DNA of 64,000 bases from Cyclobacteriaceae bacterium (lineage in GTDB: Bacteria; Bacteroidota; Bacteroidia; Cytophagales; Cyclobacteriaceae), in NCBI GenBank assembly GCA_028281285.1, contig JANQKF010000008.1:62001-126000 (forward strand), read 5' to 3'. Under the pieces are notes generated by a model. The model worked only from the letters and a program-made list of their open reading frames with translations, was not told where the DNA came from and ran no database searches. Each line of letters starts with the position of its first letter. The first letter of the stretch is position 1. Both the position numbers and the translations under genes were made by a program. Shown in pieces: positions 1 to 64,000 of this stretch.

Positions 1-229
1 AGCCATTGAAAACAATCACCCATCGTCCGCACTTGGAGCTCATGGGCTGGGCTCCCTTGTCGGTTACGTCCAAAATGGCCAATCGTTTATGAGCCAAGCC
101 TATATTTTCATGGCAATAATATCCCTCGCCATCGGGACCTCTGTGCTTTAGGCTTTCGCTCATTTTTTTGAGCTCCTGAAGAGCAACCGGACTTCCTTTT
201 AGGTTATATATTCCTGCTATTCCGCACAT
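1..229 (-). CDS. asnB: Asparagine synthase-like glutamine amidotransferase, N-terminal part (truncated by window edge)
   Basis: The first 76 codons of a class II (Ntn-type) glutamine amidotransferase are visible; the rest lies left of the window. The protein begins MCGIAGIY, so after Met removal Cys2 would be the catalytic nucleophile that hydrolyses glutamine. The motifs RGPDGEG (about residues 34-40) and GLAHKRLAILD (about 49-59) are hallmarks of the AsnB/GlmS/PurF glutaminase fold, and spacing best fits AsnB. It starts 11 bases after the DegT aminotransferase gene on the same strand, so it probably belongs to the polysaccharide operon. AsnB paralogues in such loci often amidate sugar uronic acids rather than making free asparagine. 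The synthetase domain is not visible, so the exact substrate is unknown. Confidence 0.85.
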   Translation of the reverse strand, partial: MCGIAGIYNLKGSPVALQELKKMSESLKHRGPDGEGYYCHENIGLAHKRLAILDVTDKGAQPMSSKCGRWVIVFNG

Positions 230-240
230 CTAATCTTAAA

Positions 241-1380
241 TCAGAGGCTGTAGATAGAATTTACAATGTAATCATAGTCTTCCGAGACCATCCTATTGTG
301 TAAAGGAATCGCCATAGAATAATCATTCGCATGACGTGCCCCCGGGAAGTCACTTACCTTGATGTTGTATTTCCGACCATAAAATTTAAGCATATGAACG
401 GCATGGGTACCAGGGCGTGTGGAGATACCTTTTTCCTGCAATTTCTCCATGATTTCGTTGCGACTGTATGGTGAATTTGATTCGTCCACACTTGTCACAA
501 AACTCTGCCAGCCGTGAAGGTAGTTGGACGAAAACTCAGGTAGTTTTAGCCAGTCAATTGCAGCTAATTTCTGTTTATAGAACTTCGCCCAACCATCTCT
601 TTCTTCTATAAATTTATCCAGCTTGCCCAGCTGGACCACCCCAACAGCACCCTGCAAGTCGGTCATTCTATAATTGTACCCCATTATGTCAAAATCAGGT
701 AATATGAAGGGTTTTGGCCCATGGTGTCTTTGTTCCTCGGAAATAGAAGCTCCATGGTTTCGAAGCATAACAACTTTTTCAGCCAGTGCATCATCATTAG
801 TAGTGACCATTCCACCTTCTCCTGTAGTCACTGATTTTCTAGGATGAAAAGAAAAACAACCTAGTTCACCAAGCCCTCCTGCCGGAATACCTTTATAAGC
901 AGCCCCTGCAGCACAGGCTCCATCTTCTACAATGGGTATTGCAGGAGCCACAGCCTTGATAGCATCAATATCAGCACAAAGGCCGAATAGGTGTACAGCC
1001 ATAATTGCCTTAGTCCTAGGTGTGATTCTATTCTTCAAATCATCTGGATCTATATTGAATGTAGACGGATCGATATCGCAGAATACGACTTCGGCTCCCT
1101 GATATAGCACGACATTAGCGGTCGAAACCCAAGTGAATGCCGGAACAATCACTTCATCTCCAGGGCCAATCCCCAAAGCAACTAATGATAAGTGGAGTGC
1201 CGTGGTAGCACTGGTTACAGCAATCGCGTGTTTCACTTCATGTCTTTGGGCAAAAAGTCCTTCAAACTCCCTGACCTTTGGTCCTGAAGTAAGCCATCCT
1301 GACATTAACGGTTCTTTCACCGCTTGCCATTCTTCCTCCCCTGTAACAGGTTGTGATATTTGAATTATTCTTTTCTCCAT
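241..1380 (-). CDS. DegT/DnrJ/EryC1/StrS family sugar aminotransferase
   Basis: A 379-residue PLP-dependent aminotransferase of the family that aminates nucleotide-linked keto sugars (WecE, ArnB, PseC, PglE types). The fold-type I landmarks are present: SGWLTSGPKVREFE near residue 27, VTSATTALHLSL near 55, VEDGACAAGA near 151, and the PLP lysine Lys182 in FHPRKSVTTGEGG. Length is typical of the family. Its start codon overlaps the stop of the upstream epimerase gene by one base (TAATG), indicating translational coupling. Together with the epimerase it should supply an amino sugar for the surface polysaccharide. Which keto sugar it uses cannot be read from the sequence. Confidence 0.9.
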   Translation of the reverse strand: MEKRIIQISQPVTGEEEWQAVKEPLMSGWLTSGPKVREFEGLFAQRHEVKHAIAVTSATTALHLSLVALGIGPGDEVIVPAFTWVSTANVVLYQGAEVVFCDIDPSTFNIDPDDLKNRITPRTKAIMAVHLFGLCADIDAIKAVAPAIPIVEDGACAAGAAYKGIPAGGLGELGCFSFHPRKSVTTGEGGMVTTNDDALAEKVVMLRNHGASISEEQRHHGPKPFILPDFDIMGYNYRMTDLQGAVGVVQLGKLDKFIEERDGWAKFYKQKLAAIDWLKLPEFSSNYLHGWQSFVTSVDESNSPYSRNEIMEKLQEKGISTRPGTHAVHMLKFYGRKYNIKVSDFPGARHANDYSMAIPLHNRMVSEDYDYIVNSIYSL

Positions 1381-2357
1381 TATCCCTTGTCCAGACCGGT
1401 GGCTATACGCCAGTCAATTAGTTTTTGCAGACCTTCTCTTAGTTCATATTTATATTGAAACCCAATCTCCTCTCTGGCCTTCTTCGCAGATCCGATTCTG
1501 TTTTGTACCAGCGCCCTGGCATCGTCAGCCGAGTAGGGCTTATAGATTACTTCCAAATCGGAATTCTTCAGTTCAAGAATTGTATCACATAATTCTTTGA
1601 TAGAGGTTTGAACCTCCGTTCCCACGTTATACATGCCAAAACCAGTATCGCTTTTTAGGGCATCTACATTGCTCCTGGCTACATCCTCAACATAGATAAA
1701 ATCATACGCCTGGCTTCCATCGCCATTGATTATAGGTGATTCGTTAGCCTCGATTTTATTCAGCATAATCGGTACAACACCAGTATAAGCCGCAGTCTGA
1801 TCCTGGTGTGGTCCGTACACATTCATGTAACGAAGCCCTATTACTTCTAAACCATAGCGGTCATTAAAGGCAGTGGCCATAGCCTCTCCAGCAATTTTTG
1901 TTGCTCCGTAAAAATTCTTGTTGTTAAAAGGATGGTCTTCTGTCATAGGCAATTCCACGGCATCTCCGTAAACTGAAGCCGAGGAAGACCAGATCAATTT
2001 CTTGATGTTGTTCTTAACACAGGCTTCTAATATATTGAAGGTGCCTTCGATATTCACATGAAAGGCTGTTCTTGGAAAGTCTTTACAGTGCAACAGCCAC
2101 ATGGCTGCCAAGCTGATCACGTAGTCCTTACCCTTCATAGCTTCATTCAGGATGTCAATTTCTCTGATGTCTCCCCCTATTGGATAAATGGAACATCGCG
2201 GGTCTTTCAATTGCTCATGGAGATAGTCTCGCTTTCCTCTGGCAAAATTGTCATAAACTACCACTTCAGACACATCCTCTTTGAGCAACTCGGACACTAC
2301 AAAGCTGCCGATAAAACCAGCTCCTCCAATAACTAATACTTTTTTTTCGGCTAACAT
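1380..2357 (-). CDS. NAD-dependent sugar epimerase/dehydratase (extended SDR)
   Basis: A 325-residue extended short-chain dehydrogenase. The Rossmann motif GGAGFIGS is at residues 11-18, and the catalytic pair is Tyr150 and Lys154 in YGATK, preceded by SSSASVYGD (124-132). This organisation matches UDP-glucose 4-epimerase, UDP-glucuronate decarboxylase and related nucleotide-sugar enzymes. It is translationally coupled to the DegT aminotransferase downstream, which fits production of a modified nucleotide sugar for the neighbouring polysaccharide export genes. The exact epimerase or dehydratase activity is not assigned. About 110 non-coding bases separate it from the Wzt-like gene upstream; nothing notable was seen there. 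Confidence 0.88.
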   Translation of the reverse strand: MLAEKKVLVIGGAGFIGSFVVSELLKEDVSEVVVYDNFARGKRDYLHEQLKDPRCSIYPIGGDIREIDILNEAMKGKDYVISLAAMWLLHCKDFPRTAFHVNIEGTFNILEACVKNNIKKLIWSSSASVYGDAVELPMTEDHPFNNKNFYGATKIAGEAMATAFNDRYGLEVIGLRYMNVYGPHQDQTAAYTGVVPIMLNKIEANESPIINGDGSQAYDFIYVEDVARSNVDALKSDTGFGMYNVGTEVQTSIKELCDTILELKNSDLEVIYKPYSADDARALVQNRIGSAKKAREEIGFQYKYELREGLQKLIDWRIATGLDKG

Positions 2358-2468
2358 TAACTTCTTTTTTTGAACTTCTTTATATAGTGAGAACTCATGA
2401 GCAACAATCGGTATACAACTAGAGGTCCGTTTATTCTTTCAAAATGACTATCCATTGAACACAGTGTA

Positions 2469-3788
2469 TCACAGGTTAGTCAATTTCAAGCCCTCGGACA
2501 AGTCCCAATCAGTAGGTTCATTTATGAAACCCGGAAGCCTGTCAAAGGCTGGTTGAAATGAGTCAAAGGGGGCAGCCAGCACCCGAAAGGGATAAATTTC
2601 ATGAACCGAATCGTAAAACAGATTTGCCGCCAAAGAACATATAAAAACGGTTATACAGTATTCACCAGGGTTCAATTTCACATTCAGTCTGGTATTAACC
2701 TCGTGCTCTCCCTTTTCAATATTCAACCCTTTCGGGCTACCATCGAGGGTACTGGAAAAAACGGCCGTTGTTCCGTCAATAGCACAAATCCTAACCTGGA
2801 TCATGGCATTCTGGATATCCTCAGAGGCGGAGAATCGAATGTTAACATTCAATGGTTGTCGAAATAACAACTCATTGGACATTTTTCCTTCTTCATTACT
2901 TAGAAATACATGTGAAATTTTCGCCCCCTTTGAGCCCCATAGCCTCTTGTGATTAAGAGGAATTTCTCCTGGCACCTCCGAAGTTGCATCAGACCTATTC
3001 TGGGAGATGTACCGATTAATACAATCCTCAACGGGGCCATCAAAACCTACCTTCCCATTTTGCAAAAGTACCGCTCTAGTGCATAGAGATTTTATAGAGG
3101 ACATATTGTGACTTACGAACAGGACCGTTCTTCCTTCACCTTTGCTTACATCCTGCATTTTACCGATTGCCTTTTTCTGAAATTCGACATCGCCAACAGC
3201 CAGTACCTCATCGACAATTAATATCTCAGGTTCCAAGAACGCAGCTACTGCAAAGGCCAGGCGAACCTTCATTCCTGAGCTATAGCGTTTTACAGGCGTG
3301 TCGATATACCTTGCACAGCCAGAAAAACTCACAATTTCGTCCAGCTTGGACTTTATCTCCGCTTTAGTCATTCCCAGGATCGCTCCGTTGAGAAAAACAT
3401 TTTCTCTTCCCGTAAGCTCGGGATGAAAACCTGTTCCAACCTCCAATAATGTTCCCATTCTACCCTTGGCCGAAATAAGACCTGTGGTCGGCCCAGTAAC
3501 CCTTGAGAGAATTTTCAATAGAGTGCTCTTCCCAGCTCCATTCTTACCAATAATCCCTAAAACCTCACCCTGTCTGACTTCAATATTGATATCCTTAAGT
3601 GCCCATACATAATCAGAATTACCCTCCAATTCACGCTTATTGACTTGCCCGACCTTTAAGTATGGATCCTCCTTTCCCCTGATACGTGCCCACCAGCGGT
3701 TCAAATCGTGGCTAATTGTGCCGGTCCCCACTACACCCAAACGATACTGTTTGGACAGGTTTTCAATTTTTATTGCTATATCACTCAC
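2469..3788 (-). CDS. Polysaccharide ABC exporter ATPase, Wzt-like with C-terminal domain
   Basis: A 439-residue ATP-binding protein of the O-antigen/teichoic acid export class (Wzt, TagH, RfbB). Walker A is GKNGAGKS (81-88), the signature is YSSGM (169-173) and Walker B is ILIVDEV (189-195). After the roughly 250-residue nucleotide-binding domain there is an approximately 170-residue beta-rich extension resembling the Wzt C-terminal carbohydrate-binding domain, which in characterised exporters recognises the modified end of the finished chain. It pairs with the ABC-2 permease gene 35 bases upstream. The likely role is energising export of a lipid-linked glycan across the inner membrane. Loss of the C-terminal domain would be expected to affect substrate choice rather than ATP hydrolysis. 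Confidence 0.9.
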   Translation of the reverse strand: MSDIAIKIENLSKQYRLGVVGTGTISHDLNRWWARIRGKEDPYLKVGQVNKRELEGNSDYVWALKDINIEVRQGEVLGIIGKNGAGKSTLLKILSRVTGPTTGLISAKGRMGTLLEVGTGFHPELTGRENVFLNGAILGMTKAEIKSKLDEIVSFSGCARYIDTPVKRYSSGMKVRLAFAVAAFLEPEILIVDEVLAVGDVEFQKKAIGKMQDVSKGEGRTVLFVSHNMSSIKSLCTRAVLLQNGKVGFDGPVEDCINRYISQNRSDATSEVPGEIPLNHKRLWGSKGAKISHVFLSNEEGKMSNELLFRQPLNVNIRFSASEDIQNAMIQVRICAIDGTTAVFSSTLDGSPKGLNIEKGEHEVNTRLNVKLNPGEYCITVFICSLAANLFYDSVHEIYPFRVLAAPFDSFQPAFDRLPGFINEPTDWDLSEGLKLTNL

Positions 3789-3823
3789 TTAATAAGATCT
3801 GCTTAAGTATAAACCAAAGCCTG

Positions 3824-4684
3824 TTATACTGTATCCATGAAGTTCTTCTCCGTCCGATTGAATATGGCCAAACCAACCACAAATATTGCTACAGAGAATA
3901 TACCCGAATAGGCCAATTGAAAATAATCCATTGTACCAGCACCAAGAAAAATAAATCGAAATGACTCCAAAATCGCTGTCATTGGGTTAGCCATTAAAAT
4001 CACCTTGTATTGATCTGGTATTGTAGACAATGGGTAAATGACTGGTGTGCCATACATTAATAACTGTACTCCAAACGTGATCAGGTGCTTCATGTCTCGA
4101 TACTTTGTTGTCATAGAAGAAAGGACAAACCCAAATCCTAACCCTAGAAGCATCATAATTATTATTAAAAGCGGAAACAGCAAAATCTCTGATTGAATGC
4201 TAAACTCAAACTTCCCTGTCGAGACGTAATAGGTGTAAAATGCGAAGAACAGCAACAACTGAATTCCGAACATCACCAGGTTGGTTATGGTAATTGAGAT
4301 GGGCATGATTGCCCTTGGAAAATAGACCTTTCCGAAAATACTAGCATTCTGTGTAAAGGTATTTGAGGTTTTAGTCAGCGAATTCGAAAAATATCGCCAA
4401 CAGGTAACACCAGCCAAATAAAAGAGGAGTTTGGGTAAGCCATCGGTGGAAAGGCCGGCAACATTACCAAAAATCAGAACATAGGTCAGTGTCGTCAGAA
4501 TAGGTTGAATAAAGTACCATAGGGGGCCCAGAACGGTCTGTTTATACTGGGCAACCAAATCCCTCCGAACAAATAGAATCAGAAGATCTTTGTATTGAGC
4601 TATTTCTCTGATCTTCAAATCGAATAATGAACCCCTTGGTTCTATTATAGTATCCCAATGATCTATTTGTTGATTCTTCTGCAT
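3824..4684 (-). CDS. ABC-2 type polysaccharide export permease, Wzm-like
   Basis: A 286-residue inner-membrane permease with about six hydrophobic segments and the family feature AQYKQTVLGPLWYFIQP near residue 44, the conserved entry motif of Wzm/TagG/KpsM-type exporters. It forms the transmembrane half of the exporter whose ATPase is encoded just downstream. About 200 bases separate it from the Wzc-like gene upstream, so it may have its own promoter, although I did not find a convincing one. The length is normal for the family. Confidence 0.88.
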   Translation of the reverse strand: MQKNQQIDHWDTIIEPRGSLFDLKIREIAQYKDLLILFVRRDLVAQYKQTVLGPLWYFIQPILTTLTYVLIFGNVAGLSTDGLPKLLFYLAGVTCWRYFSNSLTKTSNTFTQNASIFGKVYFPRAIMPISITITNLVMFGIQLLLFFAFYTYYVSTGKFEFSIQSEILLFPLLIIIMMLLGLGFGFVLSSMTTKYRDMKHLITFGVQLLMYGTPVIYPLSTIPDQYKVILMANPMTAILESFRFIFLGAGTMDYFQLAYSGIFSVAIFVVGLAIFNRTEKNFMDTV

Positions 4685-4845
4685 TGGAAGTTTTAGTAGT
4701 GGATCTTTTGAGAAAATTTCGTTGTCAAACTAATCAATAAATAAAGCTTGTACCACTTTTCAATTTGCAACCGTATTATGCGTAACATAGGTTTGCCAAC
4801 TTGAGGATTTGTTTATTTGGTTGCTTATTCAGTTAAGAAGTAAAA

Positions 4846-4865
4846 GGTGATTTTCAAAAATCGCC
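4846..4865 (-). terminator. Weak hairpin downstream of the Wzc-like gene
   Basis: An imperfect stem (positions 4846-4854 with 4857-4865, one mismatch on the minus strand) lies 19 bases past the stop codon of the co-polymerase gene. On the minus strand it is followed by TTTTACTT. It could act as a partial intrinsic terminator between the co-polymerase and permease genes. The short loop, the mismatch and the short T run make this uncertain. Confidence 0.3.
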
Positions 4866-4883
4866 ATTCTGACTACAGCAGGT

Positions 4884-7316
4884 TTACTTTTTAATTTTAA
4901 GATTGAATGGAAACAATTTATTCTTTTTAGGGACTTCTTCGTCCGAATAGTAGCCACCCCCATATTTGCCATAACCGTAGCCATAGCCATAACCATAGCC
5001 ATAACCATAGCCGTAACCATAACCATAACTATAGCCATAACCGTATCTTCCGGATATTCTGAAATCGTTCAATAGAATTGCAACATTCTGAAGAACCTTT
5101 TTCGAATGAAGATCATTAAAGAACCTCATCACATTTTTGATTGTGTAATTCTGTCGAACTACTAATAAACTGAAATCCACAAGCTCGGTGATATTGAAGG
5201 TGTCTGAAACTATTCCTATAGGAGGAGTATCAATGACGATATAGTCATATTCTTTTTCATAATCTTCGATCAAGTCTTTCAACTTGTCGCTCATTAACAA
5301 TTCACCCGGATTAGGCGGAACTGGCCCAGCAAGTATCAAGTCTAAATTCTCATATGGAGTATGATTGACTATTTCCTTAGCATCTACAAACCCTGCCAGG
5401 TAATTGGAAATCCCAATATCATTGGAAAAACCAAAGTCTCCAAAGAGCTTTGGCTTTCTTAAATCAAGTCCGATTAACAATGTTTTTCTGCCTGATATGG
5501 CCAAGACAGAAGCCAGATTCATTGAACAAAACGATTTACCTTCTCCTGATGCATTCGATGTGATCAGAATTTTCTTGATTTTCCTGTTTCGATTAAAATA
5601 ATCAAGATTGGAACGAATATTTCGAAAGGCCTCTGCCAGTGATGCTTTTGGGTGTTCTAAAACAGCAAGATTAGTGTCGTACTGATTATGTCCTATCATT
5701 CCGATAATTGGAATGCTGGTCAGTTGTTCGACTTGCTTTCGAAACTCTATCTTTTCATTTAAAACTTCGCGTAAAACAACAAACAGAAGAGGTATTATAA
5801 AGCCCACACCAGCCCCGATAGAGTAGTTCATGGATTTTTTTGGGTAGATCGGACTTACCCTGTGTGTAGCTCGATCAACAATTCTTGCATTGGCTTCATT
5901 TCTTGCTTTTGCTATTCCAGCTTCGGCTCTCTTTTGCCTAAAAAATTGAAACATTCCGAAATAGACTCCATAAATCCTTTCTATATCTGCAAACTCTCTT
6001 TGTTTTTCCGGGTAGTTCTTAAACTCTCTGTTTGCAGTTTCAAGTTCACTTTGTATGCCGACAATCTCATCTCTGAGCTCGTTGATTTTACCCTGAGCTA
6101 CTCCTTTTATCAAATCAACCAAAGATTCGATTTGATAGTTAAGGCTTACAATATCTTCATTATATGGTGCAAGCACCTCGAGCTTTTGAGTTCTTGTCAC
6201 CAACAGCGTTTGAAGTGTATTAATATATTTTTGGAGGCCAGCAGCATCCTCTTCAATGGCAATTGGCAAATACACCTGATTCAATTTTGAGCTGTCTTCC
6301 AAAAATTTCAGATTTTCGTCAAGAGATTGAATCGCTGCCTCATTTTTAGTCTTTCGAAGTTCAAGATCGTTGATCTTACCAATCAGACGACCACCAATCT
6401 GATCCGGACTGGTGATCCTATTCTCTATCCTCACCGCATCCAACTGAGACTCATAAATTGAAAGCGTATCATCCAAAACCCTTAATTCTCTATCTATATA
6501 TGAGATTGTGCGATCCGCAGCCTCATTCTTTCTCTCTAGTTCTTTAGACTTGTAGACCTCCATTATTTCATTGACAAAAGTGGAGGCCTTTAAGGGGTGA
6601 GAATGGGACAAAGTGAGAACCGCAATCGTGGTGAATTCTCTTAAAAAGTTCACTCTAAGCCTTGAATTCCATTCGCTGGTTAAACTCTCCAAGTCCCTGA
6701 ACCTGAAATAGAATTCTCTTCCTTCAAGATTTGTCGATCGGTTAAGCAAGACCGTAAAACTGTAATTGTCGGATTCAATTAAACTGTTGGGAGGATTCAA
6801 CTCATATTTGAAATGATCTTCATCGTTGGCAAATGATACCCTAAATCTATTGTTCTTGTCAAATGAGATTCTGAATTCACGGTTTTTTATTTGCTGATGA
6901 TCCTCAGTCTTGATTATTTCAAATGGAAGTGATCGATACTCTTCGAAGGATTTTATTCTACCCCTGGAATAGTATTCAACGTCAAAATCTAACCTTTCCA
7001 GTGCATCTCTTGTGATTCCCTTACTCCGTAACAATTCCAGTTCATTCAAAAAATTAGGATTAAATCCTCCTGAAAGCAAATCCCCAAAGAAGTTCGAAGC
7101 TATGTTGGGGTTTTCTTCAGGAATCATAATCGTACCTCGGACATTAAATCTTTCTGTAGTATATCGGTGATATACAAACGCCACCAGAAGTCCTAACATG
7201 AGGCTAATAAGGAAAATAGGCCATTTACGAATGACCTTCATCAGAATCAACAAAGGATCAATCGCAGGAGCGGATGAAGTACTTTGCTGATCTTCAATAA
7301 AGTCGAACTCACTCAT
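4884..7316 (-). CDS. Wzc-like polysaccharide co-polymerase / BY-kinase with (Tyr-Gly)n tail
   Basis: An 810-residue inner-membrane protein combining a chain-length determinant domain with a cytoplasmic bacterial tyrosine kinase domain. The first membrane segment is about 33-50 and the second about 497-515, with a long periplasmic region rich in coiled coil (roughly 260-440) between them. The kinase motifs are Walker A NASGEGKS (588-595), Walker A' LLIGLDLRKPK (613-623) and Walker B IVIDTPP (693-699). The C-terminus has 16 tyrosines between residues 758 and 790, mostly as perfect Tyr-Gly dipeptides. Tyrosine-rich tails are the autophosphorylation sites of this family, but such a regular one is unusual. 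It sits two bases after the Wza-like gene, its expected partner. It probably controls assembly and export of the polysaccharide. Confidence 0.93.
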   Translation of the reverse strand: MSEFDFIEDQQSTSSAPAIDPLLILMKVIRKWPIFLISLMLGLLVAFVYHRYTTERFNVRGTIMIPEENPNIASNFFGDLLSGGFNPNFLNELELLRSKGITRDALERLDFDVEYYSRGRIKSFEEYRSLPFEIIKTEDHQQIKNREFRISFDKNNRFRVSFANDEDHFKYELNPPNSLIESDNYSFTVLLNRSTNLEGREFYFRFRDLESLTSEWNSRLRVNFLREFTTIAVLTLSHSHPLKASTFVNEIMEVYKSKELERKNEAADRTISYIDRELRVLDDTLSIYESQLDAVRIENRITSPDQIGGRLIGKINDLELRKTKNEAAIQSLDENLKFLEDSSKLNQVYLPIAIEEDAAGLQKYINTLQTLLVTRTQKLEVLAPYNEDIVSLNYQIESLVDLIKGVAQGKINELRDEIVGIQSELETANREFKNYPEKQREFADIERIYGVYFGMFQFFRQKRAEAGIAKARNEANARIVDRATHRVSPIYPKKSMNYSIGAGVGFIIPLLFVVLREVLNEKIEFRKQVEQLTSIPIIGMIGHNQYDTNLAVLEHPKASLAEAFRNIRSNLDYFNRNRKIKKILITSNASGEGKSFCSMNLASVLAISGRKTLLIGLDLRKPKLFGDFGFSNDIGISNYLAGFVDAKEIVNHTPYENLDLILAGPVPPNPGELLMSDKLKDLIEDYEKEYDYIVIDTPPIGIVSDTFNITELVDFSLLVVRQNYTIKNVMRFFNDLHSKKVLQNVAILLNDFRISGRYGYGYSYGYGYGYGYGYGYGYGYGYGKYGGGYYSDEEVPKKNKLFPFNLKIKK
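4971..5045 (-). repeat. Hexanucleotide tandem repeat encoding the Tyr-Gly tail
   Basis: Seventy-five bases consist almost entirely of six-base units, TAY GGY in the coding sense, giving 13 tyrosines at every second residue (758-782) with glycine between them and one serine substitution at 763. Part of the tract also shows a 12-base period because GGC and GGT codons tend to alternate. The reading frame is preserved by any whole-unit change, so slippage would alter the number of tyrosines without truncating the protein. Confidence 0.95.
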
Positions 7317-7318
7317 AG

Positions 7319-8179
7319 TTAGTTATTTCCGAGCACATTAATTATCAGTGTAACACTTGATATTACTGAAACAATGGTAGCCAAGTTTGACAAGGCCGTA
7401 TCTCCGTTACCAATCTCTCTTATTTTAAGAGGTGGAACATAAATCAAATCATCAGGTTGTAGAAAGAAAAACTCGGTTTCAATAAACTTTCGACCTGTCA
7501 CATCGATTTCGTGAATTCGAATTCCATCAGGGTACTGTCTCATCAAAAGCACATGAGAGCGGTCTGCATTAATGGTCAAGTCTCCCGAATTTGCAATGGC
7601 TTCCAAAACATTGGCTTCATATTGTTGGATAATATTTGGCCCCTGACTTGATACCTCACCAAACATTGTATAAGGTATTCCATTTAATCGAACGCCAACT
7701 AAAATATCGAGCACCCCCTTTTTTTCTCTTATCTCTTTCTCTATTTCCTGTTCGAGCTCATTGGTTGTCAGGCCAGCAGCCTTAATTCTTCCCAATGCAT
7801 TGATCTCTACATCTCCATCTTTGTCTATATTATAGCCAGTCAAAAAAGCACTTTCTCTTGCGCTTCGATTATTTCCCCCGGTAAGAGCTGCATTTGCGAA
7901 ACTATTTCTAACAAAAATAGGATAGAACTGTTCGACATTTTCCAAATCCCTACTATAGAAATTGATTTGAAGAATATCATTCGGTTGTAATCTATACTCA
8001 ATCCTGGTCAGTGAAATCAGAGAATCATTTTCAAGCCTTGTAATTCCTTCTTTATTCTGAAGATAAACGATTCTTGAATTGGGAATACAACTAGAGAAAA
8101 GCGAAGCAATCAGAATACCAAATAACAGCGGCTTGACGATTCTACCGCTACGGCTCGTCTTCTTTTTTCTTAGGTCCAT
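7319..8179 (-). CDS. Polysaccharide export outer-membrane lipoprotein, Wza-like
   Basis: A Poly_export/SLBB-type protein. From the ATG at 8179 it has 286 residues and a lipoprotein signal: positively charged start, hydrophobic stretch at about 17-29, then FSSC with Cys31 as the lipid-modified residue. The export domain begins YRLQPNDILQI and an SLBB-like segment follows (PYTMFGEVSSQGPNI). A short hydrophobic stretch lies at the C-terminus. The open frame extends upstream to an ATG at 8209, but that overlaps the end of kdsA by 23 bases; the 8179 start leaves seven bases between the genes and a conventional signal peptide. It should form the periplasm-to-surface channel that works with the co-polymerase encoded two bases downstream. 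Confidence 0.9.
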   Translation of the reverse strand: MDLRKKKTSRSGRIVKPLLFGILIASLFSSCIPNSRIVYLQNKEGITRLENDSLISLTRIEYRLQPNDILQINFYSRDLENVEQFYPIFVRNSFANAALTGGNNRSARESAFLTGYNIDKDGDVEINALGRIKAAGLTTNELEQEIEKEIREKKGVLDILVGVRLNGIPYTMFGEVSSQGPNIIQQYEANVLEAIANSGDLTINADRSHVLLMRQYPDGIRIHEIDVTGRKFIETEFFFLQPDDLIYVPPLKIREIGNGDTALSNLATIVSVISSVTLIINVLGNN

Positions 8180-8186
8180 ATGTTGT

Positions 8187-9017
8187 CTAATACGCATTTC
8201 CGTATTCAAACCCTACTTTTAACATTTCCAAAAACGGTCCAATCTCCCCCAAAGGAATCATGTTAGGCCCATCGCTTTTTGCAGTTGAAGGATTCGGATG
8301 CGTCTCAATGAAAAAGCCATCTACGCCTACGGCCGCTGCCGCTCTGGCAAGGTAGCTCGCAAATTCTTTTTGCCCTCCAGAACTTCCTCCTGCACCGCCT
8401 GGTTGCTGAACACTATGAGTAACGTCAAATATTACAGGGGAATATTGGCGCATGGTTGGTAAGCTTCTCATGTCAACAACCAGATTATGGTATCCAAACG
8501 AAGCACCTCGCTCTGTCAAACATACCTTCTGATTTCCTGTGGATTTTACCTTATCGACAGCGTATTGCATATCTTCTGGCGCCATAAACTGTCCACGCTT
8601 GATTTTTACTGTTTTTTCCGTCTTTCCAGCAGCCACTAAAAGATCTGTTTGTCGACATAAATAAGCGGGAATTTGCAATGCTTGCGCCACGTCACTCACA
8701 GGATTTGCCTGATTTGGCTCATGAATATCAGTGACAATGGGTAGGTCAAATTCTGTTCTGACCCTGTCTAATACACGTAATCCTTCATCCAACCCCACTC
8801 CTCGATATGAATTTACAGAAGTTCTGTTGGCCTTATCGAAAGATGCTTTGAATATATAATGAATATCGAGTTTATCACAGACTTCTTTAACCTCTTCTGC
8901 CACTCTTGCACATATGTCCCAACTCTCAATCGCACAAGGTCCTGAGAACAAGACTATTCGCTCTCCACCTAAAAATACTTTCTCCGTTATGTGAAATCCT
9001 TCTTTATAAATCTGCAT
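8187..9017 (-). CDS. kdsA: 3-deoxy-8-phosphooctulonate (Kdo-8-P) synthase
   Basis: A 276-residue DAHP/Kdo-8-P synthase fold enzyme that condenses phosphoenolpyruvate with arabinose 5-phosphate. Family signatures include GPCAIES near residue 25, IFKASFDKANR near 55 and ETHPNPSTAKSDGPNM near 237. Length matches KdsA rather than the longer DAHP synthases. It overlaps kdsC by 14 bases, so the two consecutive steps of Kdo synthesis are coupled. Location directly ahead of the polysaccharide export genes suggests that Kdo supply, for lipid A core or for a Kdo-containing glycan, is co-regulated with export. Confidence 0.95.
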   Translation of the reverse strand: MQIYKEGFHITEKVFLGGERIVLFSGPCAIESWDICARVAEEVKEVCDKLDIHYIFKASFDKANRTSVNSYRGVGLDEGLRVLDRVRTEFDLPIVTDIHEPNQANPVSDVAQALQIPAYLCRQTDLLVAAGKTEKTVKIKRGQFMAPEDMQYAVDKVKSTGNQKVCLTERGASFGYHNLVVDMRSLPTMRQYSPVIFDVTHSVQQPGGAGGSSGGQKEFASYLARAAAAVGVDGFFIETHPNPSTAKSDGPNMIPLGEIGPFLEMLKVGFEYGNAY

Positions 9018-9549
9018 TACCTATTAAGCCTTCAATTAATTGTTCATAATGCCCTTGTGCCTGAAGCACCAAATCAGCTAGTTCTCTCAATGCACCTTGC
9101 CCTCCCTTCGATTTAAGTATCAAGTCGGCATGCTCCTTTACGGTGAAATGACCATCATTTGGAGTAGCTCCAAGGCCGCATTTTTTTAATACCATCAGGT
9201 CATTGATGTCATCACCAATATAGGCTACCTCATTAGCATTCAAACCCAATTCCAGCAGTAAATCATCAAACGTAGCCAACTTGTCACTAATACCATGACG
9301 GTGTACGTCAATTTTCAACTCCTCACACCTATTCCTCACAACTTGTGACGAACGGCCTGTGATGACCCCCGTCATTATCTCAAATTGCCTGAGATATTTT
9401 ATTATCTGACCGTCCTTTACATTGAATCGCTTGTACTCAAGACCTGAATTGTCATAGATGATGCCACCATCGGTGAGTACACCATCAACATCAAAAATAA
9501 TAGCTCGGATGAGCTTTGCTTTATTGAGGATTTCCGAGGATATAGACAC
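9004..9549 (-). CDS. kdsC: Kdo-8-phosphate phosphatase, HAD family
   Basis: A 181-residue HAD-superfamily phosphatase of the compact KdsC type without a cap domain. The nucleophile motif FDVDGVLTDG contains Asp20 and Asp22; GITG-type motif II is seen in VITGRSS, and the metal motif is IGDDINDL. The subfamily signature GLEYKRFNVKDGQ follows motif I. It removes phosphate from Kdo-8-P to give Kdo. It is the first gene of the minus-strand polysaccharide block and overlaps kdsA downstream. A promoter-like box lies 17 to 24 bases upstream of its start. Confidence 0.93.
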   Translation of the reverse strand: MSISSEILNKAKLIRAIIFDVDGVLTDGGIIYDNSGLEYKRFNVKDGQIIKYLRQFEIMTGVITGRSSQVVRNRCEELKIDVHRHGISDKLATFDDLLLELGLNANEVAYIGDDINDLMVLKKCGLGATPNDGHFTVKEHADLILKSKGGQGALRELADLVLQAQGHYEQLIEGLIGNADL

Positions 9550-9565
9550 GGTGCCTAGGTTTGAA

Positions 9566-9573
9566 CAAAAATA
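9566..9573 (-). promoter_or_regulatory. Candidate Bacteroidota -7 box for the kdsC-kdsA-export operon
   Basis: On the minus strand this reads TATTTTTG, a full match to the TAnnTTTG -7 consensus of Bacteroidota. A TTTG lies upstream but only 15 bases away, shorter than the usual 19-21, so the -33 element is not convincing. The predicted start of transcription is roughly ten bases before the kdsC ATG. The divergent 134-base gap also must hold the promoter of the penicillin-acylase gene. Confidence 0.4.
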
Positions 9574-9683
9574 GCACTAAATTTTAACCAAACATAATCT
9601 TCATCATTGCTAAACTAAGTGCACCATTATTATAGTCTTGACAGTATTTCTATATTTAAAGCTATTCAAGTCAATCCCTTCCT

Positions 9684-12104
9684 ATGAGAAACATAAAATT
9701 TATGTTGAGCTTACTTATCACATTGGGGGTATGGTATGGCCTCAACACCAAGTTTGGTCAAATCCCACCTCTTGGAAAGTTTCTAGACCCATTTCATGGT
9801 TTTTGGCAAAACGAACAAACAGAGACGAACTCACCGGAAACCGAGTTGTCTCTTGAAAGGCTTTCTGCTCCTGTATCGGTTCACTATGATCAGCAATTAA
9901 TCCCTCATGTGTTTGCTCAGAATGATTTGGACCTTTACCGTGCCCAGGGATACATCACAGCGCAACATCGCTTATGGCAAATGGAATTCCAAACTATGGC
10001 ATCTGCCGGGAGACTCTCTGAAATTGTCGGAGCAGCTGCCATAGACTATGACAGGGGCCAAAGAAGAAAAGGAATGGTTTACGGGGCCCAGAATACCGTA
10101 GATCTGATGTCAGAAAACCCTATTCAGAAAGCGTTGATAGAGGCTTATCGTGACGGTGTGAATAGTTATATAAATACTCTGTCAGATGGTGAGTTACCTA
10201 TTGAATACAAACTCCTGGACTATAAGCCAGAACAATGGACGCTCAAAAAGACTGCGTTGCTATTGATGTATATGACCGATATGTTGGCCGGTGGAGAATC
10301 GGACCTTGAGAATACAAATGCATTGAAACTCTGGGGTAAGGAAGTCTTTGATCTCCTTTATCCTGATTTTTACGAGGATCAAGATCCTATAATTCCTATA
10401 GATACTGACTGGAGTGGGATCAACGTGGTCCCGGTAGAAAAACCTGATACCGAATTCCCGATGGATTTTGTATCGCAAACAATGGTCAAGCCACACCCAC
10501 ATAATGGAAGTAATAATTGGGCGGTTTCTCCTGAAAAATCGGCAAATGGAAACGCCATTCTGGCCAACGATCCTCATTTAGGGTTGAATCTCCCTTCCAT
10601 TTGGTATGCCATGCAGCTTTCTACACCGGAAAAGAGAACGTACGGGGTTTCATTACCCGGAGCCTTAGGCATTGTTATCGGGCACAACGATTCCATTGCC
10701 TGGGGACTGACCAACGCTGGAAGAGATGTGAAAGACTGGTATAAAATTCAATTCCAGGATAACAATAGGACTGCTTATGCCTATGAAGGATCCTGGCGAA
10801 CCACCACCAAAGAAATCGCGGAAATCAAAGTAAGGGGAGGCAAAACGGTCTACGATACGATTGTCTACACTCATCACGGCCCGGTAAGCTATGATCATAA
10901 CTTTGGAAATACCAATGGAAAAGTCGGGTATGCGATGAAGTGGGCTGGACATATGCGCAGCAACAATCAGCAGACTTTGCTCGAACTGAATCGTGCCAGG
11001 AACTATGAAGACTATAAGAATGCTCTAGCGCACTTTTCTGCCCCTGCGCAGAACTTTGTCTTTGCCTCTACTTCTGGCGACATTGCTCTGTGGGTTCAAG
11101 GGAAGTTCGCCAATAAATGGCCCGATCAGGGAAAGTTCCTAATGGATGGCACCCTATCGTCTCATGAGTGGCAAGGATTTATTCCACAAGAGCACAACGC
11201 CCACACTAAAAATCCCGAACGTGGTTTTGTGAGCTCAGCCAATCAGCATCCCACTGACGAAAACTATCCCTACCATACGTATTCTGATGGCTATGAGACT
11301 TACCGAAATCGTGTAATTAATGATTTTTTCAGAGCAAACGATAATATTACCGTGAGCCACTTTCAAACACTACATAACAACAATTATAACCTCAAAGCCG
11401 CTGAGTTGCTCCCAACCATGTTTGATAGTATGGAAACTTCCGATTTGACTGCAAATGAGGTGGCTGTTCTGGAAGAAGTCAAGCGCTGGGATTTCAACAA
11501 TGATATCGAAAAAAATGGACCGACCATATGGGAAATATGGTGGAGAAAGCTCTTCGTTATGGCTTGGGACGAAATGAGAAATGACTCTATAGCCTTTGAT
11601 TACCCAAGCTCGTATCAAACAATATGGTTACTCAAAAACCGCCCTGATTTCAAATTCTTTGATATTCAAGACACAGAGGAGATTGAAACTGCAAGTGATC
11701 TATATCTGAAATCATTTAAAGACGCAGTGAACGATTTGGCAGAATTGAAAGAAAATGATCGCTACTCTTGGGGTGATTACAAACGAACATATGTTGGACA
11801 TTTACTTCAGGCATTACCTGCATTTTCAAGATTCAATCTTCCGATTGGGGGCAATGGTGGTATCGTGAATGCCACAAGCCAAAACCATGGCCCTTCATGG
11901 AGAATGATTGTAGAAATGTCAGACACTCCAAAAGCCTGGGCGATTTACCCTGGAGGTCAATCCGGCAATCCTGGAAGTAAATACTACGATAACATGGTTG
12001 ATGACTGGGCCGCAGGAAAATATTTTGAGGCGCTCTTCATGAAAGATGCTGAATCAAATTCTGACCAACTTTTGTTTAGCCAAACTCTAACTCCATCCAA
12101 ATGA
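9684..12104 (+). CDS. Penicillin acylase family (peptidase S45) Ntn-hydrolase
   Basis: An 806-residue precursor of the S45 family, which cleaves amide bonds of beta-lactams, acyl-homoserine lactones or related acyl-amides. An N-terminal hydrophobic segment (about 5-20) suggests export. The alpha-chain region ends at NGSNNW, where Gly275-Ser276 is the expected autoproteolysis site and Ser276 the N-terminal nucleophile of the beta chain; WAVSPEKSANGNAILANDPH follows as in the family. A SQNHGPSWRM motif lies near the C-terminus. It is transcribed against both flanking polysaccharide cassettes and overlaps the next small membrane gene by four bases. The natural substrate cannot be deduced. Confidence 0.92.
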   Translation: MRNIKFMLSLLITLGVWYGLNTKFGQIPPLGKFLDPFHGFWQNEQTETNSPETELSLERLSAPVSVHYDQQLIPHVFAQNDLDLYRAQGYITAQHRLWQMEFQTMASAGRLSEIVGAAAIDYDRGQRRKGMVYGAQNTVDLMSENPIQKALIEAYRDGVNSYINTLSDGELPIEYKLLDYKPEQWTLKKTALLLMYMTDMLAGGESDLENTNALKLWGKEVFDLLYPDFYEDQDPIIPIDTDWSGINVVPVEKPDTEFPMDFVSQTMVKPHPHNGSNNWAVSPEKSANGNAILANDPHLGLNLPSIWYAMQLSTPEKRTYGVSLPGALGIVIGHNDSIAWGLTNAGRDVKDWYKIQFQDNNRTAYAYEGSWRTTTKEIAEIKVRGGKTVYDTIVYTHHGPVSYDHNFGNTNGKVGYAMKWAGHMRSNNQQTLLELNRARNYEDYKNALAHFSAPAQNFVFASTSGDIALWVQGKFANKWPDQGKFLMDGTLSSHEWQGFIPQEHNAHTKNPERGFVSSANQHPTDENYPYHTYSDGYETYRNRVINDFFRANDNITVSHFQTLHNNNYNLKAAELLPTMFDSMETSDLTANEVAVLEEVKRWDFNNDIEKNGPTIWEIWWRKLFVMAWDEMRNDSIAFDYPSSYQTIWLLKNRPDFKFFDIQDTEEIETASDLYLKSFKDAVNDLAELKENDRYSWGDYKRTYVGHLLQALPAFSRFNLPIGGNGGIVNATSQNHGPSWRMIVEMSDTPKAWAIYPGGQSGNPGSKYYDNMVDDWAAGKYFEALFMKDAESNSDQLLFSQTLTPSK

Positions 12105-12463
12105 GATTCTTTTATAATCTTCTTCTCACTGCTGTATTGGCGATAATCTTGAATCTATTTCTGCCGTGGTGGTCAATAATGCTATCGGCATTTGTTACCG
12201 GATTCTCCATCAGACTGAAAAAAAGTGCCGTCTTCTTCGCCCCATTTCTTGGTATCTGGCTACTCTGGATCGTTTATGGTTATTCCGTTTCCTCCGCTAA
12301 TAGCTTCACCCTATCCACAAAAATAGCGAATCTATTACCCCTGGGGGGAAATGTAATCCTTTTGACACTCATTACCGGAATCATTGGTGGGTTGGCTGCT
12401 GGAGCCGCGGGTATAACCGGTAGGTTATTCTCAGAGTATTTCATATCCCCTGATAAGAATTAA
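12101..12463 (+). CDS. Small hydrophobic membrane protein, unrecognised
   Basis: A 120-residue protein that I do not recognise. About four hydrophobic segments can be seen (roughly 5-24, 25-40, 44-63 and 82-106), the last being rich in Gly and Ala. The start codon overlaps the stop of the penicillin-acylase gene (ATGA), so the two are probably made together. It converges with the MBOAT gene with only 12 bases between stop codons. No function is proposed beyond an integral inner-membrane location. Confidence 0.75.
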   Translation: MRFFYNLLLTAVLAIILNLFLPWWSIMLSAFVTGFSIRLKKSAVFFAPFLGIWLLWIVYGYSVSSANSFTLSTKIANLLPLGGNVILLTLITGIIGGLAAGAAGITGRLFSEYFISPDKN

Positions 12464-12475
12464 ACCATGACCAAG

Positions 12476-13933
12476 TTAAAACTGAAAATAGATGAAGTCC
12501 ACGGGTTCTCCTCCAAAAAGGATAAGAAGGAATATTATCCCGTAGTATATTGACCATCTCAACCAAACGGGTACTCTAATTGACGTGAAGTCAAGCATAT
12601 GTTCCCTTTCCCTTTGCAGCCATTCTCCCACGATTAAAAGTCCCAAGAAAAGAACTGGAAATGTATCTATGCCTTGTGGAAGAGTAAAGACAGATCGATC
12701 GAAAATTCCAGCCAAATAATTCCATCCGTCTTCAATCGTTCTGGCTCTAAAGAAAATTAAGGAGATGTTGGCAAGACAAAAAGTAAATAGCATTCTTCCC
12801 CACCCAATCAGGGAGATAAACCCTCCTCCAAGGGAATCTTTCTTTTTTAACTTTTTGGAACCAATTCCGCTCAATCTGCCAAAGAGCACAGTGGGTGTAA
12901 GGTAAAGTGCATGGATGAGCCCGAATGCTATATAATTCCAACCAGCACCATGCCAAATCCCTGACAGGCCAAATGTAATCCATGCAGCAAGCAGTAAGCC
13001 CCATTTATGCCAATACCTGAATCTTATGCTTAATGGCAGGAAGACATAGTCGTTCAACCATGTATTGAGAGAAATATGCCATCTCCGCCAGAATTCCGGA
13101 ATTGATCGAGAGAAAAATGGATAACGAAAATTCGTCATGAGTTTCACACCAAATAACCGGGCTGTACCTATCGCTATATCGGAATATCCACTAAAATCGG
13201 CATAAATCTGAAATGAAAAGAAGATTGAACCGACTAGAAGGGTAGACCCTGAGAGGTCTGCATATTCCCCAAAAGCCATGTTCACAAATCTCGCCAGGTT
13301 ATCTGCCAAGACCACTTTTTTAAAAAGTCCCACCAGGATTTGTCTTAAGCCGTCCTTTGCCTCATTTAGATCGAACGACCTTTTATTGAGTATTTGTGGC
13401 AATAAATTGGAAGCCCGCTCAATCGGCCCTGCCACCAATTGAGGAAAAAAGCTAACAAATGCCGCAAAGGATATAAAATCATTAGTAGGCTTAAGTTGTC
13501 CTCGATATATATCCAACGAATAAGACATTGTTTGAAAGGTGTAGAAAGAAATCCCTACGGGTAAAATCACGTTGATCGTACTCCCTGCAAAGTCTATCCC
13601 TAATGTGCTAAACGCACCTACCCAAGACTCAACAAAGAAATTGTAATATTTAAAAAAGCCGAGTAGCCCAAGATTAGCCAAAAGGCTAATTCGAAGGAAT
13701 AACCTTTTGCGATTCAGGCCTTCTGCATTGGCAATTTTTTGACCTATGACAAAATCTACAATTGTGCTAATAAATATCAAGGAAAGAAAACGGTAGTCCC
13801 ACCATCCATAGAACACATAACTAGCGACAAGCAAGAACAGGTTTTGTGCCTTCAGACTCTTTTGAACCAGAAACCAATAGACGAAAAAGACTATTGGCAG
13901 AAAGATGGCATAATCAAAGGAGTTAAATAACAT
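12476..13933 (-). CDS. MBOAT family membrane O-acyltransferase (AlgI/DltB-like)
   Basis: A 485-residue polytopic acyltransferase of the type that moves acyl groups across or at the inner membrane onto extracytoplasmic polymers. Family motifs are FWRRWHISLNTWLND (281-295) and FGLSGIWHGAGWNYIAFG (321-338), with His328 as the predicted catalytic residue and His286 in the first motif. It overlaps the SDR gene upstream by 11 bases and is the last gene of the FkbH-ACP-MaoC-SDR cassette. AlgI normally works with a periplasmic SGNH transferase (AlgJ/X); none is encoded next to it here. It is the likely final transferase for the acyl group made by the cassette. Confidence 0.93.
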   Translation of the reverse strand: MLFNSFDYAIFLPIVFFVYWFLVQKSLKAQNLFLLVASYVFYGWWDYRFLSLIFISTIVDFVIGQKIANAEGLNRKRLFLRISLLANLGLLGFFKYYNFFVESWVGAFSTLGIDFAGSTINVILPVGISFYTFQTMSYSLDIYRGQLKPTNDFISFAAFVSFFPQLVAGPIERASNLLPQILNKRSFDLNEAKDGLRQILVGLFKKVVLADNLARFVNMAFGEYADLSGSTLLVGSIFFSFQIYADFSGYSDIAIGTARLFGVKLMTNFRYPFFSRSIPEFWRRWHISLNTWLNDYVFLPLSIRFRYWHKWGLLLAAWITFGLSGIWHGAGWNYIAFGLIHALYLTPTVLFGRLSGIGSKKLKKKDSLGGGFISLIGWGRMLFTFCLANISLIFFRARTIEDGWNYLAGIFDRSVFTLPQGIDTFPVLFLGLLIVGEWLQREREHMLDFTSIRVPVWLRWSIYYGIIFLLILFGGEPVDFIYFQF

Positions 13934-14642
13934 TCACAGCAGCATTTACAGGGATATTGACCCCATTTAGGTGACTCGTAGAATTAACCAGGAAGCTCAC
14001 CAGTTCAGCCACATCCTGCAAAGGAAGCAGGTGCTTCAGTGGATGATTGGCCTCCATTGATTCCAGCACTCGTTCATCCAACACCTTGGACAACTCTGTT
14101 TTCATTAGTGAGGGAGAAATGGCATTGGAGGTGATGTTGAACTTGGAATTTTCAACCGCAATTGCCTTGACCATGGAAAGTAAATAGGCCTTGGAAGCAG
14201 TATATGACGAACAACCAATGGGAGGAGTACCAATAAGAAAGTCTGTAAGGATCGTGATGATTTTTCCAGATTTCTTTTTCCTGAATAGTTTGACACATTC
14301 CTGCATTAATCGGACCTGTGGTAAGATGTTGTTTAGAATGTCTCGCTCGAATACTTGGACATCCGTTTTATGAAAATGAGAAACCTCCATCCCTGAAATC
14401 GCATTATTCACAAGGACGTCCAAATTCATTGATGGTAATTGATCCAGCAATTTCTGCAAGCTTGGTTCATTAGTAAGATCCCATTGAATGGCCCTAGAAT
14501 TGGGATACTCTTTCTCTATCTCTTTCGCGCTTTTTGACGAATTGAAATAGGTAAAATACACCTGATTATGGCTATCCGTTACCAGCGTTTCAAGTATCGC
14601 TTTACCCAAGCCAGAAGCACCTCCGGTAATTAGAATATTCAT
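13923..14642 (-). CDS. SDR-family reductase (FabG-like) with altered catalytic serine
   Basis: A 239-residue classical short-chain dehydrogenase. The cofactor motif is TGGASGLGKA (6-15), the NNA motif is at 79-81 and the catalytic YTASK places Tyr147 and Lys151. At the position of the usual catalytic serine of FabG-like enzymes the sequence reads IITILTDF, so the residue aligns to Thr133, followed by a loop one residue longer than in FabG. Neighbours are a hotdog hydratase (two bases upstream) and the MBOAT acyltransferase (overlapping). It most likely reduces a ketone on a carrier-bound acyl group, but the Ser change leaves room for another role. Confidence 0.88.
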   Translation of the reverse strand: MNILITGGASGLGKAILETLVTDSHNQVYFTYFNSSKSAKEIEKEYPNSRAIQWDLTNEPSLQKLLDQLPSMNLDVLVNNAISGMEVSHFHKTDVQVFERDILNNILPQVRLMQECVKLFRKKKSGKIITILTDFLIGTPPIGCSSYTASKAYLLSMVKAIAVENSKFNITSNAISPSLMKTELSKVLDERVLESMEANHPLKHLLPLQDVAELVSFLVNSTSHLNGVNIPVNAAVNVI

Positions 14643-14644
14643 AA

Positions 14645-15031
14645 TCAGATTCTTTTCACTTGAACATCTCCTTTAGCGACCGATAACTCATCCCGCTTAA
14701 TCGTAAACTTAAAATCATAAAGAGCCACTGAATCAAAAAAATCTGAAACGCTGGCCTCAAAATTAAGCCTGTCACCCAAGTAAACGGGTTTGCGATATTT
14801 AATGCTTTGTGAAATAATCATCACATTTTCAATAGGCAATACCTCACCAACAAAATAGGAAACAAAGCCATTGAGTATGTTACCATGCATGACTTTGGAA
14901 TCAAATCCTTTTTCAAGCGCATAAGCATCATCAACATGAAGCTTATTTCTATCCTGAAAGATATCCGTAAATGCCTTATAGGCCTCTTCGGTAACTGTAA
15001 CTTCAAAAGAAAATGAGTCTCCTACATTCAT
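14645..15031 (-). CDS. MaoC-like (R)-hydratase, hotdog fold
   Basis: A 128-residue single-hotdog protein of the MaoC/(R)-specific enoyl hydratase family. The active-site motif FQDRNKLHVDDAYA supplies Asp27 and His32, equivalent to the Asp/His dyad of R-hydratases, and KVMHGNILNG follows. These enzymes add water to, or remove it from, acyl thioesters. It overlaps the ACP gene by four bases and is followed after two bases by the SDR gene, so hydration/dehydration and reduction of an acyl-ACP are probably linked. The ACP partner makes an acyl-ACP rather than acyl-CoA substrate likely, by inference. Confidence 0.88.
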   Translation of the reverse strand: MNVGDSFSFEVTVTEEAYKAFTDIFQDRNKLHVDDAYALEKGFDSKVMHGNILNGFVSYFVGEVLPIENVMIISQSIKYRKPVYLGDRLNFEASVSDFFDSVALYDFKFTIKRDELSVAKGDVQVKRI

Positions 15032-15270
15032 TGCAGTTTGGCTACAATAGCGTCACACATCTCTCCCACGTTTTTGAAAGATTGGATTTCGGATGATGTG
15101 AATCTTAACTTAAAATGCCTTTCTATCTCGACTACCAACTGAATGTGATTCAGAGAATCCCATTCTTCAATATCTTTGGCAGTTGTTTCTCTTTCCAGCA
15201 CGATATCGTCATTTTCAAGGACATCGATAAAAATCTCATTGAACTGAGAGATTACTTCTTCGAAATTCAT
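15028..15270 (-). CDS. Dedicated acyl carrier protein
   Basis: An 80-residue acidic carrier protein. The phosphopantetheine attachment site is Ser39 in EEWDSLNHIQLV, with flanking helices typical of ACPs. It differs from the fatty-acid AcpP motif (DSLD) and is therefore likely to be a pathway-specific carrier. It lies between the FkbH-like gene (150 bases upstream, no gene visible in the gap) and the MaoC gene (four-base overlap). In FkbH systems a partner ACP receives the glyceryl group derived from 1,3-bisphosphoglycerate; this is the natural candidate here. Confidence 0.92.
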   Translation of the reverse strand: MNFEEVISQFNEIFIDVLENDDIVLERETTAKDIEEWDSLNHIQLVVEIERHFKLRFTSSEIQSFKNVGEMCDAIVAKLQ

Positions 15271-15420
15271 AATCTGGATAATTTGATACTACTCGATCAC
15301 CTCAAAAATGGCTTTTTCTTTCTATTTACTTTTGCTACGAGCATCTACATAATTAGGGAAATCTAATGCAATCTCAAAACCACCCGAATAGCTAACGCCC
15401 ATCCAAAGCTGTCACTCATC

Positions 15421-17151
15421 TTAAGATTCTGCACTTTGAATATAGACATCGAAGGGACTAAACTTTTCAAGTTCTAAATACCACAGCTCATCCTCTCGTT
15501 TAAAGCCCAGATTCTCATAATGATTCTTGACAAGCATGTTTTTCTTGGTGGGTAGATACTCCCCTACTATCCACTTAAAACCAAGGCTCTTTGTTCTTTC
15601 AACCAGATAATTCATAACAAAATGTTCTACACCTCTCTCCAACACTCGACAACTCATAATCCAGGTATCTAGAAATAGTTCTTCGTGGTTGCGTTCCTGA
15701 GCAATCAAAATGCTTATAAGGCCGTAGTCTCCAAATTTGTCCGAAAGCTTTACCACAAATCCATGATCAGTCTCACTATTCCTAATATCTGTAATTTCGG
15801 ATTCAGTGTATCGAATTGTTCTCAGATTGAACTGATTAGACCTTTGTGTAAGTTGAGCAATACGAGGAACATCAAAGTCATTGAAAGGTCCAAAGAAACC
15901 CTTCATCTTCAAACTCGCCAAAAATGTCGACATGTCTGTAAACGACTTGCTCAGATTCTTTCTCTTTGCCTCTTCTTGGTATTGTCTGGTTCTGTCGGAA
16001 TCATTTTCTGAATAGGTGGTCGTTTCAAATAGGTTCATCCTCACCAGAAAAGGGAGATACTCGGCCGGGTCTTCTGGAAGGTCGGGAACCGTGACCTCTG
16101 GTAATTCGCTAAGCACGATATCTCTCTCAACCGGATTGTCATCGATGAATACCATTGAATCGAAACCAATATTCAGTACTTCTTGAATATATCTTATGTT
16201 ATCTGCCTTATTGGACCAATTTGCCACAAATACCGCAATATCTTCCAGCTTCAAGATCATCTCGGGATGTTTTTCAAATGGTTCTTTGGCCACCTCTTCC
16301 CGGTTTTTGCTGCAGACCGCCAGAATGATCCCTCGTTCCTTGAGTTGTTTCACCCATCGCTGCAGATCAGAGAAAGCTTTGCCGATACCGAGATCTCCAA
16401 TTTCTATATTCTCTATCCCATCATCTCCTATTATACCTCCCCAAAGCGTGTTGTCCAGATCAAGGATCAGACATTTGTTGATACGCCCGGTAAACGCCAG
16501 CAGCATTTGAACCAACTGCTCTGCTATGGATACAGTAAAGTCAATAGAAAAGGCCAGGTTAGAATTGACATAGTGTTGAGGGGAAAATGCATTTTCAAGA
16601 CCAACCCGTGTTATTAGAGACTGAACATCGGCCAAATGAATATGTAGGCTTTGGGTACATAATTCCTCTAGCAGTAAATTAGATTTGTTTATTTGATGAT
16701 ACAGGGATGAGTCAACCTTATGGCTTATTGAACCATATATATTGTCATTTATAGGTTCAAGATTGGAAATAATAACCTGGCAATCCGACCTTTCCTTTAA
16801 CATTTGGGCCAGCCCATTGACGTCTTCAACAAATTTCTTGGCAAACACCCTTCGATCTTCTACGCTCAAATCGTAAAATTTCGGAATCAACTTCCGAGAT
16901 GAATAACTGATATAAACGAAATCTGGACTGAACTCGTAAAGCCCTGAGCTGGGGTTTAAAATGGAAGATTCTATTTGGTCAAAATCAGCCTCATAGATTT
17001 CCAAATTCAACTCATTAATGACGCCTTGATATTCAAGGGCCTTGGCTAAAAACTGGGAGGCATGATTTGCCAGTATAGCCACTTTGATGACAGACTTGCC
17101 ATTTGATAATTCTAGCCCCTTTGCTTTTTTTCTTAACGTATTGAAATCCAT
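15421..17151 (-). CDS. FkbH-like HAD-IIIC phosphatase/acyltransferase
   Basis: A 576-residue FkbH-family protein. Residues 1-220 form an N-terminal alpha/beta domain, often SGNH-like in this family but without an obvious catalytic GDS here. The HAD domain starts at LILDLDNTLWGGIIGDDG with Asp231 and Asp233, and ILAVCSKN carries Cys280, matching the VCSKN motif of glyceryl-transferring FkbH enzymes. A GNAT-like C-terminal part (about 470-565, DTWIMSCRVLERG then FKWIVGEYLPTKKN) follows. Characterised relatives dephosphorylate 1,3-bisphosphoglycerate and load the glyceryl unit on an ACP. The gene heads the ACP-MaoC-SDR-MBOAT cassette, and the downstream enzymes could convert that unit into another acyl group. 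Confidence 0.9.
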   Translation of the reverse strand: MDFNTLRKKAKGLELSNGKSVIKVAILANHASQFLAKALEYQGVINELNLEIYEADFDQIESSILNPSSGLYEFSPDFVYISYSSRKLIPKFYDLSVEDRRVFAKKFVEDVNGLAQMLKERSDCQVIISNLEPINDNIYGSISHKVDSSLYHQINKSNLLLEELCTQSLHIHLADVQSLITRVGLENAFSPQHYVNSNLAFSIDFTVSIAEQLVQMLLAFTGRINKCLILDLDNTLWGGIIGDDGIENIEIGDLGIGKAFSDLQRWVKQLKERGIILAVCSKNREEVAKEPFEKHPEMILKLEDIAVFVANWSNKADNIRYIQEVLNIGFDSMVFIDDNPVERDIVLSELPEVTVPDLPEDPAEYLPFLVRMNLFETTTYSENDSDRTRQYQEEAKRKNLSKSFTDMSTFLASLKMKGFFGPFNDFDVPRIAQLTQRSNQFNLRTIRYTESEITDIRNSETDHGFVVKLSDKFGDYGLISILIAQERNHEELFLDTWIMSCRVLERGVEHFVMNYLVERTKSLGFKWIVGEYLPTKKNMLVKNHYENLGFKREDELWYLELEKFSPFDVYIQSAES

Positions 17152-17300
17152 TGATGCATACTCCGATCATTGATACTTGACTTAAGATAAATTGACACGC
17201 TAAAACTCAATGAACAGGCTATTTGATAAAGACGATAACTAGAAAACTATTTTACGCTAAAATTTTGATAAGACCACCTATCAATCAAAGTAATATCCAC

Positions 17301-17308
17301 TAATTTTG
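17301..17308 (+). promoter_or_regulatory. Candidate -7 box ahead of the serB-serA fusion gene
   Basis: TAATTTTG is a full match to the TAnnTTTG consensus, but no TTTG is found 19-21 bases upstream. Transcription would begin near 17315, which leaves only about six bases ahead of a TTG codon at 17321 but about 15 ahead of the ATG at 17330, supporting the ATG as start. Confidence 0.35.
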
Positions 17309-17329
17309 GCCAATTGAAACTTGAACCAT

Positions 17330-19231
17330 ATGTCTTCGGGAACCCAAGAGAAATATTTTGTAATAGACTTTGACAGCACCTTCACAAAAGTTGAAGCGCT
17401 GGATATACTGGGTGAAATATCGTTACAGGACCATCCCGAAAAAGAGGATAGACTTCAAAAGATAAAAGAAGTGACTGACCTAGGTATGGAAGGTACAATG
17501 TCTTTTCGCGATTCTTTAACTAAACGAATCGAATTGTTGGATGCAAATAAGAAACATCTACCTCTTCTGATTGAACGACTTTCCCAGTTAGTATCAAAGT
17601 CCATATCTCGGAATAAAACGTTCTTTCAGAGCAATCCAGAGAACACCTTCATCATTTCAAATGGTTTCAAAGAATTCATTGTCCCTGTTGTTACAGATTT
17701 GGGAATTAAAGCAGAAAATGTGTTCGCCAATGACATGGTGTTTGACCTTCATGGCAATCTGATCGATTTCAACAGAGACAACCCTCTTTCTTCGAACGGA
17801 GGTAAGGTAAAACAGCTATCGGCCTTAAACCTTCAGGGCAATGTGCATATGATAGGAGACGGATACACGGACTATGAGGTGAAAGAAGCCGGGGTTGCTG
17901 ACCGTTTTTACGCCTATACTGAAAACATTGAACGCGATCCGGTTAAAAAGAAAGCCGATCATATCGCACCAAGTTTCGATGAAATTTTGTACCATAATAA
18001 TATGAATGGGGCCCTATCCTATCCAAAAAACAGGATCAAGATGCTTCTCCTGGAGAATGTGCATTCGCATGCATTGGACAAGTTAAGAGAGGATGGATTC
18101 AATGTGGAGGAATACCCGGCAGGATTGGATGAAGAGGAGCTGTGTGAAAAGATTAAGGACGTATCAGTTCTTGGAATTAGGTCCAAAACTCAAGTAACGG
18201 CTAAAGTACTGGCAAATGCAAATAGATTGATGGCCATTGGTGCTTTTTGTATAGGAACCAATCAAATTGATCTTGACGAATGCCTCAGGAAAGGTGTGGC
18301 GGTCTTCAATGCTCCTTATAGTAATACACGTTCAGTAGTTGAGCTGGCAATAGCCGAGATAATTATGTTGATGCGCGGTGTACCCGATAAGAGTGCGGCT
18401 ATGCATCAAGGAAAGTGGAACAAATCTGCACGCGGTAGCTATGAAATTCGTGGAAAAAAACTGGGTATTATAGGCTATGGAAATATAGGCTCACAGCTTT
18501 CTGTACTTGCCGAGAACATGGGGATGAATGTCTACTATTATGATATGGAGGAACGTCTTGCGCTAGGCAATGCCACCAAATGTGATGATATAGAATCTCT
18601 GCTAAAATTATCTGATGTGATATCCTTGCACATTGACGGACGGCCTGAAAATGGAAATTTCTTTAATAAAAGACATTTCGATTTGATGAAGGACGGAGCA
18701 GTTTTTATCAATCTTGCTAGAGGCCCTGTTGTAGACATATCCGCCTTAAAGCAAGCCATTGAATCAGGCAAGATTTCCGGTACCGGAGTTGATGTATTCC
18801 CTTACGAGCCAAAGAGTAATGATGAAACTTTCGAGTCAGAGTTAATCGGGCTACCTAACACAATTCTCACCCCGCATGTTGGTGGAAGCACTCAGGAAGC
18901 ACAAGCGAATATCGCAGATTTCGTGCCTAATCAAATCATTAACTACATCAATAGAGGAAATACAGCCAACAGTGTCAATTTCCCGAATTTGACGTTACCT
19001 CCACTTGAAAATGCTCATCGACTTATTCATATCCATGAAAATGTACCTGGTGTAATTGCCAAGATCAACAATGTATTTGCCGAACATGAGATTAATGTCG
19101 TTGGGCAGTATCTAAAGACCAATGAGATCATTGGGTATGTAATCACCGATATTGACAAGGAATATAGCAAAGAGCTCATCAAAGCACTTAAGAAGATTGA
19201 CCATACCATAAAATTTAGAGTGCTATATTAA
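17330..19231 (+). CDS. serA: Phosphoserine phosphatase-like / D-3-phosphoglycerate dehydrogenase fusion
   Basis: A 633-residue two-enzyme fusion for serine synthesis. Residues 1-220 form a HAD-IB phosphatase: nucleophile motif VIDFDSTFTKVEALD with Asp13 and Asp15, ISNGFKEF, and MIGDGYTDYEV, as in phosphoserine phosphatase. The remainder is a D-3-phosphoglycerate dehydrogenase: substrate-domain GAFCIGTNQIDL, NAD motif GIIGYGNIGSQL, a catalytic His in LTPHVGGST, and a C-terminal ACT domain (IHENVPGVIAKINNVF) that usually binds serine for feedback control. The frame runs upstream to a TTG at 17321, but the ATG at 17330 is preferred. Steps one and three of the phosphorylated serine pathway would thus be on one chain; a SerC-like gene lies 7 kb downstream. 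Confidence 0.92.
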   Translation: MSSGTQEKYFVIDFDSTFTKVEALDILGEISLQDHPEKEDRLQKIKEVTDLGMEGTMSFRDSLTKRIELLDANKKHLPLLIERLSQLVSKSISRNKTFFQSNPENTFIISNGFKEFIVPVVTDLGIKAENVFANDMVFDLHGNLIDFNRDNPLSSNGGKVKQLSALNLQGNVHMIGDGYTDYEVKEAGVADRFYAYTENIERDPVKKKADHIAPSFDEILYHNNMNGALSYPKNRIKMLLLENVHSHALDKLREDGFNVEEYPAGLDEEELCEKIKDVSVLGIRSKTQVTAKVLANANRLMAIGAFCIGTNQIDLDECLRKGVAVFNAPYSNTRSVVELAIAEIIMLMRGVPDKSAAMHQGKWNKSARGSYEIRGKKLGIIGYGNIGSQLSVLAENMGMNVYYYDMEERLALGNATKCDDIESLLKLSDVISLHIDGRPENGNFFNKRHFDLMKDGAVFINLARGPVVDISALKQAIESGKISGTGVDVFPYEPKSNDETFESELIGLPNTILTPHVGGSTQEAQANIADFVPNQIINYINRGNTANSVNFPNLTLPPLENAHRLIHIHENVPGVIAKINNVFAEHEINVVGQYLKTNEIIGYVITDIDKEYSKELIKALKKIDHTIKFRVLY

Positions 19232-19235
19232 TTGA

Positions 19236-20702
19236 ATGAAAACCTGGAGTTCTAGGGGATTACTTCTGGCAGTCGGTATATTCTTCATTAGCTGTTCACA
19301 ACAAACAGAGGACTTATCGAAGTCAAACGTCCTATTCATTCTTGTGGATGATCTGGGATGGAGGGACTTAAGTTTTATGGGCAGTCCGTGGTTCGAAACG
19401 CCCAACATCGACCGGCTTTCAAAGCAAGGTATGGTTTTCACAAATGCTTATGCAGGTGCCTCAAACTGTGCTCCCAGCAGAGCTAGTTTGATGACAGGTT
19501 TGGCCACTCCAAGACACGGCATCTATACTGTAAGCCCTTCAGCCAGAGGAGATAAAAGGACCAGAAGACTGATTCCTGTGACCAATACAAAGTTTATAAA
19601 TGATGATCAGCCTACTATAGGAGATCTATTCAAGAGAAACGGATATGTGACAGGTACTTTCGGTAAGTGGCACATAGGAGCAGACCCCACTAAACAAGGT
19701 TTCGATTTGAATATTGGAGGAGGTAAAAACGGCAACCCAGGCAAAGGGGGATACTTCTCTCCATATAATATCCCAAATATTGAAGATGGACCTGAAGGTG
19801 AATATCTACCCGATCGTCTTACCGATGAGGCAATAAACTTTCTCAAGTTAAACAAAGACAACAGGTTTTATGCGCACCTGCCCTATTATACAGTACACAC
19901 ACCTCTTATGGGCAAGCAACATCTTGTTGAGAAATACCTTTCCAAACCTAATATTTTGAGTAAAAAGCAAGCCATTTATGCAGCCATGGTTGAGGCTTTA
20001 GATCACAATATTGGCAGGTTGATAAAAGCCTTAGAGGATTTTGATCTGGATAAAAACACCGTGGTTATTTTCACTTCTGATAATGGTGGAATTGCTGCAA
20101 TATCTCCTCAAACACCACTGAGGGCAGGAAAGGGAAGTTATTTTGAAGGAGGTATTAGGGTACCACTTATTGTTAAATGGCCAGGTATCACAAAATCAGG
20201 CACAACAAACAGTTCACCCACAGTGAACCTAGACTTCTTTCCCACCTTTTCTGAGATGCTTGAAAATACCCACTCTGAAGATATTGATGGAACAAGTCTT
20301 GGTCCTCTACTGAATGGGAAGGACCCGGTTAACAGATCATTGATTTGGCATTTTCCCATCTACCTTGAAGAATATGATGGAGTGAAGGATCAATCACTTG
20401 ACCCTTTGTTCAGGACAAGACCAGGATCGGTGATCAGGAGCGGTAACTGGAAGCTCCATCACTATTATGAAAAAGACGAGGTGTTCCTATACAACCTCAA
20501 GGACGATCCCGGTGAAACCACAGATCTATCCTCAAAATATCCTGAATTGACTGAATCACTCTTTCTTGAACTCGAAGCTTGGCTGTCCGAAACAAATGCA
20601 CCTCTGCCTTCAGAAGTGAATCTTGAATACGATGAGAGCTTCGAGTTATCGAGAATCCAGGAACTTCTGACAAAAGACACTACGACAAATTCTATCCAAT
20701 AG
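19236..20702 (+). CDS. Sulfatase lipoprotein (type I, FGly-dependent)
   Basis: A 488-residue arylsulfatase-family protein. The lipobox FFISC gives Cys20 as the lipidated residue, so it is predicted to be anchored in a membrane facing the periplasm or surface. The metal-binding start of the fold is NVLFILVDDLGWRD (Asp38, Asp39), and NCAPSRASLMTG contains the C-X-P-S-R sequence with Cys78 to be converted to formylglycine. FGKWHIG and TSDNGG motifs complete the active site. It begins four bases after the SerA fusion. Such enzymes remove sulfate esters from marine polysaccharides or other compounds; no polysaccharide-utilisation genes adjoin it. Confidence 0.93.
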   Translation: MKTWSSRGLLLAVGIFFISCSQQTEDLSKSNVLFILVDDLGWRDLSFMGSPWFETPNIDRLSKQGMVFTNAYAGASNCAPSRASLMTGLATPRHGIYTVSPSARGDKRTRRLIPVTNTKFINDDQPTIGDLFKRNGYVTGTFGKWHIGADPTKQGFDLNIGGGKNGNPGKGGYFSPYNIPNIEDGPEGEYLPDRLTDEAINFLKLNKDNRFYAHLPYYTVHTPLMGKQHLVEKYLSKPNILSKKQAIYAAMVEALDHNIGRLIKALEDFDLDKNTVVIFTSDNGGIAAISPQTPLRAGKGSYFEGGIRVPLIVKWPGITKSGTTNSSPTVNLDFFPTFSEMLENTHSEDIDGTSLGPLLNGKDPVNRSLIWHFPIYLEEYDGVKDQSLDPLFRTRPGSVIRSGNWKLHHYYEKDEVFLYNLKDDPGETTDLSSKYPELTESLFLELEAWLSETNAPLPSEVNLEYDESFELSRIQELLTKDTTTNSIQ

Positions 20703-20751
20703 AAATTCTGTACTAGTTTGGTCTCTGAGAGTTTGTTTATTTTGATTCTGA

Positions 20752-22986
20752 ATGGAACAGCTCTTATCGGAACATTATGGATTGACCAATTGCTCTTTGA
20801 GCAAAATGGACGGTTATATAAGCACCAATTATAAAGTAGCCTCGGATCAGGGCACTTTTGTTCTTAAAGTATACCCTCAATCCAAATTTGAAGATGTAAC
20901 CGGGGAAACGGCTGTAATCAAGGAATTAACCAATTTGCCTGAAAAAGCCGTCTCCAGACCTGTAGAAAATAAAAATGGACGATCCCTATCAATTACAGAG
21001 TCGGGAGTGCTCCGATTACTAACCTTTGTATCAGGAAAGTTTCTTGCTGAGGTGGACCATACCATTCCAATGTTCGAATCAATGGGGCAATTCCTGGCAT
21101 CAATGGACAAAGACTTGATCGGGTTCCGTAACAGCGCCATCGAATCCAGAAAATTGGATTGGGATCTTCAACACATAAATCAGAGCCGTCAACTTAAGGA
21201 AGTTATACGTTCACCAGAGGACAAAAAGGTAGTCGATTACTTTTTTCTCCAATGGGATCAGCATGTTTATCCGGTTCTCCCATCCTTAAGAAAGTCAATC
21301 ATTCATAACGATGGCAACGATTGGAATATCCTGGTTAATGACAATAAGGTTTCTGGTATAATCGATTTCGGTGACTGCTCATATACTCCTCTCATCAATG
21401 AACTGGCAATTGCTATCACCTATGCCATTTTTGAAAAGGAAGACCCTATAAAATGGGCCAAGCCTATCATTTCGGGTTATCATCAAATTATTGAATTAGA
21501 AGAACAGGAACTCGATATTCTTTATTACCTAATTGCCGGTCGATTATGTATGAGCGTTTGCAAGTCGGCCAATGAAAAAAATATTCAGCCCGACAGTGAA
21601 TACATTACGATTAGTGAAAAGCCCGCCTGGGATTTACTTAGAAAATGGATTGCCATTAATCCAATCCATGCACGATCTGAATTCTACGCTGCAGTTGGAA
21701 AAGAGACTGCGCCCACTCGTGATATTGACGAAATAATAAGTAAGCGTCTTGAACACTTGAGCCCTATACTTTCGATGTCTTACAAAACTCCGATTTACAT
21801 GCATGGTGCAGCCTTTCAATATATGTATGACCAGTATGGAAACACCCTTTTGGATGCTTATAACAATATTCCTCATGTTGGACATCAACATCCAAAGGTC
21901 GTTGAAGCGGGTCAAACCCAGATGGCAAAACTCAATACCAACACAAGGTATCTTTATAATGAACTTGCCGAGTACGCTGAACGACTTCTGTCCAAATTTC
22001 CGGAGAGTTTGAACAAAGTTTATTTCGTGAATTCAGGTAGTGCAGCCAGTGATTTGGCAATTCGCTTAGCTCAAGCGTATACAAACAACCCCGGAATTGT
22101 GGTGATGGAACATGGCTATCATGGAAATACCCGTCAGGGAATCGAAATCAGCCAATACAAATATGATAGCAAAGGAGGAACAGGAAAGTCAAATTCGATA
22201 GTACAAGCTGCCATTCCCGACACATACCGAGGAAAATACACTGGCCTCAATGCGGGCATTCAGTTCGCAAAAGATCTGAAGACTCAAATAGAAAATCATC
22301 CCATAGACCTTAGTGCATTTGTTGCCGAACCAATTGTGGGTTGTGGAGGACAGGTTCCATTAGCAGAGGGTTATTTGAAGGAAGTTTACCCGATGATCAG
22401 ATCCCGGGGAGGGCTTTGCATTAGCGATGAAGTACAAACCGGATTTGGAAGGATGGGAAGTCACTTCTGGGGCTTTGAGTTGCAGGAGGTGGTACCAGAC
22501 ATAGTCATCTTAGGAAAGCCTATGGCCAATGGGCATCCAATGGGTGCTGTCGTGACAACGACCGAAATAGCTGAAGCTTTTGACAATGGGATGGAGTTCT
22601 TCAGCTCTTTCGGGGGAAATCCGGTTTCATGTGCTATCGGGAGCGCTGTTTTGCACGTCATCGAAGAAGAGAATCTTCAAGAAAACGCCCTTTCCGTAGG
22701 AAACTATTATATGGAACAACTTGGGAGACTTCAAAATGACTTTCCTGAAATTGGCGATGTTCGTGGATCAGGACTCTTCATTGGAATGGAACTCGTCAAA
22801 GATGATTCCAAATCTCCCAATACGGCTCTTGCATCAAGAATAAAAAATGAGCTAAGAAATCAGAATGTACTTGTAAGCACGGATGGACTCTTTGACAGTG
22901 TGATCAAAACCAAACCCCCACTTTGCTTCTCGCATCAAAATGTTGATGAGGTTGTCGAAAAAATCCAAACAATTTTAAAGAATTAA
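20752..22986 (+). CDS. APH-type kinase fused to class III PLP enzyme (kinase/phospho-lyase candidate)
   Basis: A 744-residue fusion. Residues 1-300 are an aminoglycoside-phosphotransferase-fold small-molecule kinase: catalytic HNDGNDWN (185-192) with Asp187, and metal motif IIDFGD (203-208). Residues 320-744 are a class III aminotransferase fold with GSAASDLA near 429, the Asp of [10 protein letters not shown] (558-567) and the PLP lysine Lys589 in LGKPMANG. The two halves match human hydroxylysine kinase and the phospho-lyases PHYKPL/ETNPPL, which together phosphorylate and then eliminate phosphate from an amino alcohol. Longer bacterial relatives also carry a peptidase M23 segment, absent here. 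The substrate (hydroxylysine, ethanolamine or similar) is inference. Confidence 0.88.
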
Positions 22987-23003
22987 CCACTCTTAATACA
23001 GGT

Positions 23004-23035
23004 TTTGGGATTCGACCAGAAATGAGTTAGTTTTT
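23004..23035 (+). promoter_or_regulatory. Candidate promoter for the amidohydrolase gene
   Basis: TTTG (23004-23007) is followed after exactly 20 bases by TAGTTTTT (23028-23035), which differs from the Bacteroidota -7 consensus only in the last base. Transcription would begin around 23042, giving a short leader before the ATG at 23059. Confidence 0.45.
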
Positions 23036-23058
23036 AAGACATTAACCTTATTCTAATC

Positions 23059-24780
23059 ATGAAAAAGCTCCAACTTCTAATTCTCCTTTTTATTTCGGGC
23101 ATCACTTTTTCCTGTGGTTCCGGTGAATCAGGTGAAACTGCGGACATCATATTTAAAAATGGCATAGTCTATACAATGGATGATTCTAATCCTGAAGTGG
23201 AGGCCGTTGCTGTAAAAGACGGACGGATCATTTACGTGGGTAGTAGTGATGGAGTAGCCGCTCATGAAGGAAGTGAGACTCAGATGGTCGATCTCAAGGG
23301 GCAAACGATGACACCAGGTTTTATTGAATCTCATGGACATTTGATGGGCATAGGATACAATAAGCTGGAGTTGGATCTAATGTATGTCAAAACCTATGAT
23401 GAGCTTGTCCAAAAAGTGGCTGAGGCAGTAGAAAAGGCAGAACCCGGACAATGGATAACAGGCCGTGGCTGGCACCAAAGCAAGTGGATCGAGCCTCCCG
23501 GAAAAGTAGTCAAAGGCTTTCAGACTCATGACAAAATGAGTGCTGTATCGCCTGACAATCCGGTTTACTTGCGCCACGCCAGTGGACACGCCACTTTTGC
23601 CAATGCAAAGGCCATGCAATTAGCGGGCGTTAATCGATTGAGCCTTGAAAGCCTATCGAAGCAGGTTGAGGGCGGAGAAATAATCAAAGATGAGCTTGGA
23701 AACCCGACTGGCGTGTTCACTGAAAGGGCTTCGGGGCTTGTAGGTCGTCTAGTTCCACAAAATGATGAACTAAGAAATGAGCTGGCACTTGAAATGGCGA
23801 TTAAGGAATGTCTCGAAAAAGGGATTACCAGCTTTCATGATGCCGGATCGGGACAAAGCTTTATTGATAGACTTCAACGATTTAAGGAGCAGGGCAAGTT
23901 AGGAATGCGAATGTACGTGATGCTGACTGGCCGCTCTCCGGAGCTCCTGGAAAAATGGTATGAACGAGGTCCAATGATTGATCCTGACCATTTCATTACT
24001 GTCCGCTCTATTAAACTCCACTGTGATGGCGCCTTAGGTCCCAGAGGAGCATGGCTTTTAAAAGAATATACCGACCGACCTGGTCACACCGGGCATGAAA
24101 CTTTACCAATGGAGGTAGTCACCACGGTCTCAGACAAAGCCTTAGAGACTGGTTTTCAAGTTTGTTCGCACGCAATTGGTGACCGTGCGAACCAAGAAGT
24201 TCTTGACCGGTATGAAGCCGCATTTTTAAAAAATCCTGAGGGTGCAATAGATCATCGTTTTCGCATAGAGCATGCCCAACACCTTCACCCGGATGATATT
24301 CCTCGTTTTGGTGAATTGGGTGTAATTCCAGCCATGCAGGCCATACATATGAGCAGCGATCGTCCCTGGGCCATCAATCGTTTGGGTCCTAAGCGAATTA
24401 AAGACGGAGCTTATGTTTGGCAGAAACTTCTGCAATCGGGAGCCAAGATCATTAATGGCACTGATGCACCGGTTGAGCCGGTAGATCCACTTCCTTCGTT
24501 TTATGCTTCTGTTAGCAGGAAGACATTGGCAGGTATGCCCGAAGGAGGATTTGAACCTGAGCAAAAAATGACCAGAGAAGAAGCCCTTCGTTCTTTTACA
24601 TTGGATGCAGCATTTGGCGAATTCGAAGAAGACTTCAAAGGATCTATTGAGGTGGGCAAGGCTGCAGACTTTACCGTATTTGACAAAAATATTATGACCA
24701 TTCCGGAGAAGGAAATCCTGGATACTAAAGTGGCGATGACCATAGTGAATGGCAAAGTGGCCTATCAGGCTGGAGAATAA
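23059..24780 (+). CDS. YtcJ-like amidohydrolase lipoprotein
   Basis: A 573-residue metal-dependent hydrolase of the amidohydrolase_3 (YtcJ/N-substituted formamide deformylase-like) family. The signal ends in FSCGSG with Cys19 as lipid anchor. Metal ligands include the HGH of GFIESHGHLMG; HASGHATFAN, CSHAIGDRANQ, RIEHAQHL and NGTDAPVEP are characteristic downstream motifs. A C-terminal segment GSIEVGKAADFTVFD rebuilds the beta-sandwich typical of amidohydrolases. Members split C-N bonds in varied amides; the substrate is not evident. The preceding kinase/PLP fusion may act on related amino compounds, but the candidate promoter suggests separate transcription. A strong terminator follows the stop codon. 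Confidence 0.9.
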   Translation: MKKLQLLILLFISGITFSCGSGESGETADIIFKNGIVYTMDDSNPEVEAVAVKDGRIIYVGSSDGVAAHEGSETQMVDLKGQTMTPGFIESHGHLMGIGYNKLELDLMYVKTYDELVQKVAEAVEKAEPGQWITGRGWHQSKWIEPPGKVVKGFQTHDKMSAVSPDNPVYLRHASGHATFANAKAMQLAGVNRLSLESLSKQVEGGEIIKDELGNPTGVFTERASGLVGRLVPQNDELRNELALEMAIKECLEKGITSFHDAGSGQSFIDRLQRFKEQGKLGMRMYVMLTGRSPELLEKWYERGPMIDPDHFITVRSIKLHCDGALGPRGAWLLKEYTDRPGHTGHETLPMEVVTTVSDKALETGFQVCSHAIGDRANQEVLDRYEAAFLKNPEGAIDHRFRIEHAQHLHPDDIPRFGELGVIPAMQAIHMSSDRPWAINRLGPKRIKDGAYVWQKLLQSGAKIINGTDAPVEPVDPLPSFYASVSRKTLAGMPEGGFEPEQKMTREEALRSFTLDAAFGEFEEDFKGSIEVGKAADFTVFDKNIMTIPEKEILDTKVAMTIVNGKVAYQAGE

Positions 24781-24809
24781 TTAAAAAGCTCCAAAAAGGA
24801 GCTTTTTAA
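24781..24809 (+). terminator. Intrinsic terminator after the amidohydrolase gene
   Basis: A perfect stem starts directly after the stop codon: 24781-24792 pairs with 24798-24809 around an AAAAA loop (core AGCTCC/GGAGCT), and the 3' arm ends in TTTTTAA. The flanking A and T runs would let it work in either direction. Confidence 0.85.
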
Positions 24810-24827
24810 TTTAAACTCATAGAACCC

Positions 24828-24962
24828 GGAGGTATTTTGAACCTCCATAATAGACAGGATTTGGGCTGCCCCTTTTCCCGCAACAGTCCACTGTTATCCT
24901 GAACTTTCGAACGAGGTACTAACCTAGGTTAGCATGAGGCCTTGTTTTAGGTGAGACTCACC
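24828..24962. other. Hairpin-rich non-coding segment (possible structured RNA)
   Basis: The 413-base gap 24810-25222 contains no open frame that I can support. Its first part has a dense set of perfect inverted repeats: GGAGGT/ACCTCC (24828-24833 with 24841-24846); CAGGAT/ATCCTG (24855-24860 with 24896-24901) enclosing AACAG-TCCA-CTGTT (24882-24895); a 14-base palindrome at 24919-24932; and GGTGA-GAC-TCACC (24950-24962). The arrangement resembles a folded RNA more than random sequence, but no known riboswitch or small RNA family is recognised and the strand is unclear. The remaining 260 bases up to the MFS gene are AT-rich and show nothing definite. Confidence 0.3.
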
Positions 24963-25222
24963 CGGTATATTAGTTTAACTTGTAAAGTTCAAAAACTTGT
25001 CCAAGCCCTAATGAGTGTATTTTCATCCCGAAGGAATACAAACTTACTAACCACAACGAACTAGAGAAATAAAAAAGTTCTTTTTACTCTATAAAAATTT
25101 GATTGTTACATTGTTCAAAGACCAGTCGTCTTAACGATAAACGAAAATGAAAAGCAGAATTTTTATAGCTGCTGAAATCTTTCGTATTTTGAACTTTACT
25201 TCTTAGCACCAAAACCGACTAT

Positions 25223-26449
25223 TTGACCCTCTCTACTTCTTCTGATCGTATTTTGACCAAGGATTTCATCCTGCATTTCATCTCTTATTTTTTGATGTCA
25301 AATGCATTTTATTTCCTTTTGCCCACCCTACCGGTTTATGCAGTTAATGCCCTAGGAGCATCGAACAATCAGGTAGGTTACATTATTGGTGTCTATGCTT
25401 TGGCGGCATTATTGATACGTCCTTTTTGCGGATATGCTCTGGATGCTTTTGGTAGAAAATATGTCTATTTGATCGCGTTGGTCTTCTTTGCAGCACTTCT
25501 GGGAGCCTACCATTTCGCCTATACCTTTTTTCTTCTCTTAATGGTTCGGATTTTCCATGGGTTCGCCTGGGGAGTTATCACGACTGGCGGAAGTACGATT
25601 GCTGCGGATATTATTCCCGAAAAGAAACGTGGTGAGGGAATAGGGTATTTTGGACTTGCGATGACCTTTTCGATGGCCATCGCCCCATACATGGGCGATG
25701 TGATTATGGGTGATGACAACTTTGTAAACCTCTTCAACATCTCATTTGGCTTCGGAGTGGCTGCACTCCTGCTTGCACTTTTTGTCAAGGTTCCTAAGAT
25801 AAAAACGGGTGACACCAAGCTGAATCTCAAAAAGATGTTTGACAAAAGAGTTACGCGTATTGCCATTGTCATGTTCACCGCAGCTTTTCCCTATGCTGGT
25901 ATTATTGCCTTTATCATGATCTTTGCCGAGCAGGTCGGAATACCATCAATCAGGGTGTTTTTTGTCACCATTGACCCCTCTGCCTTCTTTATCTTCTTCG
26001 CTCTGGGCGTGGCAATTGTAAGGTTACTGGTGGGTAAAATCATGGACCGGAAAGGACCCTCGGGTATTGTTTTTATAGGATTAGCTGTAACGATCATCGG
26101 CTTGTTGATGCTCCGATACATTGATACGTTCTGGCTCTTCATGGTTAGTGGAGTCCTCGTGGGAATGGGAAATGGTCTAATCATGCCCACCGTTCAAACC
26201 ATGGCGCTCAACATAGTGGAAGAGGAATGTCGAGGTGCAGCCAATGCTACCTTCTTTTCTGCAATTGATCTTGGAATTGGAGCCGGGTCAATCGCTTTGG
26301 GCTATCTGGCCGAATATTTAGGGATTGGAATGATGTTTTTCGTGTGTGGACTGATACTTTTGTTCCCACTGATATTCTATTTTCTTTTTGTCAGAAAACA
26401 TTATTACGAGCAGTTAGCGATCCTTAAAGCCAATTCCACAGATGCCTAA
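25223..26449 (+). CDS. Major facilitator superfamily transporter
   Basis: A 408-residue protein with about twelve hydrophobic segments. The MFS signature between segments 2 and 3 is seen in GYALDAFGRKYVY, and a matching GKIMDRKGPSG occurs between segments 8 and 9. Repeated conserved motifs such as RIFHGFAWG and GFGLAMTFSMAIAP-like helices suggest a drug/metabolite efflux subgroup. The frame begins at a TTG (25223) with no earlier ATG in frame; the next ATG lies within the first membrane segment, so TTG is preferred. It overlaps the downstream aminotransferase gene by eight bases, hinting that the carrier moves the substrate or product of that enzyme. Confidence 0.88.
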   Translation: MTLSTSSDRILTKDFILHFISYFLMSNAFYFLLPTLPVYAVNALGASNNQVGYIIGVYALAALLIRPFCGYALDAFGRKYVYLIALVFFAALLGAYHFAYTFFLLLMVRIFHGFAWGVITTGGSTIAADIIPEKKRGEGIGYFGLAMTFSMAIAPYMGDVIMGDDNFVNLFNISFGFGVAALLLALFVKVPKIKTGDTKLNLKKMFDKRVTRIAIVMFTAAFPYAGIIAFIMIFAEQVGIPSIRVFFVTIDPSAFFIFFALGVAIVRLLVGKIMDRKGPSGIVFIGLAVTIIGLLMLRYIDTFWLFMVSGVLVGMGNGLIMPTVQTMALNIVEEECRGAANATFFSAIDLGIGAGSIALGYLAEYLGIGMMFFVCGLILLFPLIFYFLFVRKHYYEQLAILKANSTDA

Positions 26450-27527
26450 GAAAATCTTCTTCACACCGGGCCCGTCAGCACTTTATTTCACGCTTGAAAG
26501 TCATTTGAAGCAAGCCTTAAAAGAGCAGGTTGCGGAGATCAACCATAGAAGTGTTCAGGCGGGTAGCTATTTCAAAGAAGCAAGTGATAACCTTCGTTCT
26601 TTAATGAATATTCCCAAAGATTATCACATCTTCTTCCTTAGCTCTGCCAATGAAATCTGGGAACGATTAATTCAAAATTGTATCATAAATCATTCTTCCC
26701 ATTTGTCATATGGAGCGTTCTCGCAACGATTTCGTGAATTTGCCATTAAGTGGGGAATTGATGCTCAAGAAGTCTCAGCAGAGCCGGGGAGTATACCCAA
26801 GGATTTTGTTGACCAAATTCATTTGGACACAGAGCTAATCGGACTCACATTAAACGAGACAAGTACTGGGGTTACTTTTCCTCAAGAGAAGATTTATGAG
26901 ATCAGAGATAATTTCCCCAATGCCTTAATTGCTGTAGACGGAGTCTCAGCTTTTCCAGCGATAGACCTGGATTTCTCTAAGGTCGATTCTGCTTATTTCT
27001 CGGTTCAAAAGTGCTTTGGTTTGCCAGCTGGTTTGGGAGTATGGATTGTTAACAACCGGTGTGTCGCTAAGGCTGAAGTCAAATTAGAAAAGGGGCTCTC
27101 AATAGGGGCTTATCAAGCACTCCCTAACCTGGTTAAAAATGCTGCTAATTCACAACCTACCTACACTACGAATGTCTTGAACGTATACTTACTTGCCAAG
27201 GTAACGGCAGACATGCTGGAAAAAGGGATTGATGTAATACGAAGAGAAACAAACTATAAAGCTGCGCTGCTTCAGCATATGGTGACTAAACATACCGGCC
27301 TTGATCATTTTGTGCAAAGCCCTGAACTAAGGTCGAAAACGGTAGTGGTAGCCAACACTAAAGTCGATTCTTCCCAATGGGTTGAGGCCCTCTCCCAAAA
27401 GGGATTCATCATTGGAAAAGGCTATGGCAGTTTTAGGAAAGACCAAATCCGAATCGCTTCCTTCCCTACTCATTCAAAGGAATTAATCGAACTTTTGGTC
27501 GATACTATTCAAGCCATCAATCTATAG
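26442..27527 (+). CDS. Class V aminotransferase, SerC-like
   Basis: A 361-residue fold-type I PLP enzyme of the class V aminotransferases. It begins with IFFTPGPSALY and has EINHRSVQAGSYFKEA near residue 32, the ETSTGV motif near 139, VDGVSAFPA near 165 and the PLP lysine Lys190 in FSVQKCFGLPAGLG. The SVQK-x-FG-L-P-x-GLG arrangement is closer to phosphoserine aminotransferase than to alanine-glyoxylate aminotransferase. If it is SerC, it would complete the serine pathway with the fused SerB/SerA 7 kb upstream. Its gene overlaps that of the MFS transporter, and a haem-binding gene converges three bases downstream. Confidence 0.8.
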   Translation: MPKKIFFTPGPSALYFTLESHLKQALKEQVAEINHRSVQAGSYFKEASDNLRSLMNIPKDYHIFFLSSANEIWERLIQNCIINHSSHLSYGAFSQRFREFAIKWGIDAQEVSAEPGSIPKDFVDQIHLDTELIGLTLNETSTGVTFPQEKIYEIRDNFPNALIAVDGVSAFPAIDLDFSKVDSAYFSVQKCFGLPAGLGVWIVNNRCVAKAEVKLEKGLSIGAYQALPNLVKNAANSQPTYTTNVLNVYLLAKVTADMLEKGIDVIRRETNYKAALLQHMVTKHTGLDHFVQSPELRSKTVVVANTKVDSSQWVEALSQKGFIIGKGYGSFRKDQIRIASFPTHSKELIELLVDTIQAINL

Positions 27528-27530
27528 GCA

Positions 27531-27941
27531 TTAATTTCCTTTCAGTCTTTTTTCTTCATCTTCAGCCCAGGCAAGTAGTACCTTGGTCTCCTCGTCTGAA
27601 AGCTTCATTTCAGGTCTGCGTTCAACCGTTCTTTTGGGAGGCATCTTCCCGTCTTCAAGTACTTCGAAGAGCTCATCTATCAAGTGTTCCTGCTCCTCCT
27701 TATTCATTTTGGGTACTTTCTCCCACTGTAGCTTTTCTCTGGCCTTCTCATTTCTTGAGTCCGGCTTATGGCAGCCCATGCATTTCGCATCAATGATTTC
27801 CTTCACATTTTCTGGAAAGGTGATCCCGGAATCTTGCGATAATACATGATGGTCTGGTAGGGTTCTGGAAGATGATTGTATTCCAAAAATAAATACACCT
27901 GCAGTCAGAAGTAGAGATAATGATTTGACAAAAGTGCTCAT
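27531..27941 (-). CDS. Exported haem-binding domain protein
   Basis: A 136-residue protein with an N-terminal signal-like hydrophobic stretch (about 6-21) and one c-type haem motif, CMGCH, at residues 54-58. The rest is charged and helical, with KMPP (a likely distal Met) near residue 98, as in the Bacteroidota haem-binding domain family. It should be a periplasmic cytochrome-like electron carrier or haem protein. It stands alone and converges with the aminotransferase gene; upstream, 225 bases to the peroxiredoxin gene carry no feature I can define. Confidence 0.85.
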   Translation of the reverse strand: MSTFVKSLSLLLTAGVFIFGIQSSSRTLPDHHVLSQDSGITFPENVKEIIDAKCMGCHKPDSRNEKAREKLQWEKVPKMNKEEQEHLIDELFEVLEDGKMPPKRTVERRPEMKLSDEETKVLLAWAEDEEKRLKGN

Positions 27942-28166
27942 AGGTCTGGTCGTTTGGCCTAATTAAGATAATCAAATTGCACCAAGGTTTAACTTTCATT
28001 TATTCAAACGAGAAATTTTACCGATGGAAATCTTCTTTTCATGGATTAATTATATCATTTGAAAGACGATTCCGGAAGACGGTAAAAAATATCGAAAAAG
28101 CCTCTACTCAATTCTCCCAATACCGTATGTAGAGTGGTAAACTAAATTAAAATTATAACATCAACT

Positions 28167-28808
28167 ATGAGTACACTAAGACTGGGAGATGAAGCACCTA
28201 ACTTCACTGCCCAAAGCACAGAAGGAGAAATCAGTTTTCATGAGTGGTTAGGAGATGGTTGGGGTGTTCTGTTTTCGCATCCGGCTGACTATACACCAGT
28301 GTGCACTACAGAGTTAGGCACTGTAGCCAAGTACAAATCACAATTTGACTCGAGAAATGTTAAGGTAGCAGCCTTAAGCGTGGATGGATTGGAATCTCAT
28401 CATGGCTGGGTGAATGACATTAATGAAACACAAAACACTACCGTCAATTTCCCAATCATTGCCGATGAAAATCGCCAGGTGTCGGAGCTTTATGATATGA
28501 TCCACCCAAATGCTGATGATAAAATGACCGTACGTTCTGTTTTCGTCATTGGACCTGACAAAAAGGTGAAATTGACCATTACTTATCCTGCCTCAACGGG
28601 TAGAAATTTTGATGAATTATTGAGGGTCATTGATAGTTTGCAGTTGACTGCGTATCATAAAGTAGCTACACCAGCCAACTGGAACAATGGAGATGATTGT
28701 GTAATTGTACCTGCAGTGGCCAATGAGGACATTCCCGAGTTATTTCCAAAGGGACATACTGAGGTCAAGCCCTATTTGCGCATGACCCCTCAGCCCAATC
28801 TGAAGTAG
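28167..28808 (+). CDS. 1-Cys peroxiredoxin (Prdx6 type)
   Basis: A 213-residue AhpC/TSA family thiol peroxidase. The peroxidatic cysteine is Cys46 in HPADYTPVCTTELG; the Thr of the active site precedes it by three residues. The extended C-terminal domain (residues about 165-213, with TPANWNNGDDCVI) is characteristic of the Prdx6 class. The extra Cys near 174 is not at the usual resolving position, so a 1-Cys mechanism is expected. It reduces hydrogen peroxide and lipid peroxides in the cytoplasm. A MITE-like repeat begins eight bases after the stop. Confidence 0.95.
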   Translation: MSTLRLGDEAPNFTAQSTEGEISFHEWLGDGWGVLFSHPADYTPVCTTELGTVAKYKSQFDSRNVKVAALSVDGLESHHGWVNDINETQNTTVNFPIIADENRQVSELYDMIHPNADDKMTVRSVFVIGPDKKVKLTITYPASTGRNFDELLRVIDSLQLTAYHKVATPANWNNGDDCVIVPAVANEDIPELFPKGHTEVKPYLRMTPQPNLK

Positions 28809-28816
28809 ATTCGGGT

Positions 28817-28942
28817 AGAGGTTGTCTCAAAAGTATAATCATTTGGTCATCTTGAACTAGTTTCAGGATCTGTCAGAAAAACCGAATGATTTCTAAATTC
28901 TGAAATCAATTCAGACCAACCATGACTTTTGAGACAACCTCT
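28817..28942. mobile_element. MITE-like element with 18-bp perfect terminal inverted repeats
   Basis: Positions 28817-28834 (AGAGGTTGTCTCAAAAGT) and 28925-28942 are exact inverted copies that bound a 126-base element. The ends resemble insertion-sequence termini of the GAGGTTGTCTCAAAAGT type. No coding sequence lies inside; the interior contains CTTGAACTAGTTTCAGGAT, itself a partial inverted repeat. The element fills the gap between two convergent genes, beginning eight bases after the peroxiredoxin stop and ending one base before the DUF6503 stop. No clear target duplication was seen. It may also act as a two-way terminator. Confidence 0.6.
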
Positions 28943-28943
28943 T

Positions 28944-29687
28944 TTAATCGATTTTGAAGTTTCGGTAGAAATACTCTGATTGATGAAAGAGGACATTCCG
29001 AGCACTATCGACTGCATATCCTTTTCGGTGATAATTAAACACAATGCCCGTGGAGCGATCATACTCTAAGTTCTTAATGTAACTTCGTGTCGTTCCGTGG
29101 TGAACCAAAGTGGCCACACAGAGGTAGGAATTGACATCGAAGTAATACCACCAGGTATCACTTTTTGTGTGATTATCATTTTCTGTACTATACTCCGCAC
29201 GAATAGTGTGCACCTCCTGACCTTCTTCCAAAACTTCTGTGCCCTCATAATGGAGCATCACACCCGGGTCAGATAGTTTAAAAGGCTGGCTAACTGTGTA
29301 AAGGGCGGTCCAAACTGTTTCCATAGCACTAGTATTGACTGTTGCGCTTGAAACCAGCGAATCGCCAATTATTCGTTGTGCTTGGCCATTGCTGAATCTA
29401 ATTCTATGACTTGTGTCATCAGCCTCCCACTTAATGGTACCTTCAAAACTTGGGGACATGGAGTAATCATGTTGTTGCAAGGTGTTAACTCGGTAATTAC
29501 CATCCGCATCATACACTTTACTCTCCTTTTGATAGCTAAGGCTTTTTATATTTTCCCATGCAGTTTTTCCTCCATGGGCTTCATAGGCCCTGGACACAAT
29601 GGTTTCGGCATCCAAGGGTTTTTCCTTGCAGGATTGAATGTATAAGAGGGCCAATAGAATAAGAGATGGGTATTTGAAACGGTGCAT
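28944..29687 (-). CDS. DUF6503-like lipoprotein
   Basis: A 247-residue predicted lipoprotein: the signal ends LLYIQSC with Cys20 as lipidated residue. The mature start AETIVSRAYEAHGGKTAWENI is typical of a Bacteroidota family annotated DUF6503, related in appearance to LolA/outer-membrane lipoprotein-sorting folds. It is rich in beta strands with many aromatic residues. No catalytic motif is visible and the function is unknown. Its stop codon directly adjoins the inverted-repeat element, so its 3' end may be shaped by that insertion. Confidence 0.75.
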   Translation of the reverse strand: MHRFKYPSLILLALLYIQSCKEKPLDAETIVSRAYEAHGGKTAWENIKSLSYQKESKVYDADGNYRVNTLQQHDYSMSPSFEGTIKWEADDTSHRIRFSNGQAQRIIGDSLVSSATVNTSAMETVWTALYTVSQPFKLSDPGVMLHYEGTEVLEEGQEVHTIRAEYSTENDNHTKSDTWWYYFDVNSYLCVATLVHHGTTRSYIKNLEYDRSTGIVFNYHRKGYAVDSARNVLFHQSEYFYRNFKID

Positions 29688-29736
29688 TCCTAAATTTAAA
29701 GAAAATGTTCAAGGCAGCTTTTGACTATATTTAGAG

Positions 29737-30873
29737 ATGAAGCGAATAGTACTGGTTGCAACAGGTCTTTTAACCTGCTTCTTGACTGATGCACAAGTCA
29801 AAAAAAGAACACGTCATTACGGCATCGAGATAGGGGTAATGAAGACCGGCTCATTAAACGCAATCACTGATGTACCTGGGGTCAAAGTGGGGCACCAGAC
29901 CTTGATCAAAGGAGAAAACGTAAGGACTGGTGTAACTGCCATACTCCCCCATTCAGGAAATATCTTTCAAGACAAGGTACCCGGAGCAATTTATATCGGT
30001 AATGGTTTTGGAAAGCTAGCCGGTATAAGTCAAGTGCAAGAATTAGGGAACATAGAAACCCCTATTGTTCTTACCAATACTTTGAGTGTTCCAATGGGCA
30101 TCCAGGGTACGGTTAAGTACACTATTGGATTAAGGGGCAATGAAGATGTGAGATCGGTAAATGCCGTGGTTGGTGAGACGAATGATGGATACCTTAACGA
30201 TATACGAGGGATGCATGTGAGTGATGAGGATGTTATTACCGCCATAAAAAATGCCAAGTCGGGTGAAGTTGACGAGGGAAATGTAGGTGCCGGGACAGGA
30301 ACCAGAGCATTCGGATACAAAGGGGGTATTGGCACTTCTTCAAGAAAATTACCTTCGGCACTGGGTGGATATACTGTGGGCGTATTAGTTCAATCCAACT
30401 TTGGTGGTGCTTTAACGATTAACGGAGCTCCAGTGGGAAAAGAATTGGAGCAGTATCCCTTTCGAAACGCAATCGAAAAAAGTGATGGTTCTTGCATGAT
30501 CGTAGTAATGACGGACGCTCCATTGAATGCACGACAACTGGAGCGATTGGCAAAACGTGCCATGTTAGGATTGGGGCGGACAGGAGGTATCGCCTCAAAC
30601 GGAAGTGGAGATTATGTCGTGGCGGCATCTACTGCCGAATCGATGAGAATTCCCCATCAAACAAGACTGCGTACAGACAATGGCGATGTGTTACGAAATG
30701 ATTTCATGTCTCCCCTCTTTATGGCGGCCATAGAAGCCACGGAAGAGGCTATCATTAACTCTCTCTTTGCAGCAGAAACAATGCAAGGAAGAAATGGTAA
30801 TGAAACCCAATCACTACCCATTGATAAGGTACTGCCTATTCTAAAGAAATATGGTGCCTTAAAAGGAAATTAG
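29737..30873 (+). CDS. P1 family (DmpA-like) aminopeptidase/beta-peptidyl aminopeptidase
   Basis: A 378-residue Ntn-type serine hydrolase precursor. A signal-like segment occupies residues 3-19 (ending in DAQ). Family features are GSLNAITDVPGVKVGH near 38, IVLTNTLSVP near 110, GAGTGTRAFGYKGGIGTSSR near 184 and VQSNFGGALTINGAPVG near 218. The autoproteolysis site is Gly251-Ser252 in SDGSCMIVVMTDAPL; Ser252 corresponds to Ser250 of DmpA and BapA. Enzymes of this family cut N-terminal D-amino acid or beta-amino acid residues from peptides. It overlaps the convergent MarR gene by four bases. Confidence 0.93.
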   Translation: MKRIVLVATGLLTCFLTDAQVKKRTRHYGIEIGVMKTGSLNAITDVPGVKVGHQTLIKGENVRTGVTAILPHSGNIFQDKVPGAIYIGNGFGKLAGISQVQELGNIETPIVLTNTLSVPMGIQGTVKYTIGLRGNEDVRSVNAVVGETNDGYLNDIRGMHVSDEDVITAIKNAKSGEVDEGNVGAGTGTRAFGYKGGIGTSSRKLPSALGGYTVGVLVQSNFGGALTINGAPVGKELEQYPFRNAIEKSDGSCMIVVMTDAPLNARQLERLAKRAMLGLGRTGGIASNGSGDYVVAASTAESMRIPHQTRLRTDNGDVLRNDFMSPLFMAAIEATEEAIINSLFAAETMQGRNGNETQSLPIDKVLPILKKYGALKGN

Positions 30874-31334
30874 TTTTTCAAAAGGGCTCTCAATTCATCC
30901 AGCACTTCGTTTGCCTCATTAACCCTCTCCTCTGAGATACTTTTAAACTTTTTCATCCAACCTTTGGTAGCAACATTCACCTCCTCCAGAACGTCAAGGC
31001 CTTTTTGTGTAATGAGTACGTCTTTTGCCCTACGATCACTCTTACAGACTTTACGTTCCACTAATCCCTTTCTTTCCAACCGGTCAATTATCCGCGAGGC
31101 ATTAGACATTCGTTCCAACATTCGATCGATAACCAAATTCACCGTGCATGGTTTTGGGTACTGACCTTTCAGGATACGTAAGACGTTAAACTGCGGTCCC
31201 GTTATGCCAAAAGGCTTAAAAACCTGAGCTTGATGATCTGCAAGCCAGCTGTTGCTATAAATTATGTTGACAACAAGTTTCTCGTACTCACTGTCAAATT
31301 TTTTATTCTGTTTAATATCCTCTTCTAAGCCCAT
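30870..31334 (-). CDS. MarR family transcriptional regulator
   Basis: A 154-residue winged-helix regulator. The recognition region reads LRILKGQYPKPCTVNLVIDRMLERMSNASR in parts, and the wing is KVCKSDRRAKDVLIT, with the DxR signature of MarR proteins. These proteins usually bind as dimers to a palindromic operator and release it on binding an aromatic or oxidising ligand. A Cys lies in the recognition segment and another in the wing, so redox sensing is possible but not shown. The regulated gene may be its own or the divergent sigma factor (157 bases away); no convincing operator was found. Confidence 0.9.
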   Translation of the reverse strand: MGLEEDIKQNKKFDSEYEKLVVNIIYSNSWLADHQAQVFKPFGITGPQFNVLRILKGQYPKPCTVNLVIDRMLERMSNASRIIDRLERKGLVERKVCKSDRRAKDVLITQKGLDVLEEVNVATKGWMKKFKSISEERVNEANEVLDELRALLKN

Positions 31335-31491
31335 CGATTTTCGATTAGATAAGAATGAACGAAAATAGTAATTTGTAATTAGCTATGGAACCAACGTTCT
31401 GTGAGATAAAATTATTCCCGGAACCAAAATTAATTCGTGAAATTAAACCATTCAGGCCCTTTCTCATCTAATTAACTGAATTCACCGGCAA

Positions 31492-32031
31492 TTGGAAGAC
31501 AAAGATATACTCGCCCAATTCAGCAATGAACAAACACGTCATGCTGCCTTTAGCACCTTGGTAAGAAAATACCAGGAGCGCATCTATTGGCATGTGCGAA
31601 GGATGGTGATTGAACATGAAGATGCGGATGATGTAGTTCAGGAAATCTTCATCAAAATATACAAGAATCTTGACAGTTTCAGAGAGGCCTCTCAACTATT
31701 CACTTGGATGTATAGAATTGCGACCAATGAGAGCCTGACCTTTATCAAGAAAAAGCAAAGAAAGTATGCACTTGCAATTGACGAGGTTGAGCATGAGTTG
31801 GGTCATCATTTGGACTCTGCGGCCCACATTAGCGGTGATGACATTCAAAGGAAACTTCAAAAGGCAATTTTGAGTTTACCTGAAAAGCAGCGCTTAGTTT
31901 TCAACATGAAGTACTTTGATGATTTAAAGTACGATGAAATTGCTGAGATCACAGGCACAAGTGTGGGTGCATTAAAAGCCAGTTATCACCTGGCAGTAAA
32001 AAAACTAGAAGACTTATTGTTGAAGAATTAA
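31492..32031 (+). CDS. ECF-type RNA polymerase sigma factor
   Basis: A 179-residue sigma-70 family protein with only regions 2 and 4. Region 2 includes DADDVVQEIFIKIYKNLDSF and FTWMYRIATNESL; region 4 includes LPEKQRLVFNMKYFDDLKY followed by the helix-turn-helix EIAEITGTSVGALKASYH. The start is a TTG at 31492: an in-frame stop lies five codons earlier and the next ATG would remove region 2. Two downstream genes, a single-span membrane protein and a Spy-like periplasmic protein, look co-transcribed, suggesting an envelope-related response with the membrane protein as possible anti-sigma factor. Confidence 0.93.
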   Translation: MEDKDILAQFSNEQTRHAAFSTLVRKYQERIYWHVRRMVIEHEDADDVVQEIFIKIYKNLDSFREASQLFTWMYRIATNESLTFIKKKQRKYALAIDEVEHELGHHLDSAAHISGDDIQRKLQKAILSLPEKQRLVFNMKYFDDLKYDEIAEITGTSVGALKASYHLAVKKLEDLLLKN

Positions 32032-32062
32032 ACCTTTTAACATCTTGATAATCAAATAATCA

Positions 32063-32611
32063 ATGCCAAAAAAGCCCAAACATAACGAGTTGAATAATCC
32101 AAAGTTGAGAAAGAATACTTTTACTACTCCTGAGGGTTATTTTGATACGCTCCACAACTCAATTATGGAACAGGTGAATACCATCGATGAGAATTCAATG
32201 GAGCATTCCAGGCATTTAAAAGAGAATATATTTACGGTTCCCGAAGGATATTTTGAGAGTCTTACAAATTCCATTGAGCAAAAAACCATACTTAAGGAAC
32301 CTAAGGTGGTTCCATTGTTCGCCCGAACTTGGGTCCGTTATGCAGTGGCAGCCGCAGTTATGTTTCTGGCTGTATTTTTGGCATTGGGGCCTGGTGATGT
32401 GAATCGAATTTCTGACTTAGGTGAATTATCTGATCAGGAAATTCTTGAGTATTTGATCGATGAAGATATTAGCAGTTTGGACATGATTGCATCAATAGAT
32501 GGAGCGGAACTAGCTTTGAGTGAATTGATTGATGAAGAAATGGGGGGCTTTAATTTTGACGAATTGGAAAACCCCGAACTTGAGTATGACTTTGAATACA
32601 TTGAATATTAG
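32063..32611 (+). CDS. Single-span membrane protein with two PEGYF repeats (candidate anti-sigma factor)
   Basis: A 182-residue protein not assigned to a named family. The N-terminal cytoplasmic part has a duplicated motif, NTFTTPEGYFDTLHNSI (18-34) and NIFTVPEGYFESLTNSI (55-71). One membrane segment follows at about 91-108, then a strongly acidic C-terminal region (about 109-182). It begins 31 bases after the ECF sigma gene and ends four bases before the next gene. Position and topology fit an anti-sigma factor that binds sigma through its cytoplasmic half, with the PEGYF repeats as possible contact sites. No ZAS zinc motif is visible, so this is inference. Confidence 0.7.
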   Translation: MPKKPKHNELNNPKLRKNTFTTPEGYFDTLHNSIMEQVNTIDENSMEHSRHLKENIFTVPEGYFESLTNSIEQKTILKEPKVVPLFARTWVRYAVAAAVMFLAVFLALGPGDVNRISDLGELSDQEILEYLIDEDISSLDMIASIDGAELALSELIDEEMGGFNFDELENPELEYDFEYIEY

Positions 32612-32615
32612 CGTT

Positions 32616-33098
32616 ATGAGAAGGACAATTCTAATCGGTATGGGAGCATTATTTATGTTGAATCTCTCAGCACAAAACCCAAGTCGAAAATTCGATAGGG
32701 AGCAAATCAAGGCTGCAAGAATTGCCTTTCTGACCAATCGACTCGACCTTGATAGTAAACAGGCTCAGTCTTTTTGGCCGATTTTTAATGAATATGAAAA
32801 GAAAAAAGCCGAGCTAGGAAAGAAGTACGGTGAGCAAAAAAGAGCCTTAGTTGTAGATAGGAATTATGAAAACATGACAGACGAAGCCGCTACAAAGATG
32901 CTCGATATTTATATCGAACAGAAGGAAGCCGAAGCCGCCATAGAAAAAGAATATCTAGTTAAATTCAAGGAGGTTCTCACACCTCAACAAACCTGGAAAT
33001 TGGTCCGATTTGATAGCGAATTCAGAAGGTCTTTGATGCAACGACTCAGTAGAAGCTCGGGCCAGAGACCCGGAAACCCAGCAAAAAAAGGGAATTAA
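32616..33098 (+). CDS. Spy/CpxP-like periplasmic protein
   Basis: A 160-residue exported protein. The chosen ATG at 32616 gives a normal signal peptide (MRRTILIGMGALFMLNLSA, cleavage near residue 19-20); a longer frame starting at 32529 would lie inside the previous gene. The mature part is highly charged and helical, with LTNRLDLDSKQAQSFWPIFN and VLTPQQTWKLVRFDSEFRR, resembling the paired LTxxQ segments of Spy/CpxP stress chaperones. It is the third gene of the sigma operon. A role in binding misfolded envelope proteins is plausible but unproven. Confidence 0.75.
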   Translation: MRRTILIGMGALFMLNLSAQNPSRKFDREQIKAARIAFLTNRLDLDSKQAQSFWPIFNEYEKKKAELGKKYGEQKRALVVDRNYENMTDEAATKMLDIYIEQKEAEAAIEKEYLVKFKEVLTPQQTWKLVRFDSEFRRSLMQRLSRSSGQRPGNPAKKGN

Positions 33099-33188
33099 GC
33101 ATTTAATCGTTTCAATAATGTTTAGCCATTCCTGAATTCAAATCAAAATTCACGTTTTTAAAATGATGCAAGTCCGTTAATTTGCATC

Positions 33189-34480
33189 ATGGGTCACTTA
33201 TCCCTATTCGAACTCAACACCCTCATTAAACAAAAACTGGAGACTTCCCTGGACCCCAGTTATTGGGTAGTAGCTGAAATTGGAAGTCTATCGGTCAACC
33301 AAAAAGGACATTGCTATATGGAATTGGTAGAAAAGGAGGGCAACTTCATTTCCGCCAAAATAAGGGCCAACATTTGGTCATACACCTACAGAACTATTTC
33401 CGGCTATTTTGAGTCAGTGACGAGTACACAGCTCAAGGCTGGCATGAAGGTTCTTTTCAATGTTACTGTACTCTATCATGAGGTTTATGGAATTAGCCTT
33501 AACATCAAGGAAATTGACCCAAACTATACCTTAGGAGAGCGTGCCAGAAAACGCCAACAAATCATTGAGAAACTTCAGGCCAATGGAGTCTTCGGGTTGA
33601 ACAAGCTCCTAATTTTGCCATTGGTACCACAGCGAATAGCAATAATCAGTTCCGAAACGGCAGCTGGTTACGGAGATTTCATGGATCAGCTTGGTTCAAA
33701 CCAGAGAAATTTTCGTTTTGATTGTCGTCTGTTTCAATCTTTGATGCAAGGTGAAGAGGCACCTTCGTCAATATTGAAATCACTGGAGCAAATTAAAAGT
33801 AACTACCAAGATTTCGATATTGTTGTAGTCATCAGAGGAGGAGGAGCGCAAACGGACCTTGATTGTTTTGATGATTACAATTTGGCTTCTTGCGTGGCGC
33901 AATTTCCTCTCCCGGTAGTAACAGGAATTGGACATGAAAGAGATGAGACCATTGTGGATATGGTGGCACACACAAAGATGAAGACTCCTACTGCTGTTGC
34001 CGATTTTCTCATAAAGGGTCTTGAAAGTCTTGATGATTCACTAGACCAGTTCTTTTACCGTATTTATCAAAACGCCTCAGCCGAAATAAAAAACCATACA
34101 CATATATTAACTCAAATGTCTTCCCTATTGAACCTTAATTCGATCAATAGGATCAAGGAGTCGAAAATGGACCTGAATCGATTATTCGATCACCTGATCA
34201 TCAGGAGTGAGGCAAAAATCCGATATAATGAAACTAAAATTCTGGATATAGAAAGGAGTTTGCGGAATAAGATAACAGCCTATTTTAATGACCAAAACCA
34301 AAGATTGTCTAATTTCGACAAGGGGTTAAAATTGGTAGAACCTGAATCAGTATTGAAACGTGGCTATACAATATCAAGGGTGAACGGTGTTCTTCTTTCT
34401 GATACTAAAGTTGAAGACGGACAAGAATTAATAACCACATTCAAAAATGGAGAAATAAAGAGTACAATTAAGACCGAAGG

Positions 34481-34484
<4 letters not shown>
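33189..34484 (+). CDS. xseA: Exodeoxyribonuclease VII large subunit
   Basis: A 431-residue nuclease subunit. Residues 1-100 are the OB-fold (LSLFELNTLIKQ, YWVVAEIGSLSVNQKGHCYMEL), and the catalytic domain carries QRIAIISSETAAGYGDF, VIRGGGAQTDLDCFDDY and VVTGIGHERDETIVDMVAHT, all highly conserved in XseA. The C-terminal coiled-coil region binds several small subunits. Together they degrade single-stranded DNA to oligonucleotides in repair. It overlaps xseB by four bases (ATGA). It begins a housekeeping operon that continues through ligA and dapA. Confidence 0.96.
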
Positions 34485-36740
<2,256 letters not shown>

Positions 36741-36741
36741 T

Positions 36742-37257
36742 ATGTCAATAATTGGGAAGAAGATATTGTCGATAATCAACAACTCCTCTAAAGACAAAAC
36801 AAACCGAGGTGACCTGACTCCTTTTGAGGAAGCCAGACACATAGGAATCTTATATACCTGGGAAGGGGTGCAGAAGGAACAAGCCGTTCAGAATCTGATT
36901 GAGAAAATTCAAGAAGAAAGAGAAATAACTACACTTTGTTATAACCCTGATAAAAAAACAATTCCTGAAACTAACCATCTGGTGTTTGGTGTTCATGAGC
37001 TCAGCATACTTGGCAAAATTAAGTCGGAGGTAGCAGACCAGTTTCTGAAGAGCAGGTTCGATTATCTTTTTCACTTGGACTTTGAACCAAGCGAAATAAC
37101 AGGTTCCTTATTGATCAATTCTAAGGCAAAGTGCAGAATAGGGCTGCATGTTGACGAATCAGAAGGACTATATGAATTGATGATTGGGATTAACAAAAGT
37201 GCCGGACTCGATAATCTCATTGAACAAATGTTGTTGTATGTCAATGCATTAAAATAA
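36742..37257 (+). CDS. DUF6913-like protein, function unknown
   Basis: A 171-residue protein that begins one base after the ligA stop and ends six bases before dapA. It has a conserved appearance for Bacteroidota (a family annotated DUF6913), with FDYLFHLDFEPSEITGSLLI and AKCRIGLHVDESEGLYELMI as distinctive stretches. No catalytic motif, signal peptide or membrane segment is evident. The tight spacing implies co-transcription with ligA and dapA, but gives no clear clue to function. Confidence 0.75.
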   Translation: MSIIGKKILSIINNSSKDKTNRGDLTPFEEARHIGILYTWEGVQKEQAVQNLIEKIQEEREITTLCYNPDKKTIPETNHLVFGVHELSILGKIKSEVADQFLKSRFDYLFHLDFEPSEITGSLLINSKAKCRIGLHVDESEGLYELMIGINKSAGLDNLIEQMLLYVNALK

Positions 37258-37263
37258 TTAACA

Positions 37264-38124
37264 GTGAACAAGTTTAAAGGTACAGGTGTGGCTCTGGTCA
37301 CACCATTCAATAATAAATTAGAAATTGATTTTGAAGGGTTGAGCGCTTTGCTGGATCACACAACAACAGGAGTTGATTATTTTGTGGTTCAGGGCACAAC
37401 CGGTGAATCGGCAACAACCACCTCACCGGAAAAAGCCAAAATCCTCGAGTTTGTCAAATCCAACAATCCCAGAAACCTACCAATAGTCTATGGCATTGGA
37501 GGCAACAATACTCAAAGTGTCTGTAACCAGCTAGCATCTACTAATCTGGATGGTGTTGACGCCATCCTTTCAGTTAGCCCCTACTACAACAAACCAAGTC
37601 AGGAAGGAATTCTTGAGCATTATTCGAAAATTGCGAAAGAATCTCCCCTGCCAATCATACTCTACAATGTCCCAGGACGAACTATGTCCAACATCGCTGC
37701 CGAAACCACACTTCGATTGGCCGATCATGAAAATATTATTGGAATAAAGGAAGCATCAGGAGATTTGGTTCAGTGTATGACCATAGCTAAAAATAAGCCT
37801 GAGGATTTTCTTTTGATTTCTGGGGATGATCTTCTAACAACGTCTATGATGTCCATTGGTGCAGTTGGGGTTATCTCGGTTTTAGCTAATGCATTTCCAA
37901 AAGAATTTGAGGCAATTGTACACTCTGCTTTAGAGGGTAATTATAAAAAATCGAGATTGGAATCGAGTAAATTTCTTGAGATCAATCCATTAATGTACGA
38001 GGAAAGCAATCCTGTGGGTATTAAAGAGGTTTTACGCCAAAAAGGCATTTGTGGAAACGCTGTAAGACTACCATTACTTTCTGCTAGTCAATCACTTACG
38101 GACCGAATCAGTGATAAGATATAA
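37264..38124 (+). CDS. dapA: 4-hydroxy-tetrahydrodipicolinate synthase
   Basis: A 286-residue TIM-barrel aldolase of the lysine/diaminopimelate pathway that condenses pyruvate with aspartate semialdehyde. The Schiff-base lysine is Lys162 in IIGIKEASGD, the catalytic Tyr is Tyr134 in LYNVPGRT, Arg139 matches the substrate-binding Arg, and GTTGESATT is near residue 44. The start codon is a GTG at 37264, six bases after the DUF6913 stop. The product feeds peptidoglycan and lysine. A strong bidirectional terminator follows. Confidence 0.96.
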   Translation: MNKFKGTGVALVTPFNNKLEIDFEGLSALLDHTTTGVDYFVVQGTTGESATTTSPEKAKILEFVKSNNPRNLPIVYGIGGNNTQSVCNQLASTNLDGVDAILSVSPYYNKPSQEGILEHYSKIAKESPLPIILYNVPGRTMSNIAAETTLRLADHENIIGIKEASGDLVQCMTIAKNKPEDFLLISGDDLLTTSMMSIGAVGVISVLANAFPKEFEAIVHSALEGNYKKSRLESSKFLEINPLMYEESNPVGIKEVLRQKGICGNAVRLPLLSASQSLTDRISDKI

Positions 38125-38137
38125 GTCATAAAAAAAC

Positions 38138-38164
38138 GAAAGGCTAACCAATGGTTAGCCTTTC
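38138..38164. terminator. Bidirectional intrinsic terminator between dapA and histone H1 gene
   Basis: A perfect 12-base stem, 38138-38149 with 38153-38164 (core AGGCTAACC/GGTTAGCCT) around a three-base AAT loop, is preceded by an A7 run and followed by TTC/TTTAT sequence. It serves the plus-strand dapA operon and, read in reverse, the histone H1 gene. Confidence 0.85.
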
Positions 38165-38186
38165 ATTTATAAGCTTTTAGGATTAA

Positions 38187-38363
38187 TTATCCGTTGTTCT
38201 TAATGTTTTGTACATCAACTCTGATGTCTTGAGCCAAGTTTTTCAAAGCTTGCATTCCTTTTCTTACACGAGTACCAGCTGCAGAGTTGCCCTTGTTGTA
38301 GAACTTGTCAAAATCTGCCTCTAAGGAACTTACTAATTCATGTACTTCGCTAAATCTGCTCAT
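38187..38363 (-). CDS. Histone H1-like protein (Hc1 family), 58 residues
   Basis: A short gene encoding 58 residues, starting MSRFSEVHELVSSLEADFDK and containing FYNKGNSAAGTRVRKGMQAL and LAQDIRVDVQN. This matches the small Bacteroidota Hc1/histone H1 proteins, which are basic, helical and bind DNA. It lacks the lysine-rich repeat tail of chlamydial Hc1. Transcription reads toward the terminator shared with dapA. A nucleoid-associated role is inferred from the family. Confidence 0.88.
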   Translation of the reverse strand: MSRFSEVHELVSSLEADFDKFYNKGNSAAGTRVRKGMQALKNLAQDIRVDVQNIKNNG

Positions 38364-38460
38364 ATTAATTGTGTTTTAAGGTTGTGATAATAATGTTTGT
38401 TTATGAAGCAATATAAGCCAAAATGTTCTATAAACAACGATACAGGCACTTTTTTTTGAT

Positions 38461-39711
38461 TTATTCACCAAAAGCAGCGGCCAGTTTTGCGTTTTTATAC
38501 ACACCACTAGTCAGCTTACCTTTAATATCCTCAAATGCCTTGATAGTTTCGTCTACATCTTTCAGTGAATGAGAAGCAGTAGGAATAAGTCTGAGTATAA
38601 TCGTTCCCTTGGGAACAACGGGATAAATCACCACAGAACAGAAAATGTTGTAATTCTCCCTCAAATCCTTACTTAATGAGGCTGCTTCACCAACTGTACC
38701 GTTTAAAACAACCGGTGTGACAGGTGACTGGGTAGTACCTATATCAAAGCCCTTCTCTCGTAGTCCTCCTTGTAAAGCGTTTACGATTGTCCATAGTCTC
38801 TCTCTGTGACTTGGGTCGGTCCTTAGCATTTCAAGTCGCTTCAACACTCCAATGACAAAAGGCATTGGAAGTGATTTGGCGAATATCTGAGAGCGAAGAT
38901 TATATTTCAGATAATGGATGATTTCCCGATTACCAGCAACAAAGGCCCCAATGGCAGCCATTGACTTGGCGAAAGTAGAGAAATAGACATCTATCTCATC
39001 CTGACAATCCAGCTCTTCTCCAGCACCTGCTCCTGTTGGCCCCATGGTTCCAAAACCATGCGCATCGTCAACAAAAAGCCTGAACTGGTATTTCTTTTTT
39101 AATTCTCCAATCTCTCTAAGCTTACCAAGGTTACCTGACATACCAAAGACACCTTCAGTAATCACAAGGATTCCTCCTCCGGTTTCGTTAGTCAGTTTCG
39201 TTGCCCTTTCAAGTTGCTTTTCAAGATTTTCAATATCGTTATGAGGGAAAACAAATCGTTTACCCATGTGAAGTCTAACTCCATCAATTATGCAAGCATG
39301 AGATTCAGCATCGTAAACGATGACATCCTTCCTATCAACCAAGGCATCAATAATAGATAATACGCCCTGATAGCCATAGTTCAGTAAGAGTCCGGCATCT
39401 TTACTTACAAATTCAGCCAATTCCTGCTCAAGCTGTTCATGGTACTTTGTATTACCAGACATCATCCTGGCTCCCATGGGATAAGCAAGTCCCCAATCCC
39501 TGGCAGCATCTGCATCCGCTTTTCTTACTTCAGGTTGATTGGCAAGTCCCAAGTAGTTGTTCAAACTCCAGGTAAGTACCTCTCGCCCCATAAACTCCAT
39601 TCTAGGTGCTATTTCCCCTTCCAATTTTGGAAACATGAAGTAGCCTTCTGAAATCTCCGAGTGTTTCCCTAGAGGTCCCTGATCGGCCAGCAGTTTTTCA
39701 AATAAATCCAA
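38461..39711 (-). CDS. Alpha-oxoamine synthase, probable serine palmitoyltransferase
   Basis: A 416-residue PLP enzyme of the AOS family (serine palmitoyltransferase, KBL, AONS, ALAS). The PLP lysine is Lys249 in STFAKSMAAIGAFV, the ring-stacking His is His138 in DAESHACIIDG, and DDAHGFGTMG lies at 215-224. The N-terminal TWSLNNYLGLANQPEV pattern and length resemble Bacteroidota enzymes that make 3-ketosphinganine from serine and palmitoyl-CoA, in line with sphingolipid production in this phylum. Glycine C-acetyltransferase or AONS remain possible because no neighbouring gene settles the substrate. A well-formed promoter lies upstream. Confidence 0.78.
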   Translation of the reverse strand: MDLFEKLLADQGPLGKHSEISEGYFMFPKLEGEIAPRMEFMGREVLTWSLNNYLGLANQPEVRKADADAARDWGLAYPMGARMMSGNTKYHEQLEQELAEFVSKDAGLLLNYGYQGVLSIIDALVDRKDVIVYDAESHACIIDGVRLHMGKRFVFPHNDIENLEKQLERATKLTNETGGGILVITEGVFGMSGNLGKLREIGELKKKYQFRLFVDDAHGFGTMGPTGAGAGEELDCQDEIDVYFSTFAKSMAAIGAFVAGNREIIHYLKYNLRSQIFAKSLPMPFVIGVLKRLEMLRTDPSHRERLWTIVNALQGGLREKGFDIGTTQSPVTPVVLNGTVGEAASLSKDLRENYNIFCSVVIYPVVPKGTIILRLIPTASHSLKDVDETIKAFEDIKGKLTSGVYKNAKLAAAFGE

Positions 39712-39758
39712 TTCCTAACGTCTTTAATTACTAAAAATTAGCCCCGTAAATAAGGAGG

Positions 39759-39790
39759 CAAAGGTAATACTATAAAGACCATTTATCAAA
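39759..39790 (-). promoter_or_regulatory. Bacteroidota-type promoter for the oxoamine synthase gene
   Basis: On the minus strand TTTG (39790-39787) is followed after 20 bases by TACCTTTG (39766-39759). Both elements fit the TTTG / TAnnTTTG -33/-7 consensus exactly and the spacing is in the expected 19-21 range. The leader before the ATG at 39711 would be about 40 bases. This is the best promoter found in the window. Confidence 0.7.
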
Positions 39791-39862
39791 AAAAGACGCT
39801 TTTATATGCACTCTAAAGCTTAGATTTTATGCGAATATTAATTAGCATTGTATCCCCAAAAA

Positions 39863-41371
39863 ATGGCTTTTGGAATGACTAAAATCTCAAAAATTCTTGT
39901 CGCTAATCGTGGCGAAATTGCCTTGCGAGTAATGAGGACTGCTCGCGAAATGGAAATACTAACGGTGGCCATCTACAGCGATGCGGATCGGGACTCCCCT
40001 CATGTCCGTTATGCAGATGAAGCGGTGAACGTAGGACCTCCCCCATCAAATGAGTCTTATCTGGATATAAACAAAATAGTCAAAGTTTGTAAAGACCTTA
40101 ATGTCGATGCTGTACACCCAGGCTACGGCTTTCTTTCTGAAAATGCTGATTTCGCTAAAGCACTCAAGGAAAACGATATCATCTTCATTGGACCGTCCGC
40201 TGAGGCAATAAAGGTCATGGGTAGCAAATTGGCGGCTAAGGAGGCCGTTGCAAAATATGATGTACCAATGGTCCCGGGTGTCAACCATGCTGTGACTTCT
40301 CCTTCGGAAGCGATTGAAATAGCCAAAAAGGTTGGACTACCGGTGCTGATTAAGGCCAGTGCCGGAGGTGGTGGTAAGGGTATGCGAGTGGTGGAAAACA
40401 TCGAGGAACTTCCTGAACAAATGGAGCGGGCAATAAGTGAAGCACTTTCTGCATTCGGTGACGGTTCTGTTTTTGTAGAAAAATTCATCACTTCACCACG
40501 GCATATTGAGATACAAGTTCTGGGAGATCAACACGGCAACCTTGTTTACTTGTTTGAAAGGGAGTGTTCAATTCAAAGAAGGCACCAAAAAGTGATTGAA
40601 GAAGCTCCATCTGCCATCCTGACTCCTGAAAAAAGGAAGGCTATGGGCGAAGCTGCAATTGGTGTAGCCAAGTCTTGCGGATACTATGGAGCCGGAACCG
40701 TTGAATTCATTGTAGACGAAAATCTTGATTTCTTCTTCCTTGAGATGAATACTCGACTACAGGTTGAACACCCAGTTACAGAGGAGATCACGGGAATTGA
40801 TCTCGTCAAGGAACAAATAAAAGTTGCTGAAGGGCAAGAACTCGGTTTTAAACAAGAGGACCTGGAAATAAATGGTCATTCAATTGAAGTAAGAGTCTAT
40901 GCTGAAGACCCAAAAAATAATTTCTTGCCGGACATTGGAACATTAAAAAACTACAGACGTCCACAAGGGCCAGGTATCAGGGTTGATGATGGATTCGAGC
41001 AAGGTATGGAAATTCCTATCTATTATGATCCTATGATTGCCAAGTTGGTGGTAAAAGGCGATAATCGCACTCAGGCAATCAAAAGAATGATCAGGGCAAT
41101 TGATGAGTACGAAATTACCGGAATCACCACGACTCTTGAGTTTTGCAAATATGTTCTCAATCATGAGGCCTTTATATCAGGCAATTTCGATACAAAATTT
41201 GTTGAGAGATATTTTACACCTGAAAAGCTAGACTCTACGGATCATGAGGCAGAAAAATTGGCTGCAATCATTGCCATTAAGACTTTGGACAACCTGCCAA
41301 CAATAAATGGCTCCTCTCAAATCAAGTCTAATGGTATGGCAAGCAAGTGGAAGAGTAGATTGAAAGACTAG
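39863..41371 (+). CDS. accC: Biotin carboxylase (acetyl/acyl-CoA carboxylase subunit)
   Basis: An ATP-grasp biotin carboxylase that carboxylates the biotin of a carrier protein using bicarbonate and ATP. Motifs: KILVANRGEIALRVMR, VHPGYGFLSENADFA, the glycine-rich ATP loop ASAGGGGKGMR, ERECSIQRRHQK and EMNTRLQVEHPVTEE. From the ATG at 39863 it has 502 residues, about 50 longer than E. coli AccC, as in many Bacteroidota. A TTG at 39848 and an ATG at 39875 are alternative starts; 39863 is preferred because of the A-rich sequence just before it. No accB or carboxyltransferase gene adjoins it. Confidence 0.92.
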   Translation: MAFGMTKISKILVANRGEIALRVMRTAREMEILTVAIYSDADRDSPHVRYADEAVNVGPPPSNESYLDINKIVKVCKDLNVDAVHPGYGFLSENADFAKALKENDIIFIGPSAEAIKVMGSKLAAKEAVAKYDVPMVPGVNHAVTSPSEAIEIAKKVGLPVLIKASAGGGGKGMRVVENIEELPEQMERAISEALSAFGDGSVFVEKFITSPRHIEIQVLGDQHGNLVYLFERECSIQRRHQKVIEEAPSAILTPEKRKAMGEAAIGVAKSCGYYGAGTVEFIVDENLDFFFLEMNTRLQVEHPVTEEITGIDLVKEQIKVAEGQELGFKQEDLEINGHSIEVRVYAEDPKNNFLPDIGTLKNYRRPQGPGIRVDDGFEQGMEIPIYYDPMIAKLVVKGDNRTQAIKRMIRAIDEYEITGITTTLEFCKYVLNHEAFISGNFDTKFVERYFTPEKLDSTDHEAEKLAAIIAIKTLDNLPTINGSSQIKSNGMASKWKSRLKD

Positions 41372-41375
41372 GTTA

Positions 41376-42671
41376 ATGGCAGTAATCAAACCACTTAGAG
41401 CCTGGAGGTATAATCCTGAGCTATCCAAGAATATTGACCAACTCACATCACCCCTATTTGATGTGGTTTCTGAAAAGCAACGTCAACGGCTGTACAACAA
41501 TGAGTTTAATAGTATTCACTTGTCGGTCCCTAAAGTTTCAAACGGTGAAGTGGCCGCTATTCTTGATTCATGGAAGAGTAAAGGAATCATTCTACAGGAT
41601 GCGCTACCGGGGATTTATGTTTATTATCAACATTTTACCCTTCCGGGAAGCAAGGAACCAAGAACTAGAAAAGGGTTTATTTGCAATATTAAAGCCACGC
41701 ATTGGGATGATGGTGATATTCTCAGACATGAAAATACGATGCCACACTCCGTCAATGATCGTCTTAAAGTTGTTGAAGATACACAGCTGAATGTCAGCGC
41801 AACCCATGGCCTGTATTTCGACCCCAAATTTGAATTGGAGAAATATATGGATGAAAGTATGTTGAGTCCAATCTATGAAACTGAAGATTACCAGGGTGTT
41901 CGGGACGTACTTTCGGTGATACAGGATCGTGATGTCATTAAGAAATTTGTACAACTAATTGCCCCACAGAAAATAATTCTGGCTGACGGACATCACCGCT
42001 ATGAAGGGTCTATGCTTTACAAGCAGAAGATGAAAAAAGCCAACCCAAACCATACAGGAGATGAAGCTTACAATTATCACTTAATGTACTTGACTAATGG
42101 AGAATCTGATGACCTTAGAATTCTTCCCACGCATCGAGTGATCTCAGGCATTTCGGCATTTGACAAAGAGCAATTTCTTAAACGTTTGAGTGAATACTTC
42201 ATCCTGAAACCTGTTGATAATCCCAATGATATCAATGAAATAATTCTCGGGAAGAAGTGGGCTTTCGGATTGTTATTTGGTGACGAAGCGGTTAAAGTTG
42301 AGTTGAAACCGGAAGCACACAAATTACTTTCATGGAATTTTCCAGATCAGATCAAGGAACTAGACCTCACTGTGATGCACTATTTCATCATTGAAAAAGG
42401 GCTGGGTATCCCCGGAAAAGAACACAGAAACTCAAGAAGCATAACGTTTGAACGAAATTTCGCCAATTGTCTGTCGAAAACGATAAAGGGAGATGCGCAG
42501 TTAGCTATAATCACACAAGAAATTGGAATGGACGAAGTAAAAAAAGTCTGTTATTCAGGTTATACACTACCTCAAAAATCCACCTATTTTTATCCAAAGA
42601 CTATTTGCGGTTATCTTTTCAGCTCAATCAAGCAGAATGAATTTGAATTATCAATTGATCCTGGCTTCTAA
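41376..42671 (+). CDS. DUF1015 family protein
   Basis: A 431-residue cytoplasmic protein of the conserved but uncharacterised DUF1015 family. The N-terminal IKPLRAWRYNPEL and the central ILADGHHRYEGSMLYKQKM (about residues 199-217) are family landmarks; the DGHHRYE motif looks like a catalytic or metal-binding site. It starts four bases after the biotin carboxylase and its end overlaps maf by 35 bases, so the three are probably an operon. A biochemical role cannot be stated. Confidence 0.85.
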   Translation: MAVIKPLRAWRYNPELSKNIDQLTSPLFDVVSEKQRQRLYNNEFNSIHLSVPKVSNGEVAAILDSWKSKGIILQDALPGIYVYYQHFTLPGSKEPRTRKGFICNIKATHWDDGDILRHENTMPHSVNDRLKVVEDTQLNVSATHGLYFDPKFELEKYMDESMLSPIYETEDYQGVRDVLSVIQDRDVIKKFVQLIAPQKIILADGHHRYEGSMLYKQKMKKANPNHTGDEAYNYHLMYLTNGESDDLRILPTHRVISGISAFDKEQFLKRLSEYFILKPVDNPNDINEIILGKKWAFGLLFGDEAVKVELKPEAHKLLSWNFPDQIKELDLTVMHYFIIEKGLGIPGKEHRNSRSITFERNFANCLSKTIKGDAQLAIITQEIGMDEVKKVCYSGYTLPQKSTYFYPKTICGYLFSSIKQNEFELSIDPGF

Positions 42672-43215
42672 TTCTCCAAGAAGAAAATCATTACTGGAAG
42701 AATTAGGCCTTGATTTTGTTGTTCGCACTAAATCCATCGATGAATCTTACCCACAAGATCTAAATCCGGAAAAGGTACCGGAATACCTCGCTAGAAAAAA
42801 AGCTCATTCTTACGAATTAAATAGCAACGAACTCCTAATCGCAGCAGATACTGTAGTCATTGAAGGGCAAGAGATATTGGGTAAACCAGCGGATAATTCT
42901 GAGGCTCGTTCAATCTTAAAAAGACTATCTGGAAAAAATCACCAGGTGGTTACAGGAGTTTGTATCAGATCATTTGACATGGAAATAAGCTTCTCCGTGA
43001 CAACGCAGGTGTTCTTTAAAAAATTGGAAGAGGCAGAAATTAACTTGTATGTGCAAAGATTCAGTCCACTGGATAAGGCGGGCGGCTATGGCATTCAGGA
43101 ATGGATTGGAATGATCGGGATTGAGCGAATTGTAGGGGATTATTATAATGTGGTTGGTTTACCTCTGAATTCCTTGTGGGAAGCCTTAAAAAAATTCAAT
43201 AAAAAAGGGAGCTAA
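42637..43215 (+). CDS. maf: Maf-like nucleotide pyrophosphatase
   Basis: A 192-residue Maf/Ham1-fold protein that hydrolyses non-canonical or modified nucleoside triphosphates. Signatures are LILASNSPRRKSLLEELGL (8-26), the catalytic LLIAADTVVIEG (66-77) and DKAGGYGIQEW near 145. The only ATG ahead of the first motif lies 35 bases inside the end of the DUF1015 gene, so the overlap seems real. A terminator includes the stop codon. Confidence 0.94.
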   Translation: MNLNYQLILASNSPRRKSLLEELGLDFVVRTKSIDESYPQDLNPEKVPEYLARKKAHSYELNSNELLIAADTVVIEGQEILGKPADNSEARSILKRLSGKNHQVVTGVCIRSFDMEISFSVTTQVFFKKLEEAEINLYVQRFSPLDKAGGYGIQEWIGMIGIERIVGDYYNVVGLPLNSLWEALKKFNKKGS

Positions 43216-43227
43216 TAAGCTCCCTTT
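43204..43227. terminator. Bidirectional terminator between maf and the efflux adaptor gene
   Basis: A perfect 10-base stem (43204-43213 with 43218-43227, AAAGGGAGCT/AGCTCCCTTT) with an AATA loop spans the maf stop codon. It is flanked by A-rich sequence on the left, so it can also end the minus-strand efflux operon whose last stop is at 43250. Confidence 0.8.
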
Positions 43228-43249
43228 CAATTCTTGGATTTCCCAGATC

Positions 43250-44635
43250 TTAATTGGTAGTAGCCGAGCCAGAAGTAACATTCTTTTTCTTGGCCTGTTC
43301 TTCAATTTCATCACCTTCCTTAATTCGTTTAGAGACAACGAAAAACGGACCCGAAACCACAACATCACCTTCGCTCAATCCTTCCAGAATTTCAATGTTA
43401 TCATAGTCACTAATTCCAGTCTTGACTTCCACCATCTTGGCTTTACCACCATTATTTACAAAAACGACTTCCTTGATCTCGTCATCTTTTGAGTTACCTG
43501 AGTTATTAGATACCTGAACAGATTCAGAATCCGAATTGCCGAACCCATTTCTCAATTGAGCAGGAGTTCTGGTTGTGACAGCCGAAAGCGGTACGGAAAG
43601 CGCATTATTCTTAGTGGTCGTTACAATCTCAACACTGGCAGTCATACCAGGCCTGAATGGTGAAGGACCTTGAATCTCAGAAAGCAAATCCTGAAAGGAC
43701 TCATTTAATATTTGAATCTCTACCTTGAATTCTGTTACCGCATCCGCAGAGGCCTTTGGGTTAGCTGTATTGGCTATTGATGTAACAACCCCTCGAAAGT
43801 CTCTGTCCATATAGGTATAGGAGTCAACATCAATTATGGTCGTATCTCCTTCGTTTACCCTAATTATATCATTCTCATTGACGTCAACCTCAACTTGCAT
43901 TTTGGTCAAATCCGCAATTCGCATCATCTCCGTACCTGCCATTTGCTGAGTTCCTACCACTCTTTCACCTTTTTCAACATCCAGTTTCGAAATTGTTCCG
44001 GAAGCTGGAGCTCTTAGTACCGTTAGCCTGACGTTCTCTTCTGCTTCTGCTACGGTGGCTCGGCTGGACTTTACAATAAACTCAGCGGCCTTAACACTTT
44101 CTACTGAAGCATTATAATTCTCCAAAGCAACTTCATAGTTAGCCTTGGCGGTTTCATAATCAGCATCAGAAATTACATTTTCCTTCCTTAGCTTTTCCTG
44201 TCGCTTGAATGCCAGCTCAGCTTGAGTCAACTGCGCTTTACTGCGCGACCTGGAGGCCTTGCTTGAAGCCAGATTGGCCAATTGTTGATTCAAATTTGCC
44301 CTGGTTCGATCCAGTGCCGATTGAAGGTTATCGGGTCGAATCTTAGCCAAAATCATACCTTCATTGACAAAATCTCCTTCCTCAACATTCAGTTCAATAA
44401 TCTCTCCAGCCACATCTGGACTAATGATGATTTCAGTAACGGGCTGAACAACACCCGAAGCCGTAACTTTTTCAACGATTGTCTGTTTGGAAACATCAGC
44501 CAATTGAACTTTCAAAGTTTTCGGCTGACCAATCAATCCCGCCTTATTCGCTCCAATGAGTGCTATCAGTATCACGACCACGAGAATGGTCAGTATCCAT
44601 AATCCTCTATTGGACTTCTTTTTTGCTTTTGCCAT
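43250..44635 (-). CDS. HlyD/MacA-type periplasmic adaptor of an efflux system
   Basis: A 461-residue membrane fusion protein. One N-terminal membrane helix (about 11-29) is followed by a biotinyl-lipoyl half motif (VVQPVTEIIISPDVAGEIIEL), a long alpha-hairpin (about 110-205, rich in Ala, Glu and Lys) and beta-barrel domains. TVLRAPASGTISKLDVEKGE completes the lipoyl domain. It would bridge an inner-membrane pump and TolC-like channel. The TolC gene is immediately upstream (one base apart), but no pump gene is adjacent; the tandem MacB-like permeases at 55-60 kb are possible partners. Confidence 0.9.
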   Translation of the reverse strand: MAKAKKKSNRGLWILTILVVVILIALIGANKAGLIGQPKTLKVQLADVSKQTIVEKVTASGVVQPVTEIIISPDVAGEIIELNVEEGDFVNEGMILAKIRPDNLQSALDRTRANLNQQLANLASSKASRSRSKAQLTQAELAFKRQEKLRKENVISDADYETAKANYEVALENYNASVESVKAAEFIVKSSRATVAEAEENVRLTVLRAPASGTISKLDVEKGERVVGTQQMAGTEMMRIADLTKMQVEVDVNENDIIRVNEGDTTIIDVDSYTYMDRDFRGVVTSIANTANPKASADAVTEFKVEIQILNESFQDLLSEIQGPSPFRPGMTASVEIVTTTKNNALSVPLSAVTTRTPAQLRNGFGNSDSESVQVSNNSGNSKDDEIKEVVFVNNGGKAKMVEVKTGISDYDNIEILEGLSEGDVVVSGPFFVVSKRIKEGDEIEEQAKKKNVTSGSATTN

Positions 44636-44636
44636 C

Positions 44637-46091
44637 TTAATCTAAGGTAATAGGGTTGCCTAAATAAAAATCTAAAATTGTTACTCTAAATATGTATTCA
44701 TACTTGCTTCGAACAAGATCTGTTCTTGCTGCAAATAGGTTATTGCTGGCTACTTGATATTCCACGAAATTGGCATCACCAACGTTGTATCTTTCTTCTG
44801 TAGCTCTGAAAGTTTCTTCTAAAGCCTGAACTCTTTTTTCGGTGGCTTCATAGGACTTCAATCCTGCCAGAGCGCTGTTATATGCACTCTCGATATTTTG
44901 ACGTAATGTGTTTCGCGCATTCATTGCAGTGATCTCAGCCCGCTGCTTTGTAATCTGTGCACGCTGCAAATTGGCCCTATTGGAAAATCTTGTGAAAATT
45001 GGAACATTCAAATTCAATGAAATTGACTGCCCAAGGTTGTCACTGAATTGGTCTGCCAACGCATAATCAGGAGAGGTAACCGGTACCGTTTGAACAGAAG
45101 GTAGTGTGAATACCGGGGTATTAGTTCCTTGAACCACTCCTATCTGTTGAGCAGGGACTACAACTTCCTGTGAACCGAGGAATTGTTGTGCTCTATCTGA
45201 ATAATTGGTAGAAATACTACCGTTAAGGCTAAGAGATGGATAGAAAGCGCCTTTGGCAATTTTCACTCCAACATCACTACTCTGTACGCCTAAATCCGCA
45301 CTCTTGATTTCAGGCTGATTGTTTACAGCAACCTCATAAATTTCCGAAGGCTTCTGAAGACCCATGGCAATATCCGCAACCTCAATTTCAGGGGCCACTA
45401 TGTCCAATTCCAGATTTGCAGGCATTTGCATGGACTGCTTTAGGTTCAAAAGAGAAATATTCAGATTGTTCTCCGCATTGACCACATTAACCTCATTTGT
45501 TGCTTTTTGAGACTCTAAATCAAGCTGTGCTGTAAGTCTTGCTGAACCCGCTTCTACAAGCTTCTTGGTCCTTTCAAGCTGATCGGCCGATACTTGAAGC
45601 TGATAGCGCGCATTCTCTAGCTGTTCCTTATTTAAAAGAACATTGAGAAAATTAGTAGCCACTGTGAGCCCAATGTCATTCTTTCCTTTTTGCAAATCAT
45701 GCTCACTAGCTTCAAGGTTTAGCTCATTTCTTTTTATGGTATTTCTGAGTATACCTCCTCGTGACAGTGTAACAGAGCTATTCGCGGAAAAGCCACCACT
45801 TAGGAAATCACTGCTTATAAATGAGTTAGTTACCGGGTCAATTGTTCTACCAAATGACTTACCCATCTGACCACCGGCATTTAAGCTTGGCAGCATTGCA
45901 AATTTCGATTCCTTCAGGCTGATTTCATTGCTCCGAAGGTTCAATTCATTGCTTCGAATTGACAGGTTGTTTTCCCAAGCATAGTTGATGCATTCCTGTA
46001 ACGTCCATTGACGGGTAGTGCCCTGTCCAAAAGACATTACCGTCATGAAGACGCCTATCAGACTTAGATAAATTTTCTTCTTTAAGACCAT
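44637..46091 (-). CDS. TolC family outer-membrane efflux channel
   Basis: From the ATG at 46091 the protein has 484 residues and a clean signal peptide (MVLKKKIYLSLIGVFMTVMS, then FGQ). A longer frame starts at 46112 but overlaps sdaAB by 11 bases. The mature protein has the duplicated OEP pattern of TolC: WTLQECINYAWENNLSIR at the start, long coiled helices with NLRSNEISLKESKFAMLPSL, and matching second-half helices near 380-470. It works with the adaptor encoded one base downstream to export substrates across the outer membrane. Confidence 0.92.
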   Translation of the reverse strand: MVLKKKIYLSLIGVFMTVMSFGQGTTRQWTLQECINYAWENNLSIRSNELNLRSNEISLKESKFAMLPSLNAGGQMGKSFGRTIDPVTNSFISSDFLSGGFSANSSVTLSRGGILRNTIKRNELNLEASEHDLQKGKNDIGLTVATNFLNVLLNKEQLENARYQLQVSADQLERTKKLVEAGSARLTAQLDLESQKATNEVNVVNAENNLNISLLNLKQSMQMPANLELDIVAPEIEVADIAMGLQKPSEIYEVAVNNQPEIKSADLGVQSSDVGVKIAKGAFYPSLSLNGSISTNYSDRAQQFLGSQEVVVPAQQIGVVQGTNTPVFTLPSVQTVPVTSPDYALADQFSDNLGQSISLNLNVPIFTRFSNRANLQRAQITKQRAEITAMNARNTLRQNIESAYNSALAGLKSYEATEKRVQALEETFRATEERYNVGDANFVEYQVASNNLFAARTDLVRSKYEYIFRVTILDFYLGNPITLD

Positions 46092-46101
46092 TGTTGTCGT
46101 T

Positions 46102-46779
46102 TTAAAACTCAATGTCAGGTATAAATATGACCTTCTTAACCCAACTTAAATTCTTTAAATATGTTAATGTGATTTCCTTGATCGCTGAATCCATCTCAAT
46201 GACGTGAAAGGCCAGATCTCTTTTGCCTTTACGGTTGACTGACATTGTAGCAATGTTGCATTCATCATTGGCCAATACATTGGCCACAAAGGCAATAGCA
46301 CCGGTTTTGTCATCGGCCATTATCAGCAACGTGTGTAGATTTGCTGAAAAATTAGATGCAAACCCATTGACTTCAGTCACTCTGATCACTCCTCCTCCTC
46401 TACTCTCCCCGACAATTTCAACTTCTCTATTTTCGGAGGTAAGTTTAACCCTTACCGTATTAGGGTGCATCGTTGAAGCGTTGCCTATCGATTTAAAACC
46501 GAATTGGAGCTTCTCTTCCTTCGCATGCTCAAATGAAGTTTTTATTCGAGTATCATCAGTCAAATAGTCAAGAATCCCTGCAATTATCGCCCTATCACTT
46601 CCATGTCCTTCGTAGGTCCGGGCAAAGGAATTGTAGAAAGTTATCTCAGCTGACTTCGGCTTTTCTCCCAGAATCTTTCTTGCGACTCTTCCAATACGAA
46701 CTACCCCTGCTGTATGCGAACTGGACGGACCAATCATCACTGGACCAATCATATCAAATACACTACTCTGCTCTGCCAT
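46102..46779 (-). CDS. sdaAB: L-serine dehydratase, iron-sulfur-dependent, beta subunit
   Basis: A 225-residue protein with the beta-domain hallmark MIGPVMIGPSSSHTAGVVRI (about 11-30) and a C-terminal ACT domain (about 148-220). In the two-subunit Fe-S enzyme this chain pairs with an alpha subunit that holds the cluster; no alpha gene is seen nearby, so it must be elsewhere. The enzyme deaminates L-serine to pyruvate. It is followed by the TolC/adaptor genes on the same strand with about ten bases between, so the serine and efflux genes could be co-transcribed. Confidence 0.92.
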   Translation of the reverse strand: MAEQSSVFDMIGPVMIGPSSSHTAGVVRIGRVARKILGEKPKSAEITFYNSFARTYEGHGSDRAIIAGILDYLTDDTRIKTSFEHAKEEKLQFGFKSIGNASTMHPNTVRVKLTSENREVEIVGESRGGGVIRVTEVNGFASNFSANLHTLLIMADDKTGAIAFVANVLANDECNIATMSVNRKGKRDLAFHVIEMDSAIKEITLTYLKNLSWVKKVIFIPDIEF

Positions 46780-46941
46780 CCTTTTTCGTTTCCAACCTTT
46801 ATTCTAAAGGCATGCAATTCTGAGGCTAAATCTTCTCATTTCCTATACTTTCGACCGAAAAGACCTCAAACTTTCATTTTCAATATTAGATAAATATGCC
46901 CTTCTTGATTGCCGAATAATTGTAAGTGGTCAATTCGGTAC

Positions 46942-47772
46942 ATGAAAGTAATATTTAACTCGCGACTGCAATCCACAAAGGATTTCTCACTGAATCTCAA
47001 CAATCGCTCATTCTGTTATGGAGACGGCCTCTTTGAAACAATTGTTACAGGCCCTGAAAGAATAAATCTGACCCATCGGCACATCACTCGTTTGAAGCGA
47101 GGATGTGAGATTATTGGATTTGATTTCCCCGAGATGTTGGAGGAAAAAAGATTAAGTGAATTCATTTCGATGCTACGCATTGAAAATGACCTAACAGGTA
47201 TCACTCGATCTCGCCTAATCCTTTGGAGGAATGAAGGTGGACTATATTCTCCCTCAAACAATTCCGCTTCATTCTTGATTCAATCAATACCGCAAAACAG
47301 CCCTGTGTTTCTAAGGAAAGATTTAGCTGGATTTTCGAGCGACTACCACACAAACTTTTCACCTATCTCATTTGCCAAAACTACCAATGCCCTAACCTAT
47401 GTACTGGCGGGTAAACAAATGGTAGAGCGAGGTTGGAATGATATACTTCTTTGTGATAGCCAGGGCAATATTGCCGAAACTCATATTGCCAATGTATTTT
47501 GGTCTGCAGGAGACGAAATATTCACTCCTTCATTAGAAACAGGTTGTATTGAAGGGGTCATGCGATCCGAAATCATCTCGTTTTTCAAAGAACATGGAAG
47601 TACCATCAATGAGGTAAAGTCAAGGAAAGAAGCTCTCATTGAGGCAGACAGTGTATTTACGACCAATGCTTCCGGAATTTGCTATTTCGGAAATGTGGAA
47701 GGAATCGGGAAATCGTTTAAAAATCCGGAACTAGTATTGGCACCCTACCTTAAACGGCTACAGCAGCCCTGA
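46942..47772 (+). CDS. Class IV aminotransferase (PabC/branched-chain type)
   Basis: A 276-residue fold-type IV PLP enzyme, the family of branched-chain aminotransferase, D-amino acid aminotransferase and aminodeoxychorismate lyase. The ATG at 46942 is preferred over an in-frame TTG at 46909. [14 protein letters not shown] is at about 21-34, the PLP lysine is in [14 protein letters not shown], and ETHIANVFW and [10 protein letters not shown] follow. Short length favours aminodeoxychorismate lyase (PabC, folate pathway); the neighbouring thymidylate synthase also uses folate, but is on the other strand with a 23-base tail overlap. Function within the family is open. Confidence 0.85.
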
Positions 47773-48544
47773 TATGAGGATGGGGGTCATAATTGATCAG
47801 TTCGAAATCTTCATACTTAAAATCGAAAATACTCTTCACCTCCGGATTGATCTTCATTGTGGGAAGTGGTCTAAATTCCCGGCTCAACTGAAGATGGGTT
47901 TGTTCAATATGATTTGAATATAAGTGCGCATCACCGAAAGTATGGACGAAATCTCCAGGTTCAAGATCGCAGACCTGAGCAACCATCAAGACAAGAAGGG
48001 CATATGAAGCAATATTAAAAGGGACTCCCAAGAATACATCAGCACTCCTTTGATATAGCTGACATGACAATCTTCCATCGGCCACATAAAATTGGAAGAA
48101 TGCATGGCAGGGAGGAAGAGCCATGTTCTCCACATCAGCCACATTCCAAGCACTAACAATATGACGCCTTGAATCCGGGTTGTTTTTTATTTGATGAATT
48201 ATTCGCTCAATCTGGTCAATCGTCCCTCCATCACGAGCAGGCCAATTTCTCCACTGATATCCATATACAGGTCCAAGGTTACCATTTTCATCAGCCCATT
48301 CATCCCAAATCGAAACCCCATTTTCCTTGAGGTATTTAATGTTGGTATCACCCTGAAGAAACCACAGCAACTCATGAATAATCGAGCGGAGATGCAGTTT
48401 TTTTGTCGTTACCACAGGAAATCCTTCGGACAAATCAAATCGCATTTGATAGCCGAACACACTTAACGTTCCAGTACCGGTACGATCGCTTTTACGGGTT
48501 CCATTTTCTAGAATATGGCGCATAAGATCGTGGTACTGTTTCAT
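47750..48544 (-). CDS. thyA: Thymidylate synthase
   Basis: A 264-residue ThyA, the same length as the E. coli enzyme. It converts dUMP to dTMP using methylenetetrahydrofolate. The catalytic cysteine is in [12 protein letters not shown], followed by [20 protein letters not shown]; the N-terminal [14 protein letters not shown] supplies the phosphate-binding Arg. The C-terminus ends [10 protein letters not shown], close to the usual terminal Ala-Val-Ile. Its 3' end overlaps the convergent class IV aminotransferase gene by 23 bases. Confidence 0.97.
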
Positions 48545-48663
48545 AAAATAAGAGCGTTAATGGGTGACTTAATTGATTAACAAAGAAATACAATTTTGGC
48601 GTTAATTCGAACTCACCTTAAGAAGAAATTCATTGTTTATCTTTAAGTCATAATCATCCGAAC

Positions 48664-50868
48664 TTGAGTAAGTCAAAAGCAAAACTTTCACTATTGGCCC
48701 TCTTACTTTTGACTGCCCTTTTTGCAAGTCAACTTGGCAAATTACGCTTCAACTATGACTTCGATATGTTCTTCCCAAAAGGAGATGACAATTTTGACTA
48801 TTACGACCGGTTTAAAGGAGAGTTTGGTAGTGACAATGACAATTTACTGATTGCGATTTTTGATGAAGATATAGCGAGTTCCAGGTTTTTAACAGCACTT
48901 CAAAATACGATTGAGGAAATAGAATCACTTCCGGAAATAAAGGAAATCTTTGGTCTCACTAATCTTTATAAATACCAGATTACAGCGCTGGGTATCAATA
49001 AAATTAGACTTGTTGACCCCAATGAACCTTTGAAAAAGGAGAAGATAATCGAGCATTCACAGTTTCTTCAACCATTCATTGCCAAAGACCAAAAATCAGT
49101 CATAGTCAACATAAGACATTGGCCATTTGATATCAAAAAAGAGGCAGATCTCTTCTACGAAAACTTTGAGTCATGGATTCAAGATCGTTTTGAGAATGTC
49201 ATCGTCTCCGGAAAGATTCAAGCCCAGAATCATTTTGTCCACAAACTGGAAAACGAACTATTTACTTTGGTTTCACTGGCGATTACCTTGATCGCTATTG
49301 TCCTTTTTCTGATGTTCCGAACGCTGAAAGGTGTGCTGGTGCCTTTTCTGGTATTAATTATCTCCAGCATTTGGAATCTAGGATTAGTTGCCCTTGTAGG
49401 TAAGGATTTAGATGTTATGATGGTAATGGTTCCTCCTATCCTTTTGGTGATTGCCATGTCAGATTTGGTTCATTTCTGTTCCAAGTACAACGAGTTGAAA
49501 TCGGATAATTGTGCGACCAAAGATGCCGTGATTGAAACCTTGCGAACTGTTGGAGCTGCAACACTCTTGACATCAATCAGCACTGCTGTGGGTTTTGCCA
49601 CATTAATAATCTCACCCTTACCACCCATACGTGATTTTGGCTTATTTACTGCAATAGGCGTTTTGTTCGCCTATATAGTCACTTTCTCTTTTCTACCTAG
49701 CCTGTTCACCCTATTCGAAAAACCATTGAACAGGAAAAACCATGGAGAATTGAAATGGAAAAAATTCATGCAGTCCTTCTTTCTGTATGTATTGAACAAA
49801 CGCAAAAAGATCTTATTCACCGGCATTATTCTCACCCTATTACTTGCAGGAGGTATTACCCTATTGCGGCAAAATACCTTTATCATTGTCGGGCTGAAAA
49901 AGTCCGATCCACTATTACAAAAGATTCAATACTTCGATGAAAATTATGGTGGAGCTAAGACGATTGAGATAGCCGTTAATATTAAGGGTAATGAACTTTT
50001 TGATCCGGCTATACTAGCTGAACTAGACAAATTCTCGAATTACCTAAAGACTGAATATGGAATTGTCCAACTTGTTTCACCTTTGGAGACAGTGAAATTA
50101 ATTAATGGTGCGATTCATGGACCGACACATTATAAAACACCCTCAGAATTATCAGAAATAAAGAGAATTAAGCAAGTCTATCTGAATGATAGATTTTCAG
50201 AAATAAGAGGACAAATTGAGTCTGACAATTTACAGGTGTTGAGGTTTACAGGGAGGATAAGAGACATTGGAAGCTATAAATCCAGACTAAAGAACCAAGC
50301 TCTCATGGATTTTTACGGTAAGGAAATCAACAATGAATTGCTAAGTTACCGGCTTACCGGGACGAGTTACCTGGTAGATAGCACTGACAAATATGTGGCC
50401 ACAAGCCTATTAAAAGGTTTAGGGTTTGGGTTGATTCTTATTTCAATACTTTTAACAGTACTTTTCAGAAGCCTGAGATTTACATTAGTCTCGTTAGTTC
50501 CGAATATCATTCCTTTATTGGTTCTTGCCGGTATGCTTGGGTATATGGGTATCGACATTAATATAACCACGATGTTGATATTTGGGATCGCATTCGGGAT
50601 CGCAGTGGATGACAGTATTCACTTCCTTAGCCGTTATCAGCAAGAATTGAGATCAGGTAAGGGGCCTATTTATGCCACAAAAAGAACTTTCATTTCTACA
50701 GGAAAAAGTATCGTGTTGACCACAATAATTCTGGCAGCAGGTTTTGCGCTATTCATAGCTTCGGGTTTCTCCGCGACTTACTACACCGGGATTTTTGTAG
50801 GCATTACGCTAATTGTTGCGGTAATAGCCGACCTTATGATATTACCCCTTCTCCTATTGAGAAAATAG
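48664..50868 (+). CDS. RND/MMPL family exporter
   Basis: A 734-residue membrane protein with two repeats, each a membrane helix, a periplasmic domain and five clustered helices. Conserved segments include LVTSISTAVGFATLIISPLP in the first half (residues about 303-322) and GIAFGIAVDDSIHFLSRYQQ in the second (about 641-660), as in sterol-sensing/MMPL and HpnN-like transporters. The start is a TTG at 48664; no ATG precedes the first membrane segment. It moves hydrophobic substrates, perhaps lipids, across or from the inner membrane using the proton gradient. It stands alone and converges with the DUF5723 operon. Confidence 0.9.
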   Translation: MSKSKAKLSLLALLLLTALFASQLGKLRFNYDFDMFFPKGDDNFDYYDRFKGEFGSDNDNLLIAIFDEDIASSRFLTALQNTIEEIESLPEIKEIFGLTNLYKYQITALGINKIRLVDPNEPLKKEKIIEHSQFLQPFIAKDQKSVIVNIRHWPFDIKKEADLFYENFESWIQDRFENVIVSGKIQAQNHFVHKLENELFTLVSLAITLIAIVLFLMFRTLKGVLVPFLVLIISSIWNLGLVALVGKDLDVMMVMVPPILLVIAMSDLVHFCSKYNELKSDNCATKDAVIETLRTVGAATLLTSISTAVGFATLIISPLPPIRDFGLFTAIGVLFAYIVTFSFLPSLFTLFEKPLNRKNHGELKWKKFMQSFFLYVLNKRKKILFTGIILTLLLAGGITLLRQNTFIIVGLKKSDPLLQKIQYFDENYGGAKTIEIAVNIKGNELFDPAILAELDKFSNYLKTEYGIVQLVSPLETVKLINGAIHGPTHYKTPSELSEIKRIKQVYLNDRFSEIRGQIESDNLQVLRFTGRIRDIGSYKSRLKNQALMDFYGKEINNELLSYRLTGTSYLVDSTDKYVATSLLKGLGFGLILISILLTVLFRSLRFTLVSLVPNIIPLLVLAGMLGYMGIDINITTMLIFGIAFGIAVDDSIHFLSRYQQELRSGKGPIYATKRTFISTGKSIVLTTIILAAGFALFIASGFSATYYTGIFVGITLIVAVIADLMILPLLLLRK

Positions 50869-50874
50869 GTTTAT

Positions 50875-52248
50875 TTAAAGCTCATCCAGATTGACAACAC
50901 GCTCCGGATTTCTCCATTTCTTATACCCAAACATTAGGTTGATCCCAAAACGTATATCGGCCTTCGAACGTAGTTCAGGCTTGTTGAGAACCATCATATT
51001 GTCAGTGGCCAAATACAACTGAAAAGGCCCCAAATTGGCCGCCATATTGAAACCAATGTTTGTATTGTTATTTCGTCCCCTGAAGCTCCCTATCACCCCG
51101 AAAGTGAACTGACCTGCTTTCCTATTATAGGATACTGCGTATGTAGGTTCGAACCTTCCAAATACATGATTGTTATATGCAGTAAAGCTGAATCTGTCAT
51201 CCTTACTCGGGCGATAAGATATTGCAGCGTAGGTTCTCTTGGCGAGGGTTGTTTTGAAACTCATATTGGTTTCGTTGGATCGAAATTTGGCAGTCACACT
51301 ATCTTCAAGTACTTCGTCCGAATTTTCAAGCCCTCTTAATTGGACTCCACTAATAATGGCCGTTGTGTCAGCGGTATTGTAATTGACCATCGTTTCCTTC
51401 CACGTGATGCTGCCGATATCCATTACCGAAGCCTCAACAGTAAGTGTCTTTAGAATGTCGAATTTAGCTCCAATATCGAAGGCCATAGAAGAGTTGTCGT
51501 TGGATATAAGATAATCCTGAAGTGCATTATCGGGATAATCGCTCTCATTTAACAGTAAATCTAAGCCAGCTGTATTGACAGTTCCATTCTGAATGTTGAC
51601 GGTCCAGGTAAAATCATCGGCATCAGTTGCTATGCTGCCCGTGGCTCCTTCAGCGGTAGAAGCATGAAAAAGACCGGTTACCATTTTAACACGGGCACCA
51701 ACTGTCAGGCGTTCATTCAGGAAAGTTTTGGCATAGCCAATTCCTATTTCGTGGAAGGAATTGAGCCTTATCATAGTCTCGTCAAAACTTATTGCTCCAC
51801 CAATCCTATTGGAATTGCCGTTGGCCAAAAATTCCATAAGGTCATCATCGTAATGAAAATCCATCTTGACTCGAGCATTTGCAAAAAGCGAAAATGCACC
51901 CAATTTATTCCGAATTCCAAGATGAAGAAGGTTTGCCGTAACGTCAAGATTCATGAAGTTCGTTGGATTCGTTGCTGCCAAAAGCACATCAAAATCCACC
52001 GTATAATCTCCAAAGCCATTCGGCTTATACAGAAGATCACCCAATTCAAAATCTCCTTGGAAAGTAACTCCTACTCCTCCCAGACCAGGAAGTCCTAAGG
52101 AGAAACTATTCTGAGGAATAAAAGCGGGTTGAAGGTTTGAAGCTTGAGGTACTATCTCTCTAAGTTGATAAAAAGAGAAATTACCTTGTGCATTGACATT
52201 AGTCACCAAAGTCAATACGAAGATCGAAAGTAGTATTAATCTCTTCAT
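50875..52248 (-). CDS. DUF5723-like outer-membrane beta-barrel protein
   Basis: A 457-residue exported protein: signal peptide MKRLILLSIFVLTLVTNVNA then QGNFSFYQLREIVPQASNLQ. The mature chain alternates hydrophobic and polar residues in the manner of a beta barrel (for example RTYAAISYRPSKDDRFSFTA), and the family is common in Bacteroidota. It lies three bases after the 543-residue lipoprotein gene on the same strand. Its function is unknown; a pairing of barrel and lipoprotein at the outer membrane is likely from gene order. Confidence 0.8.
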   Translation of the reverse strand: MKRLILLSIFVLTLVTNVNAQGNFSFYQLREIVPQASNLQPAFIPQNSFSLGLPGLGGVGVTFQGDFELGDLLYKPNGFGDYTVDFDVLLAATNPTNFMNLDVTANLLHLGIRNKLGAFSLFANARVKMDFHYDDDLMEFLANGNSNRIGGAISFDETMIRLNSFHEIGIGYAKTFLNERLTVGARVKMVTGLFHASTAEGATGSIATDADDFTWTVNIQNGTVNTAGLDLLLNESDYPDNALQDYLISNDNSSMAFDIGAKFDILKTLTVEASVMDIGSITWKETMVNYNTADTTAIISGVQLRGLENSDEVLEDSVTAKFRSNETNMSFKTTLAKRTYAAISYRPSKDDRFSFTAYNNHVFGRFEPTYAVSYNRKAGQFTFGVIGSFRGRNNNTNIGFNMAANLGPFQLYLATDNMMVLNKPELRSKADIRFGINLMFGYKKWRNPERVVNLDEL

Positions 52249-52251
52249 GAC

Positions 52252-53883
52252 TTAGTTACCGTTAGAACTTATTGACAAATCGGCCTGCATTGCGACTCGA
52301 ATGTTCATTTCATAATCGGAGAAGAGTTTCACCTCTTGCCCGCTACCCACACCGGTTGTGCTTACCGTTGCAATAACCAAAATGCTTGTAGCATTCTCCA
52401 TTGCATTAATTGCATCTTCATCCAATAACACATCAGTGACCGTTTGAACATTTTCTGTGACACGTCCATTCCCATCAACAGGAGCCGCACTGAAAAGGGG
52501 TCGATCCGTTATGGTGTAGACAGGGGTGCTTCCATTTCTGAAAACCATTTCAACTGTACCTCCCATTGGGATTCCGTTGTCAACGATCAATCGAAGCATC
52601 AATGATTTGACTTCTTCCAAATCACTTCCGTTATCGAAATTCATAGTTTGTTCAGCACTTAATTCATCCAGACCAATATCAAGAGGTATTTCGACTTCAA
52701 TATCCACATCCAGAAAGTCATCTACTCCAAGAAAGTTGTACTGGCTTGGACCTGTAGGAGGGTTGGTAATAGCTGAAACATCGAAAGTCATTTCAATGGG
52801 CTTGTGAGACATTAAATCATCGATGTTTGAGTTATCTGTATTCAATACTATCTCCGACCTCACCGATTGACCTATTTGCTCCACAGTCGGTGCATCGATA
52901 ATCTGTACCGCCTCGGTCACAGGTCCGGAAAGGGCCAGTTCTACTCCATCACTATTTCTTGCGGTCACATTCTGGAAGTCAACTCCCATTGGGAAACCAA
53001 AACTATTTTCGAACCTGAAGCTAAATTGTGGGTCGGCAAATCTGATGGTACCATTCTCGAATGAGCTGAAAAAGTCTAGTTCAACGGTTTGACTGCTCAA
53101 ATCCAACTCATCATTGCCCACATTTCCAAAGATTCGATCGAACTCCGGGTCAGTGAATGAGACATCAAAGCGAACTTCATCTGAAGCGTTGAGGTTGTCA
53201 CCAACTTCGACAAATATTTCATACTCAAGCTCCACGATGACCGAGTTTGAAGTCACACCTCCTGAACCATCATCGGTGAATACGCCCTTATAGTCACTAA
53301 GAAGGTCATCAGAATTAAATGTAGGACTAGCTTGGGTAAGGCTCCCTGTCACAACCAATGGTAAGCCAGTTGTTTTGTTCACCAAAGAAGGAATGGTCAA
53401 TGTGAAATCTACATTAGGATCTATTGTTGTACTTAGTTCAACAGTGAAGTTTCCTCCCGAAAACAAAATAGAGTCGAGTCTCTCCTGTCCACTAAGGGTC
53501 AAATCATATTGAAAACTCTCGCTCACATTGAGGACAGTAGCAACAGGCGAATTGGGTGTATCAATTCCTGAATTGACATTACCTTCGAAGCCTTGACTGT
53601 CCACAGTCAGGAATTCACTAGCTCGCTGAGCTTCTAGCTCTTCAACAAAGAGAAGTGTTACTACATTTTCCGAATTGGATACAATAGCCACATTCGGGTC
53701 ATTCAATTCCTGGAACAACTCTGAAACCGTATAAGTGATTTCACCTACCGGAATGGCCAGGGATGGGTTCCAGGTAAAATTTTCCTGGAATTCGGCATTA
53801 TCGAAGAATTCCAGGTTACATGAATAGCAAAAAAATGCCAATAATGAACCAAGAACAATCTGCCGAAGCAATTTTCTTTTCAT
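52252..53883 (-). CDS. Large lipoprotein of unknown function
   Basis: A 543-residue predicted lipoprotein that I do not recognise. The signal ends in FFCYSC with Cys22 as the lipid-modified residue. The mature protein is acidic and threonine/serine-rich, looks all-beta, and starts FTWNPSLAIPVGEITYTVSE. Repeated patterns such as EIPLDIGLDELSAEQ and recurring valine-rich strands suggest several immunoglobulin-like sandwiches. It is followed directly by the DUF5723 barrel gene and preceded 15 bases away by pspC, so it probably belongs to an envelope operon. No enzyme motif was found. Confidence 0.75.
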   Translation of the reverse strand: MKRKLLRQIVLGSLLAFFCYSCNLEFFDNAEFQENFTWNPSLAIPVGEITYTVSELFQELNDPNVAIVSNSENVVTLLFVEELEAQRASEFLTVDSQGFEGNVNSGIDTPNSPVATVLNVSESFQYDLTLSGQERLDSILFSGGNFTVELSTTIDPNVDFTLTIPSLVNKTTGLPLVVTGSLTQASPTFNSDDLLSDYKGVFTDDGSGGVTSNSVIVELEYEIFVEVGDNLNASDEVRFDVSFTDPEFDRIFGNVGNDELDLSSQTVELDFFSSFENGTIRFADPQFSFRFENSFGFPMGVDFQNVTARNSDGVELALSGPVTEAVQIIDAPTVEQIGQSVRSEIVLNTDNSNIDDLMSHKPIEMTFDVSAITNPPTGPSQYNFLGVDDFLDVDIEVEIPLDIGLDELSAEQTMNFDNGSDLEEVKSLMLRLIVDNGIPMGGTVEMVFRNGSTPVYTITDRPLFSAAPVDGNGRVTENVQTVTDVLLDEDAINAMENATSILVIATVSTTGVGSGQEVKLFSDYEMNIRVAMQADLSISSNGN

Positions 53884-53898
53884 CTGTCTTTATCTTGT

Positions 53899-54123
53899 TT
53901 AGGTCTGATAGTTAGTCGAAGAATCATTGACTGGCATAACCACCCAGAGTATTATGTATACCAGTAGGCCAGGAAACGCAGCACTGAAAATGGAAACCAC
54001 AACATACAACAACCTGACCAGAGTCACATCCAAACCAAAATATTCTGCCAACCCTCCTAATACTCCTGCTACTACCTTTTCAGAGGTCGAACGCCTCAAT
54101 TTCTTTTCACTTTGACTCATCAA
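53899..54123 (-). CDS. PspC domain protein
   Basis: A 74-residue small membrane protein with the PspC pattern: LRRSTSEKVVAGVLGGLAEY (9-28), FGLDVTLVRLLYVVVSIF (29-46), then a second hydrophobic part GLLVYIILWVVMP. PspC proteins sense inner-membrane stress in other bacteria. The second Met codon (54120) is an equally possible start. It lies between the endonuclease/exonuclease/phosphatase-like gene (46 bases upstream) and the large lipoprotein gene. Confidence 0.92.
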   Translation of the reverse strand: MMSQSEKKLRRSTSEKVVAGVLGGLAEYFGLDVTLVRLLYVVVSIFSAAFPGLLVYIILWVVMPVNDSSTNYQT

Positions 54124-54169
54124 AAAATTATAATATCCCTAAAATAAGTATTTCAATCGACAATTTAGG

Positions 54170-55171
54170 CTAATCTAAAATCGAGTATTTTGCTTTAATT
54201 GGAAAATGGTCCGAATAAAGAATATCGTTGTAGGTCTTAAACTCATGCACTTTTAGTCTTTTGTCATAAAACTGGTGATCAATTCTTAGGAAAGGCACAT
54301 TTCCATTAAACGTAAATCCAAACCCTCGACCTACACTTTCAAAAGCATTTGCATAGTGCTTTCTAATTTGAAAATGATTATAGCTATATGGAATATCATT
54401 GAAGTCGCCTACAATAATTGTTCGATACGGGCTTGATTCACTGTGCAAAATTAATTGTTCGATCTGTTCTGCCCTCTGCACCGATCCATTCAAAAACTTG
54501 CTCTTGAATTTGGCATACTCATTTCTGAGATCATCTGTCGTTGACATCTCATTAATGGCTATCCCCATAGATTCCAAGTGGACATTGTATATTCTCAAGG
54601 TATCTCCAGGTAAAACCAAATCAGCAAACATGGCATTGTTGATGTTCTCTTGAGAAAATAAAATTCCCTGATTAATGATCGGGTACTTGGAAAAAATAGC
54701 AAGTGTATTACTTCTACCTCCAAGTGCAGCAAAAAATCCATCTTGTTGCATTTCCTCGAGTACAGCTCTTCGCGAATCGAACTCTTGAAAGCACTTTATT
54801 TCAGTGTCATAATCAGCCACCCAATCAATGGCCTCCTCTCTTCCTCCATCTTTCCTGGCTTCAACAAACCATTTGACATTATAACTGAGAACAGAAAAAT
54901 CTCCTCCACTACCCTCCGAGTTGAAAACAGGAACAGTGATCAACAAAAATCGATATCCAATTATAAGTGCGGTCAGGGGAATCAGCATAAGGCGTGTTGG
55001 CCGAAAAAGATAGAAAAGAAAAATCACTCCGTTCAAAAGCAAGACCAATGGTATGAGCAGTGAGACAAAGCCGGATATCCGAAAGGCCTGAGGTGAGATC
55101 CAGATGGTAGAATAGACCAAGAGTGTAATTAAAAAGAGAATTGACAAAAAAATGAGTGAGGTCTTCTTCAT
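54170..55171 (-). CDS. Endonuclease/exonuclease/phosphatase family membrane protein
   Basis: A 333-residue protein. The ATG at 55171 is preferred to 55192 because it gives a short charged start before the membrane segments. Two or three N-terminal membrane helices (about 4-85) are followed by an EEP-fold domain with FSVLSYNVKWF, KCFQEFDSRR (catalytic Glu), IIVGDFNDIPYSYNHFQ and YSDHFPIKAKYSI with the terminal His. Members cut DNA, sphingomyelin or phosphoinositides; the membrane anchor suggests a lipid or extracytoplasmic substrate, but this is not established. Confidence 0.88.
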   Translation of the reverse strand: MKKTSLIFLSILFLITLLVYSTIWISPQAFRISGFVSLLIPLVLLLNGVIFLFYLFRPTRLMLIPLTALIIGYRFLLITVPVFNSEGSGGDFSVLSYNVKWFVEARKDGGREEAIDWVADYDTEIKCFQEFDSRRAVLEEMQQDGFFAALGGRSNTLAIFSKYPIINQGILFSQENINNAMFADLVLPGDTLRIYNVHLESMGIAINEMSTTDDLRNEYAKFKSKFLNGSVQRAEQIEQLILHSESSPYRTIIVGDFNDIPYSYNHFQIRKHYANAFESVGRGFGFTFNGNVPFLRIDHQFYDKRLKVHEFKTYNDILYSDHFPIKAKYSILD

Positions 55172-55223
55172 TGATCTGCTAGTAGGTGTCAAATTAACGA
55201 TCTTCCACTTCAGATATTAAAAA

Positions 55224-55248
55224 AAGCGAATCAAAAGATGATTCGCTT
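55224..55248 (-). terminator. Intrinsic terminator after the first MacB-like permease gene
   Basis: A perfect 10-base stem (55224-55233 with 55239-55248, AAGCGAATCA/TGATTCGCTT) has a five-base loop. On the minus strand the 3' arm continues into a run of T residues. It lies 25 bases past the stop of the permease gene at 55273. Confidence 0.85.
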
Positions 55249-55272
55249 CATAATTTATTTTCTTAAAGGCAC

Positions 55273-57690
55273 TTATTCCGTCCTCAACGATTTTACAGGA
55301 TTGCTGGTTGCTGCTTTAAGGGATTGATAGCTCATTGTTATCAGGGCAATAAGCATTGACCCACCTGCCGTCAATGCAAAGATGGTCCATCCAATTGAGG
55401 TTCTGTACTCAAAGCCAGCAAGCCAGTTGTTCATGAAGTACCATGCCAATGGAGCACTAAGGACAAAGGCAATAATCACGAGCCTTCCGATGTCTCTGGA
55501 CAATAGGTAAACCAATTGACCCACATTAGCTCCAAGTACTTTTCTGATGCCCACTTCCTTAATTCTATTTTCAGCCGTATAGGCAGCCAGTCCGAACAAG
55601 CCCAAGCAAGCAACGATGATTGTTAGTGTCGCAAATACTCCAAATATTTTGCCACGTCTCTGCTCGGCATCATACATTCTACCGAAACGATCATCGAGAA
55701 AAGAAGTCTCGAACGGCTGATTAGGGGCCAGCTCTGACCAACTCGCTTCCAGCTTGTTAAGCAATGCCTGATAGTTCTTGGTGTTAACCTTCATATTCAA
55801 AAGTCCGGTGCTATTACCTAGTTGCATGACAAGAGGACCAATTTTTTCTTTTAAAGTTTGATAATGGAAATCCTTGACTACGCCTACAATCTTGAATCCC
55901 TGTATATCACCTTGATTGCTTACATAGGTCCCAACGGTCTTTCCAAGAGGATCATCATACCCTAGTTGTTTAAGAGCTGCTTCATTGATAATGACCCCAA
56001 GTGAGTCAGTAGCGAAATCTCGCGAGAAATTTCTGCCTTGTGCAATCTCCATTCCGAGAGTTTCAATATACTCGTAGTCAACCACCCAACTGCTCACCAA
56101 CACCTGATTGTCTTGTGTAGGCACTATTCCATCGAAGAACACAGTCACGTTGTTGTTAGATGGCGTGGGCAAGTAACTGCTATATGATGCTGACTTCACT
56201 TCTGAAAGAGATTCAATTTGGGTTTTCAGTGCAGCAGTATTGGCTCCGGCTAGATTAGCATCGTTAATGATCAAGACCTGATCTCTGTCAAATCCCAGAT
56301 TCTTATTCTGGATATATTTCAATTGATCCACAATGACCAATGTGCCAATCACCAGGAAGATAGAAGTGCAAAACTGGATCACGACCAAGACGCTTCTTAA
56401 TCGACCACTTTTCATGCCGTTACTTAAAGAACCCTTTAACACAGTAACCGGTTTGAAAGCCGATAGAAAAAAGGCTGGATAGCTGCCAGCCAAAAGTCCG
56501 ACAGTTAATATTCCACTAAACACAGCCGCTAGAAAGATAGGATCAGTAAATGGAATGCTCAAATTCTTATTGGCCAGATCATTGTAGTATGGCAAGGCGA
56601 TATACGCCATGGCGATAGCTAAGACAAATGAGATCAAGCTTATTAGAATAGATTCTGCAAGAAACTGATTGACCAGCTGTTTCTTCACCGACCCTAGTAC
56701 TTTTCTAACCCCAACTTCCTTGGCCCTATGTGCAGATCTGGCTGTGGCCAGATTCATAAAATTGATACAAGCAATAAGAAGGATAAAAAACGCGATGGCT
56801 GAGAAAATATATACGTTGCTGATATCACTATTTGTATCTAGCTCTGCCTGCAAATCAGAATGCAGGTGAATATCCACCACCGGCTGCATTCCGAATGCTA
56901 AGGAAGTACCATTTTGTTCGAGGTCGTCCCACTTCACATTCATGAATCTTTCTACTTCCGGACCGATATACTTTTGCAGCATAGCAGGGAATTGCTCAGC
57001 CATTTTCTCCAAATCGGCATCAGGAGTCAACACCACGTAGGTCTGGAAATTCATACTCAACCATATCCCCTGGCGAGCATCTTCGCGGGTTATCAAAGAG
57101 CCTAAAACATCAAAATCGAAGTGAGTATTATCGGGAATGTCAGCGTATATGCCAGTAACCCTATAGTCTTTGGCAGATCCAAATTCCACGATCTGACCCA
57201 CTGGATTCTGATTTCCAAAATACTTTTTGGCAGCCGTTTGGCTCATAACCAATGACTTCGGATTCACAAGGGCTGTTTCCGGATCACCTTGTATAATTTT
57301 GATTCCAAAAATGTCCAGAATAGAGTGATCTGCCCAAACGAATTTTTCCTCTTTAAAAATGTTTTCGCCTGACCTAATAAACGGTGATCCAAATTGTCTG
57401 AATCGCCCCGACTTTATTACTTCTGGAAAATCGTTGACGAGTGTTTGTCCTACCACGTCTCCGACCACAGCCAAATCGAATGACGAGCCGTTCAAGGCGC
57501 CAGCCATCGTTAGTCTATAAGTGTTTGGAGAGTTCTCGTAGTAACGATCGTAGCTCAATTCGTCTGTAACGAAAAGTACGATAAGTGTGCAGCACGCTAT
57601 TCCAATAGCCAAACCAGTAATGTTCAGCATGGAATAAAATTTGTTGCGAAAGAGGTTTCTAACCGCAACCTTGAGGTAATTTTTAATCAT
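55273..57690 (-). CDS. MacB/FtsX-type ABC transporter permease, copy 1
   Basis: An 805-residue inner-membrane permease of the Bacteroidota MacB_PCD/FtsX type, with no ATPase domain. The ATG at 57690 gives the family start MIKNYLKVAVRNLFRNKFYS; the frame extends 29 codons upstream without support. There are two FtsX cores: the first with helices near 300, 355 and 405 (ATARSAHRAKEVGVRKVLGS), the second near 690, 740 and 775 (AENRIKEVGIRKVLGANVGQ), each flanked by large periplasmic domains. It is a tandem paralogue of the next gene and has exactly its length. It is thought to transmit ATP-driven movement to the periplasm; the ATPase lies elsewhere. Confidence 0.92.
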   Translation of the reverse strand: MIKNYLKVAVRNLFRNKFYSMLNITGLAIGIACCTLIVLFVTDELSYDRYYENSPNTYRLTMAGALNGSSFDLAVVGDVVGQTLVNDFPEVIKSGRFRQFGSPFIRSGENIFKEEKFVWADHSILDIFGIKIIQGDPETALVNPKSLVMSQTAAKKYFGNQNPVGQIVEFGSAKDYRVTGIYADIPDNTHFDFDVLGSLITREDARQGIWLSMNFQTYVVLTPDADLEKMAEQFPAMLQKYIGPEVERFMNVKWDDLEQNGTSLAFGMQPVVDIHLHSDLQAELDTNSDISNVYIFSAIAFFILLIACINFMNLATARSAHRAKEVGVRKVLGSVKKQLVNQFLAESILISLISFVLAIAMAYIALPYYNDLANKNLSIPFTDPIFLAAVFSGILTVGLLAGSYPAFFLSAFKPVTVLKGSLSNGMKSGRLRSVLVVIQFCTSIFLVIGTLVIVDQLKYIQNKNLGFDRDQVLIINDANLAGANTAALKTQIESLSEVKSASYSSYLPTPSNNNVTVFFDGIVPTQDNQVLVSSWVVDYEYIETLGMEIAQGRNFSRDFATDSLGVIINEAALKQLGYDDPLGKTVGTYVSNQGDIQGFKIVGVVKDFHYQTLKEKIGPLVMQLGNSTGLLNMKVNTKNYQALLNKLEASWSELAPNQPFETSFLDDRFGRMYDAEQRRGKIFGVFATLTIIVACLGLFGLAAYTAENRIKEVGIRKVLGANVGQLVYLLSRDIGRLVIIAFVLSAPLAWYFMNNWLAGFEYRTSIGWTIFALTAGGSMLIALITMSYQSLKAATSNPVKSLRTE

Positions 57691-57862
57691 TGTATTGAGT
57701 TTTTGACGTTGACATTTCAAAGGAAATTCAAATTCACAGAGGCTTGCTGCAAGAATCGGTAAACGAACGCTGAGCATCGGTAAGCAAACAAGCCATTCAG
57801 CGAATTTTTAATTCATTCAATACGGTAGATGGTATTACCTAGTACAATGTTGCAGTGGACAT

Positions 57863-57889
57863 AAAAAAAGTCCTGAATTTCTCCAGGAC
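57863..57889 (-). terminator. Intrinsic terminator after the second MacB-like permease gene
   Basis: GTCCTG (57870-57875) pairs with CAGGAC (57884-57889); on the minus strand the stem is followed by CTTTTTTTAT. It is 23 bases past the stop of the permease at 57912 and separates transcription of the two paralogues. Confidence 0.8.
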
Positions 57890-57911
57890 CTTTCTGCTCA
57901 AACTAACTGAG

Positions 57912-60329
57912 TCATTCATTTCTCAACGCTTTCACCGGATTAGCGATGGCCACTTTGATCGATTGATAACTCATGGTCAAAAGCGCAACAACAAAAGCGC
58001 CCAGACCAGCAAACACAAAAATTAATGGATTTATAGATGGATGATATTCAAAGCTCTGCATCCACCAATTTACGCCCCAGACACCAAGGCCCGATGCGAT
58101 GATAAACGAAATAATGATTAGAACGGTCACTTCCCTTGACATCAAATAAAGGAGTTGCCCCATAGAAGCTCCGAGCACTTTTCTGATCCCAACCTCTTTT
58201 GTTTTCTGCTCAGCTGTGAAAGCAGCCAACCCAAACAATCCAAGACAAGCAATTACAATGGCCAATACAGCGAAAATTGTAAATATGTCTCCCAACTTAG
58301 TCTCGGCCTCATACATATTGGTAAAACGATCGTCCAAAAAAGAATACTCAAAAGGTTGACCAGGGGCCAGTCTGTCCCAGTTGTCTTCTATTTCACCTAA
58401 AAGTGATTGATAATCCAAAGTTCTGAGTTTCATAGAAAGATAGGTATTGCTATTACCTAGTCGCATTACAATTGGATCAATTTGGCTTTTGAGCGACTCG
58501 AAATGAAAATCCTCGATAATCCCAATAACATTATATCTCGCTAATTCCTCCGGGGAATCGTCAAATGCACCAATTATCGGATTGTCTTCAAGGGAGAATA
58601 TTCCAAACATTTGTGCGGCTCGTTCATTAAGTACCATTGCGCTCGAATCTGTCGCAAAGTCTTTCGAAAAAAAGCGGCCTTCCTTCAGTTGCATCCCAAA
58701 CACATCCATATAATCGTAATCAACGCTCCAGTTCTGAGTTACCTGTCCACGATCCTGATCTATAATAGCATCCGGGAAAAATACTGTAGAGGACCTGTTG
58801 CTGGCGGTAGGTAAAAACCCGGTATATGTAGCCTGCTCAATATCTGGATTCTGAAGTACGGCATTGCGCATGGCTTCCTTATTCTCACGCAGCATATATG
58901 CATTATGCAAAACAAGTACCTGCTCCTTCTGAAAGCCCAGTTTTTTATTCTGTATATAGGACAACTGGTTAAGAATGCTGAAGGTAGCAATGATCAGCAG
59001 GATTGAAATGAAGAACTGAAATGTGACTAATACCTTTCGCAGACCGCCACTCTTCATACCTAAACTCAGATTTCCTTTGAGTACTTTTGCCGGAGTAAAT
59101 GCTGACAAAAAGAAGGCAGGATAGATTCCGGCAAGAATACCTACGACTACAGATCCACCCACTACCAGGGGTAAGTTGTTCACGAAATCCAATGTCATTT
59201 GTCTGTCAGCAAAGTCATTGAAGTATGGAACCACTAAAACTGCCAGAGCCAGACCAAGCATACCAGCCATCAAGGTGATCAATACCGACTCAGAGATGAA
59301 CTGGTTGATAATCTGATGACGATATGATCCCATCACCTTACGAAGCCCTACCTCCTTTGCTCTACTTGCAGAACGAGCTGTAGCGAGGTTCATAAAGTTG
59401 ATGCATGCAATCACCAGAATAAATGCGGCTATTGCTGTAAAAATGTATACATAGGTAATATCCGCCTCAGGCTCAAATCCACCATAATTATCCGATCTCA
59501 GATGAATTTCGTCAAGTGGCTGTAAAAAGTATTTGAAACTATTGCCCGCTGCTTCAAAGTCCTCAAAAGACATGTCCAAATACTGTTTCAACTCTGCTCC
59601 CATCTTTTCAATAGCAATGTCGTTCATTTTGATTTTGACTTGCTCCATTGTAGCATTTGGGTTCAGCACAAAGTAAGTCTCATAATTCTGACTTAACCAC
59701 TGTTGATCGTTGTATTCATTTTCACGTGTGATAAATGACAACAGCATGTCAAAATGGAAGTGAGTATTGTTGGGAATGTCTTCATAAACGCCCCTCACTT
59801 CAAAATCAAGTCCACCATCCAACTTGAGACGCTTACCAATTGGATCTTCATTACCAAAATACTTTTTGGCTGTAGACGCACTCATTGCCAGAGTGTTTTT
59901 TTGTGCCAGGACCCGCGTGGGATCACCCTGTAACATATTCACCGAAAAGACATCGAAAAAAGTCTCATCGGCAAATACCAGCCTGTTCTCGTTGAATACT
60001 TTGTCCTCATATTTTACTATCCAATTTCCGGCACTTCGGAATCTTACTGTTTGCTCGATTTCCGGTATTTGATCTCTGAAGGTCCGCCCTGCTGGAGAAG
60101 GGAATTCCACTCCTTTAAATTCCTGACCGTTAAATGACCCTTCGATGACACCACGATACATGTTCTGAGAGTTCTCGAAGTGTTTATCGAAGCTCAATTC
60201 ATAGTTGACATAGGTCATAATCAATAAGCAACAGGCTATCCCTATTGCAAGTCCTGAAATATTGAGAAGGGAAAAGAATTTGTCCTTCCAGATGCTTCTG
60301 AAAGCAATTTTGAGGTAATTCTTAAGCAT
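57912..60329 (-). CDS. MacB/FtsX-type ABC transporter permease, copy 2
   Basis: An 805-residue paralogue of the preceding permease, same domain order: an N-terminal helix (SLLNISGLAIGIACCLLIM), periplasmic MacB_PCD domain, FtsX core with ATARSASRAKEVGLRKVMGS, second periplasmic domain and second core with TAEQKTKEVGIRKVLGASMG. The ATG at 60329 is chosen to match the conserved start MLKNYLKIAFRSIWKDKFFS; an upstream Met at 60374 has no similarity to the paralogue. Two separate terminators suggest the copies are expressed independently, perhaps under different conditions. Confidence 0.92.
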   Translation of the reverse strand: MLKNYLKIAFRSIWKDKFFSLLNISGLAIGIACCLLIMTYVNYELSFDKHFENSQNMYRGVIEGSFNGQEFKGVEFPSPAGRTFRDQIPEIEQTVRFRSAGNWIVKYEDKVFNENRLVFADETFFDVFSVNMLQGDPTRVLAQKNTLAMSASTAKKYFGNEDPIGKRLKLDGGLDFEVRGVYEDIPNNTHFHFDMLLSFITRENEYNDQQWLSQNYETYFVLNPNATMEQVKIKMNDIAIEKMGAELKQYLDMSFEDFEAAGNSFKYFLQPLDEIHLRSDNYGGFEPEADITYVYIFTAIAAFILVIACINFMNLATARSASRAKEVGLRKVMGSYRHQIINQFISESVLITLMAGMLGLALAVLVVPYFNDFADRQMTLDFVNNLPLVVGGSVVVGILAGIYPAFFLSAFTPAKVLKGNLSLGMKSGGLRKVLVTFQFFISILLIIATFSILNQLSYIQNKKLGFQKEQVLVLHNAYMLRENKEAMRNAVLQNPDIEQATYTGFLPTASNRSSTVFFPDAIIDQDRGQVTQNWSVDYDYMDVFGMQLKEGRFFSKDFATDSSAMVLNERAAQMFGIFSLEDNPIIGAFDDSPEELARYNVIGIIEDFHFESLKSQIDPIVMRLGNSNTYLSMKLRTLDYQSLLGEIEDNWDRLAPGQPFEYSFLDDRFTNMYEAETKLGDIFTIFAVLAIVIACLGLFGLAAFTAEQKTKEVGIRKVLGASMGQLLYLMSREVTVLIIISFIIASGLGVWGVNWWMQSFEYHPSINPLIFVFAGLGAFVVALLTMSYQSIKVAIANPVKALRNE

Positions 60330-60415
60330 GGTTGTTGGTTTTGAGTTTGCTGAAACGATCATTTTCATGATCATTTGCGAGGTAGACGCAATAACAGATT
60401 AAGATGTTGCACAGA

Positions 60416-61519
60416 TCAGAAACCTTTTTCCAAATGGCTTATCTCACTTCCATCAAGTGTAGTATAGGATTTCAACAAATTGGCTGTTAGGCAAGAGTGA
60501 ATGGGAAGTATACCTATAACATCACCTGTTTCAATAGTCTCAATTATTTCTGTTGTGGCAGTGAGGATGCCATGTTCCTGAGAAATTGAGGTCAACTTTA
60601 TTCCATCGAGTATTGGTGACCATCCTCCCTCATTAAATATGACTACCTCACCAAAGAATTTATTCTCGTCACCGTCATAAAGATGATCTTTAGAAAAATG
60701 CACAGCTCCACCATGAATAATGAGCTGATTTCGATTAGGATATTTGGCCACAACAGGGCAAGCTACCGCCACAGCAATTTGATCTTCGTTGCAAACATCA
60801 AGGTAATTCATTACCAGATCATAAAAGACAAAATTACCCGGGCCTATCTCGTCAATCCCGGCCATATCCTCCACCACCGTACAACCCGGTGTATCCCCCA
60901 TTCTGATTTTTAAACCCGGGGCGATGTCAGAAAGTTGATCTTTCAGCTCCACGACTTTTAATATTGCGTCTGCCCAAATCTGTTTAATGTCATCTGTTGA
61001 TGCGGTCTGATACGTATTCCCGGGATGACAATAAAGTCCATAAAAATCAAGCTTGTCACTATCATTAATAAGCCCAACGATGTCTCTGACCTCGGTAGAA
61101 TTTTCTGTTGCAATTCCTGTTCGATTATACCCGGCATCTACTTCAATCAACACCTCAACTTTTCCCTCCAACGAATTAATGAGTAGACGTATCGATTCGG
61201 CAGATACTACCAACACTTTCAACCTGACTCCCTCATGCAATATTTCATTGATCGAGTCAATCTCAAGTACATTTAAAGGGAAAGCTATAGTGATGTCTTT
61301 CCAACCATACTTAGCAAAATACTGTGCCATTTTCACCGATGAAACAGTAATTGCATCCACTCCGGCCTCAATAAACCATTTACCAATTTCTTCGGATTGA
61401 TGGGTTTTGAAATGAGGGATCAGGTCCACTCCCAGCCGAGCAGCTTTTTCGCACATGTACTGAATATTATTTCGGCATTTGCCTTCATCTAGAATTAAGG
61501 TGGGTCTGGTGATATTCAT
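60416..61519 (-). CDS. DSD1-like PLP enzyme (D-serine dehydratase / D-threonine aldolase type)
   Basis: A 367-residue fold-type III PLP protein of the alanine racemase N-terminal family. The PLP lysine is Lys38 in LIPHFKTHQS. EVDAGYNRTGI near 130 and the metal ligands His341 and Cys343 in LPIHSCLTAN match the zinc site of eukaryotic D-serine dehydratase and metal-dependent D-threonine aldolase. It would eliminate ammonia from D-serine or cleave D-3-hydroxy amino acids. It stands alone, 86 bases upstream (in its own direction) of the second permease gene. The exact substrate is unknown. Confidence 0.9.
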   Translation of the reverse strand: MNITRPTLILDEGKCRNNIQYMCEKAARLGVDLIPHFKTHQSEEIGKWFIEAGVDAITVSSVKMAQYFAKYGWKDITIAFPLNVLEIDSINEILHEGVRLKVLVVSAESIRLLINSLEGKVEVLIEVDAGYNRTGIATENSTEVRDIVGLINDSDKLDFYGLYCHPGNTYQTASTDDIKQIWADAILKVVELKDQLSDIAPGLKIRMGDTPGCTVVEDMAGIDEIGPGNFVFYDLVMNYLDVCNEDQIAVAVACPVVAKYPNRNQLIIHGGAVHFSKDHLYDGDENKFFGEVVIFNEGGWSPILDGIKLTSISQEHGILTATTEIIETIETGDVIGILPIHSCLTANLLKSYTTLDGSEISHLEKGF

Positions 61520-61586
61520 AGAGTTGAATTTTCACAAGGTTAAGTAAACCACCAACCAACTGGTAACCTTTTCAAAAAAACTTCCG

Positions 61587-61594
61587 TATATTTG
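61587..61594 (+). promoter_or_regulatory. Candidate -7 box for the SPFH operon
   Basis: TATATTTG is a full match to the Bacteroidota -7 consensus and lies 45 bases ahead of the SPFH ATG. No TTTG occurs at the expected -33 position, so confidence is limited. Confidence 0.45.
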
Positions 61595-61639
61595 ATTACA
61601 AAGTGATATCAAATTAATATCAATATAAATTTCCAACCT

Positions 61640-62491
61640 ATGAGTAACGAAAAAGAGTTTAACCCCAATTCAGGATATTTCATGCTATTTCTTGAAATCC
61701 TGATTTTTTTTGGAGCCCTTGCCGGGATCATCATGTTAAGAAATCCACTTTTTGGTCTTCTTTTCCTTCTATTCTTCTTTTTGCTACCTGGGTTCTTTGT
61801 GATAAATCCCAACACATCCCGTGTGATGATCTTCTTTGGTGACTATAGAGGTACCGTAAAGAAAAATGGATTTTTCTGGGTGAACCCTTTCTTTGTAAAG
61901 AGGAAAATATCCTTAAGGGCCCACAACTTTGACAGCGAGCGCGTCAAAGTGAATGACAAACTTGGCAACCCAATTCTGATAAGTGTAATCCTGGTTTGGC
62001 AAGTAGAAGAAACCTATAAAGCTGCATTTGAGGTAAATGACTACGAACATTTCGTAAGGGTACAGAGCGATGCAGCTGTAAGGAAGCTGGCTGGGACCTA
62101 TGCTTATGATGACTTTGAAGATGAAACCGAAATCACATTACGGTCGGGTATGAATGAGGTGAATCATGCATTAGAAGAGGAGTTGATGGAACGTTTGGCC
62201 ATCGCAGGCATCAAGGTAATTGAAGCAAGAATCGGCTATCTCGCCTATGCTCAAGAAATTGCTAGTGCAATGCTTCAGAGACAGCAAGCCACCGCAATCG
62301 TAGCCGCCAGGCAGAAAATTGTTGAGGGTGCAGTCGGAATGGTAGATATGGCGCTGGAAGAACTCAATGAAAAGAGCATCGTAGATTTAGATGAGGAGAA
62401 AAAAGCGGCCATGGTAAGTAATCTGATGGTTGTATTGTGCTCTGATAAATCTGCTACACCAATCGTCAATGCAGGTACTTTAAATCACTAG
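61640..62491 (+). CDS. SPFH/Band 7 membrane protein
   Basis: A 283-residue stomatin/prohibitin-like protein. Two hydrophobic segments form an N-terminal hairpin (about 13-31 and 35-54). The SPFH domain runs from about 60 to 205 (NTSRVMIFFGDYRGTVKKNG, RAHNFDSERVKVNDKLGNPI), then an alpha-helical coiled region with EIASAMLQRQQATAIVAARQ and IVEGAVGMV, typical of family oligomerisation. It probably makes membrane microdomain scaffolds. It begins a compact operon with two tiny genes and an SdpI-like gene. Confidence 0.92.
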   Translation: MSNEKEFNPNSGYFMLFLEILIFFGALAGIIMLRNPLFGLLFLLFFFLLPGFFVINPNTSRVMIFFGDYRGTVKKNGFFWVNPFFVKRKISLRAHNFDSERVKVNDKLGNPILISVILVWQVEETYKAAFEVNDYEHFVRVQSDAAVRKLAGTYAYDDFEDETEITLRSGMNEVNHALEEELMERLAIAGIKVIEARIGYLAYAQEIASAMLQRQQATAIVAARQKIVEGAVGMVDMALEELNEKSIVDLDEEKKAAMVSNLMVVLCSDKSATPIVNAGTLNH

Positions 62492-62493
62492 TC

Positions 62494-62640
62494 ATGGAGT
62501 ATAAAATTGTTAGAAAAGGCCCTTTTGAAAAAATCGAGGCCTTTGAGAAAAGAATCAATTCAATGGCAATATCCGGATGGAGGGTAGTTACTTCCTACGC
62601 CAGTGGGGCATATTTGATAATGGGCAAAGAGAAATATTAG
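62494..62640 (+). CDS. DUF4177-like 48-residue protein
   Basis: A very small gene in the two-base-spaced SPFH operon. The product starts MEYKIVRKGPFEKIEAFEKR and contains the ISGWRVVTSYASGAYL pattern, matching the short DUF4177 family (YK...E..lN..G..GW.vv). No membrane segment or catalytic motif is evident. It lies between the SPFH and Arc-like genes, so it probably works with one of them, but its function is unknown. Confidence 0.8.
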   Translation: MEYKIVRKGPFEKIEAFEKRINSMAISGWRVVTSYASGAYLIMGKEKY

Positions 62641-62642
62641 AT

Positions 62643-62804
62643 ATGCCAGGGAAAAAACCATTTGTTCTAAGACTCAATCCTGAATTATTGGAAGCCGTTG
62701 AAAAATGGGCTTCCGATGAATTTAGGAGTACGAATGGGCAATTGGAATGGATAATAAACAAGGCCTTAAAAGAGTCAGGTCGGTTGAAAAAGAAGAAAGA
62801 ATAA
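62643..62804 (+). CDS. Arc-like ribbon-helix-helix protein, 53 residues
   Basis: A 53-residue basic protein beginning MPGKKPFVLRLNPELLEAVE and continuing WASDEFRSTNGQLEWIINKA. The beta strand FVLRL followed by two helices is the Arc-type ribbon-helix-helix fold. The ATG at 62643 is chosen because the longer frame from 62577 covers the previous gene. It starts two bases after the DUF4177-like stop. It may repress its own operon; no operator could be identified. Such Arc-like genes are often found next to SPFH genes. Confidence 0.85.
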   Translation: MPGKKPFVLRLNPELLEAVEKWASDEFRSTNGQLEWIINKALKESGRLKKKKE

Positions 62805-63160
62805 TGGACGAACTACTTATCTCCAATATTATAGTTGGTGCTTCTACGCTCCTCCCGGCAATTCTTGCATTCCTTATCAAAGCGGAAAAGCCAAATCAGT
62901 TTGTAGGGTATCGAACAAAATGGTCAATGAAAAATCAGGAAACCTGGAAGTTTGCCAACGAACGTGCAAAAATGATGATGCCATTCGTTTCGCTTTTAAC
63001 AATTGCCGTTCAGATTTTCAGTTATTTCATCATTGGATCTTTAGCTGCTCTATTATCATCATTGGCAGTATTTACAATTGGTCTTTTTATTGGCTTTGCC
63101 TGGGTAGAAATAAGTTTGAGAAATGCTTTTGGCCATGATGGCTCTCCAAAGGCATCTTAA
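62804..63160 (+). CDS. SdpI-family membrane protein
   Basis: A 118-residue protein with three hydrophobic segments (about 6-23, 57-77 and 80-102). The hallmark FVGYRTKWSMKNQETWKFAN (about 33-52) matches the SdpI C-terminal domain family; SdpI in Bacillus subtilis protects against the SDP toxin and sequesters its repressor. The ATG overlaps the stop of the Arc-like gene by one base (TAATG), so it is translationally coupled. The longer frame from 62747 is not used. Its end overlaps the convergent gene by four bases. Confidence 0.88.
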   Translation: MDELLISNIIVGASTLLPAILAFLIKAEKPNQFVGYRTKWSMKNQETWKFANERAKMMMPFVSLLTIAVQIFSYFIIGSLAALLSSLAVFTIGLFIGFAWVEISLRNAFGHDGSPKAS

Positions 63161-64000
63161 TTTATTTCTGTTTTATACTTCTTACTATTAATCGGAGGCT
63201 CGATTCCTTCCACTTCAATGGAAAACCGTAAGTCGTATTTCCCCACTTCGCTCGGTAGCTGGAATCGCACTTTAATTTCGCGCTCGCCATCCTGAGCCAT
63301 AATTCCTTCAAGTTGAGAGAGTGGTACTGTCAGTACTGGCTCAAGACCTTTGAGAAAATGAGCATTCAAGGTCAATTGCCTTTCTCCTACTACTCCAAAA
63401 TCGACATTTCGATCATAGTTATTTTTTAGCAAAAGGGTCAACTCAACTTCCTCACCGGTATTTCCCACCACCTCTTCCGTACTCGTAATCTCAATATTAA
63501 CCTTTCTGAAGGAACGAAAATCCTCCTCTACTCTATAGTGAATCCCCTTGCCTATTTGAGTCATATAAGTTGGAAATTTTCCTTCTCTATTATGGCGATC
63601 AATAATAAATACCTTCCTGCCTTGAAGGTTTTCCTCTGTTGGCCATAGGTCGTGTTGTGTTTCCCGATAATCAAAAGTATTGTAACAATGGGCAAGGTCA
63701 CCTGTAAGGTAGCTGTATCTTGAGGAACGCTCATAGTGATTGATAAATACGACTGGAAGGCCCTGAGATAGTTCTTTAACTTCTTCGCCCCAAGTGTCCC
63801 AGTGATGAAGGACATCCCAATCCTTTGTTAAGGACTTGGGGAAATAGTCATGGATCAGATAAGCCCTGGCCAATACTGCGATCACCACAGAGGCAATGGA
63901 TAGCCTAACCAACCATTTCCTCCAATTCGCCCTATCCTTAATATACTCATAGGATAAAAGGATTATGGGTACAATCAAAACACTGGTCCAGTGCTTATGG
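63157..64000 (-). CDS. C-terminal part of a probable GT39-like membrane glycosyltransferase (cut by window edge)
   Basis: A minus-strand frame of 280 codons that remains open to position 64000, so the start lies beyond the window. It begins in hydrophobic segments (LIVPIILLSYEY, then LVRLSIASVVIAVLARAYLI) and continues into a soluble domain with LPVVFINHYERSSRYSYLTG, TQHDLWPTEENLQGRKVFII and a beta-rich end. A membrane region followed by this type of periplasmic domain resembles the end of GT39/ArnT-like glycosyltransferases, which transfer sugars from polyprenyl phosphate. Only the C-terminal portion can be judged. Confidence 0.6.
   Translation of the reverse strand, partial: HKHWTSVLIVPIILLSYEYIKDRANWRKWLVRLSIASVVIAVLARAYLIHDYFPKSLTKDWDVLHHWDTWGEEVKELSQGLPVVFINHYERSSRYSYLTGDLAHCYNTFDYRETQHDLWPTEENLQGRKVFIIDRHNREGKFPTYMTQIGKGIHYRVEEDFRSFRKVNIEITSTEEVVGNTGEEVELTLLLKNNYDRNVDFGVVGERQLTLNAHFLKGLEPVLTVPLSQLEGIMAQDGEREIKVRFQLPSEVGKYDLRFSIEVEGIEPPINSKKYKTEIN

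Follow-up and report, generated by a model that had tools for sequence, protein, structure and literature searches.

A recurring FkbH, carrier protein and MBOAT gene cassette from a Cyclobacteriaceae bacterium as a candidate route for surface acylation

Five minus-strand genes in a Cyclobacteriaceae bacterium form a cassette that may constitute a carrier-protein-dependent, Dlt-like system for decorating a surface polymer with a small acyl group of three carbons, a reading to which, as a whole, we assign a probability of about 0.5. The genes lie in a stretch of 64,000 nucleotides (the window), and encode, in order, an FkbH-family protein, an acyl carrier protein (ACP), a MaoC-type hotdog protein, a short-chain-type (SDR) oxidoreductase, and an MBOAT protein (Table 1). 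An acylation route that is fed by FkbH and runs from the ACP to the MBOAT is probable, the assignment of the acyl group as lactyl is tentative, and the target polymer is likely the nearby capsule. We infer all steps of this route, and the lactyl product most weakly.

Table 1. Coordinates of the cassette and associated features, counted from the first nucleotide of the window
Feature	Position	Strand	Length
FkbH-family protein, candidate glyceryl loader of the ACP	15421-17151	-	576 aa
Acyl carrier protein (ACP)	15028-15270	-	80 aa
Ser39 codon of the ACP, proposed phosphopantetheine site	15154-15156	-	
MaoC-type hotdog (de)hydratase, proposed glyceryl-ACP dehydratase	14645-15031	-	128 aa
SDR oxidoreductase, proposed pyruvyl-ACP to lactyl-ACP reductase	13923-14642	-	239 aa
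MBOAT, proposed mover of the acyl group across the membrane	12476-13933	-	485 aa
Codons of the MBOAT C-terminal FIYFQF (Tyr482), fits FXYXXF	12479-12496	-	
FkbH-ACP gap; a methyltransferase gene lies here in sister species G007	15271-15420	-	
Extent of the insertion, 120-aa gene to SerA-like gene	12464-17320	.	

A first-pass annotation had described five tightly spaced minus-strand genes of these families. All five frames are open and full length in that order, and profile matches bear out each family label; the ACP, MaoC, SDR, and MBOAT genes overlap or lie 2 bases apart, whereas FkbH ends 150 bases from the ACP gene, and so the tight spacing applies to four of the five. FkbH, the sole copy in its genome, scores above the cut-offs of PF21211 FkbH_N (1.1e-43; 149.8 bits versus 27) and TIGR01686 (2.7e-92; 309.4 bits versus 146.65), as does the MBOAT for PF03062 (2.8e-25; 89.8 bits versus 27). 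The ACP matches PF00550 (1.9e-6), the hotdog protein PF01575 (8e-12), and the SDR both PF13561 (1.2e-29) and PF00106 (3.5e-28). A domain search of the five genes detected no ketosynthase, thiolase, or CoA ligase gene and no DltA-type adenylation domain; a secondary-metabolite cluster was rejected because the five genes include no assembly-line gene, although one relative, locus L002, is flanked by very large ORFs, one of which has an FkbH match. A foreign base composition was likewise rejected, given a G+C content of 36-41% in the cassette genes versus 41% in the window.

Residue conservation was assessed in alignments that omit 12 near-copy loci (L108, L015, L023, L024, L029, L030, L020, L021, L100, L109, L132, and L054) and, per family, members under score limits. 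FkbH D231 and D233 are conserved in 58/58 relatives and C280 in 53/58. Ser39 of the ACP, already proposed as the attachment site at first pass, lies within WDSL and is serine in all 48 aligned relatives. MaoC retains D27 (22/23 relatives) and H32 (23/23), and SDR Y147 and K151 are invariant among 16 relatives, while the catalytic-serine position, T133, is serine in 11 of these and threonine in 5. MBOAT H328 is conserved in 33/34 relatives.

Solved structures add to this picture. The nearest relative of FkbH is 3slr (4.6e-108; residues 21-383), the uncharacterised protein BF1531 from Bacteroides fragilis, a match that covers only the first two thirds of the window's protein. The best match of the ACP is 2lml (9.8e-19), which we take to be GmACP3 of Geobacter metallireducens, an ACP that reportedly has a putative role in LPS synthesis. 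For MaoC, the best matches are enoyl-CoA hydratases and hydroxyacyl-thioester dehydratases, and for the MBOAT the only solved matches are DltB-type proteins (6bug, 2.6e-27; 8jem, 4.6e-27). The MBOAT tail, FIYFQF (residues 480-485), fits FXYXXF, which an excerpt of PMC12148441 describes as an acyl-shuttle motif at MBOAT C-termini; counted by eye, 30/34 MBOAT relatives also fit it at their C-termini.

From these parts, a route can be proposed. Based on knowledge of its family, FkbH would load glyceryl from 1,3-bisphosphoglycerate onto the ACP (excerpts of PMC7489565 and PMC10099666 treat FkbH chemistry). Judging from the kinds of enzyme present and the way in which they pair, MaoC may then take water off glyceryl-ACP, with an enol product equivalent to pyruvyl-ACP, which the SDR may reduce to lactyl-ACP. 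Dehydration followed by reduction is likelier after loading than the hydration suggested at first pass. An acyl-shuttle mechanism is established for DltB/DltX/DltD and PatA/PatB, and by analogy, the MBOAT would take the acyl group off the ACP and onto the tyrosine in its FIYFQF tail, from which an SGNH-type transferase would pass it to the polymer. Glyceryl and lactyl groups are both among the polysaccharide modifications listed in an excerpt of PMC4432689.

Among the closest parallels is the Dlt system (DltA, DltC, DltB, DltX, and DltD), which D-alanylates teichoic acids. Like it, the cassette combines a carrier protein and an MBOAT, joined in its relatives by an SGNH protein; the acyl-shuttle tyrosine motif is common to both, and no solved structure matches the cassette MBOAT better than DltB. 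However, Dlt relies on the ATP-using adenylation enzyme DltA, where the cassette has FkbH; its shuttle motif is on DltX instead of the MBOAT itself; and the cassette has MaoC and SDR in addition, with no DltD-like gene adjoining in the window. The cassette MBOAT scores 155 bits against the DltB equivalog TIGR04091, far below the cut-off of 375, and it is the gene neighbourhood that suggests that the MBOAT draws its acyl group from a carrier protein, as in Dlt. PatA/PatB and AlgI-type systems share with the cassette an MBOAT with a C-terminal FXYXXF tail and, with its relatives, an SGNH partner; according to an excerpt of PMC12148441, they use acetyl-CoA and no carrier protein. FkbH-ACP loading in polyketide and peptide synthesis (glyceryl-ACP, methoxymalonyl-ACP, and 2-O-methylglycerate) has FkbH and a stand-alone ACP in common with the cassette, and a methyltransferase in common with the sister species' version, but the cassette lacks the assembly line, has an MBOAT outlet, and carries MaoC and one SDR in place of the two dehydrogenases that, with an O-methyltransferase, make up the FkbG-K-type methoxymalonyl-ACP set.

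Comparison across genomes supports treating these genes as a unit. The search for the same five-gene order called for at first pass found it in other bacteria, with FkbH identities of about 45-50%, and chance neighbourhood was rejected because the same gene set recurs in relatives. We sampled 73 FkbH loci, which fell into 61 clusters at 80% FkbH identity (clusters are still related to each other), and represented each by the locus with fuller flanks and more families, a choice that hides L054 behind L053. An MBOAT gene lies within 6.5 kb in 31/61 clusters, and for 26 of 36 MBOAT copies the next gene downstream is of SGNH type. Among the 27 full-flank clusters with an MBOAT, the window included, 12 have MaoC and SDR, 14 neither, 1 MaoC alone, and 0 SDR alone (Fisher p 7e-7); since loci were picked by likeness to the window's FkbH, the share with the pair is biased, its co-occurrence less so. 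Across all 61 clusters, the corresponding counts are 20, 36, 5, and 0, and of the five clusters with MaoC only, three are represented by truncated loci (L004, L009, and L142), two encode MaoC-led proteins with weak SDR-like parts (L099 and, again, L142), and one, L141, clearly breaks the pattern. In L041, MaoC and SDR are fused as one protein.

The pair also comes and goes. On an FkbH tree in which cut-flank loci were labelled by their visible genes and L031 and L144 were omitted, the MaoC label requires 17 changes, at least 12 of them on well-supported branches, and shuffled labels gave values as low in 94/500 trials; the label is no more clustered than shuffled ones, so the pair does not behave as a trait of particular lineages. 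Two loci of a single FkbH cluster differ in this respect, L053 with MaoC-SDR and L054 without. VOC genes, for which both strands were considered out to 6.5 kb and of which that of L097 is a weak match, never accompany MaoC (0/10 VOC clusters, versus MaoC in 25/61 clusters; p 0.004), as expected for alternative routes. Such gene contents show a modular cassette, in which FkbH, the ACP, the MBOAT, and usually an SGNH-type transferase form the core, and MaoC plus SDR, a methyltransferase, or a VOC protein are swappable.

This gain and loss of the MaoC-SDR pair among otherwise similar FkbH cassettes bears on the identity of the product. FkbH might load the ACP while MaoC and SDR yield something other than lactyl, namely pyruvyl, 2-hydroxy-3-oxopropionyl, or a CoA-thioester short chain such as 3-hydroxybutyryl. 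MaoC and SDR are also the usual pair in fatty-acid-type chemistry, L141 has MaoC without SDR, and for the methoxymalonyl route an excerpt of PMC7489565 proposes C3 oxidation of glyceryl-ACP. Nevertheless, an oxidative route would have no need of MaoC, and with the swapping of the pair and the lack of ketosynthase, thiolase, and CoA ligase genes from the cassette, we regard a non-lactyl product as rather doubtful.

A second question is where the acyl group goes. The acyl-ACP could be made as proposed but used inside the cell, for example, for N-acylation of an amino sugar, with the MBOAT acting as an independent, acetyl-CoA-dependent O-acetyltransferase. Aminotransferase and hexapeptide acyltransferase-type genes do occur in the capsule region, and in 30/61 clusters (17 of these among the 44 full-flank clusters) the 6.5 kb around FkbH include no MBOAT. 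Moreover, the genome's second MBOAT, which has neither an ACP nor FkbH adjoining, shares 51% identity with the window's MBOAT, versus 37-40% for four compared cassette MBOATs from other taxa; as the closest of those compared lacks these partners, the donor is unreadable from MBOAT sequence. We nevertheless consider intracellular use improbable, given that MBOAT neighbours FkbH-ACP in 31/61 clusters, that simple FkbH-ACP-MBOAT-SGNH sets exist (L005 and L057), and that the two ACP genes of L053 each adjoin an MBOAT-SGNH pair.

The first-pass annotation had placed the cassette beside a Wza/Wzc/Wzt locus, and export-type genes named Wzt, Wzm, Wzc, and Wza from family matches are indeed present at 2469-8209. 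Between them and the cassette lie genes resembling KdsA and KdsC as well as two genes on the opposite strand, one penicillin-amidase-like and the other of 120 aa. Of 14 other genomes of the genus with a KdsA match, 13 were compared (G015 was left out), and the cassette is missing at this site in all 13 species. It is an accessory insertion that adjoins the capsule operon without forming part of it. No SGNH gene was found among the genes neighbouring the window's MBOAT, and together with the accessory insertion, this makes the earlier description of a self-contained route too strong. The SGNH step would have to be supplied from another part of the genome, perhaps by one of a tandem pair of SGNH-like genes that follow the second MBOAT or by an orphan SGNH-like gene; an own-genome copy of the sister species' SGNH protein was rejected, with one weak match only (E 0.002). 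The broader first-pass interpretation holds in part: comparison supports it through recurrence of the genes together, DltB-type matches, and the acyl-shuttle tail, while hydration becomes the less likely step and self-containedness is dropped.

The sister species G007 has a fuller cassette (L039), with an SGNH gene and a 301-aa methyltransferase gene between FkbH and ACP, and the window's copy might therefore be a decaying remnant of it that now acylates nothing. This seems quite unlikely: none of the five frames is shortened and their key residues are conserved, several full sets (e.g., L011 and L131) also lack a methyltransferase, the MBOAT of L139 is likewise not followed by an SGNH gene, and other SGNH-like genes exist in the genome. 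A search of the FkbH-ACP gap found no convincing methyltransferase remnant. The first-pass remark that ketosynthase and methyltransferase genes are absent holds for the cassette itself, but not for the sister's version or for the wider contig, where two KAS III-type genes, an ACP gene, and an SDR gene lie approximately 4-10 kb outside the window. These could feed other acyl groups, which counts against our main reading.

More broadly, the proposed lactyl-forming version may belong to a modular toolkit, often reshuffled and spread over several phyla, that converts the glycolytic intermediate 1,3-bisphosphoglycerate to various three-carbon acyl groups carried on ACPs and destined for surface glycans, with an MBOAT-SGNH pair as the outlet of every variant. 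Products would be glyceryl with no tailoring gene, O-methylglyceryl with a methyltransferase, epimerised glyceryl with a VOC protein, and lactyl with MaoC and SDR; we hold this generalisation and its product assignments, taken jointly, to be speculative and on balance unlikely. If it were true, loading would be ATP-free, and surface decoration would be tied to glycolysis. The literature searched gave no account of a set of enzymes, fed by FkbH, for making and attaching glyceryl or lactyl groups, and nothing usable on gellan glyceryl-group genes or bryostatin lactyl loading. Our main reading, if true, would name a testable enzyme set, extend carrier-protein-fed MBOAT export past D-alanylation, and could make a capsule's acyl group predictable from tailoring genes.

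As to the breadth of the sample, the Legionellaceae, Campylobacterota, and Leptospiraceae loci (L011, L008, and L022) are single contigs, including metagenome assemblies, that may be misbinned, and the FkbH of L008 is nested in a Bacteroidota clade.

The families and position that the first-pass annotation gave to five minus-strand genes for an FkbH protein, an ACP, a MaoC-type hotdog protein, an SDR, and an MBOAT protein, a proposed acyl-group supply for a surface polymer, were borne out by family matches (see the table). The same annotation called the genes tightly spaced. The last four do overlap or nearly touch, but FkbH lies 150 bases from the downstream ACP gene. A genome search identified the window's FkbH as the single match of its kind in its own genome, and its only solved relative at E ≤ 1 is the uncharacterized BF1531 (3slr, 4.6e-108). 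The MBOAT protein has two solved relatives, both DltB-type; among solved structures, the MaoC protein best matches enoyl-CoA hydratases and one hydroxyacyl-thioester dehydratase.

Features of the cassette, its surroundings, and comparison loci (bare coordinates refer to the window; L-numbers are FkbH loci or fetched stretches)
Feature	Location	Strand	Remarks
FkbH, ACP, MaoC-type hotdog, SDR, and MBOAT genes	12476-17151	minus	Each with an above-cutoff family match
Penicillin-amidase-like gene and 120-aa gene	9684-12463		Separate the capsule genes from the cassette; no Pfam match for the 120-aa gene
SerA-like gene	17321-19231		With ACT domain
Single protein fusing an APH-type phosphotransferase domain with a class-III aminotransferase	20752-22986
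Second MBOAT gene and two tandem SGNH-like genes	L082 7635-11036, same contig beyond the window		MBOAT ends in FIYFQF
Two KAS III-type genes, ACP, SDR, and methyltransferase-like gene	L063 1848-5681, same contig beyond the window		In capsule region; possibly a second acyl-ACP route
Consecutive genes: a single FkbH, two ACPs, three MBOAT-SGNH pairs, and a single MaoC-SDR pair	L053 4245-14804		Possibly parallel synthesis and export of two acyl groups
Gene for a VOC (glyoxalase-fold) protein close to FkbH	L130, L138, L147, L140, L002, L026, L059, L060, L097, L098/L100

The five-gene order, which the annotation had proposed seeking in other genomes, is also present in Legionellaceae (contig L011) and in the Bacteroidota loci L053, L131, L137, L139, and L151. 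A Campylobacterota contig (L008) has this order plus a methyltransferase, and a Leptospiraceae contig (L022) has MaoC-SDR-FkbH-ACP-MBOAT; Legionellaceae, Campylobacterota, and Leptospiraceae are each represented by one contig. A simpler core, FkbH-ACP-MBOAT-SGNH, occurs elsewhere (e.g., L005 and L057), and two Sinorhizobium meliloti records carry MBOAT, a TonB-receptor-annotated gene at the SGNH place, ACP, and FkbH. Sinorhizobium accounts for 39 of the 48 matching plasmid records, with gene order known from two of these. A scan of genome contigs yielded 30 FkbH loci, and genome searches (own genome included) found FkbH matches in 10/395 genomes at phylum level (E 1e-100), 23/395 at class level (1e-90), and 7/390 at order level (1e-90). 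Six of the 59 nearest genomes match at E 0.001, and only the own genome and the sister species G007 fall below 1e-100. The final set of 73 loci, including four plasmid loci and the window, forms 61 clusters at 80% FkbH identity.

Glyceryl-ACP has a C3 hydroxyl and a C2 hydrogen, and because of these, a MaoC-type dehydratase could feasibly take water off it to leave the enol of pyruvyl-ACP, which the SDR could reduce to lactyl-ACP. Among residues that we take to be catalytic, FkbH D231 and D233 are kept in 58/58 relatives and C280 in 53/58, MaoC D27 in 22/23 and H32 in 23/23, and SDR Y147 and K151 in 16/16. The SDR's catalytic-Ser place holds Thr in the window and 5/16 relatives and Ser in 11/16. 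Passages of three papers hold that FkbH proteins load glycerate on ACP from 1,3-bisphosphoglycerate (PMC7489565, PMC10099666, PMC3679948), and in one of them a vioprolide FkbH domain is described as shown to activate D-3-phosphoglycerate. Methylation of the 2-hydroxyl would suit glyceryl and lactyl alike, in agreement with the occurrence of methyltransferases with and without MaoC; for suomilide and varlaxin, passages of PMC10143770 propose FkbH action and then O-methylation.

MaoC and SDR nearly always travel together. Among 27 MBOAT-bearing clusters with full flanks (window included), 12 have both, 14 have neither, one has MaoC alone (L141), and none has SDR alone (Fisher p 7e-7). The corresponding counts are 13, 29, 2, and 0 for all 44 full-flank clusters and 20, 36, 5, and 0 for all 61. 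The MaoC label requires 17 changes on the FkbH tree, at least 12 of them on well-supported branches, and clusters there no more than shuffled labels do (94/500 as low). Together, the many changes and the co-occurrence argue for frequent gain and loss, nearly always as a pair. In L041, a single protein comprises MaoC and SDR, and L099 and L142 encode MaoC-led proteins with weak SDR-like parts. A VOC protein (PF13669, 3.2e-14 in L130) lies ≤6.5 kb from FkbH in 11 loci from 10 clusters, none of which has MaoC (p 0.004); at a guess, it is an alternative tailoring enzyme, perhaps a C2 epimerase. Methyltransferases occur in eight clusters, with no preference for MaoC or VOC clusters. MaoC-SDR, VOC, and methyltransferase thus look like interchangeable tailoring parts.

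FIYFQF forms the C terminus of the window's MBOAT protein. According to passages of PMC12148441, the tyrosine of an FXYXXF hexapeptide ferries the acyl group from MBOAT to SGNH protein; the motif is on DltX in the Dlt system and at the MBOAT's own C terminus in PatA and similar proteins. By-eye counting of the alignment listing found this ending in 30/34 MBOAT relatives, the exceptions being L022 and L151, which are cut by contig ends, and two in L137. Of 33 loci chosen for a neighbor check, 31 hold 36 MBOAT copies, with an SGNH-type gene directly after 26 and directly before 2. In most alignment rows, these SGNH-type proteins have the Gly and Ser of a GxS motif plus an Asn and a His; their profile matches DltD weakly (6o93, 0.0055). 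When the L005 protein was modeled (mean pLDDT 67.6, with a low-quality middle part), the model resembled SGNH-type folds; platelet-activating-factor acetylhydrolases ranked highest, and entries for DltD, OatA, and PatB came lower. No SGNH-type gene adjoins the window's MBOAT. The own genome's second MBOAT, ~44 kb away, is followed by two, and a further SGNH-like gene is on another contig; one of these distant genes may serve the window's MBOAT.

Other evidence counts against the cassette reading. The window's MBOAT is 51% identical to the second MBOAT, which has no ACP or FkbH beside it, versus 37 to 40% to four cassette MBOATs from other taxa; this makes the ACP only a candidate acyl donor. 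Just outside the window are KAS III genes accompanied by ACP and SDR genes. Moreover, 30/61 clusters lack an MBOAT within 6.5 kb of FkbH, which indicates that cassette-type FkbH-ACP pairs also serve other ends. In the openly licensed literature, the only work naming both FkbH and MBOAT was, by title, on aeruginosin-type peptides, and none named FkbH alongside O-antigen and acyl carrier protein, or alongside lactyl. No FkbH-fed acylation cassette appeared in the titles and passages there, and an earlier description may exist elsewhere. We class the cassette as a variant within the already known MBOAT-type envelope acylation, not as a separate kind.

As the annotation had stated, export-type genes adjoin the cassette: to its left are KdsC, KdsA, Wza, Wzc, Wzm, and Wzt, followed by an epimerase and an aminotransferase (named by family match and order), and to its right is SerA. 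KdsA is present in 16/19 genus genomes (own and G007 counted), and its region was compared in 13 of the 14 others. The cassette is absent beside KdsA in all 13. In the window it is flanked by the 120-aa gene and SerA, and in G007 by SerA and KdsC; it is therefore an accessory insertion beside conserved export genes, at two different sites. G007 has FkbH, methyltransferase (PF13489, 2.4e-18), ACP, MaoC, SDR, MBOAT, SGNH-like, KdsC, KdsA, Wza, and Wzc, all in the same direction. Compared with this fuller set, the window's cassette lacks the methyltransferase and SGNH genes, with no clear methyltransferase remnant in its FkbH-ACP gap; the five common proteins are 65 to 86% identical.

The penicillin-amidase-like gene and SerA are on the KdsC side in 12 of the 13 other members, with a few genes between in G011, and the 120-aa gene is called in 8 of these 12. 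This amidase gene, found in 12/13, is missing from the G009 stretch, where SerA is immediately beside KdsC, and none was seen in the G007 stretch. The SerA-like gene is present too in members without the cassette. SerA's substrate is 3-phosphoglycerate, close to FkbH's proposed substrate. The first ~240 residues of the SerA-like protein have no Pfam match and resemble a phosphoserine-phosphatase-type HAD domain, possibly a fusion of two serine-synthesis steps.
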